From the NCBI GenBank assembly GCA_964059195.1, contig CAXKWD010000004.1:119880043-119944042 (forward strand): DNA of 64,000 nt, read 5' to 3'. Shown piece by piece: positions 1 to 64,000 of this stretch. The notes beneath the pieces were generated by a model, which was not told where the DNA came from, made no database searches, and saw only the letters and a program-made list of their open reading frames with translations. The first letter of the stretch is position 1, and the number at the start of each line of letters is the position of its first letter. A program made the position numbers and the translations under genes. The stretch comes from Ectobius pallidus. Its lineage: Eukaryota; Arthropoda; Insecta; Blattodea; Ectobiidae.

Positions 1-128
1 AAAGCAGTTCGTAAGTTCCTGGAGTTCTCAGCAGATGTGGAGGACCTAAGAGGATGACAGATAAACTGAAGACTGGAGTGACGAGCCTTACATAGATCTT
101 ACTAATTAGAAAATATAGAATATTTCCT

Positions 129-385
129 CTAGCGCCTGTGTTTCAGGAAACGTCCCAAAATGCTAGCAGCGTTTCCTCTTTGAATTGCAAGGCTGATCTT
201 CTGCCGTAGGAAATCTGTAGACCGTGAATCTCCAGTCAGGGCCTCCAGATGTCTTCCTATTTCTGACACCAGGATCTTCGCATCTGTACACCAAGGTCCC
301 ATTGTCTCCACGGCGAACACAGTAAAGTTGTAATTGCTAACCAGATATTTATATTCCTTTATATCTTTATATTCAGTTCCTTTTT
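129..385 (-). pseudogene. 3' end of a non-LTR retrotransposon ORF2 (fragment)
   Basis: The minus strand reads as the C-terminal tail of a non-LTR retrotransposon polyprotein. It carries the pattern AVETMGPW, then a helix-like stretch with TGDSRST, then AIQRGNAASILG just before a stop at 129-131. From family knowledge, that pattern (ETLGPW, TGD.R, QRGNAAS.LGT) is the usual end of ORF2 in several animal non-LTR lineages. The open frame extends upstream to about 385 and then is lost, so the reverse transcriptase domain is absent. This is the 5'-truncation expected of target-primed insertion. Bases 1-128 would be its 3' UTR and flank. I see no tail or target duplication, so the boundaries are uncertain. 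It is not a functional gene. Confidence 0.6.
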
Positions 386-2009
386 GTTAATATGTGGGTC
401 TATTTTTAATATTTTTTTCGGAAAAAAAGACCAAATTTTCTGTACTTCAAAACCTGTGGAATCCATACATTAGGAGCACCTTTTTCCTTTTAGGAATATT
501 GTAAATAGCCTATAAGTAAAATTACTAAGACAAGATCAGCGTAAAATGGCTCTATAAACTGATGCGTATTCACAAGAATCGTCTGCGCAGCCGCGAGGGG
601 TGGGAGTAGTTGAGTCGCGTGATGCAGAAATGGGAGTGTGGTGTGTTAAAAATTCCTTTAAAAATAGTAGGTGATTTTGTGTTATGGTTGTAGGCCTACA
701 AGGTCAAGAACATGTAAGAATCTCAATTAAAACTGATAAAAAATTTAAATAACACTCTTTCACTGATTGTAATCTTTTCTCTATCTGTAAAAGTTAAAAA
801 AATCTAGTTTTTTTAATATTGTAATTTGGTAAAAGATCGCAATGCTTTGGTTCTAAACCATTGCAAGTACGATATCTAATACAGGGTGTTTCAGAAGCTA
901 TTGGAGTTTTTAGTGAGGCAATACGAAAGCAATTGAATCGCAGATCATTGCGGTTGTTGACATTTCTGATGAAGACGATAATGTTCCATTATTCATATTC
1001 ATCATTGAAGAAAATAACTTGGAACACTTAAACACAAAGAAAACTGTCTTACGGTTCTTTTTAACATGAAAATTACGGAATAAAATCCTAATATAACTTA
1101 TCACAAATAATAAGTAAAGCTCAAATCTGTATGATTCGAAAACTTTGTGCTTATGAAGTTTAAATGTATCAACAAGTCTACATATCAACTGAATTCGTTC
1201 CCATCCAAGCAGTGCACTTGCGAAGCCTTATATCGTTGCCGTATGTCAATGACGGTGACACGGTAAATTCGTCTTTCATCAATTAATTTTAAAAATGAAC
1301 ATTTTGCGACGAATTTATAAGAGGTACAATCTGTTGATCGTATTTCTTACTTTGATACACTCTCTCTCCAAACCTTAAACCATTATCCATATAAGCTACC
1401 AATCTTTAATCTAAATAAATGGTGCAAAAATACGTTGCACAAACTTTCTCGCACATACGTGTTAAAGGCTAGCACAGAAAAAATTAAATTATAGGGACAA
1501 TTAAATTTTATTTATTACATTTTTATAAAACTAAGAAGTATCTAGAACGGAAACCATCAGAGTCGATCTTCATGTTTAATACTTTTACCGTGAAATAATA
1601 ATAATAATAATGAATGACAGTAAAACTGCATATTAATTATTAGTACTACTAGTACTACAACGCGAAAATTCAAATATAAGTCGCACCTTGGGATAAATCG
1701 GCCCCACCCAACCCACCCACCAATGCAGTTTCTTTTATACCACGATCTAGCGAATTCTTCTCTCCTCGTATTATGAAGAAACTCGTGATTGGACGTTGGA
1801 GGTGTGACGTCATACCACTAGACGAGAGGTGACAGGCTGACAAACTTCGTGGGAGATATAATATGCCACATTTTCGAAACCTACAAACAGTGTATCGTAC
1901 ATTATTCGAAAATGCAAGGGCGCTTCGCTACGGCTGCCGCCTCCGCTTCGCGCACTTAACTATGTGGTTAGTGTTATGCATTATTTAGCTATATGTAGAG
2001 GTGAATACA

Positions 2010-2085
2010 AGGCACTTGCGACAATATATAAGGATAGTAGGTGCAAGGCACTTGCAGCAATAAATAAGGACAGTTGGTCACTCTG
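2010..2085. repeat. Two imperfect tandem copies of a ~36-bp unit
   Basis: The motif CAAGGCACTTGC followed by RCAATAWATAAGGA and a variable spacer occurs twice in a row. It is AT-rich, short, and in no recognised element. Confidence 0.5.
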
Positions 2086-2389
2086 CTTCGCTCAGAAACA
2101 AAATACATCACACAGTCCGTGCAAATGTGAATATCGAATGGGCGGAACTTAAGGGGCGACTTATAATTGAATTTCGCCACAACTACTACTACTACTTAGG
2201 TTATATTGCACGCAACTGCATGTAGGTTATATCACGTGTTTAGTATGGTTGCGTGAACCATTAGTCTATAGTAGCAACTCATTCGTGTCATCTGATTCTA
2301 TTGTTTAGTGATGTCTTCTTTTGTGATATTCAGTTTAAACTATTATAATATCCAGTCACGTAGCGGCGATGAGTTATGGAAAGTAAGCA

Positions 2390-2520
2390 TGTCCTACAAA
2401 CCCGGCGTTTGCCTTTGCGAATGAGGAAACCATGAAAAACCCAAGTCAATTTGGGCGGCCACAAGGTTTGATTTGAACTCAGGACCTCTTCCCTGTTAGC
2501 CCATATCACCTTGCTGTAAT
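2390..2520 (-). repeat. Possible SINE-like fragment
   Basis: Contains AATGAGGAAACCATGAAAAA and, on the minus strand, GAGTTCAAATCAAACC, which resembles a pol III B box (GGTTCGANTCC). The first motif is, from memory, common in dispersed insect repeats. No second copy or target duplication is visible here, so this is weak. Confidence 0.25.
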
Positions 2521-3099
2521 TGGTTTTGGTGTGTTCATTGCGACTGAGCTAAACTGGTTGCATTTCACAACAATAAGTGTACATTAGGCCTATAGTTTTC
2601 TTGTTACTAGGGGCAACAAAATGTCATTCATATTTTAATTGACATGTATGTTCTGAAATTCGCATTTAAGCCGTACTTATTTCGTTTTTATCTTGATATC
2701 TATTAAACGTATAAAGAAATGTGTTAAACAAAAAATGTTCATTTTAATTTTCTCTACAACTTTACTGTGGTAGGTTTTCGTGTATCGCCAACTGTAATGT
2801 ATATAATCTAGAAAAATTGAAAATGGATACGAGTAAAGTACCCCTTAAGTCATTTTTGCAGAAATACAGATATAGCCATTTTATTAGTCATAGATAAGAG
2901 TTTCCAATTTTAAATTTTTATTAAAAACGTTAGAGCCATTTTAAAAAAAATCAAAATGTTTAAAAAAGTTTTCATGAAAAGTCCCCTTAATATTTCAGTT
3001 GTAAAACTAAATTTCTGGGCGGCTCGACAAAATTTCTAAAAAGTCCTTAATTCAAAAAATTAAGTAAATACAATGAACCGTTTACCCGCTGTGCTTGTC

Positions 3100-3136
3100 C
3101 ACAGACGGACAGACAGACAGACAGACGGACAGACGC
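3100..3136. repeat. (GACA)n-type microsatellite
   Basis: Runs of GACAGACAGAC interrupted by GGAC. It sits inside a repeat-like stretch (about 2700-3350) that resembles a dispersed element, but I cannot define the edges. Confidence 0.6.
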
Positions 3137-3465
3137 TTCATGAAACATGCTTTCCCGGTGTTAACTCGATTTCGATTTTTTGTCACGATCACAATACTTT
3201 CTCTATACTACGTATAAGCGAGAAAGAAAAAGAGGAAATGGTGAAATTGATGCTTTTCCATGTTTTTAGCTTAGATTTTATTTGTGGAATACTTCATAGT
3301 CACCGAAGGAAAAGAATAAATCTACTGTCAAAAATGTTTGAACATTAAAGGGGATCCCACATTTTTAAAAACCCCCTCCGATAATGTATTCGTTAAAGTT
3401 GATATTTCTCAGCAAATTTTTAAGATAATTTGAAACTTCTTTCACCACTATATTCACAAAATATA

Positions 3466-4702
3466 CGAGGATCGCCTAGAAAGTAATGCACCACATTTTT
3501 TTTCTCAGCCTACAGTAATGGTACGAATGCGAAACTTTAGATAGGCTATACATTATTTGAATTTTCAGGAGTGCGCGCGCAAATTTTGCGTTTCTTCAGA
3601 CATAGCGTAACTGCAGCAGTGTTTCGAAATGGTGTCTGTAAGTGATGTACGTTACAAGCAGCGTGTCGTCATTGAATTTCTCACTGCGGAGAAAGAAACT
3701 GTTGGGAAAATTCACAAACGTTTGTGTGCAATTTATAGGGAATATACAGTTAACAGAAGTACGGTTAGTCGCTGAGCACAGGGGGTGAGGCCATCAGAAG
3801 GCAGTTCCGCAGAGATCTAAGATTTGCAGCCATCCACGGCTGACACATCTGACAAGACGCAGCTTGCTGATGTGCTTATTCGCGAGGACCGACGCATAAC
3901 GACTCGGCAGTTGGCGCTGAAGCTGTAATCTACAAAGGAAGTGTGGATACAGTCATACGTGCTCTTGATTACTCAAAAGCGTGTGCACGATCGGTTCCGC
4001 GCTGTCTTACGGTGGACCACAAATCTCTCAGAATAAAACATTTCTTCTGAGTTGCTGAAGCGTTTTGAAGCTGAGAGGGAATCGTTCTTGACCAGGATTG
4101 TGACAGGCGATGGAACCATTTTGAGCCCGAAACAAAATGACAGTCGACGGAATGGCGTCATCCTCAATCTCCAAAGAAGAAAAAGTCAAAGCAACTGCTT
4201 TCGCCGGTAAGGTCATGATCACTGTGTTTTGGGACTGCGAGGGTGTCATACTCATTGATGTGATGCCAAGAGGCAGCACCATTAATTCTGAATCTTATGT
4301 GAAGACATTAACCACACTCAAGAAGCGCTTCCAACGACTTCGGCGCCATAACAACCCAGGACTTCGGAACACTACACTAAACACCCCATAACCCCGATCT
4401 AACTCCCTCAGTCTTATACTTGGTGGGCGATTAAAGGATGCCATTCGCGGAAGACTTTTGAGGATGACGAAGAGGTGATTCGCACAGTGCAGAAATGGAT
4501 TCGTTGACCAGAACAAGGAGTGGTACCGACAGGGTATATACGCCCTTGTGTCTCGCTGAGGAGGGCCATAGAACGGGGCGGAGATTACGTGAAAAAATAG
4601 GGAGTGTAGAAGAAACATAATTCCTTCTTGTGTGTAAGTTTCATTGTGTTCAATAAATAACTGTTGAAAAAATGTGGTGTATTACTTTCCGGACGGCCCT
4701 CG
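3466..4702 (+). mobile_element. Mariner-family transposon, decayed
   Basis: A 1,237-bp element with inverted ends. The left end reads CGAGGATCGCCTAGAAAGTA. The right end read in reverse is CGAGGGCCGTCCGGAAAGTA, and both continue into RCACCACATTTTTT. It is flanked by TA on both sides (3464-3465 and 4703-4704), as expected for Tc1/mariner insertion. The length is typical for mariner. The interior carries a broken transposase gene. The TIRs have diverged at several positions, so this is an old insertion. Confidence 0.9.
3629..4600 (+). pseudogene. Mariner transposase pseudogene
   Basis: The frame opens at ATG 3629 with a mariner-type helix-turn-helix region (KQRVVIEFLTAEKETVGKIH) and includes REDRRITTRQLALKL. 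The catalytic core shows IVTGDG, where the usual motif is TGDE, then MITVFWDCEGVILIDVMPRG around 4215-4270 in a different frame. The second and third catalytic Asp motifs (HDNARPH and SPDL in the family) are destroyed by frameshifts and stops near 4340-4420. The terminal block, ending in ERGGDYVKK and a stop at 4598-4600, is still recognisable. At least five stops or frame changes make this a clear pseudogene. The transposase would cut and paste DNA at TA sites using a D,D34D active site. Confidence 0.85.
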
Positions 4703-4704
4703 TA

Positions 4705-7700
4705 GATAAAATGGCTTAGCACATTTTTACTGCAATAATTTACTACCTGCTTGTGAACTTAGACTTATTTGTTTCTTTAAGGTCAGGATATTGGATATTA
4801 TTTCCATGTATATACAAAAATTCCAATTTCTTCTGAAACAAAAAATAATAATAAATAAAGATAAGAAAAACCGTGTAGACTGGTTAATTTATGTGCAGTA
4901 GTGCTGAATTATTTTATTGTTTGCATATATTGTGAGGAAATCATACTTGCTGAAATCGACTTCAAAGATTCTCATGAAATAAAATTATCATGTATTATTT
5001 GCTGGTAGGTAAAATACACTAGAGAGTAAGATGGACTTCCTTTTTCTTTAAGACCTCATCTGCCCTCTTGTGTACAAACATGGGAATTGCGAAGTAAATT
5101 GCAAGAATGAAGTCTGTCAACGAATGGGATTACGGGACTTGCTTTAAAATCTCAGCTCACAGAACTTAGGAAAATGGTTCATATAGATGTCATTTCACGC
5201 TAGTTGGCCAAAATAGAAAATTATCTCGGAAAAATTCGATACCATCTTCTTTCCAATGATATGTTATTAAAACCAATGCACAATTTTATTCTTTGCTTTC
5301 TAGAAGTTCTTTGATACCTTGCAGATCTCTGTATTTTAGACTGGCTGAACTGTATTTTTGAGAGAATAATAAATATTTGAACAGCTTTAATGCCTTACAA
5401 ATTTAATGAGAGTGGAAGGAAGGCATGTTTAAATGCCTAGAATTGTAAGACGAGAGAGTTCTCAAATCTCAGGTGAATTTACCATCTCACTGCAGATCTT
5501 AGTAAATTATTGACCCCTACAGATGAAGTTGAGCACTAATATTAATTATTTAAGTTGGTAGCAGTGTGACAATAACGATTCCTGTGAAGTTTTCAACAGA
5601 CGATTTCCATGTAATGCTTCTATCTCACAGTTACTTGAGTAGCCCGTACTAGGAACTAGCGGGTACTTGTAAATCCCTTGGATTACTGACCTCCCTGTTG
5701 TATACTTTATTGGACATTTGCAGCGATATTACCCCATTCCGTATCGGTAACGACTCTTTCATGTTCCTTTAAAATCCCCCTTAAATGCCCACTGCATCAA
5801 ATTGTTTGTATTAAGCATGTGTACCACCTTCTGCCAACCCGACGTCATTATGCTCCTCCAACTTGCTTTTATCGCCTTTTCCAAATTCCTAAACACACAA
5901 ACATTTTTTTTATACGAACTTTACTTTACACTTTCCTTCGACCTTCTTTCTTCGTCACTTATTTAAGTTTAGTTTCATCATCTATATTACACTTTTATGT
6001 TAATTTTCTTTGATAATTAATTCTTATAATTTTCTTTCTCTTTGCATGTATTTCTTATCTTTTCTTTATTTATCTTCATTTTCCCGTATATGTGTCTTTC
6101 CATTCTTCTTTTTTCTTCATTTTCTTTCTTTATTATTTCATTATGGTGACCATTTTTTAAAAGTTAAGCATGCATCGCATGTTAATTATTTATTTATTCT
6201 TTCGTATTAAAGGTACTCGTATAAGAAAATAAATGCGTGATCTAACATATCATTTTACTAAGAAATTATTTGCCAAGTTTAATTTTGAAATACAGTACCA
6301 CCATGCAATTTTTTCAGTATTAATTTTTGAATAACTCAAAGTGACAAGAATGAAACTTTTCACATTATCCATTATACCATGAGAATGTTTACAACGCAGT
6401 AAGTGTGTAGCTTTAGAAATGCGGAAAATAGAATTTTCACCTTCTTCCTCCTTGATGCAAAATTCTATACAGTGCAATACTCTACCTCTGCCATAAACTG
6501 TAAAAACAACTTCAAGCACCGGTATCCAGTTCGAAGTCGAATTTACAATTTATGTATCTGGAGGAATTTAAACTAAAACAGTCGGTAAGTAAATACCAAA
6601 GGAAAAAAAATAATAAATAAATTTATAAAGTAAAACAGGAGAGAAAATGTTGCCTCAAACGTGCCAGAATAAACACTGCAATGTTCATTGTGTTGGCCGT
6701 AAGCAGTAACCGTGCTCCGCAGCATGTTCTGTATTTTTTTTTAACAGAGAATGTTTGCCATTGATATTTAGGAACCCAAAAGTAGCAACGCATAAGTACT
6801 CCAGATAATTAAAAGAAGTGAGAAAATTATAGAAGGTCTACCTGAACCTAGCAATAGCATTGTATAAGATCACTATTATCATGGCTATCCGGGTTTAGCA
6901 GCGAAGTATTATTAATACCACATTATGTACAACGAAAATTGTTATTCCATTTTTATATATGTCTAACTAAAAACCACAACGATACCCCTTCACTTTATTT
7001 TAGTGCAGTTTTTCAGGCAATCAGATCCCTTTTCACACGAGTTCTGCTTAGTTGGAAGATACTATTAACTTATTTAAGTAATTTTATTGCATGTTTATCT
7101 AAAGTAAATCCGGTTTTATTAACTACCCATGATGCAGTAATTTTAAGAATAGTAGGAGCCTGTGGACTACGGAAAATGTTAAAATACCAGCAGGTGCTTC
7201 GCCCGGGATTATTTACTCTACTGCTAGACGTTTTATTTAAATAATTTGATAAACAGAAAATAATTAAAATATTATATTCATCAACACTGACAAAGTTTTT
7301 ACATAATTTTAATAGATTCCTCCACATTTTTGTACTGTAAAATGTTTCCCTAACCTCAATGTCGACTGCATATTGTGGGCAGCTCGAGTGCTGTTTCCAA
7401 GCAGCCGACTGAAAATTGTGGAAAAAGCTTAAATCATGTGTAGTAGAATTTAAATCGTAGAAGTACGGTACCTATTGTACCGAGTTCTACTCTTAGAAAC
7501 AAGACATAGCCCTATAGGCCTACGCTATTGTGATGGTATATTATTTTACCATGATAATATTAAATTAATTGGAATTGTCTGTTTAAATGAAAATAACACC
7601 ATTGGACTTATAGGTCTCGTTTGTTTAAAATAAATTCTTACACAATTTACAATTGTAAGCAATATCACCAAATAATAACTAATATTAATACAGTTGATTG

Positions 7701-7861
7701 ATAAAAAATAGAAATACTGTATAAGTAAACAATAGAAGTACTTGGAGAATAGATCATATACGAAACAATCAGGAAATCATAAAAGTCCTATTATCTTATT
7801 ATAAATTTATAAAAGCTTTTTTAAGTTATTACCGCCATTTTCCTCGTAATATCATCTAATG
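4705..7861. other. AT-rich intergenic stretch, no gene seen
   Basis: Pyrimidine-rich runs at 5,870-6,180 give spurious Phe/Leu/Ser-rich frames. No splice-supported coding region, TIR pair or tRNA-like head is visible. Confidence 0.5.
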
Positions 7862-7959
7862 TCATGTTTTCATTATTTTGCATGTCATTGTCTTCTTGTT
7901 GCGCATAAGGTGGATGTTGTTGAGTAACTGAAATCGAATGTGAAATCTCCACATACTGG

Positions 7960-8340
7960 GTGTGGGTTGGATATGAATCAGCTGTACTGTACCGTATGGA
8001 GAAATACGTCCTGATTGGCTAGTGTACAATCCTACCTCAGCATTAAAAGAAAATTTGATTTCAAATTTGGCAGGATTACGCACCTGAACCTTATCTAAAT
8101 TTCGTAAAGTTGCAGCTACGTTGGCACCATAGCCTAAATGACATAGGAATCTTTTTACTTATTCATGAGGTCTTTCATCACTACATATTCCTCATCTTTG
8201 CGAGTCTTTTTGTTATTTGTTATTGGTCTTGATCTGGAAGATAGAGGTTTCTTGGGTGCGTGGGTTGAGGTTTAGGAGTTCTGTATTTCCTCCAAGTGGT
8301 CCATCGAGATCTTCATTGTCATCTGCTGCCTGAAAGTAAA
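7960..8340 (-). pseudogene. Possible C-terminal part of a MADF/BESS-type protein
   Basis: The minus strand includes DEEYVVMKDLMNK, then in another frame LGYGANVAATLRNLDK and PAKFEIKFSF. The spacing loosely resembles the C-terminal helical part of MADF/BESS proteins that accompany PIF/Harbinger transposases. It lies on the same strand as the MADF fragment at 10610-10937, and the Harbinger transposase lies between them, so it could be a downstream exon of the same gene. Stops and frame changes are present. The assignment is a guess from position and weak resemblance. Confidence 0.3.
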
Positions 8341-8610
8341 CTGTATCAGAAAACTGTATCCCATTTACAGTTATGTTCAGTACTACCTTTTACTCCTTAA
8401 CTTGTTTACATGGCACACTTGATTTGCAGCCCAGCTTCATTACTTATATTTTCGCAGTGTGTTGGACTAAATCCCTTTGTTCACTCATCCATGCATCAAT
8501 CATTACTTTCTTATTTACAATATTAGTAGGATTACAATGAGTATCAATTTTTCTTAGAATCCTCACACACCCGAAGAATGATGGTGGTTTCTGAGGCCTT
8601 CAAAAATTAA

Positions 8611-9199
8611 TGGAATTTCCCAAACTGCATCGGAAATGTTGGTGGGAAACACGTAACACTACAGGCTCCTATCGGAAGTTCCAGTGAATATCTTATCTAC
8701 ATAGGTTTCTTCAGTATCGTACTAATGGCAGTGGTTGAAGCAAACTACTGTTTTACCTAGGTCAATGTTAGTTTTTGATGGAGGTGTCTTTGGACATTGT
8801 CTGTTAAAAATGAAAATGGATCAAGCAGTGCTAAACTTACCTGTTGCTAGAAATATACCTGGAATTCAAACCAAGTCACCTTTTGTGTTTGTTGCTGCTG
8901 ATGCCTTTCCTCTTTTACCACACGTCATGAAACCTATTCCTGGACTCCATGTTCAGGGATCAGAAGGAAGATTTTACAATGGAAGACTTAGCAGAGCTAG
9001 GATAGTTGTTGAGAATGCATTCGGAATCTTGTCCATCGTTTTCAGAGTTCTTAGAAAGCCCATGCTTTTTGAGCCGCATGAGGCCATAAAGGTGGTACTA
9101 ACAAGTACGTTACTTCATAACTTTATGATAAAAAAAATTATTAATTTGAATCATATAACCCTGCAGGAACTTTTTATAATGAACAGTTCGGTGAGCTAA
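8611..9199 (+). pseudogene. PIF/Harbinger transposase pseudogene (DDE endonuclease domain)
   Basis: Begins in one frame with WNFPNCIGN, GGKHVTLQAP and FFSIVLMAVVEANY, the hallmark N-terminal half of the DDE_4 domain. It then needs a frame change near 8755 to continue with DGGVFGH, FVAADAFPLLPHVMKPIPG, FYNGRLSRARIVVENAFGIL and STLLHNFM. In the family, the first catalytic Asp lies in the DGKH motif; here it reads VGGKH, so that Asp is lost. The second, in the VDVGAYG region, is damaged by a stop. The ADAFPL Asp and VENAFG Glu remain. The enzyme would excise and insert at 3-bp TWA-like targets together with a MADF/Myb partner, which is present as a fragment at 10610-10937. The N-terminal part upstream of 8611 is not recognisable. 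Confidence 0.85.
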
Positions 9200-9548
9200 T
9201 ACCACGTAGACCTACTTGCAGATGCGAAGGATTACCACAGGGTACACTGTTAAAACTTAAAAAAGTACCCAGGAAACCAAGTACCATTGCCAAAAAAATT
9301 AAAAAGTCATCATGGCACACTTTGTTAGTGAAATTGATGAAGTTTCTTGGCAACACAAATACTAGAACTCGTTTATGGCTATGCAATTGTACTATTCTTT
9401 AATAGGGTGTTAATAATTGTCTTTAAATGTAATTGTATTTTTTCATTCAACCTAAAGTAATCTGTAAATATCATTATAATATTGTAACAAGGGCTCGTCG
9501 GGGTTCGAAATCAGAACACCGAGTTTCTAATGGAAGGATGGAGGTTAC

Positions 9549-9554
9549 TTTATT
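9549..9554 (-). terminator. LTR polyadenylation signal AATAAA
   Basis: TTTATT on the plus strand is AATAAA on the LTR's coding strand, about 65 bases before the LTR 3' end, a normal position for the R/U5 poly(A) signal. Confidence 0.6.
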
Positions 9555-10163
9555 TCCTACAACAGTGGTCAATACAGCCAGAAAACTCCTGAATGTTCTC
9601 CAAATCACTCTTCTGTTCGATGCTCACTTCCACGTCACAGCACTGTCCCAGTCCAGTCCAGATCAGCTCATCAGCTCTTCCGTTCACTAGCTCCTTTGTT
9701 CACCAGTCCCTCCGGTCACTAGTTCCCTGTTGACTAGTTCTTCCGTTCGCTGGTCCCTCCGTTGGCTAGTCCCTCCGGTCACTGGCTCCTCAGCTCCCCA
9801 AGTCACAGTTACTCGAAGCCGCGCTGATCGGTTCACTCCGCCCAGGTCCTCAGCTCCTCAAGTCACGCTTACTTGAGGTCGCGCTGATCAGTGCTCTCCG
9901 TCCAGTTCACACTCCGACGCTGACTCTCTCTCGCCGTTACTGACTGTTACTGACTGTTCTCTCATTGACAGGCTCTCTGTCTACATTGGCTGGCTCATCC
10001 CTCCTCGCGGGCTGACTCCCTCTGACTGATCGTTGCTATTCACGGACTGTCTCTCCTTGACTGTCTACCGCTGTTACTCTCATTCATTGACTGTCTGTCC
10101 TTGACTGTCTGACTGACTCTCAAATCTGACTTTCTGACTGTCCTCGTCGGCTTGCTCGCCCCC

Positions 10164-10171
10164 TTATATAG
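10164..10171 (-). promoter_or_regulatory. LTR TATA box
   Basis: CTATATAA on the minus strand, preceded by GC-rich U3 sequence and followed by a long leader. It is the expected core promoter of the solo LTR. Confidence 0.65.
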
Positions 10172-10609
10172 TCTTGACGAATGTTCTAGAGTCGAGGTCT
10201 GGAAGCCTCTGCGCATGATCTAGAATGCATGTTGCGGCGCGCGTCCTCACCCCTTAGCGCGAGCTCCTCCCTTACAGGCCTTCCCCCACGGAGCGTGGCC
10301 CAATCGCTGCTCCGTTGTCACGCCCACTAGCGCTCGTCTGCCGCCCGTCCACTAGGAGGCCGCGATGTTTCTAGACTATGTCGTTCTGGCAATTTCTGGG
10401 CGAGTCCTTAGCTTTGTGACAATATAGTAGAATTATGTATGAATTTTGCTTAATTTTTTCACCTTTACTAGTATTTTTAACAAGGAGAACTCTTCCCTGA
10501 AACTTGACAAAGAAGTTGTTTCTACGTAGTGGTTAAAATTAATCAATGGTTACGTTAATAATTGTTGTAAAAAACTATTAATGTAACCAGAAAATTTTGA
10601 GATGACCAA

Positions 10610-10937
10610 AAGAAGTAAATACCTGCATGCAATCCTGGTCATTCGCAGCTTCAACAACTTCTGATTCTGTTTCCCGCACTATTCCAGCTTCTTCACTGGA
10701 GGCAGAAATTTTATCCCTCAAGAACAAGAGATGCTTATAGTCCACTTTTTGTCGTCTATTGCACCCTTACCCGTCTTTGTGACCTTCTTGCCCTCTTGAA
10801 TTGGCCAACCAGTTTCACCCAAGCATCATGAATAAATTTTTGTTCTTGTAATCTTCTACCAATGGATCCCACAACAAACGGTGCTCACAATATGCTTCGA
10901 TGAGCCTAAACACATCAGCCTGGCGCCACTCTACCAT
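10610..10937 (-). pseudogene. MADF-domain partner gene of a PIF/Harbinger element (broken)
   Basis: From an ATG at 10937 (minus strand) it reads MVEWRQADVFRLIEAYCEHR, then LLWDP and DYKNKN. These are the LI..Y..H..LWDP and Y.N signatures of MADF (Myb/SANT-like) DNA-binding domains. A frame change near 10840 is needed to continue with KFIHDAWVKLVGQFKRARR. The original frame meets a stop after MMLG. The fragment ends at GTATTT near 10610, which could be a splice donor. In PIF/Harbinger elements a MADF/Myb-like protein escorts the transposase to the TIRs, and the transposase remnant on the opposite strand at 8611-9199 fits that pairing. The 939-bp solo LTR separates them. It is dead as it stands. 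Confidence 0.7.
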
Positions 10938-11046
10938 AATACACTCCTAAAAAGGTTGCAACAATAATACTCTACTTGACGACAAAGCACAGACCTCCAC
11001 TGTCGACAGCCACCGACCGACGAGACTACCCCTACCACCTACGAAG

Positions 11047-12003
11047 ATGGCGCCGGCTGAGAGTTTGGATCTACCTCCGTCCAACTGTAAACGATGTAAA
11101 TCAAAAGTGGTTAGTGGTTTATTTTGCAAAATATGCAAGAATTATTCTCATGTAAGTTGCGCAAAACGTATGGGAAATGTGAAATACCTAAATGAAAATG
11201 AAATCGAGTGCTGTATCAGTGATACAAAAGGTAATGGTAGTGTTGAGGTTAAGGATGTTGTTGACGAGGCTTTTTACGAAGCCATGAGTGCAATTAGTGA
11301 TGAAGATAATAAAGTGGACTTCAGAATATTTAAGTACGTCATTAAACAGAAAGATAATTTGATCCATCAGTTACAAGAAAGAATAAGAAACTTAGAGATG
11401 TGTGTAAATGACTTTGGAAAACTCGCCAAAATGACTGATTCCCAGCCATCTCCGGCTACTTCGGCTACATCGAAGTCTGTTGCTAAAACCGACAGTGTCC
11501 ATATGAATCTTGCTGATTCTAATGGGCTGGATAAAGAAGATTGTCCTCGTAATGTGGAATTCAATAGAGAAGAGAGTGAGTCTACGAAAAACGCAGAACC
11601 TGCCACAGTAGGCCTACCTAGCAAACAAGCTCATAATACCATGAAAGACCCTTGGTCTGTAGTAGTCAGCAAAAACAAAAGAAAAACAATCAAAGGAACA
11701 AATAATCAATTGGATGCAGGTAACACATCAAGTATAAAAGGTGTTCCAAAACTCATTCCTTTACATGTATACAGACTATTGCCTAACACGAAACCTGATC
11801 ATGTTGTAAATTTCTTGAAGAATAGATTTCCGGAAGTGAAGTGTGAACAATTGAAATCAAGACATCCGGAAGAATATTCCTCCTTCAAAGTTGATATCTA
11901 TGAGGATAATTTTGAGGCTGCACTGGATGCTAGTATTTGGCCTACGAATGCCTGTGTGAAGCGTTTTTTACACTTCCGTCCCAATCTAGTAGTGAGCAAG
12001 TGA
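11047..12003 (+). CDS. Retrotransposon ORF1 protein (zinc finger, coiled coil)
   Basis: 318 residues from ATG 11047, in good Kozak context (AAGATGG). Cys14, Cys17, Cys27, Cys30, His35 and Cys38, with later cysteines near 55-56, form a PHD/ZZ-like zinc-binding start. Residues about 92-125 look like a short coiled coil (IKQKDNLIHQLQERIRNLE). A Ser/Thr/Asn-rich linker follows. The C-terminal third (LIPLHVYRLLP, VVNFLKNRFPEVKCEQLKSR, WPTNACVKRFLHFRP) has the look of the RRM-like domain seen in many insect ORF1 proteins that end in a VKRF motif. ORF1 proteins bind element RNA and help form the retrotransposition particle. The frame is intact and overlaps the upstream end of the ORF2 open frame by about 65 bases, in a different phase. 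Confidence 0.8.
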   Translation: MAPAESLDLPPSNCKRCKSKVVSGLFCKICKNYSHVSCAKRMGNVKYLNENEIECCISDTKGNGSVEVKDVVDEAFYEAMSAISDEDNKVDFRIFKYVIKQKDNLIHQLQERIRNLEMCVNDFGKLAKMTDSQPSPATSATSKSVAKTDSVHMNLADSNGLDKEDCPRNVEFNREESESTKNAEPATVGLPSKQAHNTMKDPWSVVVSKNKRKTIKGTNNQLDAGNTSSIKGVPKLIPLHVYRLLPNTKPDHVVNFLKNRFPEVKCEQLKSRHPEEYSSFKVDIYEDNFEAALDASIWPTNACVKRFLHFRPNLVVSK

Positions 12004-15000
12004 CGCACGATTCTTTAAGTTCGATAAATCTTGAAACTAACAGTAACGCAATACAGACTAATATATATAGACATAATATTAAAATTACTAAACAATATGG
12101 CTTAAATATACTATACTGGAACGTTCAAAGTCTCACAAATAAACTTGACTATATTACAGTCTTACTAAATGAACACGATGTTCACATATTGTTGGCCGAG
12201 TGCACCGACCTCGGTATTCAGAATACCGCGGTAAAGTTGCTTAGTTTACCCCGGTAAAGTCATACTTTCGTTGCATCGTGCTCGGTTTCGACTTTTACCG
12301 CGGTAAGATGAAAACCGCCCGTGAAGGAGCTGTAAAGTGAGAAAACAGCGGTTTTCTTTCCAAGATGGAGATCAGCGTAATGTATCATATTTATGATATC
12401 TAGGCCAAAAGCTAATTGAACATAAAGAATAATTAGAGACAGGTGGGGTTTATTTGAAGAATGAACGATGGTGCATATCTTTGCAAATACTGTGCTGTAA
12501 CATCGATTGAAATGACCTTCCTTTCTTACCTCAACCAAACCAGGTCCATCGAGTAGGCTAGTGGGCGTAACCACGATTATTACGATTAGTACAGTATTTA
12601 TGGTGTTTTAATTCAAAGGTTGGACTCAAAGGCCTTATATATGCAATATAATATACCATTGTATCCTTATGAACATTTATTACTGAACAATAAGGCAAAA
12701 AATAAATGAAATATGGATAACAGTGGTCCTAGGCCAAATTTAAGTGAATGGCTGCATGCATTACGATATAGCCCGTGTATCGGTATATGTAAGCAATTTA
12801 TCACACCTGCACATATACGAACATAATTATAACAGCCCTTTCTTGGCTATGCACATGATTTTGCACCTAAAATTTCTACTCGTTGTACGGGAATAAAAGC
12901 GAGGCTATGTCGAACTCAGAGCAGAGATTTCGTGGTGTTGCTTTGCCTTGGATTGCACACGTGTGAGAATTATTCTTTAAAACATGAATGTTATTTTATT
13001 GAAATGTACAGACAGGTGGGATCTATTTGAAGAATGAACGATGGTACATATCTTTGCAAATACTGTGCTGTAACATCGATTGAAATGACCTTCCTTTCTC
13101 ACCTCAACCAAACCAGTAGTAGGCGAAACGAACTCATTAAACGATTGGTACAGTATCTATGGTGCTTGAATTCGAAGTATGAATCCAGACGACATATATA
13201 CGCAATATAATATTCCCTTTTATCCTTATGAACATCTTTTTATTGAATAATAAGGGAACAAATACATTGAATTCGGGACCCCAATAGCCTACCAGAGCCA
13301 CCGTGACTGGCAGACGTGCAGGGAGAGAGAGAGAACCTAGCGGCCATGGAAGACACCATCAAAGAAAAATGGATTCGGAGCAGAGTAACAGCAATATTTC
13401 CAAGCATTAGCAAACCGCGGTATTTTCGCAATGGTGCACAGAGATTTTGAGAATACCCCGGTATTACGTTTACCGCGGTAACGAAACGGCTGAGAAAACC
13501 GGAGAATCGTGCACTCGGCCATGTGTATTGTTGAGCACTGGTTGAATGCAGACGATCTAAATCTACTCAGAATTCCAGGATACTACTTATCTGATTCTTA
13601 TTGTCGACCTACCAGCATTATGCATGGAGGCTCAGCAATTTATGTGTGCAATTCACTTCGAACAAGTAAAGTCAGTGTCCCAAATATAAGCTCATTATTT
13701 ACATTTGAAGTTTGCTCTACTTACATACACACCTATGATATCTTATGCGTCTCGCTTTATCGAAGACCTGATAACACCAGGGAGTGCTTTGACTCGTTTC
13801 TAACCAAACTTTATGAGTTCTTAAACAATATCTACATAAGTTACAAGAATAAACATGTAGTTTTAGCTGCAGACTTTAATGTTGATTTTATTGTAAATAG
13901 TATCGAGGTCACAGATCTTTTAAATGTGTTTTATAGTTTTGGTGTTCGTCCTTTGATTCATGAGCCTACAAGGCCTAGTAATGACGGATTAACAGGCACT
14001 TGTATTGATAATGTAACTACCAATATATCTGCGGATAAAATTTATTCTGCTAATGTTGTGCCAACTATAGTATCCGACCATAATGCCATACTTCTTAAAA
14101 CCGATATAGGAAAGTGTGATACTGGTCATAATTCTGAACCAAAACTAAAACGTTCTTTTAATGTGTTAAGTGTCTATTATTTTATATTCTTGATAAAGCA
14201 ATTAAGTTGGATAACAATGTATGGCATAGTTGATCTTAATGAGAAAGCTAACTATTTTATGTCAGTCTTATCAGATGCTGCAGATAAAGCTTTTCCTTAT
14301 ACTATTTTTAAACCTAGACCTGTAGAGAGGGGCAAAGTCAACAAGTGGTATACAGGTGAGCTCCAAACTTTAAAGGAAAGATGTACTTTTTATTATGTAT
14401 TGTATATACAATACGGGATGACAGAATTCAAGAATGCATATAATAAGCTCCGTAATGATTATAAGATCCTGCTCAAGGTCACAAAGATAAACTACTACTC
14501 CAAAATAATAAGTGACTCAAAAAATGCTGCTAATGCTACCTGGTCTGTGATAAAAAATTTATTAAATAACTCTTCTAACCAAAATATGACTGATGTTGAC
14601 TTGGATACTGAGGAAATGAATTCACATTTTATCAATCAAGTTGACGAAGTTGTCAACAGTATCAAAGACAGCGTCAATCCCATAGATTTAATGCATGACA
14701 ATAAAAGTAAACCTTGTAACATCTTCAGCTTTGATCATGTCCTAGTTGAGGAGGTTTATTCTACAATTTTAAAGCTCAGTAATAGTTCTTGTGCTGATGT
14801 TTACAATCTCAACTCTAAAATTTTAAAATTAGCTGCTACGTTTTTATGTGAACCATTAACACATATTTTTAATTCTTGTATTGATAGTGGTATCTTTCCT
14901 GACTCTTTTAAAATAGTTAAAGTTATCCCTATCCACAAGAAGGGATGTAAATCAGATTATTCAAATTACAGACCCATTAGTATTATACCTATTGTGTCGA

Positions 15001-16238
15001 AGACTTTTGAGATGCTGATAAACAAACAGATTATTCAATACTTTGAAAGCAACTTACTGTTTTCAACTAACCAATTTGGATTTCGAGCTGGCCATAGTAC
15101 GGTTGACGCCATAATAGGATTTATTAAGAGAAGCCTAGATGCTTTTGAATGTGGTAAAATCACATGTGGTCGTTTTTTCGACCTCACAAAAGCCTTTGAC
15201 ACAATCTCTCATGAAATTCTTATACGTAAACTTGACTTCTACGGCTTTGACACTAACAGCATCAATTTATTATATTCATATCTATCTGACAGACAGCAAT
15301 CAGTGTATTTAAATGGGAAACAGTCCCACTTCAAGCATGTGAAGTATGGTGTCCCACAGGGCTCTGTTCTGGGACCTGTGTTATTTTTTATATATATAAA
15401 CGATCTTCCTGATTGTATAAGAGATGAATGCCTAGAAACCTATCAATTCGCGGATGATCTAGCCTTGAACATATGTGATGGAAGCAATAATGAATTACAT
15501 AGTAAACTTGAAACAACTTCTATAAAAATACAAAACTTGTGTGACGCTAATAAACTTAGTCTTAATCAAAATAAAACGGTTAATATTAAATTTAGTTTAA
15601 ACAGATCTTCGTACCATGCTGAATCTTCTGTTAAGTTTCTGGGCATTTATCTTGACCCTGATTTAGGATGGAAATCCCATATCAACTATATAACAAGTAA
15701 GATTAGCAAGGGTCTATTTATGCTAAGAGTACTTGGTCATAGTATTAGCAAATCAACTTTGATAACCGTCTATTATAGTCATATATACAGCCACTTAAGT
15801 TATGGAGTACTGCTCTGGGGAAACCATACTTACACCAACAAAATTGTATTACTCCAAAAGAGGGCAATCAGAATAATATGTGGAGCTCCCCCGAGAGCAC
15901 ACTGCAAACCACTATTTATTGAACTTGATATTCTTACCTTCCCTTGTGTATATATTTTTAATTGTCTCAATCATGTAAAGAAGAATATATCTGAATATAC
16001 CCAATGTACATCTCTTCATGGCTATCCTACGCGAAGTAGAAATTATTTATATATCAATAAATGCAAGTATAGTACGACTCAGAATAGCTATGAGGTGATG
16101 TCATTGAAATTATTCAACAGCTTGCCAGAAGTCATAAAGAGAATGCCTGCAAGTAATTTTAAAAGAACGATCAGAAGAGTGCTAACAGCTAATCCTCTCT
16201 ACAGAGTTGAAGACTATTATAAGATTGGATGGTCTTAA
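11937..16238 (+). pseudogene. Retrotransposon ORF2 (endonuclease-reverse transcriptase), split by a DNA transposon
   Basis: Open frame of up to 989 codons once the insertion at 12193-13521 is discounted. It lacks an early ATG, so initiation may depend on ORF1 termination near 12003. The AP-endonuclease domain is cut in two. WNVQSL lies before the insertion; VEHWL, LAADFNVDF (about 13863) and SDHNAIL (about 14077) lie after it. The reverse transcriptase is complete: NYRPISIIP, FFDLTKAFD (Asp at 15180), GVPQGSVLGP (15348) and FADD (15447-15458) keep all three catalytic aspartates. A C-terminal region with CSTTQNSYE-like and NSLPEVIK motifs ends at 16238. The insertion plus one target copy is 1,332 bp, an exact multiple of three, and removing it gives ...HILCIVEHW with no frame damage. 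As it stands the protein would stop inside the insertion. Confidence 0.85.
12193..13521. mobile_element. PIF/Harbinger-like non-autonomous TIR element, copy 1
   Basis: 1,329 bp with ends TGGCCGAGTGCAC and GTGCACTCGGCCA and a 3-bp target duplication TGT (12190-12192 and 13522-13524). A second copy at 32010-50723 has TTA on both sides. 3-bp targets of this type are characteristic of PIF/Harbinger. Subterminal copies of the palindrome TTACCGCGGTAA (near 12228, 12295 and 13473, with variants) could be transposase-binding sites. There is no transposase gene. Two inner segments (about 12430-12720 and 13010-13270) are imperfect duplicates of each other, including the block ATTGAAATGACCTTCCTTTC. It sits inside ORF2 of the non-LTR element. 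Confidence 0.85.
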
Positions 16239-16299
16239 TTATAATTATAAGTTGTATCTTATATTCTTGACGTTGCTAAACATTGTATATGTCTCCAGC

Positions 16300-16332
16300 A
16301 ATAAATCATCTATCTATCTATCTATCTATCTA
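16300..16332 (+). terminator. Retrotransposon 3' end: AATAAA and (ATCT)n
   Basis: AATAAA at 16300-16305, about 60 bases after the ORF2 stop, runs directly into about six ATCT repeats that mark the 3' terminus of the element. Confidence 0.7.
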
Positions 16333-16752
16333 CCTCAACTATGTTCTGCAACTTGTTATAGGATATACGCAGCAAAATATACTTGTAACAAGTTACATAT
16401 AACAACTTATACATTTTCGTGCGGGGAAGGTAAAACTGGTTATATAATACAAAAATAAGTATATAGTGCAAACGCAACTTAACTGGACTCGTGGTGTAGC
16501 AAAATGCTTTAAAAATAATAAAAATCAACACATTAGACTAAAAGGTACTAAACGAAACTTCTTGATGCTACATCCCTTATGGGACAGGGTCTACCATCCG
16601 ATTGCGTAGATGGCAGGATTGGGGACATACGGTCAGCACGTCGAATTCCACAGCTGTTATTGATTTCCATGTCCGGGGGCGCTACGTATTTATCAAGTAA
16701 CTCCTCAGTTATCCTCATGCGGGTGAGTGCATCAGTAACTCTAATCATTGAC
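16333..16752. other. Spacer; unidentified conserved-looking 200-bp patch
   Basis: Mostly AT-rich. The part at 16548-16745 is more GC-rich and open on the minus strand (MRITEELLDKYVAPPD, then INNSCGIRRAD). It looks like a fragment of an exon or an old element, but I do not recognise it. It abuts the hAT-type MITE at 16753. Confidence 0.35.
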
Positions 16753-17018
16753 CAGCGGTTCCCAGACTTTTTTGTCCTGGGACCCACCTTCACCTAGAAA
16801 TTTTTTTCGCGACCCACTACTACATAACGATAACCAATATAGCCTATATAAAACATTTTTTCGCAACCCACTACTACACAACGATAACCAATGTAGGCTA
16901 TATAAAATACAACACATATTTTTCATATGCCTTTCAATAGTTCTATTGTATCCAAATGCCGTATATTCCTTATATCGAAAACAAGTTTAATTTTTCCCGC
17001 TCTTTTCGGGAACCACTG
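16753..17018. mobile_element. hAT-type MITE (266 bp)
   Basis: Left end CAGCGGTTCCCAGACTTTTT. Right end read in reverse is CAGTGGTTCCCGAAAAGAGC. These match the common hAT terminus CAGNGGTTCCCAAAC. The flanking octamers TCATTGAC and TATTAGAC agree at 5 of 8 positions, so the target duplication is decayed or the edges are slightly off. Inside are two ~60-bp imperfect repeats containing CGACCCACTACTACA. There is no coding capacity. Confidence 0.7.
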
Positions 17019-17218
17019 TATTAGACCATGTAGGTAGGTGCCTAAAAGATAGAAAATTAAAATACGATATGACACCACGCTAGCAGACATTTTGAAAAAA
17101 AAAAACATTAACATAAAATAGTCTACATAATTATATAAGCCTAGCAGGCAACGTGATCTTAACTATAAGATTACATCAAAATTATCCCTAGATTTCATAT
17201 AGGCCTATACGTAATAAG

Positions 17219-17858
17219 TAGACCTGGGATTTTAAGGCAAATGCCTATTTTGTTCCTTATGAAACAACATGAAAATTTTTAAATATGTGGACATTTAATG
17301 AGAAATCACTTACATTTATAGAGTTGTATAGTGCCTGAAATGCCTATTTGGACCTTTAGAGCCTATTTTACTATTTTAGTGTCTAAAATGCCTATTTTGT
17401 ACATTTTAAATAAAATTCACCTCCTATAATTTTTACAATCTTATAATGGACAACCCTCAATGAACATCAGAACAGCAGAGGTGGGTTTTTCACAGAAACT
17501 TGATTATTCAAAACAATTGTCTCTAAAGGAATGCTGACTGACGGGGGAGGGGGAGGATTAAGGAGGAAGGACTACTGTGTCAAGTCACCAGTGTTTAAGT
17601 GAATATAGTTCGTGATGCCTAATTTTGCAGTTAATTCGGTTAAGAATAGGTATACCACGTTTCTTGCGGTAAAAAAAAAGGCCATGTTACAGTTGATGTG
17701 TATATTGTAATATTTTAAAGACTATTTTCTATCTACTAACACATTTTTAAAGCCTATTTTAAGTGCCTAATTTCCTCTTTTAAAAGTCTTTATTTGTTTT
17801 AAATGCCTATTTTAGGTGCCTAAAACTAATTTTTTTAGAGCCTAAAATCCCAGGTCTA
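17219..17858. mobile_element. hAT-type non-autonomous element (640 bp)
   Basis: Inverted ends TAGACCTGGGATTTTA and TAAAATCCCAGGTCTA with a perfect 8-bp target duplication GTAATAAG (17211-17218 and 17859-17866). The interior repeats TGCCTATTTT many times in both orientations near the ends, which probably are subterminal transposase sites. No transposase is seen. Confidence 0.85.
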
Positions 17859-17866
17859 GTAATAAG

Positions 17867-18800
17867 TTATAACTTACCGGTATACTTTTAAATGGGAGGT
17901 TGTACAGCGCAGACTGATATTGCATCTCAATACCCATTTGATATGAGTTCTTCACATTGCATTTTAGTCGCCTTAATAACGCCATTTAACTTTCGTAGGC
18001 TACCTAGTAACAAATATTAAAACTTACGCAAAAAAGAAATAGGCTTGCATTATAATCTAAGTATCAAACAGGGCTCCGCTACAGTTTAGTACCATCTTTA
18101 TTGTAAATGGTTCAACTCTGAAAAATGCAATTCTCATATTGATAGTTAATTTCATTTGCCGTCGGATTTTTTGCATATGTCTGTTTTTTTAAAGTTAGAT
18201 TGTGGTAAACATAAAAAACAGGTTTCAATTAAATCTCGTGGGTGGTGGTTAATGAAGTCCGTGAGTTAAAACAATATAATTGGAATAAATCCTGGAATTT
18301 ATTGTCTCAGTCACGACACACAACACATTCCTCAATTAATAAACCAGCAGATTCCCTGTATACGGTTCATACAATATTTGCCATTAGTGCCTGGTTATGT
18401 GCTCTTAAAATTGGCCTTTGTCCTAGTTGGGTTACATCGAGCACTATTCATATAAACCACAGACATCAATTTCACTTACATATGGATGATCACAGGGATA
18501 CTGAATAATTATAGTCACAACCGAAACATATAGCCTAGATTTTATAAATTTACAATTACGAATTTAAAAATAAAAATGTGATATAGGCCTATATATTAAT
18601 AATCGTAATAAATCGGGAAGATTACTGAATATAATAATTTAAAGTATAAATAATAATGTGAAATACTCAAGGAATCTTGAAAGATGTTAATCAGAACATT
18701 TTTGATTGTTTCCTGAGTGATGCCCAAACTACGTGCGATGTTCAACTTCTCAGTTTTCTGGACTGATGGGATACTTTGGCGGTGAATGACAACGATATCA
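17867..18800. other. AT-rich spacer, nothing recognised
   Basis: No TIR pair, tRNA-like head or domain-bearing frame seen. The frame at 18242-18508 is low-complexity and has no recognisable motif. Confidence 0.45.
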
Positions 18801-19345
18801 TTATTTATTTATTTCTTAAAGGTCCCAATGGGCCAAAATGGCTCGCATAAAGGGACAGTCAAAAATACATAATTGGCAGACTTTACATAGTTATTGGTAC
18901 AATAGAAAAGAGACTGCACAAATTATAATAAAGTATACATATAAATAGCAAACAAAGTATCTGTCAAAAACATTTAGAACAAGGGAGAGAAACAATTTAT
19001 AAAATAAAACTAAATTTAAATCTACTTTACAAACAGAAATTGAACAATTAAATCTACTTGATAAACAGAAATTAAACCATTAACTTAAGAATAAATAGAA
19101 TACTCACTTAGCAGGTATAATAATAGACAAGTATAGCATATAAAACAAGGGAGAGAAGCAACTAATAGAAAGAAACTAAAATTAAATCTCCTTGTTACAC
19201 AAAAATTAAACAATTAACTTAATACTAAACAGAATCATTGAAATATTCACTTAGTAGGTATGCTTCAACCTGCTTCTTAAACGTTTTTAGTCTAGTAATA
19301 TTCTTAATATCAGTAGGAAGTTTATTATAATAATTATTTAGTCAT
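18801..19345 (-). pseudogene. 3' end of a non-LTR retrotransposon (truncated)
   Basis: On the minus strand YYNKLPTDIKNITRLKTFKK followed by QVEAYLLSEYF and a stop (19225-19227) is the usual extreme C terminus of CR1/jockey-type ORF2. Below it lies a roughly 400-base 3' UTR ending in an A-rich AAATAAATAAATAA tail at 18801-18815. The UTR contains an imperfect ~175-bp duplication (AACAAGGGAGAGAARCAA at about 18978 and 19146). A further ~200 bases upstream (to about 19540) may belong to the same ORF but are frame-shifted. It is a 5'-truncated dead copy and differs from the element at 10960-16332. Confidence 0.6.
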
Positions 19346-19887
19346 CATGTTAAGTCTTGTGGATCCAGTAGACGATAAACAGTGGACTTCTTCCAAGATC
19401 TGCCAATTGACTTTTAATGATGCTACCAAAGCTGATCTTACACGGTGGTGGCGAGTGTTTCTTTATTTTGGCACATTGGTTTTTAATTTCGTATACTAAT
19501 GAAGTTACACAAAATGTCGTCCCGATCCTTATCAAATGCCTGTTCATTACAACTCCGACAAATTATTTCTTTAAAATGGTTTTTCTGTTTATGTAAAAAT
19601 AAATTAACTTTTTGGAAATGTAAAGTACATTCTGTAAGGAATTCTCATTCCAAAATTGGACACACATGGACTTATTATAACAAAGTACACAGGGGAAAAT
19701 TAACATAGTCCAAACATTGAAATTATACAGGAGAAAGAAAATAAAAATTTAAACGTTTAAACTCGGTTATATTTTTTAAACTTTTCATGCAACAATATTA
19801 GTTTAAAAAAAAGTAATGTTCTTTTGTTTTCCCCTGATACAATGAAAACTTTGTTTCAATTTATTTCTGTAATTTTTTTTATGAAAT
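19346..19887. other. Spacer, possible decayed ORF2 remnant
   Basis: 19350-19547 on the minus strand may continue the retrotransposon fragment; the rest is AT-rich and unrecognised. Confidence 0.35.
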
Positions 19888-20195
19888 TTGGGTATGCCGT
19901 AACGTAGTGGTAGAGGCACTAGGATACAAACTGGAAGGTCGCGGGCTCGATCCCCGCTGAGATCGTTGGAGTTTTTCAATTGGCCTAATCCTTCCGGTGG
20001 AAATGGTTCTGGGTTCGACTCAGCTTCTAACAGAAATGAGTAACTGGAGCAATCCTGGGGGTAAAGACGACCGGTGCGTAAGGCTGACAACCTTACCACA
20101 TTCACGCACCGAATGTCTAAAAATCGAGGAGCCTCAACCTCCTGAAACCTCCGGGCCTCCATGGCCTGTAAAGGGAACACTTTACTTACTTTTTT
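19888..20195 (+). mobile_element. tRNA-headed SINE, family 1, plus copy
   Basis: The head contains GTAACGTAGTGGTAGAGGCA (A-box-like) and GGGCTCGATCCCCGC (B box). The body then reads TTCAATTGGCCTAATCCTTC and later GTAAGGCTGACAACCTTACC. A second copy lies in reverse at 23899-24212 with the same order of blocks. A possible 7-bp duplication ATGAAAT flanks it (19881-19887 and 20200-20206). Transcription would be by RNA polymerase III from the internal A/B boxes. It is not a functional tRNA, as no cloverleaf continues past the B box. Confidence 0.8.
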
Positions 20196-20209
20196 ATTAA
20201 TGAAATAAA

Positions 20210-23118
20210 CAATGATTGAACTATGTTGGGGTTTCCCCTGATTATGTAATAAATAAAATATATTTTGGAACCCTTTATAGCCTTAAATCGCCTTAAATCC
20301 ATCATTATAATACCCAATTACTTGCATGATTAATCAATTAATAAAATATAATAGATAAATATCTTGTGCATAATTATTTAGCTTTTATTATTATTACATT
20401 ATATATTTGAATTCATTTTATTTTGTTTCACTTGTATATGATAGCATATAACAATTTTGCCATTATATTTTCTGTAAAATAACCTTTGCAAAGAAACTCA
20501 TCTTTTGTATTCTCGTGGGGAAACAATTTTTCTGGAATACTAAAATGAAGGGGACGATCAGGTAAAGCGGCAGACTTGCAGATTTACAAAAGAACGTGGG
20601 CAGACAACAACGGTATAGTGTCGCCTGTCTGGAAGTATTATAGCCTATAGCTTTTAAGAGAGTGAACTTCACAGAGAGAATATTGTGCTTGCTAAAACTT
20701 TTAGCATAAATATTGCAATTATAGGATATAAAGCTTGTAAAGTATACAATGGAAGATTGTGGTATCGTACTATAAAATTAATGGTAAAGGTCCTAAAATA
20801 AGTTAGCATTTAATCTTAGATCAGTAAGGTAGAGTATGCAACTTAGGATACAAAAGGTAACTCTTAGAGCAATTACTCTCGACACAGATTTAAGTGGTAT
20901 TGGACGAAAGTGATCGCGTAGCCTATATTTTTGCGAAATCATGCTTAAGATTCCTGGCGTAACACTGATAGTTTATGTGTGTGAAAATTATACATTGAAA
21001 CTCACCCCAGTATCGATGCCATGGAGCGTTAGCAACGTTACTCCAATTAAATAATATAAACTTCATGTGTCTGTCAAAGAACCAATGAAACTTATGACAG
21101 TAGGCGGGACATTTTGCCAAGAAATCGCTTGGAAAAAGATTTCAAGAAAGTAATTAGTAACTTTAAGGTTCTCTCTTCACACCTTGACGGAGGTGGTGAC
21201 GTCACATCACGACGAAGATGAAGTATTAAAAAAAATACTTATAGATTTTTATTAAGTACCAAAGTACCAAAATCATGTGTGTTTAGGTTAGAACAGAGGC
21301 TAACTTCAATAAGAGTTAAGTTTGATGTTAGTTCAATGGTAAACTCTACCATTTAGGGATTAATCCCAGAAAGTATGATGTTAGAAGCATAAAAACTTTA
21401 TGTATTGAAAAAAGTAATGGTAGGACGCAGCATATAGAATTCAAGTAGATAAAATAAGTAAAACTCACAACTACCACTTGGATTTATTATCTGGATAAAT
21501 TCCTGAACAGTAGAATTCTGTGCACCATGGATGTAAATGTAATCATTCTGCAGTGCAACGTGGCTACAATAAAGTCAAAGGAACTAACTCACAATTAGTT
21601 AATCTTTTGACTTATGGTAGCATCCCTATCGCAAATCCTGTGCCATCTCCCTGAAAAACAGAAAAATGCTTGTAGCCGACTAACCTGCCGAGGAAGGAAG
21701 TGCTGTACTATAAATTTAAATACCGTTGGTATTTTGGCGCCCATCTGATTTCCAGTTTACCAAGGCAAGTAAGTGGTATGTAAATTAGGCCGCAACAACT
21801 AATAACTAAATTCCAAGGGCAACAAAAACTCCTTCAAATCGTTTAAATTGTCAACCAGCTACAGTTTTAGATGAAGAGACTTGTACTATTGTCAACATCG
21901 AAGGCGACCTAGTTTTTGTTGTCGCTTTTTCTTAGATTTTTCATCACCAAAATGTACATTTTCGTCGCCTCCTTCACTTTCTTGAAGTTGAAATACGTCA
22001 TATATCATATATCATTATTTCAAATAATTTCAGCAAATTAACACACGATGTGACACAAAACAATCAACTAATGTTGTTATATAACTGGAACACAGTGACC
22101 GATACAAAACACACAGGGCGCTACGCCGATTGTCGTTTAAATGGATTGAGTTGGTTATTTCTTTAATCCAGGTGGATTCTGTTGTTTTTCCATTGTACAC
22201 GGTTTCTTTAGCCGTCGGTAACTTGGACAGGGTTGGGTTTTCCTCTGAAATATTTTAAATGGTAATACTACGTCTGTGAAGCAAGCAGTGGACGGTCTAC
22301 CAATATATCAATTTTTCTAACTCTGTTAGTTTTTTCCCTGTACCCCTCAAAGCGATGATAGTGCTGTGGAATATTTATATAGGTTCAAGAAGGTTTTATA
22401 GCAGAATAAATCTGTCGGATAACATACTTATAGTACTGGTAGGGATAGGTCATTTAAAGAACCTGATTCTGAATATCAATTATAATAAATTGCAAACGGA
22501 TTCTAAATAGCAATGAAGCAAAAACGAATACGGTATTTTATCTATGTATTATGCAAACTGGTTCTCACTCCATTTATAATCCTACATGCTGAATTCAGGT
22601 TATCCTATGCTAATTTGCGCTTTTATAATCCCCTACATTTATGTATATTAGGAAGATTTATTACGTTTAATTAAACTAAAATAAAATTACATTAAAGTAC
22701 AGCAAATTGCATAGAAGTAAATATTAGTCATGATGGATTTTGTGGAATTAATTTAGTGAGCTCATTTTGAACAGGAGAGTGCCAGAGGCGGACTCATGAC
22801 GATCGTTTTAATGAATACAGCTGCATGTTTAATTAAGGAGACTGCGGTGTTTTGTTTTTAGAGCAAAGCCATCTCTGTGTGTTTTTGCACCATTCACGAG
22901 GACGCATTACACTGTTAAGGTTGTGCGATGCCGAACAAAACCACAGCTAACACCTTTACTGTGCAATGGCGAAGGGGATCGGAAGGCTTTACACAATCCC
23001 ACACGCAGAGGAAACAAACATTCTCATTATCTTATTGAGGGGTTTGATTAACTCGCTACAGTCTGAAAAAGACCAGGCCCTGTTTGTTTCAGTTTCAGCA
23101 TCTCGCACTACAGTAATA
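20210..23118. other. AT-rich intergenic stretch, no gene seen
   Basis: Scattered short open frames without domain signatures. I see no supported RNA gene, TIR pair or SINE head. A CATATATCATATATCAT run lies near 22000. Confidence 0.45.
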
Positions 23119-23126
23119 GGTTAGAG

Positions 23127-23400
23127 CAGCGTTTCTCAACCTATTGTCCGCGGACCACAGTGGTCCGCGAAGATGGTGCAGATGGTCCACAGACATTAAT
23201 TAAAAAATAATTAAAAAATATAAAGTGGAAAGTAAAGAAGTAAAATTTTTTCACATATTTCGTTATAATGACCTATAATTAATACCCCAAATATTAAGAA
23301 TATAGGCCTTCTTTTAATAATGGAATGTAAAATTAGGGGTCCGTAAAATTTTTTTAGACATTTTAGAGGTCCTCGGGTTCAAAAAGGTTGAGAAACGCTG
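23127..23400. mobile_element. hAT-type MITE (274 bp), exact target duplication
   Basis: Ends CAGCGTTTCTCAACCT and, reversed at the right, CAGCGTTTCTCAACCT. Perfect 8-bp duplication GGTTAGAG at 23119-23126 and 23401-23408. CAGCGTTTCTCAACC is a widespread hAT terminus in animals. Near the left end GTCCGCGGACCACAGTGGTCCGCG forms a local hairpin. No coding capacity. Confidence 0.92.
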
Positions 23401-23549
23401 GGTTAGAGTATAGATTGCAATTCCTAATGAAAATTATCTAATGGGATAATGATTCTGCAGAGGCTTTGTAGAGTCATGGGACTGTCATTAACATAGCAAG
23501 GATAAGTTATTTCCATTAAAAAGACCGATAAGAAGCATTTATTAAAATA

Positions 23550-23874
23550 CAGTAGAGACCCAATAATCCGGGCTAGATGGGAACGGATCCTGTCCGGATC
23601 ACCAAAAGTCCGGATTAAAAGGAATTTGCCTTAAAATGCACGTACTGTACTGTAAATTAAGTTTTAGATTGGTAAAAGTATAAAAATCGATTTTTCATAA
23701 CTTTCCCTACAACTTAATTTTTGTTTTAATATACTGCATACATAAACCTAAGTTTATGACCCATGACCTGATGTAGGACTAAAAAATAAAAAATATTTTT
23801 AATAAAAAATTGCAATTATTTAAAATCCGGACGATGTCCGGACGAGCGGGGTCCGGATTAGCGGGACTCTACTG
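23550..23874. mobile_element. pogo/Tigger-type MITE (325 bp)
   Basis: The left end CAGTAGAGACCCAATAATCC and the right end (reversed) CAGTAGAGTCCCGCTAATCC share the pogo/Tigger-type terminus, with TA on both sides (23548-23549, 23875-23876). TCCGGAT-type repeats occur just inside each end. No transposase. Confidence 0.85.
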
Positions 23875-23898
23875 TACCAATGTGGAATATTAATTAAT

Positions 23899-24212
23899 GG
23901 AAGATAAGGGTAAAGTTATCCCTATGCGGGGACCATGGATACCCTTAGGATTCCAAAAGATTTAGGCTCCCAGATTTTGAGACAGTCAGCACTTAAAAGC
24001 AATAAGGTTGTCAGCCTTACCCACCGATCGCCTTTCCCCTCAGGATTGCTCCTGGTACTTATTTCTCTTAGATTCTTAGTAGAACCCAGGGCGATAGTGC
24101 CACCAGAAGGATTAAGCCAATTGAAAACTCTCAACGATCTCATCGGGGATCGAACCCTTGACCTTCCGGTTTGTAGCGCAGTGCCACTACCTACAGCGTC
24201 ACGGCGTACCCC
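23899..24212 (-). mobile_element. tRNA-headed SINE, family 1, minus copy
   Basis: Reverse orientation of the 19888-20195 SINE: the B box reads GGTTCGATCCCCGATGAG on the minus strand near 24145-24165, with the shared TTGGCTTAATCCTTCTGGTG block and GTAAGGCTGACAACCTTATT. It is flanked by a perfect 12-bp duplication ATATTAATTAAT (23887-23898 and 24213-24224), which fixes both edges. Confidence 0.88.
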
Positions 24213-24224
24213 ATATTAATTAAT

Positions 24225-25261
24225 TAATATTTTGGTTAGACAAACACGCATGAAAAAGCAGCTAAAAGTTATAACTTTTGAACAGTTTCCGGTAAAATAA
24301 CTAGATGTTTATAACAAGGGCCGGAGGCCATTTTCTGTCCATTATTTAAGAAAATTAAAAATTAGTACCCCGGAATGAAGTACTCTTTTACCCGATGAAA
24401 AACAACCAACTTGCGCAAGAAAAATTTCCTGTACTGATGCCTTGAAACGCGTTCAATTAACGTTTCAAGTTTTTCTGATCATATTGTTGTATTTTTGTCT
24501 GAAATTTGTCCACCGGGTGCATGTGAAGAAGAATTCCAGGTGGAGTTCGTTAGGAGAGGCAGAAAAGTTTCCTACGAATCAATTAATTTTTGCTACTATT
24601 AAACACATTTAAGGTATTTTGAACAAATATTAGCCTTCTGTTAATATCATTGTGTATTATAATTTGATTCCTGAGAAAAGGACAGAAATTTTAGCAATAT
24701 TTTTACTCAGAATACCAAGTTTTCAGTAGACTGAATACCCCTTTCTGTATTTTTGTTCTTTTTTATTAAGTGATCTAATAAGAATGCTGTGAGTACAAGA
24801 TTATCCCATATTGTCTTATTCCTGAATACGGTTAGGAACACTTCCTTTAGTATTTTTCTACAAGGGACAAGGTGATGAGCGGTGGATATAATACAAGCAA
24901 CTTGTTTGTTATTAGGTAAAGGGTTGCATCAAACATCAAGTAGACTGAATAATTCAGTATCTACCCATCCCACTTTCTAAAACAATTGCGCGCCGAGTAT
25001 ATATTATTTTTACAGCTAATGCGTAAGTCAAACAGTACTTGCTGTTGTGTTTTGTTCCCAACAGCTATATTTGTCGTATGTCGTGAGTACATTTAGTAAT
25101 ATGATATTCAGATAAGTAAAATGCAATATACTTTATCGATCAATGGATTTAATTAATTAGTTCCCCAATTTTATTTATGAAATATGTTTATAAAAGAACT
25201 TCAACTTTTAAATTTGACATCGCCGAGCATTTATCGATATTCTCAGGCCTACATTTTATAT
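24225..25261. other. AT-rich spacer, nothing recognised
   Basis: No coding frame above noise and no repeat structure that I can define. Confidence 0.45.
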
Positions 25262-25695
25262 TTTTCTTAGTTTGGCCTCTCCATTTGTAGGGGCGTTTAT
25301 GCGGCCATGCCGTCCGGGCCTTACAGGACCGCGGCATGTGGAGAGAGGGATTACCTTTGGATCACATACATACTTTTTTCTTTTTTTTTTCTTCTTTTTT
25401 TTACTAAATGGACTTGGAGGGCCTTCCTGGATGGGTGGTCAGTCCATCTCCGAGACAACACGAACACACAAATTAGGACGAGACACACCCGTCGCACATT
25501 CGTGCCGAACAAGGCGCGGATGTGATAATGACCAGACGAAGTCCGGTGACCACAAGGGCCTAATGTTTCCCAATATTCCCCTCACAATTGAAGAAAAGTC
25601 CCAGAAAAACCCCACCGGGGAATTTTGTCCAGATCAGGAATCATACCTGAGCCCACTGCGTGAAAAGAACGAACGCAACACCTACTTCCCAGCGG
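25262..25695 (-). mobile_element. tRNA-headed SINE, family 2, minus copy
   Basis: Reverse copy of the SINE at 26545-26980: it shares GTGGAGAGAGGGATTA, GAGGGCCTTCCTGGATG, CCGAGACAACACGAACAC, the AAAAACCCC...GGGG block and a decayed B box near 25640-25655. A T-rich tract at 25375-25400 interrupts the match. More diverged than the other two copies; edges are approximate. The apparent 148-residue frame across it (25272-25718) is not a gene. Confidence 0.75.
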
Positions 25696-26531
25696 TGGAT
25701 ATAAGTTACTTTCGATAATTATTGTGGACACTGCTCACCGTACGTTGCTATCGAGTTTTCAGGAAATGTAAAGTTAACATTCCTAATATATGTTATTTGT
25801 AAGAAGGAAATACAAACAAGCATAGAAGAGATGTCATATTCACTACTAGGAAAATATAAAGAATTTTGCTTTCAGGATTATAAAGGAAAGGGAAAAGCAG
25901 ATTGCTGGGAGGAAAGAAATGTTTGCTAGAACTGGGAAATAGAGAGAACACATAACCGCTTTGTTTCACAGTTATTTGTTGGCTGTGGACTAAAAAAGAC
26001 AGACGTGCGGTGTAGAAATTTGTCAGCTTGTCTTGTATTGCTTCCTGCAGCGAGGCTTTCAACCGTTCCCATGGCAACCTTCTTTCAATTTCTTCATCTC
26101 CTCTCATAAAGGTATATTTCATCATACGTGTAGTTAATCTTCAAAATCTACCTTCAAGAGATTAGTATGTCATATTACAGGCTCAAGGTTCTTAACACTT
26201 CATATAACAAAACGAAAAGTGTATTTTTCATCAGTTCGGTTCTATTGAAACCTGCAGTTAAATATCCTCAGTTAGATGATGTAACCTCTGGAACTTGTAT
26301 CAGTGCATTTTTCAGCCACATTTCTTCTTGTAGGAGACTTCTCTGCTTGAAAATCTTTCCGCTTCTTTTAAGAATAAATCTCTACGGATCACAGACAAAA
26401 TTTTCCCCCATTTCCTTCTCTTTCCTTAAAATTATGGCCCGGTCAACTTAAGCACCGCCAGTGATTTCAAACCTCATAAATAACATCTATGAACAACTTC
26501 CATTGAAGTTATTTAATCAATTATAAATTTT
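25696..26531. other. Spacer, no gene seen
   Basis: Short open frames on both strands, including 25793-26125 on the minus strand and 26167-26451 on the plus. Neither carries a domain motif, signal or splice support that I recognise. Confidence 0.4.
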
Positions 26532-26544
26532 GTGTATTCAGTAA

Positions 26545-26980
26545 TTCGCTGTGGCTCAGGGGATTCGTTCAATCCTCTCACGCAGCGGGTCCGGGTTCGA
26601 TTCCTGGTCGGGACAAGTTACCTAGGTGGGGGTTTTTCTGGGGTTTTTCGTCATCTTTGAGACAAATGTCGGGTAACTTTAGGCCCTTGTGGTCCCCAGA
26701 TATCATCATCCCATACTCGCCTTGTTTGGAGTGAGTGAGTGTGTGTGTGAATGATGTGTCTCGTCCTATGTGTTCGTGTTGTCTCGGAGGTGGCCCCGGC
26801 ATTGGGCTGATCACTCATCCGGGGAGGACCTCCATGTCCTTGTCTGGTCAAAAAAGTATGTATGTGATCCAAAGATAATCCCTCTCCCGACAGGTCGCGG
26901 CCCTGTAAAGCCCGGGCGGCTTGGGTCGCTTCAATCCTAAAAGGGAGAGGTTACACTACGAGAAGAAAGAAAGAAGGAAA
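26545..26980 (+). mobile_element. tRNA-headed SINE, family 2, plus copy
   Basis: 436 bp. The head has GCTGTGGCTCAGGGGATTCG (A box) and GGGTCCGGGTTCGATTCCTG (B box). The body holds TCATCTTTGAGACAAATGTC and GTGTTGTCTCGGAGGTGGCC. The tail is GAAAGAAAGAAGGAAA. A perfect 13-bp duplication GTGTATTCAGTAA lies at 26532-26544 and 26981-26993. Three copies occur in the window. Confidence 0.9.
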
Positions 26981-26993
26981 GTGTATTCAGTAA

Positions 26994-27560
26994 ATTAAAA
27001 TATTGCATAAATTCTTATCTCATGCTTTGATGCGTATTATTTTAATAGGCCTCTACTTATTGTTGTACCTATATTGGGCTAGGGGTTTTTTCACTTCACA
27101 TTTCGTGGGAGACTATGAAACTATTTCACGTATGTTCGTTAGGAAGGACACTAGTCGTTTCCATAGATAGGGCTAAGAGAGAAATAGAGACAAAAAGGGG
27201 GAAGAGAGAGACGTAGATAAAATAACAGAATATACAACTGATGGGGCGAATAAATTTACTGCATACATTATCACAGAAACCGGGACCTACAGTTTAACAT
27301 GGAATTCTACGCGTCGATTTATTTAGTCATTAGATGAAGGTAGGATCTGGTATTGTTAAAAATCCGCAGAAGCATCGACCGGTACTTGGTCCTCGAACCC
27401 CCTTTATAATTTTGTTTATGAACATAAAGGAATTTTAAAATAATACATAGGCCTTTAAGAATTTTAACATTGTAACATATAACTTCGAAAATAATATTTC
27501 CATAACTTTAAGAAGTCGGATACTTTGTGTACAGGTACCGTAGTGAACATAGCCATTCTA
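26994..27560. other. AT-rich spacer, nothing recognised
   Basis: Contains a purine-rich run around 27175-27220 and no supported gene. Confidence 0.45.
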
Positions 27561-29610
27561 TAGTATATTGCGATACAAGTGCCGTAAGCGATGCATACGG
27601 ATCGAGGAAAGGGTTTTTTTTTTTTTTATCAATTTCCGAGATCCGTTATGCGCTTACGGCACGAGTATTGCATGTTATTTTTTGCACGACGATTATTTAT
27701 ATCAATTTAATTATATTAATTGTGATATTACCTGAAAATGTTATGTATATACACTCTAGAAGATAGATGTTTATTTCAGAAAGTGATTCGCATGTGTTTG
27801 TTGTTATGCGAACCGAATATTTGTCCTGGGGGGCCTTGTCCATAAAGGCTTGTATTATGATGTGCCGTAAGTAAATTCATAACCGCACGGAAACACTTAC
27901 CGCACATAGCAACAAGATTGTGTGTGGGAATGTGAACTTACGATCCACGGCAACAACATTCGTAAGTACCACTAATTAGTTAAGTCGTGCAAAAAATTAA
28001 TTTCATTCTAGTCCAGTTCACCGGTACAAATTACTCATATTTTTAAGGGCAAGAAGGTTCAGACTTTAATACATAACCATTTTCCAATTATTGCATTTCG
28101 GTCATAGGCCTATAAAGAAAAGGGGTGAAATTATCATTTTTATATTATGGTTATTTAGGATTGTATAAGAAACTAGCTTAAAAAAACCCGGCGTCGCCCG
28201 GGTTGGGTATTTGTCTTGTACTACAGGAGGGCTTTCAATTTTCAAAATCTAGGTCCTTATATAGACCTAGTTATTTAGAGTTCGAAATGAAGAAGAACGA
28301 ATTATCACTCCCAGATTTTGCCCTCAGAAAAAGTTAAATATATATTTTTACCGTTCAAGGATGGTCCCGACCCTCTGCAAAATAGCTTGAAACTTAAAAA
28401 GTAAAAAGAAGTACATAATTACATAATATATACATTTTTTTATTTAATGCATAACTGTTTAGTAGATACAACGATGGAAAAGGCTGGTTAGTTCAGCTGT
28501 TCTGATCGTTATCCAAGGTATCGACTGAATGTATATAATTGATTATTTGCTTTATTGTGTAGCGATAAACAATTAGTAACAGTGTTTAAATAAATCTCGG
28601 CTGTGACAGTTAATTAATATATCGGCTTTCTGGATTGATAATAATTAAATAGTTATATTGAGATGGGTCAGCATTATTATTTTCTTTTCAATTGTTTTGT
28701 AAATACATTCTGTTGTTCAATTCCAGTACGAAAATTAATATTTCTACCCATATGTTTCAATATCTGTTCAAATTGTACGTCAATTGCAGTCCTGAAAATT
28801 AATTATATTGTTTGTGTTGTGGAGAAATCTGATATGTTTTTATTTTATAATAAATATCTAGTAATAAAAGCCGTGAGAGTTGATTTTTCAAATTGCTGAA
28901 AGATCAGTAGTGCAGGCCATACATTTATTTGTATTCCACGTCTGCCGGTCACTCCCTCATGTCGCCATGCTATTACCAGATAGCATAACGTTGATGTTAT
29001 GAGTCTTGGTTTGTGGTGAGGTCGGAAGTAAACATAATTTAGACGAGTATTTTTGTCCTTAGGACTATTGGTTCCTTCTTAATACACAAGTATATTTTTG
29101 TAAACCTGCCAGTAATTTAATATCTTTTCGCACGATGTAACTAATTAGTGGTACTTACGAATACTGTTGCCGTTGATCGTAACTTGACATTCCCACACGC
29201 AATCTGATTGCTATGAAAACTAAAGAAATCTCAGTGCTGTAAAAATTACAAAAGGCACTAGTGCTATAAGTAAAATCATCACAATACAAGCCTTTATCGA
29301 AGGCCGGAACCAAGGCCCCCAGTTTGTGGCGACTTTAACAGGACAAATATTCCGTCCCCATAATAACCAACACATGCGAATCACTTTCTAAAATATAACA
29401 TCCATCTTCAATAATGTATATACATAATATTTTCAGCTAATATATCAATTAATATGAATAATCATCGTGCAAAAAATAGCAGGCAATACTCGTTCCGTAA
29501 GCGCATAAAGGATCTCGGAAATTGAAAAACTCTGCGCAAGCGCCTCGTTTTTTCAAACTCTTTCCTCGATCCGTATGCACCGCTTACGGAACTAGTATCC
29601 CAATATACTA
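27561..29610. mobile_element. Element with ~450-bp terminal inverted repeats
   Basis: 27561-28000 and 29130-29610 are inverted copies, diverged and with internal indels. The outer ends read TAGTATATTGCGATACAAGT (left) and TAGTATATTGGGATACTAGT (right, reversed). The shared inner blocks include CCGTAAGCG..GCATACGGATCGAGGAAAG, GTGATTCGCATGTGTTTGTT versus its right partner, and CGTAAGTACCACTAATTAGT. The 1.1-kb core has no transposase. It holds CCGGCGTCGCCCGGGTTGGG near 28190, a motif I associate with dispersed arthropod repeats. No clear target duplication, so the superfamily is unknown. Confidence 0.7.
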
Positions 29611-29951
29611 TTAAAACAGTAAAAAAATGGACATAATGCATTATTGAATAGATTCATTGTTCTTCCAATCGATAGGAGGATTGTTTGAGAGATTGTGGCA
29701 ATTCGCTCCTCTGTCATTTTCTGGGAGAAGTGACTGGTTTTAGAAAGGGTCTGTGTTTCAGAAACACTTGAAGGCCAGAGAAAAATAATTCATTCTCAAA
29801 ACCAGGAAAGGCTCACGTCACACATTAATACAGTACTTAGTTATTATTTTTAAGTTAAAAATGTACTCGTACTGTGGATATTTATTATAAAAGTATAGTA
29901 CGTGGAAGATATGTTTTAATTAATGAAAAAGATGATGAAATAATAGAACAC

Positions 29952-31339
29952 GCCTGGTTACACACATGGCGTTTTTTTTCCGTCGCGGAGAATTTGCCGT
30001 TGCCGCCAAAAGACAGTAGTACATTGAAGTGAATTAGAGCATGCACACGAGGCGGAAAAAAAAACGATCGTTAAAATTTCCGTCGGCGGCAGTTTTGCAG
30101 CCGCCTGGTGCCACTGGAGCCCGACGGAAATTTTGTCGTCGCTTTGAAGTAGTGGTCCACGTGAGCATATGCACATTTACACACACAGCGTTTTTTCTGC
30201 CGTCGAAGTTATATGCTCAGTGTGATTTGTGTTGTGTTGGCAGTATATTCGTTCATCAATTAACATGAGTATTATGAGCAGGGCCCGGATTCTAATGACA
30301 TGTCATATTTTTATTGATGCAGCATAGACATTGCCAACTTGGGGATAAATCCTAATCATGGCCTCTAGATTGTAGAAATGCATTTTTATTATGTCATTTT
30401 TTGGCATTTTATGCTATTTTATATTTTTTGGGCATTTATTTCGATTTTAGGTCATTATTTTGTCATTTGCTTCCTCATTTAGTCATTTTCTTGTATTTAC
30501 ATTGAGTGTATTAACTTCTTTCCGTCGCTAGCGGTGCTGTCTTTGAAATGTTGTTTGTTTAATGCAAGAAGGAAAAGTGTTGTCATGCCTCAGTCGGAAA
30601 TGAGAATCAAAGAAACGCCAAAATTGTGTATTATATTACTATTGTTATTAGACTGACTTGGCACCTGTTTGAATTTGATATTGCTAACTGCTGTTTACCC
30701 TCAATAATCCGGCAGACCACAAAAGGAAATGCCGAATTTTGACTCACTATTGCCTCAGTTTCCGTGAGAAATGAACATTCACAACATTACACTCATTTAC
30801 AGCTTTTACAATTATGTACAAACTAGTCTATAACTTTATGTGTACAATAATACTTTTTTATAAATAAAATATCAGTTGTTAGGTCATTTTTTATAGTTAT
30901 TAAGTCATTTTCTTTAAAATTTGGGGTCATTTTATAGGTCATTTTTCAAACAATTTTAGGTCATCAGAATCCGGGCTCTGATTATGAGTAGTACGAGTAT
31001 TATTGATAATGAAATGAAAAGCTCCAACCTCATCTCTTCTTTCATTAATTGGATGAACCCAAATTAGTCGATTGTTTCTTCTCCTTTTCATTCGACGACG
31101 GAATATCAATAACGCTAGAAGCTGCTCCCTGTTCATTTCAAACTACACTGCAATCAATAATCTGAATAACACAAAATGATGTTAATTGTTCTGAAGTTGA
31201 ATCTATACTGCATAAGCAGGCTTGCTCATACGACGGCGACGGAAATTTTTCCGTCCAGTGTGTAAACGTTTCATTTCTTTGGGCGGCGACGGCAAATTCT
31301 CTGCGACGGAAAAAAAAAACGCCATGTGTGTAACCAGGC
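29952..31339. mobile_element. TIR element with GCCTGGTTACACACATGGCG ends
   Basis: Left end GCCTGGTTACACACATGGCG, then a T run and CCGTCGCGGAGAATTTGCCG. The right end is its reverse complement with one or two changes (31275-31339). Further CCGTCGGCGGC-type blocks recur inside (30060-30215). No transposase seen. A hAT element is nested at 30279-30980. No certain target duplication. The superfamily is undetermined. Confidence 0.7.
30279..30980. mobile_element. hAT-type non-autonomous element (702 bp), nested
   Basis: Ends CAGGGCCCGGATTCTAATGA and, reversed at the right, CAGAGCCCGGATTCTGATGA. Perfect 8-bp duplication ATTATGAG (30271-30278 and 30981-30988). Many GGTCATTTT repeats near both ends. 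No coding capacity. It sits inside the 29952-31339 element and so is younger than it. Confidence 0.9.
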
Positions 31340-32006
31340 TAGGTTTTGGTTATTGTGTGTTGATAGATATTTCAAAGTTGCGGTAACTGATTGCACCACA
31401 TAAATATACGGTCCAACATGAATATTTATAGGAAAGACGTGTTTAAATAATAGCTAATGAAGAAGGCGCGTAAGTCCATCAGAAATTATCCTGGTATTCC
31501 GGTCCCGGACAGAAGCACTATGCATAAACTTGTAAATAAGTTGAATGAAATGAGAAGCACTATGCGTAGACTTTTAAATAAGTTGAATGAAATGTTTTGA
31601 ATGAAAATATTGAAAATATTACTTATTATTTTTATTTTATCCTTTAAATTTCGTGCAATTACATTATTCACAGATTGATGAAAGGGGACCCAGAGTTTTC
31701 TTATCGTTGCTCCAATATGAACACTGGATTCTTTAAATAACGCCATGCTTTGGTTTAATAGTCGTTATTGCCCTTTATCGTCGCTCCAACATATAGGCCT
31801 ATACTTTGGTCAGAGTCTTTTGAGACAGTGGAGTGGATAAATATTTTTTGCTCTAGACCCGACCTTAAAGTGAACAAGTACCGTATGTCTATTTCACTTT
31901 TAGGTAGATACGAGTAATTGCTAAAGTGAGACAGACTTACTTGTTTACTTTCGGCCCGGTTCTAGGACTGACAATATCTACGCATTCCACCAAAGTATAC
32001 ATAGTC
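31340..32006. other. Spacer with a 42-bp direct duplication
   Basis: AGAAGCACTATGCATAAACT and the following 22 bases are repeated immediately (about 31513-31596). Otherwise nothing is recognised. Confidence 0.5.
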
Positions 32007-33214
32007 TTATGGCCGAGTGCTCCAACCTCGGTATTCAGAATACCGCGGTAAAGTTGCTTAGTTTACCCCAGTAAAGTCATACTTTCGTTCCACCTTGCTA
32101 GGTTTCGACTTTTACCGCGGTAAGATGCAAACCGGCCGTGAAGGAGTAGTAAAGTGAGAAAACCGCGGTATTTTTTCCAAGATGGAGATCAGCGTAATGT
32201 ATCATATTTACGATATCTGGCCCAAAAGCTAATTGAACATAAAGAATAATGAGAGACAGGTGGGGTCTACTTGAAGAATGAACGATGGTGCAAATCTTTG
32301 CAAATACTGTGCTGTAACATCGATTGAAATGACCTTCCTTTCTTACCTCAACCAAACCAGGTCCATCGAGTAGGCTAGTGGGCGTAACCACGATTAGAAC
32401 GATTAGTACAGTATTTATGGTGTTTGAATTCAAAGTTTGAATGAATTCAAAGTTTGAATTCAGACGACATATATACGCAATATAATATTCCATTTTATCC
32501 TTAGGGTAAGGTGGTACATTTTCGAACAAGGTACAATTCTGAACGGACTAAGATTTTTATCCACTTTTGGGTTTCAAATGTTAGCCACCTGTTTTTAATT
32601 ATAGAGCGTCCATACTGATTATTTTGTTGACCTGTATCCGCGAGAATGATGTTTTGAGTTGTCTCATTCGGCCATAAAATATTATTTTTCAATCGAAGGT
32701 AAGAACTCCATGCTTGAAAAATGGCACGTTATAAAATTGCTTATAATTCCACGTTGTGTTACTGGAATTTATTGTTGAGAACCAATATTTAACTCATACC
32801 AACAAATAGCGTAGTCTTTAATACGTAAGTAATTGGCACAACAATGATCATTCGTGAGCGGAATCTGCAACTATGTATAATTTACAAAAACTAGCTCGAA
32901 GTACAAATACGAACACATTTTAGGTACAATTTCGAAAAGCACTTTAAGCCGCGATCGCTCGCTTAAGGCTTGCATGGAAAAGTTGTTTTGCCATCACAGC
33001 ATTCTGCATGTTTATTATTAATAGCTTTGCTAGTCAAATATAAATGGATGGCATTCATACATCTTTCAACAGTGGTATTATGTACACAAAGATTTATGAA
33101 CTACACTTCCTCTGGATTGTTATTACATCCTAACAATTTATGCAATACGGAATAGCATACAGAAATCGTTCTGGAGTTGTTAATTATTTTTATTATTGCT
33201 CTTAATGTTATGAC

Positions 33215-33460
33215 AGACCCGCCTGCATGGTCTAGTGGTTCCTGACTACGGACCCGCAAGTCTGGGTTCGATCCCCGGTACCTCCTCCGGATTCTTCTGA
33301 GGTAGGGCGATTTGGAACGGGGTGCATTCAGCCTCCTGACACCAACCGAAGAACAAATTCATAAAGAAGTAGTGGCTCCGGTTCAGTAAGCCATCAATAA
33401 CTGTCGTAGGAGTCGGCATGCTGACCACATGCCCCAATCCTGGCATCTGCCTATTCAAAA
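33215..33460 (+). mobile_element. tRNA-headed SINE, family 3
   Basis: Head CATGGTCTAGTGGTTCCTGA (A box) and GTCTGGGTTCGATCCCCGGT (B box). The body holds CCTCCTCCGGATTCTTCTGA and CACATGCCCCAATCCTGGCA. Ends near TATTCAAAA. It lies in the left flank of the giant palindrome and has no counterpart on the right, so it is not part of the inverted repeat. Confidence 0.75.
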
Positions 33461-33654
33461 CGCGACAGTAGTATCAGCCCCTTTTTGTCTCCCGCCCTTT
33501 GTACCGCGACGCCTCTTCCAGACGCCCCCCGACGCCTTCCAGACGCCCGGCGTCATTATAGTCGATTAAAGAAAGCGAGATGTGCCTTTTCACCCAGTGG
33601 TATTCCTGACTCTTCCCGACGCCTCGTTTAGGAGTTAGGCCCTGAGAACCATTA

Positions 33655-33674
33655 TTCCTGTTACGTAACAGGAA
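33655..33674. repeat. Perfect 20-bp palindrome TTCCTGTTACGTAACAGGAA
   Basis: Recurs exactly at 33814-33833 and in the other arm at 49134-49153 and 49293-49312. Two copies per arm, about 160 bp apart and 190-370 bp from the element ends. They could be protein-binding sites or hairpin nucleation sites. Confidence 0.85.
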
Positions 33675-33894
33675 CAGGATCTATACTTGTGTTGTTTGAT
33701 CCAGACTGTCAGGGGATTCATTTCCAGCATTGTAATTGCGCCCCCTTTCTCGCTGTGCTGTTCCCGAAGCGTCCCGACGCCCTTTTTAGGAGTTAGGCCC
33801 CGAAGAGTCATTATTCCTGTTACGTAACAGGAAGAGATGGCAGCTTAAGGCATCGGTCAAGTTGTAACAGGGATAGATGATTCCCGATTCATCC

Positions 33895-35110
33895 TGACGC
33901 ATAGTTAGGCCGTTTGATCCGACCTAGTTAGGCCCTTTGATCCGGAACGTCATGGTAGTCGATTCGAATAATGTAATTACGCCCTTATACACTAAGCTAT
34001 TCCCGATTCATCCTGACGCATAGTTATGCCGTTTGATCCGATCTAGTTAGGCCCTTTGATCCGGAACGTCATGGTAGTCGATTCGAATAATGTAATTACG
34101 CCCTTATAGACTAAGCTATTCCCGATTCAACCTGACGCATAGTTATGCCGTTTGATCCGACCTAGTTAGGCCCTTTGATCCGGAACGTCATGGTAGTCGA
34201 TTCGAATAATGTAATTACGCCCTTATACACTAAGCTATTCCCGATTCATCCTGACAAACAGTTAAGCCGTTTGATCCGATCTTGTTAGGCCCTTTGATCC
34301 GGATCGTCATGGTAGTTGATTCGAATAATGTAAATACGCCGTTATACACTAAGCTATTCCCGATTCATCCTGACGCCTGTTATTAGGCCGTTTGATCCGA
34401 TCTAGTTAGGCCCTTTGATCCGGAACGTCATGGGAGTCGATTTGAGCAATGTAGTTGTGACCTTATACACTATGCTATTCCCGATTCATCCCGACACCTG
34501 TTAATAGGCCCTTTGGACCAAGGAGACGTTATGGACGTCATGGTAGTCATTTCGAACAATGTAGTTACGCCTTTTAGCACTATGTTATCCATATTCATCC
34601 CGATGCCTGTTATTAGGCCCTTTGGACCAAGGAGACGTTATGGACGTCCTGGTAGTCATTTCGAACAATGTAGTTACGCCTTTTAGCACTATGTTATCCA
34701 TATTCATCCCGATGCCTGTTATTAGGCCCTTTGGACCAAGGAGACGTTATGGACGTCATGGTAGTCATTTCGAACAATGTAGTTACGCCTTTTAGCACTA
34801 TGTTATCCATATTCATCCCGACGCCTGTTATTAGGCCCTTTGGACCAAGGAGACGTTATGGACGTCATGGTAGTCATTTCGAACAATGTAGTTACGCCTT
34901 TTATCACTATTTTATCCATATTCATCCCAAAGACTGTAATTAGGCCCTTTGGACCCAGGAGGCGTTATGGACGTCATGGGAGTCGGTTCGAACAATGTAG
35001 TTATGCCCTCTCGCACTATGCTATCCATATTCATCCCTACGGTTGTAATTAACCCCTCATGACCAATGGGAATGTTGTCAAGTCACGGGAATCGTTTCTG
35101 ACAAAAATGT
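33895..35110 (+). repeat. Tandem arrays of 119-bp and then 109-bp units (left arm)
   Basis: 33895-34500: units of about 119 bp with CGCCCTTATACACTAAGC and GGCCCTTTGATCCGGAACGT. 34500-35110: units of 109 bp with GGCCCTTTGGACCAAGGAGA and CATTTCGAACAATGTAGTTA. The two types share the GGCCCTTTGRNCC core and TCATGGTAGTC, so one derives from the other. Repeated in-frame readings of 70 residues are by-products of the array. The mirror copy is at 47857-49072. Confidence 0.88.
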
Positions 35111-35851
35111 TACGCTCTTTCACACTATGCTATTCCCCGATTCATTCATTCATACACCTTTTACCATTTAAGCCCATTGGTAGAAAATGTGTACGCATAG
35201 AGGCGCTGTTATGCAATTAGGAGGTAGGAGGTAAATAACAAGTGCTCCTACTATACTTACAGATACTGTAAGAGGGACCTTTGATAAAAATTACGTACAA
35301 CATGCCTGTAGAGCGCATTCCCTAACAATGTTTTGTTATTAAAAGATAAATAAGTTTATACTTACATAACCTTTTATTTTTCATCTTCTATACAGCATCT
35401 ATTCTCCTTCCAGATGAACTGTGTTATTATTAACTATATGTAACTGACTGTGTGTAAGGATTAGGAAAACGGTTAAGGTTAAATTTCATTTCAGACCGTA
35501 CAACCTTTTATTGTGTATCATAAGATTGTCACGCTCTTGTGAAATAATGTGTATAAACAAAGGGCTTCACAGTAGTAGTGCTGCATGGTTTATTTCAACA
35601 TACTTGGTTTACAAACACGATTACCGAATGGAATTTCATCACAAGGAAGTGATTGAAACACACACACACATCCGCGTCAGTATTTGTAATGTGTAATCAA
35701 TACATGTATAAAAGAGAATAGTTTTTTTTAACATGTGATCTCATAGACTCTCTATATTTCCTAAGTGTCTATAGCTCTACGTGTGATTGAAAGTGATAGT
35801 GATTCAACTGCTTCTCCTTCCAGAAAAAAACCATGAGCAACAGAGGTATGT
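35111..35851. other. Non-repetitive stretch in the left arm
   Basis: Lies between the tandem arrays and the small gene. No coding motif seen. It holds a (CA)n-like run near 35658 and a TTCTCCTTCCAG motif twice (about 35400 and 35810). Mirror copy at 47116-47856. Confidence 0.5.
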
Positions 35852-35852
35852 T

Positions 35853-36541
35853 TTATTTAACTTCAGGTTTGTTTAAAAACACGTAATGAATATTGTCTAT
35901 GATCCATGACTTTAAAATTAAAACAATTTGTTGTGCACATTTTGCTTCAGGAAAAGTATGAAATTTACAGACAGTAATACATTTAGGTAGAATATTTAAA
36001 ATTTGGACAATTGAAATCAAATAGAACGTAGACCTCAACAGACGGAATAATGTTTTGTAGAAATTGTTTCTTCTGACAACCTTTCACAAATACATGATCA
36101 CAATTGTTGAAAATGTTTCTTACAATATTTCCATGTAACCATAATCTACAAATCCATGATCGTATTTTAATCCATGATGAAAATGTTCTAAGTAATGTTT
36201 TGTCATCTCGTTTACAACACGGTCTTCAGGGCTGTTGAATAATAGATGTACACTGTTTTCACCTTTCAAATCACAAGAAAAAAATTCTTTTACAAAAAAT
36301 TGACCTGTTGATTGTTCGACAAAACCCTGTACGTCTGCAACTCGGCCACCCCTACGATCAAAAGAAAACAATATATCACTAACATAATTCATATGGTTTG
36401 GTCAGTATAAAGTACATAAATCATAACCTTTAGTTCTTTTTCTTTAACATCTAAAGTAATATTCAACACTACTAGTTGTGAGATTGAAACACACCTTGCC
36501 CCATAAGTAGCGTTATTGAATTTCTCAATTATAGATACCAT
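35853..36541 (-). pseudogene. Small intron-containing gene of the palindrome, left arm
   Basis: Mirror copy of the right-arm gene: exon 2 at 36495-36541, exon 3 from 36351 down to the stop at 36120. The frame-shifted continuation runs to 35853. The predicted 92-residue product up to the stop is identical in the two arms, and both frameshifts are shared. They therefore predate the duplication or have been copied between arms by gene conversion. The two genes point towards the ends of the element, away from the loop. Confidence 0.6.
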
Positions 36542-36830
36542 CTGAAAAGAAAAAAGGTATTTAATATAACGTTTTTATGCACTATGTCAACAATAAACTC
36601 TAGCTGATGAGGACTAACAACTAAGTAACAAAATAGTAAAACATCGAAACTGATAGAAATAGGAAAACAAACAAACAAATATGACGTTACTTACTTCGTT
36701 AGTTGTAGGAGAAAAGACAAAGACTATGTTAGAAGAACAGATACTGATGCTGCCGACAAGTATGTAGTCTACAGTATTCACAGAACGACCGATGAAACAG
36801 TGTTTAATGATGGGGACAGTAAAGTCAACC

Positions 36831-36838
36831 TTTTTATA
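36831..36838 (-). promoter_or_regulatory. TATA box of the left-arm gene
   Basis: TTTTTATA on the plus strand (TATAAAAA on the minus), mirror of 46129-46136, with the GTAAGT donor at the matching position (about 36689-36694). Confidence 0.6.
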
Positions 36839-37049
36839 GCGATATTAAGTAACTGGTTCCCCCCTCTTTGAACTTACATTCGTTTCTTGTTTCAAATAGA
36901 TAGACTTAGATGCAGGAATGGGATTTCCTAGGATAGCGTCATAACATATTTTCTCTAAACATTTCATCATATACTATAAATAGATTTAACCCTCTTTCTC
37001 TTCAGAATAACAATAAAACTCAGTCGACAAATGGTGAAACTATGTTATA

Positions 37050-40000
37050 TTCTCCTCTCATACCCTACAGCTATTTATAAATATAATAGTGAAAGTACTT
37101 ACTATCTTCAAGTGATCTTCGAAACCCATGTAGATCAACATGTACCAAATTAATTTGAAAATGTCGACATGTATACTTAAGTTGAAAACGGACAAGCATG
37201 CCTTTTCATACTGTATAAAACACAACTTGTGATTAAAAACTATACTATTATTACTAACATGTACCAAATTAATTTAAAAATGTCGACATGTAAACTTAAG
37301 TCGCTATGAAAACTAAATTATTTATACAAATGTCTTACATGTACAGTACAACTGCTGTGAAAACTAAAATATTTATACAGCTCTTGGTTGAAAACTGACA
37401 ATACGTGCCATTTCATACTGTATAAAACACAACTTGTGATTAAAACAAAAACTGTTTTCCCTTTAGGATGTTGTAACAAAGACCTTGAGAGGATGTCGAC
37501 ATAACATATTTTCTCTAATCATTTCATCATATACTATAAATAGATTTAATCCGCTATCTCTTCATAATAGCAATATAACTCATACTTACATGGTGGTTAA
37601 TGTATACCACAATATGTTGACGTGTTCATGGAAAGAACGTTTGTAAATAATCCCCAAAAAACTATTTATTATTATATTATAAGACACGAGGAAGGTCGAC
37701 AAATGGTGAAACTATGTTATATTCTCGTCTCATAGCCTGGAGCTATCTATAAATATAATAGTGAAAGTATTTGCTAACTTCAAATGATCTTCGAAACCCA
37801 TCTAGTTCAACATGTACAAAATTAATTTGAAAAGTCGACATGTATACTTAAGTCGGTATGAAAACTAAATGATTTATACAAGTTTTGGTTGAAAACTGAC
37901 AAAGCATGCCTTTTCATACTGTATAAAACACAACTTGTGATTAAAAAAAACTGTATAATATTAAATAATCGTAGAAAATATTACTAACATGTACCAAATT
38001 AATTTGAAAATATCGATATGTATACTTAAATCGCTATTAAAACTAAATTATTTATACAAGTCATGGTTGAAAACTAACAAAGCATTCCTTCTCATAATGT
38101 ATAAAACACAACATGTGATTAAAAAAACTGTATAATATTATTTCAATGCAGAAATTATTACTAACATGTACCAAATTAATTTTAAAATGTCTTACTTGTA
38201 CATTACAGTTGGTATGTATAAAACATCTTGTGATTGAAAACGTACAATTTATTCGGATGTAGAAAATATTACTGCTTTTACAACACAACCTGTGATTAAA
38301 AAAACCGTATAATATTATTTAAATGTAGAAATGATTACTAACATGAACCAAATTAATTTGAAAATGTCTTACTTGTACTACAGTTGCTATGAAAGCTAAA
38401 ATATTTATACAAGTCATGGTTGGAAACTGACAATCCGTGCCATTTCATACTGCATAAAACACAACTTGTGATTAAAAAAAACTGTTTTCCCTTTAGCATG
38501 TTGTAACAAAGATCTTGAGTTATCGTTAAGTAAGTAAACAAGTATGACAAACAGCAAATACGTTACGACATAGGATATTTCCCTTGCTACATACCTTCTA
38601 AAAACATTTCCACACCTACTAGAAGGTGTTAAATTAGACCCGAACAAATAGTGAAAAAACGCTGGAAAAAGACCATCAGCAAGCTATGTTTGAACTCGTT
38701 CTGGGGGGAAACTCAGAATTTAAATGTAGAAATTATTACTAACACGTACAGAATTAATTTGAAAATGTCGTCCTTATACACTTAAGTCGCAGTGAAAACT
38801 AAATTAATTATACAAGTCATGGTTGAAAACTGACAAAGCATGTCTTTCCATACTGTATAAAACAGTCCCTGTACACTTAAATCAATATGAAACTAAATTA
38901 TTTACACAAGTCACCGTTGAAAACTGACAAAGCATGCCTTTTCATACTGTATAAAACACAACTTGGGATTAAAAAACTGTAAAAAGTATTTAAGTGTAGA
39001 AATTATTACTAACATGTACCAAATTAGTTTGAAAATGTCGTCCTTGTACACTTAAGTCGCTGTGAAAACTAAATTATTTATACAAGTCATAGTTGAAAAT
39101 TGACAAACCATGTCATTTCATATTGTATAAAACAGTACCTGTACACTAAAGTCGCTATGAAACTAAATTATTTACACAAGTCACGGTTGAAAACTGACAA
39201 AGCATGCCTTTTCATACTGTATAAAACACAACTTGTGTTTAAAAAACTGTATAAAGTATTAAAATGTAGAAATTATTACTAGCATGTACCAAATTAATTT
39301 GAAAATTTCGTCCTTGTACACTTAAGTCGTTATGAAAACTAAATTATTTATACAAGTCAAGGTTGAAAACTGACAAAGCATTTCTTTTCATACTGTATTA
39401 AACACAAATCACGGTGGAAAACTGACAAAGCATGCCTTTTCATACTGTATAAAACACAACTTGTGTTTAAAAAACTGTAATACTTTCTACATATTAATAG
39501 TACTATACACTCTTTAATCACAAGTTGTGCAAAATAATTTAGTTTTCGTATTAACGTGAGTGCAGAAGTGGTAAGTTTTCTTCTAACATTTCCAAATTAG
39601 TTAGGTACAGTTAGTAATATTTTCAACTTTTAGATAATATTATACAGATTGTTTATCCACAAGCCATGAGTTGTAAACGACTGAAGTGTACAAAGAAAAC
39701 ATTTTCGAATTGCTACATTACCTGTTCAAGGAACAAAACATTATGTTACAGACAACTAAAAAACTTTAGAAAAAAATGTGATAATAATAATAATAATAAT
39801 ATAATAATTATCTGGTGGCGCACTCCAGTACATTTTACATCACAGCTAGTTACGTTTTAACCACATATTTCGTTTGATAATATTTTCATGTGTATTCATA
39901 GACTGTGTGAACTGTAAAATACTAGTGCCGTTCTATTTTACCTGACTAAGGACAATGCCAACCACCTTCTGATCACAACTATAAATGAGAAAGTTTACTG

Positions 40001-41220
40001 TTGAGTATAAATAGGTAACATCTTTAGTTTTAACTTCATGCAACTATTGTTAATTAATTTGAAAAAATGTTTACCTTGTACACTTCACCCTCTATGAAAC
40101 TAACTTATTTATACAAGTCATGGATGAAAACAAACAAAAGCGTACCTTTTCATACTGTATAAAACACAACTTGTGATTGAAAATATACAGCTTTATTCAG
40201 ATGTAGAAAATATTAGTGCTTTCACAACACAACTTGTGATTAAAAACTCTATAATATTATTTAAATGTAGAAATTTTTACTAACATGTCTACCTTGCACA
40301 CTTCAGTCGTTATGAAACTAACGTATTTATACAAGTCATGGCTGAACACAGACAAAGCGTACCTTTTCATACTGTATAAAAGACAACTTGTGCTTGAAAA
40401 GGTACAACTTTATTCAGATGTAGAAAATATTAGTGCTTTCTCAACACAACGTGTGATTAAAAACTTTACAATATTATTAAATGTACCAAATTAATTTTGA
40501 AATTGTCTACCTTGTACACTTCCATCGTTATGAAAACTAACTTATTTATACAAGTCATGCATGAAAACCGACAAAGCGTACCTTTTCATACTGTATAAAA
40601 CACAACTGGTGATTGAAAATGTACAACTTTATTCAGATGTAGAAAATATTAGTGCTTTCACAGCACAACTTGTGATTAAAAAACTCTAGCGTGTCTTTTC
40701 GTAGTGTATAAAACAAAACTTGTGATTGAAAACGTACAATTGTATTCAGATGTCAGAAATAATAATGTTATAACAACACAACATGTCGTAGATTAATTGA
40801 AAATGGCATACATGTACACTTCACTTGCTATGAAAACTAAAATAATTATACAACTCACGGTTGAAAACTTACAATGCGTGGCTTTCATCTGTATAAAACA
40901 CAACTTGTGATTAAAATCGCTATGAAAACTATAATATTTATATAAGAACTGTATAAAACACAACTTGTGATTGAAAACGTACAATTGTATTCAGATGTAA
41001 ATAATAATGTTATTACAACCCAACATGTGCCAAATTACTTTGAAAATGGCATACATGTACACTTCACTTGCTATGAAAACTAAAATAATTATACAACTCA
41101 CGGTTGAAAACTTACAATGCGTGGCTTTCATCTGTATAAAACACAACTTGTTATTAAAATCGCCATGAAAACTATATTATTTATACAAGAACTGTATAAA
41201 ACACAACTTGTGATTGAAAT
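37050..41220. repeat. Satellite-like diverged tandem repeats (left inner arm)
   Basis: Built from units of roughly 100-220 bp sharing ACTGTATAAAACACAACTTG, TGATTAAAAA, a TTATTTACAAGTC-like block, GGTTGAAAACTGACAAAGCA and ATGTACCAAATTAATTTGAA. CACAACTTGTG is itself palindromic. Two longer segments with ATGGGTTTCGAAGATCA-like sequence (near 37120 and 37795) are also duplicated. Small open frames across this region are repeat translations. The outer part to 40941 belongs to the palindrome arm; the rest lies in the loop. Confidence 0.8.
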
Positions 41221-42026
41221 TACGCGCGACGAGTTTTTCTTCAATTTCCTCCGAGATAACCTAACCTAACATACCGTAGCCTAACCTAACCTAACCTTTC
41301 CTAACCTAACCTAACATGCCGTAACCTAACCTTTCCTAACCTAACCTAACCTAACCAGAGCAGTGATCCTAACTAACCTAACCTTTCCTAACCTAACCTA
41401 ACCTTTCCTAACCTAACCAAACATACCGTAACATAACCTAACCTAACCTTTCCTAACCTAACCTAACCTAACCTAACGAAAGCGGTGATATAATAAATCG
41501 TACACTATAAGTTGGGTTATGCGACGATTTTTTTTCTTTCCTCCGAGATAACCTAACATACCGTAACCTAACATACCGTAACCTAACATTTCCTAACCTA
41601 TCCTAATCTAACCAAAGCTGTGAACATACCCTAACCTAACTTTTCCTAACCTAACATAGCCTAACCAAAGCTGTGATATAATAAATCTTACACTCTAAAG
41701 TGGGTTCAAGCTTTAAGTGTATGTGAGCCATCTGTTTTCTGTAGTTTCTCGTTATAAAATAAAATTGTACATTTTCAATTCCAAGTTGTGTGTTTATACA
41801 GTATGAAGAGGCAAGCATTGTTAGTTTTCAATCATTAGTTGTTTCATTGTTGTGTGTTTATACGGTATGAAGAGGCAAGCATTGTTAGTTTTCAATCATT
41901 AGTTGTATAAACCACATATTGGGTTGTAATAACATTGTTATTTACAACATCTGAATACAATTGTACGTTTTGAATCACAAGTTGTGTTTTATACAGTATG
42001 AAAAGACACGCTTTGTCAATTCTTGA
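40942..42026. other. Asymmetric loop of the palindrome
   Basis: The arms match up to TATGAAAACTATAATATTTA (left) and its complement (right); between them lie 1,085 bp that are not inverted copies. The edges still contain diverged satellite units. The middle holds the CCTAA repeats. No gene seen. Confidence 0.8.
41259..41668 (+). repeat. Degenerate CCTAA (TTAGG-type) repeats in the loop
   Basis: Strings of CCTAACCTAACC broken by TTTCCTAACC, ATACCGTAACC and short unique pieces, all with the C-rich strand on top. They occur as two related blocks. Each begins after GCGACGA, a T-rich run and CCTCCGAGATAACCTAAC (41226 and 41521) and ends with AAAGCKGTGATATAATAAAT. CCTAA is the complement of the common insect telomere repeat, but the single orientation and interruptions make this an interstitial or derived repeat. 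Confidence 0.8.
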
Positions 42027-45000
42027 ATAAATATTATAGTTTTCATAGCGATTTTAATCACAAGTTGTGTTTTATACAGATGAAAGCCACGCATTGTAAG
42101 TTTTCAACCGTGAGTTGTATAATTATTTTAGTTTTCATAGCAAGTGAAGTGTACATGTATGCCATTTTCAATTAATCTACGACATGTTGTGTTGTTATAA
42201 CATTATTATTTCTGACATCTGAATACAATTGTACGTTTTCAATCACAAGTTTTGTTTTATACACTACGAAAAGACACGCTAGAGTTTTTTAATCACAAGT
42301 TGTGCTGTGAAAGCACTAATATTTTCTACATCTGAATAAAGTTGTACATTTTCAATCACCAGTTGTGTTTTATACAGTATGAAAAGGTACGCTTTGTCGG
42401 TTTTCATGCATGACTTGTATAAATAAGTTAGTTTTCATAACGATGGAAGTGTACAAGGTAGACAATTTCAAAATTAATTTGGTACATTTAATAATATTGT
42501 AAAGTTTATAATCACACGTTGTGTTGAGAAAGCACTAATATTTTCTACATCTGAATAAAGTTGTACCTTTTCAAGCACAAGTTGTCTTTTATACAGTATG
42601 AAAAGGTACGCTTTGTCTGTGTTCAGCCATGACTTGTATAAATACGTTAGTTTCATAACGACTGAAGTGTGCAAGGTAGACATGTTAGTAAAAATTTCTA
42701 CATTTAAATAATATTATAGAGTTTTTAATCACAAGTTGTGTTGTGAAAGCACTAATATTTTCTACATCTGAATAAAGCTGTATATTTTCAATCACAAGTT
42801 GTGTTTTATACAGTATGAAAAGGTACGCTTTTGTTTGTTTTCATCCATGACTTGTATAAATAAGTTAGTTTCATAGAGGGTGAAGTGTACAAGGTAAACA
42901 TTTTTTCAAATTAATTAACAATAGTTGCATGAAGTTAAAACTAAAGATGTTACCTATTTATACTCAACAGTAAACTTTCTCATTTATAGTTGTGATCAGA
43001 AGGTGGTTGGCATTGTCCTTAGTCAGGTAAAATAGAACGGCACTAGTATTTTACAGTTCACACAGTCTATGAATACACATGAAAATATTATCAAACGAAA
43101 TATGTGGTTAAAACGTAACTAGCTGTGATGTAAAATGTACTGGAGTGCGCCACCAGATAATTATTATATTATTATTATTATTATTATCACATTTTTTTCT
43201 AAAGTTTTTTAGTTGTCTGTAACATAATGTTTTGTTCCTTGAACAGGTAATGTAGCAATTCGAAAATGTTTTCTTTGTACACTTCAGTCGTTTACAACTC
43301 ATGGCTTGTGGATAAACAATCTGTATAATATTATCTAAAAGTTGAAAATATTACTAACTGTACCTAACTAATTTGGAAATGTTAGAAGAAAACTTACCAC
43401 TTCTGCACTCACGTTAATACGAAAACTAAATTATTTTGCACAACTTGTGATTAAAGAGTGTATAGTACTATTAATATGTAGAAAGTATTACAGTTTTTTA
43501 AACACAAGTTGTGTTTTATACAGTATGAAAAGGCATGCTTTGTCAGTTTTCCACCGTGATTTGTGTTTAATACAGTATGAAAAGAAATGCTTTGTCAGTT
43601 TTCAACCTTGACTTGTATAAATAATTTAGTTTTCATAACGACTTAAGTGTACAAGGACGAAATTTTCAAATTAATTTGGTACATGCTAGTAATAATTTCT
43701 ACATTTTAATACTTTATACAGTTTTTTAAACACAAGTTGTGTTTTATACAGTATGAAAAGGCATGCTTTGTCAGTTTTCAACCGTGACTTGTGTAAATAA
43801 TTTAGTTTCATAGCGACTTTAGTGTACAGGTACTGTTTTATACAATATGAAATGACATGGTTTGTCAATTTTCAACTATGACTTGTATAAATAATTTAGT
43901 TTTCACAGCGACTTAAGTGTACAAGGACGACATTTTCAAACTAATTTGGTACATGTTAGTAATAATTTCTACACTTAAATACTTTTTACAGTTTTTTAAT
44001 CCCAAGTTGTGTTTTATACAGTATGAAAAGGCATGCTTTGTCAGTTTTCAACGGTGACTTGTGTAAATAATTTAGTTTCATACCGATTTAAGTGTACAGG
44101 GACTGTTTTATACAGTATGGAAAGACATGCTTTGTCAGTTTTCAACCATGACTTGTATAATTAATTTAGTTTTCACTGCGACTTAAGTGTATAAGGACGA
44201 CATTTTCAAATTAATTCTGTACGTGTTAGTAATAATTTCTACATTTAAATTCTGAGTTTCCCCCCAGAACGAGTTCAAACATAGCTTGCTGATGGTCTTT
44301 TTCCAGCGTTTTTTCACTATTTGTTCGGGTCTAATTTAACACCTTCTAGTAGGTGTGGAAATGTTTTTAGAAGGTATGTAGCAAGGGAAATATCCTATGT
44401 CGTAACGTATTTGCTGTTTGTCATACTTGTTTACTTACTTAACGATAACTCAAGATCTTTGTTACAACATGCTAAAGGGAAAACAGTTTTTTTTAATCAC
44501 AAGTTGTGTTTTATGCAGTATGAAATGGCACGGATTGTCAGTTTCCAACCATGACTTGTATAAATATTTTAGCTTTCATAGCAACTGTAGTACAAGTAAG
44601 ACATTTTCAAATTAATTTGGTTCATGTTAGTAATCATTTCTACATTTAAATAATATTATACGGTTTTTTAATCACAGGTTGTGTTGTAAAAGCAGTAATA
44701 TTTTCTACATCCGAATAAATTGTACGTTTTCAATCACAAGATGTTTTATACATACCAACTGTAATGTACAAGTAAGACATTTTAAAATTAATTTGGTACA
44801 TGTTAGTAATAATTTCTGCATTGAAATAATATTATACAGTTTTTTTAATCACATGTTGTGTTTTATACATTATGAGAAGGAATGCTTTGTTAGTTTTCAA
44901 CCATGACTTGTATAAATAATTTAGTTTTAATAGCGATTTAAGTATACATATCGATATTTTCAAATTAATTTGGTACATGTTAGTAATATTTTCTACGATT

Positions 45001-45920
45001 ATTTAATATTATACAGTTTTTTTTAATCACAAGTTGTGTTTTATACAGTATGAAAAGGCATGCTTTGTCAGTTTTCAACCAAAACTTGTATAAATCATTT
45101 AGTTTTCATACCGACTTAAGTATACATGTCGACTTTTCAAATTAATTTTGTACATGTTGAACTAGATGGGTTTCGAAGATCATTTGAAGTTAGCAAATAC
45201 TTTCACTATTATATTTATAGATAGCTCCAGGCTATGAGACGAGAATATAACATAGTTTCACCATTTGTCGACCTTCCTCGTGTCTTATAATATAATAATA
45301 AATAGTTTTTTGGGGATTATTTACAAACGTTCTTTCCATGAACACGTCAACATATTGTGGTATACATTAACCACCATGTAAGTATGAGTTATATTGCTAT
45401 TATGAAGAGATAGCGGATTAAATCTATTTATAGTATATGATGAAATGATTAGAGAAAATATGTTATGTCGACATCCTCTCAAGGTCTTTGTTACAACATC
45501 CTAAAGGGAAAACAGTTTTTGTTTTAATCACAAGTTGTGTTTTATACAGTATGAAATGGCACGTATTGTCAGTTTTCAACCAAGAGCTGTATAAATATTT
45601 TAGTTTTCACAGCAGTTGTACTGTACATGTAAGACATTTGTATAAATAATTTAGTTTTCATAGCGACTTAAGTTTACATGTCGACATTTTTAAATTAATT
45701 TGGTACATGTTAGTAATAATAGTATAGTTTTTAATCACAAGTTGTGTTTTATACAGTATGAAAAGGCATGCTTGTCCGTTTTCAACTTAAGTATACATGT
45801 CGACATTTTCAAATTAATTTGGTACATGTTGATCTACATGGGTTTCGAAGATCACTTGAAGATAGTAAGTACTTTCACTATTATATTTATAAATAGCTGT
45901 AGGGTATGAGAGGAGAATAT
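41747..45920. repeat. Satellite-like diverged tandem repeats (right inner arm)
   Basis: Inverted counterpart of 37050-41220. Next to the loop, a ~57-bp unit with GTATGAAGAGGCAAGCATTG is directly duplicated (about 41790-41905) and has no mirror on the left. Confidence 0.8.
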
Positions 45921-46128
45921 AACATAGTTTCACCATTTGTCGACTGAGTTTTATTGTTATTCTGAAGAGAAAGAGGGTTAAATCTATTTATAGTATATGA
46001 TGAAATGTTTAGAGAAAATATGTTATGACGCTATCCTAGGAAATCCCATTCCTGCATCTAAGTCTATCTATTTGAAACAAGAAACGAATGTAAGTTCAAA
46101 GAGGGGGGAACCAGTTACTTAATATCGC

Positions 46129-46136
46129 TATAAAAA
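46129..46136 (+). promoter_or_regulatory. TATA box of the right-arm gene
   Basis: TATAAAAA in the context CGCTATAAAAAGG. Transcription would start near 46157-46165 (CATCATTAAAC), giving a short non-coding first exon that ends at the GTAAGT donor at 46273. Confidence 0.6.
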
Positions 46137-46159
46137 GGTTGACTTTACTGTCCCCATCA

Positions 46160-46272
46160 TTAAACACTGTTTCATCGGTCGTTCTGTGAATACTGTAGAC
46201 TACATACTTGTCGGCAGCATCAGTATCTGTTCTTCTAACATAGTCTTTGTCTTTTCTCCTACAACTAACGAA
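46160..46272 (+). other. Predicted non-coding exon 1 of the right-arm gene
   Basis: Bounded by the TATA box upstream and a consensus donor GTAAGT at 46273-46278. The intron (46273-46425) ends in a pyrimidine tract and TTTTCAG immediately before the start ATG. The start of this exon is inferred from the TATA position. Confidence 0.5.
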
Positions 46273-46425
46273 GTAAGTAACGTCATATTTGTTTGTTTGT
46301 TTTCCTATTTCTATCAGTTTCGATGTTTTACTATTTTGTTACTTAGTTGTTAGTCCTCATCAGCTAGAGTTTATTGTTGACATAGTGCATAAAAACGTTA
46401 TATTAAATACCTTTTTTCTTTTCAG

Positions 46426-47114
46426 ATGGTATCTATAATTGAGAAATTCAATAACGCTACTTATGGGGCAAGGTGTGTTTCAATCTCACAACTAGTAGTG
46501 TTGAATATTACTTTAGATGTTAAAGAAAAAGAACTAAAGGTTATGATTTATGTACTTTATACTGACCAAACCATATGAATTATGTTAGTGATATATTGTT
46601 TTCTTTTGATCGTAGGGGTGGCCGAGTTGCAGACGTACAGGGTTTTGTCGAACAATCAACAGGTCAATTTTTTGTAAAAGAATTTTTTTCTTGTGATTTG
46701 AAAGGTGAAAACAGTGTACATCTATTATTCAACAGCCCTGAAGACCGTGTTGTAAACGAGATGACAAAACATTACTTAGAACATTTTCATCATGGATTAA
46801 AATACGATCATGGATTTGTAGATTATGGTTACATGGAAATATTGTAAGAAACATTTTCAACAATTGTGATCATGTATTTGTGAAAGGTTGTCAGAAGAAA
46901 CAATTTCTACAAAACATTATTCCGTCTGTTGAGGTCTACGTTCTATTTGATTTCAATTGTCCAAATTTTAAATATTCTACCTAAATGTATTACTGTCTGT
47001 AAATTTCATACTTTTCCTGAAGCAAAATGTGCACAACAAATTGTTTTAATTTTAAAGTCATGGATCATAGACAATATTCATTACGTGTTTTTAAACAAAC
47101 CTGAAGTTAAATAA
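46426..47114 (+). pseudogene. Small intron-containing gene of the palindrome, right arm
   Basis: Exon 2 is 46426-46472, beginning at the ATG right after TTTTCAG. A 143-bp intron (GTGTGT...CGTAG) follows, then exon 3 from 46616. The splice joins in phase (AG|G) and gives 92 residues to the stop at 46845. Visible motifs: DVQGF at 22-26, FVKE at 35-38, HLLF at 51-54, FHHGL at 73-77. Clearly related sequence continues past the stop: a different frame gives VFVKG (46874-46888) and FNCPNF, then the exon-3 frame resumes with CKFHTF, KCAQQ and ILKSWI to a stop at 47112. So two opposite frameshifts interrupt a protein of about 180 residues. From memory, this order of motifs marks an uncharacterised family common in arthropods. 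The acidic D-x-Q/E start and later KG and Cys/His motifs hint at an exonuclease-like fold, but that is speculative. AATAAA is at 47110-47115. Confidence 0.6.
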
Positions 47115-47115
47115 A
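47110..47115 (+). terminator. Poly(A) signal of the right-arm gene
   Basis: AATAAA overlapping the last in-frame stop of the frame-shifted C-terminal segment. The mirror copy is at 35852-35857. Confidence 0.5.
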
Positions 47116-47856
47116 ACATACCTCTGTTGCTCATGGTTTTTTTCTGGAAGGAGAAGCAGTTGAATCACTATCACTTTCAATCACACGTAGAGCTATAGAC
47201 ACTTAGGAAATATAGAGAGTCTATGAGATCACATGTTAAAAAAAACTATTCTCTTTTATACATGTATTGATTACACATTACAAATACTGACGCGGATGTG
47301 TGTGTGTGTTTCAATCACTTCCTTGTGATGAAATTCCATTCGGTAATCGTGTTTGTAAACCAAGTATGTTGAAATAAACCATGCAGCACTACTACTGTGA
47401 AGCCCTTTGTTTATACACATTATTTCACAAGAGCGTGACAATCTTATGATACACAATAAAAGGTTGTACGGTCTGAAATGAAATTTAACCTTAACCGTTT
47501 TCCTAATCCTTACACACAGTCAGTTACATATAGTTAATAATAACACAGTTCATCTGGAAGGAGAATAGATGCTGTATAGAAGATGAAAAATAAAAGGTTA
47601 TGTAAGTATAAACTTATTTATCTTTTAATAACAAAACATTGTTAGGGAATGCGCTCTACAGGCATGTTGTACGTAATTTTTATCAAAGGTCCCTCTTACA
47701 GTATCTGTAAGTATAGTAGGAGCACTTGTTATTTACCTCCTACCTCCTAATTGCACAACAGCGCCTCTATGCGTACACATTTTCTACCAATGGGCTTAAA
47801 TGGTAAAAGGTGTATGAATGAATGAATCGGGGAATAGCATAGTGTGAAAGAGCGTA

Positions 47857-49072
47857 ACATTTTTGTTAGAAACGATTCCCGTGACTTGACAACATTCCCA
47901 TTGGTCATGAGGGGTTAATTACAACCGTAGGGATGAATATGGATAGCATAGTGCGAGAGGGCATAACTACATTGTTCGAACCGACTCCCATGACGTCCAT
48001 AACGCCTCCTGGGTCCAAAGGGCCTAATTACAGTCTTTGGGATGAATATGGATAAAATAGTGATAAAAGGCGTAACTACATTGTTCGAAATGACTACCAT
48101 GACGTCCATAACGTCTCCTTGGTCCAAAGGGCCTAATAACAGGCGTCGGGATGAATATGGATAACATAGTGCTAAAAGGCGTAACTACATTGTTCGAAAT
48201 GACTACCATGACGTCCATAACGTCTCCTTGGTCCAAAGGGCCTAATAACAGTAATCGGGATGAATATGGATAACATAGTGCTAAAAGGCGTAACTACATT
48301 GTTCGAAATGACTACCAGGACGTCCATAACGTCTCCTTGGTCCAAAGGGCCTAATAACAGGCATCGGGATGAATATGGATAACATAGTGCTAAAAGGCGT
48401 AACTACATTGTTCGAAATGACTACCATGACGTCCATAACGTCTCCTTGGTCCAAAGGGCCTATTAACAGGTGTCGGGATGAATCGGGAATAGCATAGTGT
48501 ATAAGGTCACAACTACATTGCTCAAATCGACTCCCATGACGTTCCGGATCAAAGGGCCTAACTAGATCGGATCAAACGGCCTAATAACAGGCGTCAGGAT
48601 GAATCGGGAATAGCTTAGTGTATAACGGCGTATTTACATTATTCGAATCAACTACCATGACGATCCGGATCAAAGGGCCTAACTAGATCGGATCAAACGG
48701 CTTAACTGTTTGTCAGGATGAATCGGGAATAGCTTAGTGTATAAGGGCGTAATTACATTATTCGAATCGACTACCATGACGTTCCGGATCAAAGGGCCTA
48801 ACTAGGTCGGATCAAACGGCATAACTATGCGTCAGGTTGAATCGGGAATAGCTTAGTCTATAAGGGCGTAATTACATTATTCGAATCGACTACCATGACG
48901 TTCCGGATCAAAGGGCCTAACTAGATCGGATCAAACGGCATAACTATGCGTCAGGATGAATCGGGAATAGCTTAGTGTATAAGGGCGTAATTACATTATT
49001 CGAATCGACTACCATGACGTTCCGGATCAAAGGGCCTAACTAGGTCGGATCAAACGGCCTAACTATGCGTCA
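47857..49072 (-). repeat. Tandem arrays of 109-bp and 119-bp units (right arm)
   Basis: Mirror of 33895-35110; same units in inverted order. One spacer between 109-bp units near 48250 differs from the left arm (AGTAATCGG against the complement of CCGATGCCT). Confidence 0.88.
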
Positions 49073-50499
49073 GGATGAATCGGGAATCATCTATCCCTGT
49101 TACAACTTGACCGATGCCTTAAGCTGCCATCTCTTCCTGTTACGTAACAGGAATAATGACTCTTCGGGGCCTAACTCCTAAAAAGGGCGTCGGGACGCTT
49201 CGGGAACAGCACAGCGAGAAAGGGGGCGCAATTACAATGCTGGAAATGAATCCCCTGACAGTCTGGATCAAACAACACAAGTATAGATCCTGTTCCTGTT
49301 ACGTAACAGGAATAATGGTTCTCAGGGCCTAACTCCTAAACGAGGCGTCGGGAAGAGTCAGGAATACCACTGGGTGAAAAGGCACATCTCGCTTTCTTTA
49401 ATCGACTATAATGACGCCGGGCGTCTGGAAGGCGTCGGGGGGCGTCTGGAAGAGGCGTCGCGGTACAAAGGGCGGGAGACAAAAAGGGGCTGATACTACT
49501 ACTCGCGACACTTCATTATTACGCTCATATTATTGATAAATAATAATAATAAAATATAATATTTGGAAGAAAGCAGTTCGTTCGTTGAAAATACCACTGT
49601 TCGAAATAGTACCCACTGGTGTTTAGAATTGTACCTACTGCGGAACATTTTCGAACGATATTCTGGAAATGAAAGATTGATTGCCATGACCAATTTTACA
49701 GCTGTTTGACTTTCATATTTTTGTGCCAACTTTGTGATTACAATACAGTTGAACTTATCTTATGTTTATTGTGTTCATAAGATAAGAATATTTGTGAAGT
49801 GTTCGAAAATGTACCACCTTACCCTATGAACATTTATTATTATTACTGAACAATAAGGCAACAAATAAATGAAGTATGGAAAACCAGTGGTCCTAGGCCA
49901 AATTTAAGTGAATGGCTGCATGCATCACGATATAACCTGTGCATCGGTATATAGGTTGTGTAATCAATTTATCATACCTGCATATCATATCATACCTGCA
50001 CATAATTATAACAGCCTTTTCATGGCTATGCTCATGATTTTGCACCTAAAATTTCTACTAGTCGTACGGGAATAAAAGTGAGGCTATGTCGAACTCAGAG
50101 AAGAGATTTCATGGTGTTGCTTTGTCTTGGATTGCACACGTGTGAGAATTATTCTTTAAAACATCAATGTTATTTATTTTCTTGAAATGTACAGACAGGT
50201 GGGATCTATTTGAAGAATGAACGATGGTACATATCTTAGCAAATACTGTGCTGTAACATTGATTGAAATGACCTTCCTTTCTCACCTCAACCAAACCAGT
50301 AGTAGGCGAAACCAACTCATTTCACGATTGACACAGTATCTACGGTGCTTGAATTCGAAGTTTGAATTCAGACGACATATATACGCAATATAACATTCTC
50401 TTTTATCCTTATGAACATCTTTTTATTGAATAATAAGGCAACAAATAAATTGAATTTGGAAAACCAATAGCCTAGGCGAGCCACCGTGACTGGCAGACG

Positions 50500-50502
<3 letters not shown>

Positions 50503-50537
<35 letters not shown>
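50503..50537. repeat. (AG)n microsatellite
   Basis: Expanded within copy 2 of the PIF/Harbinger-like element; copy 1 has only a short GAGAGAGAGA run near 13323. Confidence 0.85.
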
Positions 50538-50539
<2 letters not shown>

Positions 50540-50726
50540 CTTGCGGCCATGGAAGAAACCATCACTGGGAATGGATTCGGAGCAGAGTAACCGCAATATT
50601 TCCAAGCATTAGCAAACCGCGGTATTTTAGCAATGGTGCACAGAGATTTTGAGAACACCCCGGTATTACGTTTACCGTGGTAACGAAACGGCTGAGAAAA
50701 CCGGAGAATGGTGCACTCTGCCATTA

Positions 50727-51380
50727 GTTTAACATAGATTAGTTTAGCTGGAAACCTCCATTGATAGATCCGTGCGGTGAACTTGTTAGAAGTTAATTCC
50801 ATAAGATAGTATAACTTTTCAATAGAATAAATTTCTTGGAATGGTTTTCTCATCACACCGTTGAAAAAAACAGCGGAAAAAAGAACTCTCTGTATTGAAC
50901 TCTCACCTTTCCTTTTTTACTTCCCGAGTGAGACATTGTAATCCCAGACAATGTTCACTCTGAGCATTGGCTAGCATCATTACCTGTACGCTATAGAATA
51001 TGGACCCAGTTACCCCAGTCTCTAGGTACTTGACTTTCACAGTAGACGATCAGAAAGCAACACGTTCTTCGAATTCTAAGAACAGAGTAACAATATAGAC
51101 GTGTGTTGGCAACGATGATAGTGATGTCGATAAAGGTAATGAAGAAATTTAGTAATCATATTCGAAACATCCAAGAACAAATAAATCGAATGTTGCAAAA
51201 CAAAGGTTAAAATTATCTAAATCAATCAAGGATGATAAAAATAACTTTGGTCTATAAACAAGAAATGGGTAAATCAACTTTATAAAAATTCCAGAGTAGC
51301 CTAATAGTGGTGAACGTGATGCTGATGTTGATGATAATAATGATACTATTAATAAAAATAATAATATTAAAAAAATAACA
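50727..51380. other. Spacer, nothing recognised
   Basis: AT-rich sequence with an AATAATAAT run near 51340. No gene seen. Confidence 0.45.
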
Positions 51381-51390
51381 GTTATTTTAA

Positions 51391-51834
51391 AGGTGGTGCA
51401 GGGATGCGTACACTCCTCTCGTGCAGCAGGTCCGGGTTCGATTCCTGGTTGAGACAAGTTACCTTACGTACATATCCCTGGAATTACTCTCACCTGTAAG
51501 ACGAATATCAGTTAAGTTTGGGCCCTTCCGGTCCTCGGATATCATTTGGCCGTCATTATCATTTTCATCTTATCCGCACCTTGTTCAGAAGGAATGGGTG
51601 TGTATAGTCCTATGTGTTCGTGTTGTCTTGGAGGTAGCCCCGGCATTCGACTGATCACTCATCCAGGGAGGCCCTCCATGTCCTTGTCTGGTCAAATAAG
51701 TAGGCCTATATGTGTGATCCATATTAACTTCCTCCCCCGAAAGTTCGCGGTCCTATAAGACCCGGGCAGCATGGGCCGCAAAAACGTCCATTAGAGGGGG
51801 AGGTAAAACTCTGGTAGAGAAAGAAAGAAAGAAA
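51391..51834 (+). mobile_element. tRNA-headed SINE, family 2, second plus copy
   Basis: 444 bp. B box GGTCCGGGTTCGATTCCTGG at 51429-51448, the shared GTGTTCGTGTTGTCTTGGAG and CCCGGGCAGCATGGGCCGC blocks, and a GAAAGAAAGAAAGAAA tail. Flanked by GTTATTTTAA at 51381-51390 and 51835-51844. Confidence 0.9.
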
Positions 51835-51846
51835 GTTATTTTAAGG

Positions 51847-52919
51847 TCTGGCATTAAACTGAAGACCTGACTACTTTAATACCAGTTGTTAATCCACGGT
51901 AATTCTTTTTACACTCAGAAACCTGTCGGTCGTCTCCCCTACGTTTAGGCTATTCGTAAAAGAGGTTCGTAAATGTGGTGAATACTATAAAAACTTTTTT
52001 GCTATATGAGCATTATATATTCTTTGTGTTAATAGATTATAAAAAAAAAACTTGGGAAATATTCAATACTTTAACAACCATTCAAAGAGAGAATTTTCAT
52101 CTTCAGAAACTGTACCTCTCAAGGTGACAACATAACGTCTTATCAGGAGTTACCGATGGTACCTGGCAAGTTGTTAGTTGGTCAGCGATAATATCCTAAA
52201 ATATTAATGTATTTAAAAAATAACATAATCCTTCAACTACATAATGTGACTAATAGTCCAGATAAAAAATAATCTATCTCTAGGCATTAACTTATCGAGT
52301 CTTGATAATCAAGGATAATCCCGTCTCATGTTGTAATCCTCATTTCACGTTTTAATCTTAGCATTGCTTAGGAGAACATTCGTACCTAAGAGGGATGAAC
52401 ACGGGGAGAAGAAGCCAATTGATTTTGGTTGACCGGGACCGGAGTAATGTTTAATTTAGCGGCTATTTTATGGTAATATTTTAGACTGAATTTATCAAAT
52501 GCAATCGTTCTCATGACAACATATTGTTTTCCAGTGTTCATATATGGCTTTGGAAGTTGCAATACAGTTAGCTTTGTCAAAAAACACTACCCATATATTC
52601 CTTCACATATGCTTATACATAAACAGAAGTACAATGATTAAACTATAACACTTTAATACTAGTCTATAACAATGTCACATTTTTAAAAATCCGTTATAGA
52701 ATAAAAAGGTGACTTCATTAGCCAATTATAAATTTTATATTTAAATACTTTCGATGGTAACTCTATAACAATTGATGGTAATCTATTAAGCATTTTAATT
52801 CCTAAATTTTCAAAACTATCTAAAGATTTAGTTAATCCCTGGAAAGGTACATCACTTCTTCTACTACTCCTAGTATGTTATAGCCTATGTGTGTACATCT
52901 TGTCTAAATTAATGATCTG
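51847..52919. other. AT-rich spacer, nothing recognised
   Basis: Only short frames such as 52386-52580 (minus), without a domain pattern. Confidence 0.45.
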
Positions 52920-52933
52920 ACAGGTTGTTTTTT

Positions 52934-53163
52934 ATATGATATTTTCCCGGGCTACTAACCAGGTGGTGAATTGGATTAATTCCGACGTTTCGAAGCCAAA
53001 CTGAGGCTCCGACGTTTCGAAGCCAAACTGAGGCTTCATTGTCAAGGAGAATGAAATGCCGGCCTCAGTTTGGCTTCGAAACGTCGGAATTAATCAAATT
53101 CACCACCTGGTTAGTAGCCCGGGAAAATATCATATATTACCAGCACCAGGAAAAATTCAAAGC
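52934..53163. mobile_element. Foldback retro-insertion, Penelope-like by character
   Basis: The left arm (GATATTTTCCCGGGCTACTA, then ACCAGGTGGTGAATT) and the right arm (its complement, 53093-53140) make a hairpin of about 80 bp. Inside, TCCGACGTTTCGAAGCCAAA is directly repeated, with an inverted third copy. A perfect 14-bp duplication ACAGGTTGTTTTTT (52920-52933 and 53164-53177) frames it. A target duplication this long and a non-TIR end (ACCAGCACCAGGAAAAATTC) suggest target-primed reverse transcription. CGAAACGTC recalls the hammerhead core in Penelope-like elements, but a CTGATGA box is not seen. Confidence 0.7.
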
Positions 53164-53370
53164 ACAGGTTGTTTTTTGTTTAAAGCAAGACATGGTAAAC
53201 ATAGAAGTTGATTGAACACAATGAGCTTCAGGTTTCAGGTTTCATCTGCTGGTATGTGTTTTGAAGAACTGTTTGTCGAAGATTCTATCATAAAAAAACC
53301 CTTTTCAGTTTTCAATATCAATATGAGTGGCTGGAGAGAAGGTGTGTACATATTTTTAATTAAAATGTTT

Positions 53371-53437
<67 letters not shown>
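53371..53437. repeat. (CA)n(TA)n compound microsatellite
   Basis: About 10 CA units followed by about 23 TA units. Confidence 0.95.
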
Positions 53438-53439
<2 letters not shown>

Positions 53440-53440
<1 letters not shown>

Positions 53441-56400
53441 GGTAAAATGTTTCAATTGCAGTAAATTTATTCGTATTCTTGTAATATATTTTAAATAAAC
53501 TCAGAAATACCTTATTAGAACTGCAGTAGCAAACGGATAAAATTAAGTAAGTAGTGAAATATTTTCCTCCTAAATTTTTGACAATATGAAAGAAACGATT
53601 GACAGATGAACTAATTGTTTATTCTTCTTTTTATTATAACTTGCGAAATTGACCTTTTCCCCACCGTCGTTAATATGAATATTCTGTATGCCTAGAAGTA
53701 ATAATAGAAATATTAATATTTATGCGTTTATGGTCATACACTTAAAAAAGAAAGAAGTAGTAGCCTACTAATTATCATTGTACTAACTGTAATATTGTTG
53801 CAAGACTTCTAGCTTTTGTTTCGAACTCAAATGTTAGTAATCTTAATAGTATAAGCAGTAAACATAACCTAGTACAGAATTAACATTATTAATATATTTT
53901 TCTTTGAACTGATGGATTTGAGTTCAGTGTTGCTTTAAACTGGTTGAGTGCTACTTCCTTAAATGGTAATCTTCAAGCTAAAATAAATTAAATAAATAAG
54001 GCTCTAAGTAATATGAGTATTTTATATATACATACACACATATCTATTTACTACGTTAACCGGTTTTCTGGCCTCATTGCTCTGAATTAGTGTTAATGAA
54101 TATAAGGTTATAATGTCACTGTTGTAAACAATTTTAATACGAAAGACAGTTTTTATAGATAATATACACATAATATAAAGCAAAGAGTGTATTGATAAAA
54201 CTATACTACGTAGGCCTATAAGATTAACGCGTATATAGCGTATAGATTCTCAGTATAGCGTATGCTAGGCCAAAAAAGAAGATTGTGATAATTTTTTCCT
54301 ATTTCACGAGAAATAGCCTAATGGAGGCGACCATCTGTTCTGGATATTGCTTTAAGTCGAGTTACTCGAAAGTTAGCGGAAAACAGAGAATTTAATCAGG
54401 AAACAATTAACTGCTCTTCTACTTGTTTATTATCGATCCAGTTTCCTTCTTACACCTAATTACTCAGCATGTTCTTGCTCGCTAATGAAAAAGCCGCACT
54501 GCTTCGTACTTGTCTGTCGGACATCAGCATACTTATTTCATGTTACTGTCGTGGGTTTGTGGTGGATCCTTTGCGTGTTTATAATGGGTGCTGCCAGAGT
54601 TTCTCACACCTACCTAACTTCCAAAATAAAGTTATTTTATGGTGGCCGGTTAGTTACTGGATTCTCAAGTCAAGCATAATATAGGCTACTGTTGCAATAG
54701 CCTACATGTTCTCTAAAATATCTTTTAATTAGAAGTTTGGCATTGTCAGTCTATTTTGCTCTAAAAAGAGAGATCGTACCCATTCTGTATTCTATTATTC
54801 ACAGTTAAGCCTTTTTATTACCTGTCTATGAGTTCGGGTAGGTGGTTCTTATAGAATTTAAATGTTACGATTAACAACACTTTTGATAGCTGTCAAGAAG
54901 AAAATTGTAAATCCATCATAGAGGATTCGTGTTTTATACGCGTCAGGACAGGTTTTTCACTTATTAAGTGCCAGAATGGTATTTTCTGAGATTGTGTGGT
55001 GGACGGGCGATAACTCAAATACGCTTTTTCGGATTTTCATGAAACTTGGTATATGCATTTATAAAGTCTATGGAAAGAAGCCTATTTATTTTGGACCAAA
55101 TCCCTTGACCGGTACCGAAATAACGGCTAATTAAAAGTCACATCTATTATAATAATATAATCTGCGTTATCCGAACACCGGAAGCATTTTGATTGGCTCG
55201 CGGACGTGTAACTACGGTAGACAAGATACGTTCAGATGTATCAGTTTCTGTAAGTAGAAATAATAGGCGAAATTACTTTTTAAAGAGCCTGCTTTCATTT
55301 CCTGTAGTTCTATCCAGCTGGTACTTTACATAAATCTCATTATTTTTCCGTTTGACAGCATACTAACACATTATTCATTTTATAATGTTACAATAATATT
55401 GTATGGCCCACAATATACTAAATATAACTATCACATTGTCGCTCGCTTATTTAGGCTTTGAATAATTAAACGCAGTTGCTGTTGATATAATATTGTGCAT
55501 TCTATCGAATTGTTTGGCAACCAGTATCCAAGATCCGTAAACTATACATGTTGCGTAGGCTATTCCGGGATAGACCGTCACAACGCTTGAGTGCGTGACG
55601 TCACAAGTTTCCAACTCTGGCTATTCCCGGCTAGAAAATGCTCACACGGTATGATTAAACTCGTAACCCTTAATTAACTCTTGGTCGGATTCCTTAAAAA
55701 AACTTATATTTAATGTTTTTATTTCATTTTATAAATATCTCCCATTATACAAAATTCATGAATTTGACTATGGGACAATTTTTTATTTATTTTTGTGTCC
55801 CGAATAATCTTCAAGCGAGAAAGTTTTAGTGAAATAATTGAATTTTACCGGTAATATAAATGAAATCTGTAAAATGATGTTTGTGCAATGTGCCTATAAC
55901 GACATTTATTAAGTTACGTCTAGGTTTGTGAAACGAGTTTCATAATTTTCGTACGAGTATCTTGATTACCATTATAGGCAACTTTCACACGTCTGTTTTA
56001 CTCGATCATAATTAAATGTTAAGTTTTGAAATTTCAGATAATAAACAATTTAATCGGCTGCCCGCGGCAATCAGCTGTTAGCAAATTCTCTCAGTTCTTG
56101 TCTTCTGCGATAGGTGGCAACTGTTGGCGTGCGGTCAAGTCTTGTACTTGGCCGTTTTCTGTGAAACGAACGAATTTTTACGTGACGAAATGAACTCAAT
56201 TTACTATAATATTAAAATTAACACGAACAGAAACGATTCTATTTTCAATACAGGCTGTTTATTACGTAGTTTGATATGCTACTCTTAAGATTTCAAGATC
56301 GTTCTGTGTTCGATAATAATCGATGCCACAGCAATGTTATAATAAAAATCTGTATCAAATTCGATATCATTATGATACAGTTGTGTCACACATAATAAGC

Positions 56401-57250
56401 GTACCGATTATAGTATGGTCGAACAAAATATATTATTAATATTAATTTTAAAAAGCTGTAATATTCCAAGTAGGCTAAATAAATTTATCAAAATGCAACA
56501 TTTTGTACTTAGACTTTGGATATTTATTTACAAATCGTTAAATATTATTAGCATGTACATAAATGATAATAGGTATTAATCCAGTTTCGTAGACATTACA
56601 GCATTAATATATTTACCTAAGATACGAAAAATATCATTTTTCCAACGCGTGCCATCTCTTTGTGCTCTGGACGAAAGAAGATTTTTTCCATGCGGTTGAA
56701 AGCGCTCCAACAGGTAACAAAATACCGCAATTTAGTAGTGAGTACCAGTGTTAAAGCTCTACGCTATACATAAATCATTAAGATTATCGCTACAGAATGG
56801 ACAAAACTCAAGAAGATTTTTTCTCTCTGGAGCCGTGACGCTCAGTGCTGAGACCACTTTTACATCGTTGCTAATCAGAGATTACACTCACATACGGGCA
56901 GCTGGACAGATGTTGTACATTATTCACTTTCGTGTAAGTCCTCTAAAGCTTGATTAATGGAGGAAGACTCACATGTGTCATATCACACGAGACAAGACTG
57001 TCTTTACGTGAGTGTGTCAAGGTACAAAAAGTATGATAAGGTTCTAGCATTAAAATTGTATCTCTTAAAGTGATATAAGTATTAATATTTCCTTGTGAAG
57101 TCAATTAGTTATTGATGCGAACTGTTATACACTTTTTAGTGAATGAATTAATAAGGTGCATCTTCATTCTTGTACTTACTAAATGCATTTGTCACTCAAT
57201 GTCAATACTCCCAAAAACAACGGGTTTAGAGTCTACAAGTGGAACACTTT
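53440..57250. other. AT-rich intergenic stretch, no gene seen
   Basis: No domain-bearing frame, TIR pair or SINE head found. A repeat-like patch at 54990-55140 (CTTTTTCGGATTTTCATGAA) resembles dispersed insect repeats but has no partner here. Confidence 0.4.
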
Positions 57251-57967
57251 CTTAGGACTCGGCCACACAGCAAGCGTTGAGCGGGGCGTTGCCGCTGACC
57301 AAAAACTAGGGAGTATAGAGAAGAAAGCGTTGGTGTGTCCATAGAGGCAAACGGCGCGGCGTTTCATCCAAATTCTTATCTAAACACAAGAGTTCCGAAT
57401 AGAAATAGGAGAGAATTTGGGATTCATCCAATTAATAGACAATGGGGAATTTCATAATTTGTATGGAAAACTAAGAAAATTTTCAGATAGATTTTGAATT
57501 AGAATAGCCTATCTCTACAATTTTAAATACAACGTACCTTTTCTTAAAAAAAATAAAATAAAAATAAAAACTATTAAAGCTAGACAGTTTCTAAACACCC
57601 ATCCTATTTTGGTACTGAAAATCGATTTTTCAGCAATAACTTATTTACTGAAATATGATTTTTCTTTATATTTTTCAGTACCATCTGACATGTAAATAGT
57701 TCATAATTTAACCGATTAAATTTTTTTTCAATGTATGTAAAATCTGAATAAACAGATCGTGAAACTTCCAAGTTTGTACGTTACGTAGAAGGTGAGAAAA
57801 GTTACATTTTAGATAGAAAAAGTAAACTTACGGAAAATTACCTTTTTAGTTAAAACTTCCCTACCCCATAGTCTGGATCTTCTCAGAAAAATAAAAAAAA
57901 TTAACAAGGATAGAATTATTGCAAAAATTACGTAAGAACACCATTTTAATAAGGAAAGTCCAGAGAG

Positions 57968-57968
57968 T

Positions 57969-58058
<90 letters not shown>

Positions 58059-58059
58059 G
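57968..58059. repeat. (TAA)n microsatellite
   Basis: About 30 units with one GAT interruption. The tyrosine-rich frame on the minus strand is a by-product. Confidence 0.95.
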
Positions 58060-58239
58060 AGGCTCAATTTTCATCTAAACACCAACTGAACTACATAGTT
58101 AAAACTTCCCTGCGCCATGGTCTGGATCTTCTCATAAAAATAGTTTTATATGATAATACGATATAATTATAGTAGGCCTACAATTATGCGTAATACATCG
58201 TTTTATAGAAGAAGTCCTGAGAATAATGTACAATAATAA

Positions 58240-58304
58240 TAATCCATTATTATTTTATTATTATTATATTTATTATTAATCAATATTATTATTTTAATTA
58301 TAAG

Positions 58305-58349
<45 letters not shown>

Positions 58350-58350
58350 T
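58240..58350. repeat. (ATT)n microsatellite and AT-rich hairpin
   Basis: ATTATT runs to 58350 preceded by AATAATAAT at 58230, so the two can fold back on each other. Confidence 0.8.
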
Positions 58351-58955
58351 TGGCATAATGGAACTTTACGTCCCACTCTTTACCGCTCACCTGCTCAACA
58401 CCGGTAATAATATTTCGTAATAAAAAAGAGCCTTGTACCAAACATATTTCACAATTATAAAATTAAAAAAAACTGTATATGTAATAGAAAAGACCCTTGC
58501 ACCAGTAGGAGTTGGAGTGAGAGACTCGCATGGGGCGTAAAGTACCATTTTCCCATTTTTTGTAATGTTTGATCATTTAAAAAATTGCATATTCTGCATT
58601 TCCTGTAAATATTTTGTGCCAACTTAATCACTGCTTACATGGAAAATAGATAACATTTTAACATGAGAGGTGAAAATAGTAAATCTACACACGTAGGCCT
58701 AAGTGGGACTTTACATGGCAAAAAATAAAGTAATTACGAACAAGAGTCATTCCACTGGAATATTCGAGTTTGTACATCGGATATTAGAATTTCCTTTTAC
58801 TCTGTAGTTAGTTCTCCAGAGCGTCGTTCAAAGTTCTCAAACAGAACTGAGCGTTCTGCTCTGCAGAGCGTTGTTATCCTTCGAGTTCATTTCCCCTCAA
58901 AATTGCCGTGCAGCTGTCAGAATGGCCAGCTGCACTTGTTAACACAGGTCTGAGG

Positions 58956-61129
58956 CAAGGCTGGTATATGTAAGGTTGCCTCGTTCCCGTAAGAGCTGTG
59001 GGGAGAGTCCTACACTGCTGTGTGACGTCACCCCCAGCCCGCGCGAGAATTAAGCAGCTACATACAATGGTAATGATGGGAAGAAATAACACGAAAACAC
59101 CATCGTTTTACCAACAATAGGCCCCTAATACATCTTTCCGAGGTGAAGATAGAATGCATACGACCCTGCATATAAAGAGGATTTAACACAAATTAAAATA
59201 AATATTTAATACAGGTACAAATAAGAATAGTGCAGCTTTACAAAGTTAGGAAAAAGTTTGTCTGACTCAGGAAAAAGTAGTCTAGTAGATATAGCTTAGA
59301 TTATGCTGAAAGATTTTTAATTTTACATTTCTAAATATGTTTAGTTATTTCAGGCAAATTATTCTAAATTATGGAAGGAGGCTTAAAAAGAATAGACTTT
59401 GGTATACTTTGCAATATTCGTCTTGACTTAGAAAAATAAATTTCTCAATGAGATCGATGCGCAGTTGTGTATTTTCTGTATTTATTTTACATGAAATGAA
59501 GTTAAATTAAACGTCTATAAGATGAACGAAGTCACCTCTGATTGCAATGTACTTGTCACAATTTAATTACAGAGCTTATAATCATAGATACTAAACAATT
59601 ATTAAAACCAAAGAGGAATAGACAAAATGGAATAATGCTTTCCAGAGGCAGAAAACTGGAAGACAAATAAAATCTGCGCACGGAATAACAATTATTATAT
59701 TATAAACCAATCTGTATTCTGTTTGTAGAACACTTTGAAATAAACATTTACAAATGAATCAAAGTGATAATAAATATAACAGGTACCGTATATCTTTAAA
59801 CGTATACCAACCGACAGCATTTAAATGGTCGAACAGTCCAAGACTCAATCTAGTCATGTTTACATGTAAATATGGATTTTAAGACGCGCTTATAATAAAA
59901 TAATGAGTCAATAACTCACCTTCAGTAAAAAGTGGCTTCTTTTGCAGTTAACAGATCCATTGTTGAATAATCTTCCCACCACCCCAGTGGGTGAGCCCCA
60001 GTCAGGTTTATGGGTACATGTAGTTATTCAGTTTCTGACAGATGTTTTATTAGGGGAGTCCATAAATAAAATGTTGAAGGATTTTTACTTTAATACTGGT
60101 ATATACTGGAAAAGAGGATTCCTAATTCCTCGAAGCGTTATTAAAACATTATACTGTACAGTCCACTAACATTGTAATTATTTAAGCGGCATTAAAGCAG
60201 TAATGGAATTCAATAGTGAGCCACTCTTTAAAAAAACACACACTCTGGTACACTGACACTTGAGGTGATAAAGTTATATATAGGCTATAAGAATTCCCTA
60301 ACTATTAAATTCAGGCGATTCTTATAGCACATACATGACGTAACTAATCAGAACTTTGAATCAATATTAACACAGAACCTGTGCACGACACTTGAAACTA
60401 GAGCTGTCTGACTGTGAACTGATGTTTTAAAGATCTTTAAAAGGGAGTCTTGCTTCACAATGTACATTTTTTACATCTGAAGGGTAAAATCACATTTTAT
60501 AACCCTTAACCCATCTTTTTGAATAGAACTTTTTTTTTTGTCAAATATAGTGTAGGTGGTGAGCTCAGCAAGGAAAATTTTCAATAGTCTGCTGCTGTCT
60601 ATAAATAAAATGGACAGGTTCTTTAAGTTTCTGCTGGCAATGTGTATGAATAAAGAATTGTTTACAAAAGGGCAAACTCCCCTCTGCATAAGACAAAAAA
60701 AAAGTCGTATAGGCTACTTCCCATTTTCTGAGTCATAACCAAAGAGTTGTAAAAGTACCCCAATAAATTTAAAGAGAAATGTAAGATGTTTGTGCGTGTT
60801 CTTTATTTTGATATCCACAGTATGTTTTACAGAAACCAGCAGCTTAAATATTTTGTTTCAAATGTCTCAATATATTTTGTTACAGCTTATTCATTTGAGG
60901 CCTGAGCACTCAGAAGTGGTCCTTCTATTAAGCCATACCCCCTGTAAGATCATATGTAGTCTATCTTTACAGATACATGCATTATTTTAGTTAAAAATAA
61001 GTTTTATTCCCATCATTGCCATTGTATGTAGGTGTTTAAATCCTCCTGCAGGGCTAGGGGCCACGTCACATCCCTCGTGCTCAATACGCATGCGCGTCGA
61101 ACGAGGCAACCTTACATATACCAGCCTTG
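58956..61129. mobile_element. TIR element with 9-bp target duplication (2,174 bp)
   Basis: Ends CAAGGCTGGTATATGTAAGG and, reversed at the right, the same 20 bases; identity continues through TTGCCTCGTTC (about 31 bp). Perfect 9-bp duplication GGTCTGAGG at 58947-58955 and 61130-61138. A 9-bp target suits Mutator-like elements, but the TIRs are short for that group and I see no transposase motif. Open frames at 59942-60169 and 60556-60738 are not recognised. It is probably non-autonomous or a decayed copy of a family I cannot name. Confidence 0.8.
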
Positions 61130-61201
61130 GGTCTGAGGTACCCCCGCGTCAACACTCAACACGCCGCGCCGCAGAACGCTGCCAGTGTGGCCGGGACCTT
61201 A

Positions 61202-64000
61202 TACTTTATTTTAATGTTCCTGACGTATTCATATGGATCATTGAGAGGGTCAAAGGTGATTACGCAATGCGAATCCCACGTCTCCAGATCTGTTCTTAAC
61301 TAATATATCAGTTCCATACAGCTACCATGAATATTATAATATTAATGTTACAATACATTATTTACCTTAAGAATAAAGGTTTTTGCGCTTAGGAATAAAG
61401 GTATTTGCACAAAGGGCAGTAGAACCTGGCAATCCACTTAGGTAACATTGCCTATCAATTGGCTATAATTAATAGAATTCTCTTTCTATCTGAGTCCTTA
61501 CCTATTTCATATTTAAAATGCGCTACATTGTGATGTTCGCGCGACTTTTCATTACAGTATGTCCAACGCACGGGCCTACGTGGCCGTTCGTGCTTTATAC
61601 ACAAGATGATCGAAAAAATCACCAACAATAACAGTACAATGTAGTACAGCACCTAAACAACAAAACAGAATCATGCTGATCTGAACATTCCTGCTGACTG
61701 TAGCTACACTCGTTTGAGCAATGGGGTTACTGACGTGTATAGCTAAACCCACAAGGATATCCGGATTACTCGTATGAATAATGCAATCTGTATAATTTGA
61801 TGATGGCGTGGATGCCAGGCGACTGCACTGTGTAAGCTCCCTCATAAATAAAGCACATACCTTGTTAGCTTTAACGTGTTAAACCTTAAACTAAGATGGT
61901 TTGTACGAATTTTGCCAACTTTAAGAGATGTGATACAATTCCATGGGATTACGTAAATACGTAAATACGTCAGAAATATGTAAATTCCTCCCTCTTCCAT
62001 TTTATTTCTTATGGTGGAAAGAAATCGTGGAAGTTCATTCCAAATCCCAGTAATTTGAATAATTTTGTAGAAGAAAAATAATTGTCAACCTAGTATTGTA
62101 TTTTAACATTTTCCCTACTACTGACATACATGTTCGTCACCGCAAAAACCGCATAAAGGCTGAGAATTATGCATGGTAGTTCAATGCTTTATCTTAAAAT
62201 ATGAAGATATTTATCCAAGTATTAGAATTGTTATCTACGGAAACCAGCTATTTCATTAAACTATTCCTGGTTCATTTCAAACTTATAACCCAGTTGTGAC
62301 TTTAGTTGACTATTGCTTATATCAAAACATACATTCAGTTCTGAAAGGGTTATGTAACCTAATAATTATGGATGTACTATTGTAGCAAGAAACAAAGTTT
62401 GTAGAACAGTGCCTCAAACTGCACAAGTATGTTTTAATAGTAATTGATGTAGACTATATAATGTACAATACGTAGGCTTACCTGTATACCTCAGTGGGAT
62501 CCGTATCTATAACTTTAATAATAATAATAATAATATTAATAATAATTATTGTCGTTAAATTACCGAATTTTCTACTGGCGATTTTACCTCTTTTTTTTGG
62601 TTGTTCTATTTATTAAAATTGCTTGTTGAAAATGAGAAACAGAATTGTAGGTTGAATTAAAACAATGACAACTGCAATAGACTTCTCAATATTGGAGTTA
62701 ATAAATCAAAGTTTCTATAAATGCAAATATGAATAAGGCAAGGGTGACAGTATTTTATTATGTCTTAAAATGATAGAGATTTTATTAATGTAAACAGTTT
62801 TCTCTTAGAAACCCAAAGTTAAGTCTTGTTTACTCTTTATACCATTACATTTTCCATTTTATATAAACATAATTATCAAATCTCAGTATTTTAAACTTGA
62901 AAGATTTCTTTTTTCCCAGATCAAAATTACACATTCTGTCCAATCCAATTCAAATCACGTCTTTTCGAGAATGATTAATTAGAAGTTTTAAATTAGCTTC
63001 AAGGGTTCTTTGCCAGCCATGACCTTTTAATATTGTATTCAAAGTCCGCTTGAGTGTAAAGAAGCTTCGGCAAACGATGGAGAAACCATTTATTGTTTTC
63101 ACTGCCATTTTATAAAACATTAATTATCATAGAAATTATAGTTGTTGCAAGTTGGGCGTTATTGCTCGGAGATTTTAGTAGTTTATATAAAATATGAATA
63201 ATATTGACGACTTCTAATTAAATGCAATTTTATATTTAATTTTTAAAGAATTGAGTTTTACTTATGATTTCTTCGTTATTTTGCGTTCTATTTACTGAAT
63301 TACATCCGAGCCCGAACATTTTGCTCTTTCGGGATCGGGTGTGAATAATTTTTAACCTGAAACTTGTAAATTTAATTAATAATTAATAATAAAAGGGTAG
63401 TAAAAAGAATCGTAATCAAGGACCAACCACAAGTGTTATTATGCTTTTCGGTTGCTCTGGTGATAATAATATTATGAATAAATAATTATGAAGACAGTCC
63501 AATTACCAGAATACAGTAATTATATTTATGCACATTTAGGCCTACACACCTTACTAAAATCCTTGGTAAACATATCTCATTGCGCTACCGCGACGTACCA
63601 TTGAAATGTGGTATACACAGGTACTACATCTAATACACGTACCGAAACATATTTTTAAAAAATACTTAGCTTTGAAACTTGCGATTTATACTTGCGAAAT
63701 GTAATAAAATCATACGGTAATGATACAATATTTCTGTCACTGTTGTTATTCCTTTACATGTTTCTATATAAAATTGAAACTGACCCTTTCATAATTGGAA
63801 AAAGTTCGTGAATATGTTTTCTAAGCTGAGAAGGGTTGCCAACGTAACTTGAGTACAGGCTTCACTCGTTACGTTCTTTAATAAGCCAACGTTCCTTTGT
63901 TCTCGAGAAGATATATGACGCGGCTTCATTCCCTTTTTTCGGCGAGAGATTGGTTCTGTTGAAACCCCGTCGAGTTATTAATTTCCCTCCTGTACAAGCG
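61202..64000. other. AT-rich intergenic stretch, no gene seen
   Basis: A short AATAATAAT run near 62518, otherwise no supported feature. The frames at 61455-61845 (minus) lack any motif. Confidence 0.4.

What the first reader, a model, noticed from the sequence alone, without database searches (positions are those of the whole stretch)
33467..49503. A 16-kb Polinton-like element that is almost entirely palindrome
Arms of about 7.5 kb pair with a constant coordinate sum (82967 to 82968), end in AGTAGT, and sit between perfect CGCGAC copies. Polintons have 6-bp targets, 5'-AG ends and about this length, but TIRs normally of hundreds of bases and a large gene set. Here the TIRs take up the whole element and the core genes are absent. 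It could be a non-autonomous class that borrows a Polinton integrase and protein-primed polymerase, or a head-to-head dimer of an ~8-kb linear DNA.
Basis: partly seen in the sequence, partly recalled or inferred. Interest (0 to 1): 0.92.

Follow-up and report, generated by a model that had tools for sequence, protein, structure and literature searches.

The report
Palindromic satellites of a Polinton transposon
This 16-kb stretch is one of a family of mobile elements that are almost perfect mirror images of themselves and appear to live off a virus-like transposon (a Polinton) in the same genome, keeping roughly the helper's length and its ends although no working helper gene was found in them.

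Summary
Confirmed and extended. Window 33467-49503 is a 16-kb element: 7.47-kb arms with 8 mismatches (99.88%), a 1,085-bp loop, 6-bp duplication CGCGAC. It belongs to a family. The 40 scored terminal matches (of 342 candidates) fall into 22 loci: 11 palindromes (ten of 14.6-16.7 kb, nine read end to end; one of 3.3 kb), 8 Polinton-type copies, 3 partial Polintons. Only Polinton E3 was gene-annotated: PolB, integrase, adenovirus-type protease, A32-type ATPase. Both classes share termini and 6-bp target duplications (17 of 19 loci). Arms evolve in concert across lineages up to about 9% apart (135/135, 76/76, 53/53, 67/68 informative sites; overlapping sets). The 3.3-kb copy is 1,749 nt of the Polinton's PolB-side end copied to a turning point and back: a visible snap-back. 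Long palindromes keep near helper length (15.66 ± 0.62 against 16.54 ± 0.15 kb), with compensating outer and inner arms. Best reading: a propagating, helper-dependent palindromic satellite lineage of a Polinton. Capsid packaging is inferred; the source of the long copies' core is unsettled; the genome-wide census failed (tool unreachable).

The parts
33461..33466 (.). left target-site duplication CGCGAC
33467..40941 (+). left arm of the palindrome (7,475 bp), begins AGTAGTATCAGCCCC
   Evidence: 99.88% to right arm, 8 mismatches, 1 gap
33467..33879 (+). outer ~413 bp shared with full Polintons of the same genome (88% to the E3 TIR)
33880..35133 (+). 119-, 109- and 327-bp tandem repeats in the left arm (mirrored in the right arm, 47926-49087)
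35877..36368 (-). broken copy of a gene like the 174-aa protein P0001, frameshifted; mirrored in the right arm at about 46599-47090
   Evidence: element 2902-2411
38622..38714 (+). relic of a family B DNA polymerase (EGVKLDP in frame +2, SKLCLNSFWG in frame +1), reading inward; lies in the arm, so mirrored in the right arm
   Evidence: tblastn E=2e-6 with the C-terminal part of the Polinton PolB
37266..41219 (+). inner arm made largely of degenerate 51- to 270-bp tandem repeats, reaching into the loop
40942..42026 (.). non-palindromic centre (loop), 1,085 bp
41257..41666 (+). degenerate (TAACC)n tracts in the loop (41257-41477 and 41549-41666), same pentamer as the (TTAGG)n found at one of ten contig ends looked at
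   Evidence: L063
42027..49500 (-). right arm of the palindrome (7,474 bp)
49501..49503 (-). one extra AGT unit at the right end
49504..49509 (.). right target-site duplication CGCGAC

Best explanation
It is a non-autonomous satellite of a Polinton: a linear ~16-kb self-complementary DNA with a Polinton replication and integration terminus on both ends and no working helper gene. Origin (seen in one 3.3-kb copy, supported for the outer arms of two long copies, inferred for the rest): during protein-primed strand-displacement synthesis from the PolB-side end, the polymerase jumps back onto the complementary strand, giving a molecule with the same end twice. Propagation (inferred): with two origins, the molecule is replicated by the helper's terminal-protein/PolB machinery and inserted by the helper's integrase with a 6-bp target duplication. 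Homogenisation (concerted evolution shown, route inferred): in each cycle the displaced single strand can fold into a hairpin with a 7-kb stem, so mismatches between arms are corrected, leaving the loop and its edge asymmetric. Termini (sharing shown, exchange inferred): the last 24 bp are swapped among co-replicating elements. Size (statistical support only): a constraint near helper length, most simply capsid filling, keeps the propagated copies at 14.6-16.7 kb.
For: Shared ends and 6-bp TSDs in both classes. Polinton genes in copy E3, and E4-E6 aligned to it at 98.4-99.1% in their main blocks. Snap-back copy E16: left 1,749 nt contiguous with the PolB-side end of Polinton E4 at 99.2%, about 460 nt beyond the TIR, then reversal after a 161-bp loop. 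PolB-side DNA beyond the TIR in the arms of E8 and E15 too; no nucleotide match to the other side beyond the TIR in the eight copies compared or the two. PolB relic in the window's arm. Concerted arms: 135/135, 76/76, 53/53, 67/68 informative sites concordant in overlapping sets, 37/37 in type I, 14/15 in Polinton TIRs and E16. Four of ten 24-bp terminus types occur in both classes, and E8 carries two different ones. Length 15.66 ± 0.62 kb (n=10) against 16.54 ± 0.15 kb (n=5); outer and inner arm lengths compensate, r=-0.98 over five lineages, 2 of 120 permutations as tight.
Against: E13 (palindrome) and E18 (Polinton) lack a TSD. E16 shows that 3.3 kb can integrate, so size is not needed for insertion. 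The long palindromes are not simple fold-backs of today's Polinton: beyond the outer 0.4-2.9 kb their arms share a core without nucleotide match in E3 or E4. At protein level the E9 arm holds a ~40% relative of the last 84 residues of E3's 212-aa ORF (E 1e-10), a gene that lies near E3's other, non-PolB end; with the PolB relic of E1 this leaves the source end of the core unsettled. The inner ~190 bp of the E9/E10 arms stays asymmetric and is inherited (17 sites). E7 and E8 appear to have unequal tandem duplications in the two arms. One core site and one TIR site break concordance. E8 has a 121-aa BIR-domain frame and E15's copy of the shared gene has only one stop, near its start, so 'gene-less' is not strict. 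No capsid gene was recognised by Pfam, PHROGs or, for the 450-aa ORF, PDB sequence search. The sample is 22 loci of one genome, picked by similarity to the window's own end. E17 (21.3 kb) and E4's end duplication blur the helper length.
Confidence: 0.8

Rival explanations
1. Repeated independent snap-back: each palindrome is a one-off defective product of a Polinton that inserted once, with no lineage of its own.
For: E16 is exactly such a product. Arms within a copy are nearly identical.
Against: The nine long copies read end to end share a core that E3 lacks at nucleotide level; copies group into types (E1/E2/E7/E11; E9/E10/E12) with stepwise divergence and loops shared among E1/E7/E11, partly E8, and between E9 and E10.
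Confidence: 0.1
2. Arms are homogenised after insertion by chromosomal arm-to-arm gene conversion, as in primate Y palindromes (recalled), rather than by a hairpin stage during replication.
For: Concerted arms are equally expected.
Against: E9 and E10 at different loci share the same boundary between identical and asymmetric arm sequence and the same 17 asymmetric sites, so homogeneity predates their insertion; arm-private differences persist, 15 in E2; Polinton TIRs behave likewise. Not excluded as a contribution.
Confidence: 0.15
3. Assembly artefact: fold-back (missing-adapter) long reads or a misassembled inverted duplication.
For: Such artefacts make perfect palindromes; no reads could be checked.
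Against: The two flanks differ, the insertion is bounded by a 6-bp TSD, eleven loci show the structure, arms carry private differences, and the loops are non-palindromic.
Confidence: 0.02
4. Unrelated foldback-type transposon that acquired similar ends, moved by another transposase.
For: Long inverted arms with internal tandem repeats resemble foldback elements (resemblance recalled).
Against: 24-bp termini identical to those of full Polintons in four types, 0.4-2.9 kb of Polinton end DNA in the arms, 6-bp TSD, PolB relic.
Confidence: 0.03

Closest known systems
Polintons/Mavericks (Polintoviruses)
   Same: 6-bp TSD, AG-starting TIRs, 15-17 kb, same terminus as full Polintons in the same genome; PMC8969392 (passages seen) gives 15-40 kb, TIRs of hundreds of nucleotides and 6-bp TSDs
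   Different: No working PolB, integrase or other helper gene found; inverted repeats take up about 93% of the window element instead of hundreds of bases
AAV snapback subgenomes (defective interfering particles)
   Same: Self-complementary molecules carrying one end of the parent twice, symmetric or with a loop; replicate with help (PMC8235507, abstract and passages seen)
   Different: A parvovirus, whose ITR-primed replication is of another kind (recalled); its snap-backs are described as virion populations, not a family at many chromosomal loci
Adenovirus symmetric defective genomes and palindromic derivatives of yeast killer linear plasmids
   Same: Protein-primed linear DNAs giving inverted dimers of one end (recalled, no call)
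   Different: Not known to me as integrated, sequence-diverged, long-lived families (recalled)
Foldback (FB) elements
   Same: Long inverted arms with internal tandem repeats, little or no coding content (recalled)
   Different: Different ends and target duplication length (recalled); here the ends are a Polinton's
Teratorn (herpesvirus-piggyBac fusion)
   Same: Mobile virus-derived DNA with long inverted repeats (PMC6431247, passages seen)
   Different: About 90 further genes and its own transposase (same passages)

Membership tests
Polinton/Maverick (autonomous) | 6-bp target-site duplication | tested here: met
   CGCGAC; 17 of 19 family loci compared, E13 and E18 being the misses
Polinton/Maverick (autonomous) | Terminal inverted repeats starting 5'-AG (the AG is recalled) | tested here: met
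   AGTAGTATCAG at both ends; outer 413 bp 88% to the E3 TIR
Polinton/Maverick (autonomous) | Protein-primed PolB and retroviral-type integrase genes | tested here: not met
   No stop-to-stop frame over 96 aa wholly inside; only a frameshifted PolB relic. Hence a non-autonomous derivative, not a Polinton proper
Polinton/Maverick (autonomous), for helper copy E3 | PolB, integrase, protease, packaging ATPase | tested here: met
   PF03175 7.3e-45; rve 2e-11 plus chromo 3e-6; Peptidase_C5 0.0012, 19.1 bits against a cut-off of 21.3; Pox_A32 3e-6 on an ORF cut by the end of the stretch
Polinton/Maverick (autonomous), for helper copy E3 | Double jelly-roll major capsid protein | tested here: inconclusive
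Snap-back defective genome of a protein-primed replicon | Both arms derived from the same end of the parent | tested here: inconclusive
   Met for E16 and for the outer arms of E8 and E15. For the window copy only a PolB relic bears on it, and a related core in E9 holds a relative of an other-side gene
Snap-back defective genome of a protein-primed replicon | Replicates or is packaged only with helper | not testable with these tools
   Needs experiment
Foldback element | Own family-specific ends and target duplication length (recalled) | tested here: not met
   Ends are those of the Polinton, TSD 6 bp
Chromosomal inverted duplication (Y-type palindrome) | No transposon-like boundaries | tested here: not met
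   6-bp TSDs and common termini at many loci

The most novel reading that the evidence does not exclude
An animal-genome counterpart of a satellite virus: a long-lived, almost gene-less lineage of 15-17-kb self-complementary genomes that passes through a hairpin form every cycle, steals the origin and integrase of a Polinton, and is held near the helper's length because it travels in the helper's capsid. The length and arm compensation would then be genomic evidence that a metazoan Polinton really makes particles.
Probability: 0.4. Interest if true: 0.92.

Novelty: new variant of a known kind. Interest (0 to 1): 0.82.

Why it matters
That Polintons are viruses has been argued from their capsid genes (2014, PMC4028283, abstract and passages seen). 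Derivatives without helper genes that keep near the helper's length while their parts change give an independent, testable handle on whether such elements make particles. They also offer a natural record of snap-back replication, of concerted evolution over 7-kb arms, of termini shared between dependent and autonomous elements, and of near-perfect palindromes of 14-16 kb present in an assembled genome. If transcribed, their hairpin RNAs could feed small-RNA silencing of the helper (speculation).

Tried and rejected
Chance and artefact were rejected by TSDs, flanks and the number of loci. A simple fold-back of today's Polinton was rejected for the long copies: their core has no nucleotide match in E3 or E4 beyond the outer arm, and the 174-aa-like gene has only a weak 36-residue match in E3-E6 (E 0.02). 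A coding role for the shared gene was judged unlikely: in all ten long palindromes a stop or frameshift interrupts it relative to P0001 (E13 judged by a hit that starts only at residue 63, E15 only by one stop near the start). Its one database relative is an unnamed 174-aa protein without Pfam match. A telomere-fusion origin suggested by the TAACC loop was rejected: three of seven palindromes scanned lack the TAACCTAACC motif, and in E1 it occurs on one strand only. An empty-site test with flanking repeats in the window gave no clean empty copy. Searches of viral contigs with the 450-aa ORF and PolB found no relative. No host name could be obtained; (TTAGG)n at one of ten contig ends suggests an arthropod (inference).

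Paper searches that were answered. In their listings, and in the passages of four papers, I saw no palindromic or all-TIR Polinton derivative; the library is open-access only and Repbase could not be searched.

Full report
Observation. The window holds a 16,034-bp palindrome (plus one extra terminal trinucleotide). Left arm 33467-40941 and right arm 42027-49500 differ by 8 substitutions and one gap over 7,475 bp; about 93% of the element is arm. The centre, 40942-42026, is not palindromic. CGCGAC flanks both sides, and the right end carries one extra AGT unit. No stop-to-stop frame longer than 96 aa lies wholly inside. Elsewhere the window holds a LINE-type reverse transcriptase ORF and a DDE_Tnp_4 fragment.

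The family. The window lies in an unnamed 2.12-Gb assembly. The terminal 201 bp gave 82 matches; only 40 of 342 first-look candidates were scored, so the list is the set most like this copy's end. By my count it resolves into 22 loci. Eleven, the window's included, had both ends and interior in hand from the start. Of six further pairs, E16 was fetched whole and five by ends and inner pieces, two of these later in full. Five ends first seen singly were followed up by pieces. Eleven loci are palindromes: E1 (window), E2, E7, E8, E9, E10, E11, E13, E15 read end to end; E12 tested only on inner pieces (882 bp, 100% inverted match, and 99.9% like E9); E16, 3.3 kb, read whole. Eight are Polinton-type copies (E3-E6, E14, E17, E18, E22) and three are partial Polintons without a mate in the stretch looked at (C13:9.90M, C3:130.66M, C6:50.23M).

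The helper. E3 has 1,293-bp TIRs (99.5% alike). Its ORFs match DNA_pol_B_2 (1,376 aa, E 7e-45), rve plus chromo (355 aa), adenovirus endoprotease (E 0.0012, slightly below its curated cut-off) and Pox_A32 (ORF cut by the end of the stretch, E 3e-6). A 450-aa and a 240-aa ORF have no Pfam match at E 10. E4-E6 align to E3 at 98.4-99.1% in their main blocks. E14, E18 and E22 were assigned by matching pieces on both sides, E17 by one side only.

Targets and ends. Nineteen loci have both ends compared. Seventeen have a target duplication of at least 6 bp: 14 abut both ends exactly (E2-E11, E14, E15, E17, E22; in E4 the outer copy of a duplicated end), and E1, E12 and E16 have 2-3 extra bases at one end, an extra AGT in E1 and, by my reading, E16. 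E13 and E18 have none. AGT-unit slippage at an AGTAGT terminus is what jump-back initiation by a protein-primed polymerase would give (recalled from adenovirus; inference here). Ten 24-bp terminus types occur among the 19 loci; four occur in both palindromes and Polintons. E8 bears two clearly different ones while its next 5.7 kb show no substitution between arms, E22, a Polinton, also bears two, and E2's ends differ by one base. Exchange of ends between the classes is the simplest explanation; common descent of some types is not excluded.

Origin. E16 reads 1,749 nt contiguous with the PolB-side end of Polinton E4 at 99.2%, about 460 nt beyond the TIR, then turns back on itself leaving a 161-bp loop; its arms are 99.7% alike. 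This is what a polymerase snapping back on its own product would leave. E8 and E15 also carry PolB-side DNA beyond the TIR (to 2.6-2.8 kb of the Polinton) and no nucleotide match to the other side beyond it. The window type shares only the outer 413 bp (88%), but its arm retains a frameshifted PolB relic with the SKLCLNSFWG stretch, reading inward as in E3. The long copies further share a core with an interrupted relative of a 174-aa protein; against E3-E6 that protein gives only a 36-residue match at E 0.02. In E9, next to it, lies a ~40% relative of the last 84 residues of E3's 212-aa ORF (E 1e-10, one stop), and E8 has a weaker match (E 6e-4); in E3 that ORF lies near the other end. So the long copies are one lineage with replaced ends, not fresh fold-backs; which end of which Polinton gave the core is open, and their snap-back origin is inferred.

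Concerted arms. Aligning arms across copies, informative sites agree between the two arms of every copy in 135 of 135 (E9, E10, E13; 2,957 columns), 76 of 76 (E8, E15), 53 of 53 (seven copies) and 67 of 68 (nine copies) (the sets overlap), and 37 of 37 in the first 5.7 kb of E1, E2, E7, E11 (three multi-state columns set aside). Columns with gaps were left out. Lineages differ by up to about 9% in the core; arms of one copy differ by 0.07-0.41% over their aligned length. The exception is instructive: the innermost ~190 bp of the E9/E10 arms carries 17 asymmetric sites inherited by both copies. Arms were thus identical before insertion, up to a fixed boundary. Polinton TIRs with E16 behave alike, 14 of 15 two-state informative sites. 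A hairpin stage with repair of the stem explains this; chromosomal gene conversion remains a possible contributor.

Size. Ten long palindromes measure 14,611-16,720 bp (mean 15,659, SD 623); five Polintons (E3-E6, E14) 16,544 ± 153 (lengths of E12 and the Polintons typed in coordinates, to within 2 bp; E17 at 21.3 kb, E18 and E22 were not in that mean). Distance from end to core varies by over 1 kb between five lineages of my grouping, and distance from core to centre varies in the opposite sense (r=-0.98; 2 of 120 pairings give so tight a sum; over nine copies r=-0.90; E12 not included). Total length therefore looks constrained. Capsid filling is the simplest cause given the protease and ATPase, but shared descent, or a replication or excision requirement, would do too, and five lineages are few. 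E16 shows that short palindromes can insert; it stands alone in this sample.

Coding content. In the window copy nothing looks functional. In E8 there is a 121-aa frame with a BIR domain and frames up to 154 aa without a convincing Pfam match among those tested, so other family members may carry cargo.

Known relatives. PMC8969392 (passages) gives the Polinton definition used. PMC8235507 (passages) describes AAV snapback genomes, the closest documented parallel. Adenovirus symmetric genomes and yeast linear-plasmid dimers are recalled, not looked up. Seven answered paper searches and four papers seen in passages showed no palindromic Polinton derivative (39, 71, 98, 99).

Limits. One genome, unnamed; sample chosen by similarity to the window's end; no reads; genome-wide census not possible because the genome search answered only; capsid gene unproven.

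Noticed in passing
L021:7585-7947 (central part of palindrome E8, C1:96.20M): A 121-aa frame with a BIR (inhibitor of apoptosis) domain, E 1.8e-21, inside a palindromic satellite: possible captured anti-apoptosis gene.
   Followed up: partly
L011 near 2061 and L012 near 7218 (Polinton E3 TIRs): A second terminus-like sequence (TAGTAGTATCAAGACC...) about 1.06 kb inside each end, in opposite orientation to the true terminus; also in the stretches of E4, E5, E6 and in E16.
   Followed up: no
L013:912-1000 (Polinton E4, C3:112.04M): The terminal 89 bp is duplicated in tandem at one end, with the TSD outside the outer copy.
   Followed up: partly
G000:C12:1309556-1309754 (inside palindrome E12): A third, inner match to the terminus about 1.1 kb inside the left end of E12.
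   Followed up: no
L009/L010 centre (palindrome E2, C5:89.09M): A 14.6-kb palindrome with only about 55 bp of spacer.
   Followed up: partly
window 41257-41666; E7, E8, E11: TAACCTAACC tracts, the pentamer of the (TTAGG)n contig end, in the central parts of four of seven palindromes scanned; origin unexplained.
   Followed up: partly
G000:C6:56361144-56382437 (E17): Polinton-type copy of 21.3 kb, possibly with a nested insertion: its left inner piece matched none of the stretches compared.
   Followed up: no
window 13509-16238 and 8735-9199: LINE-type endonuclease/reverse transcriptase ORF (909 aa) and a DDE_Tnp_4 fragment.
   Followed up: no
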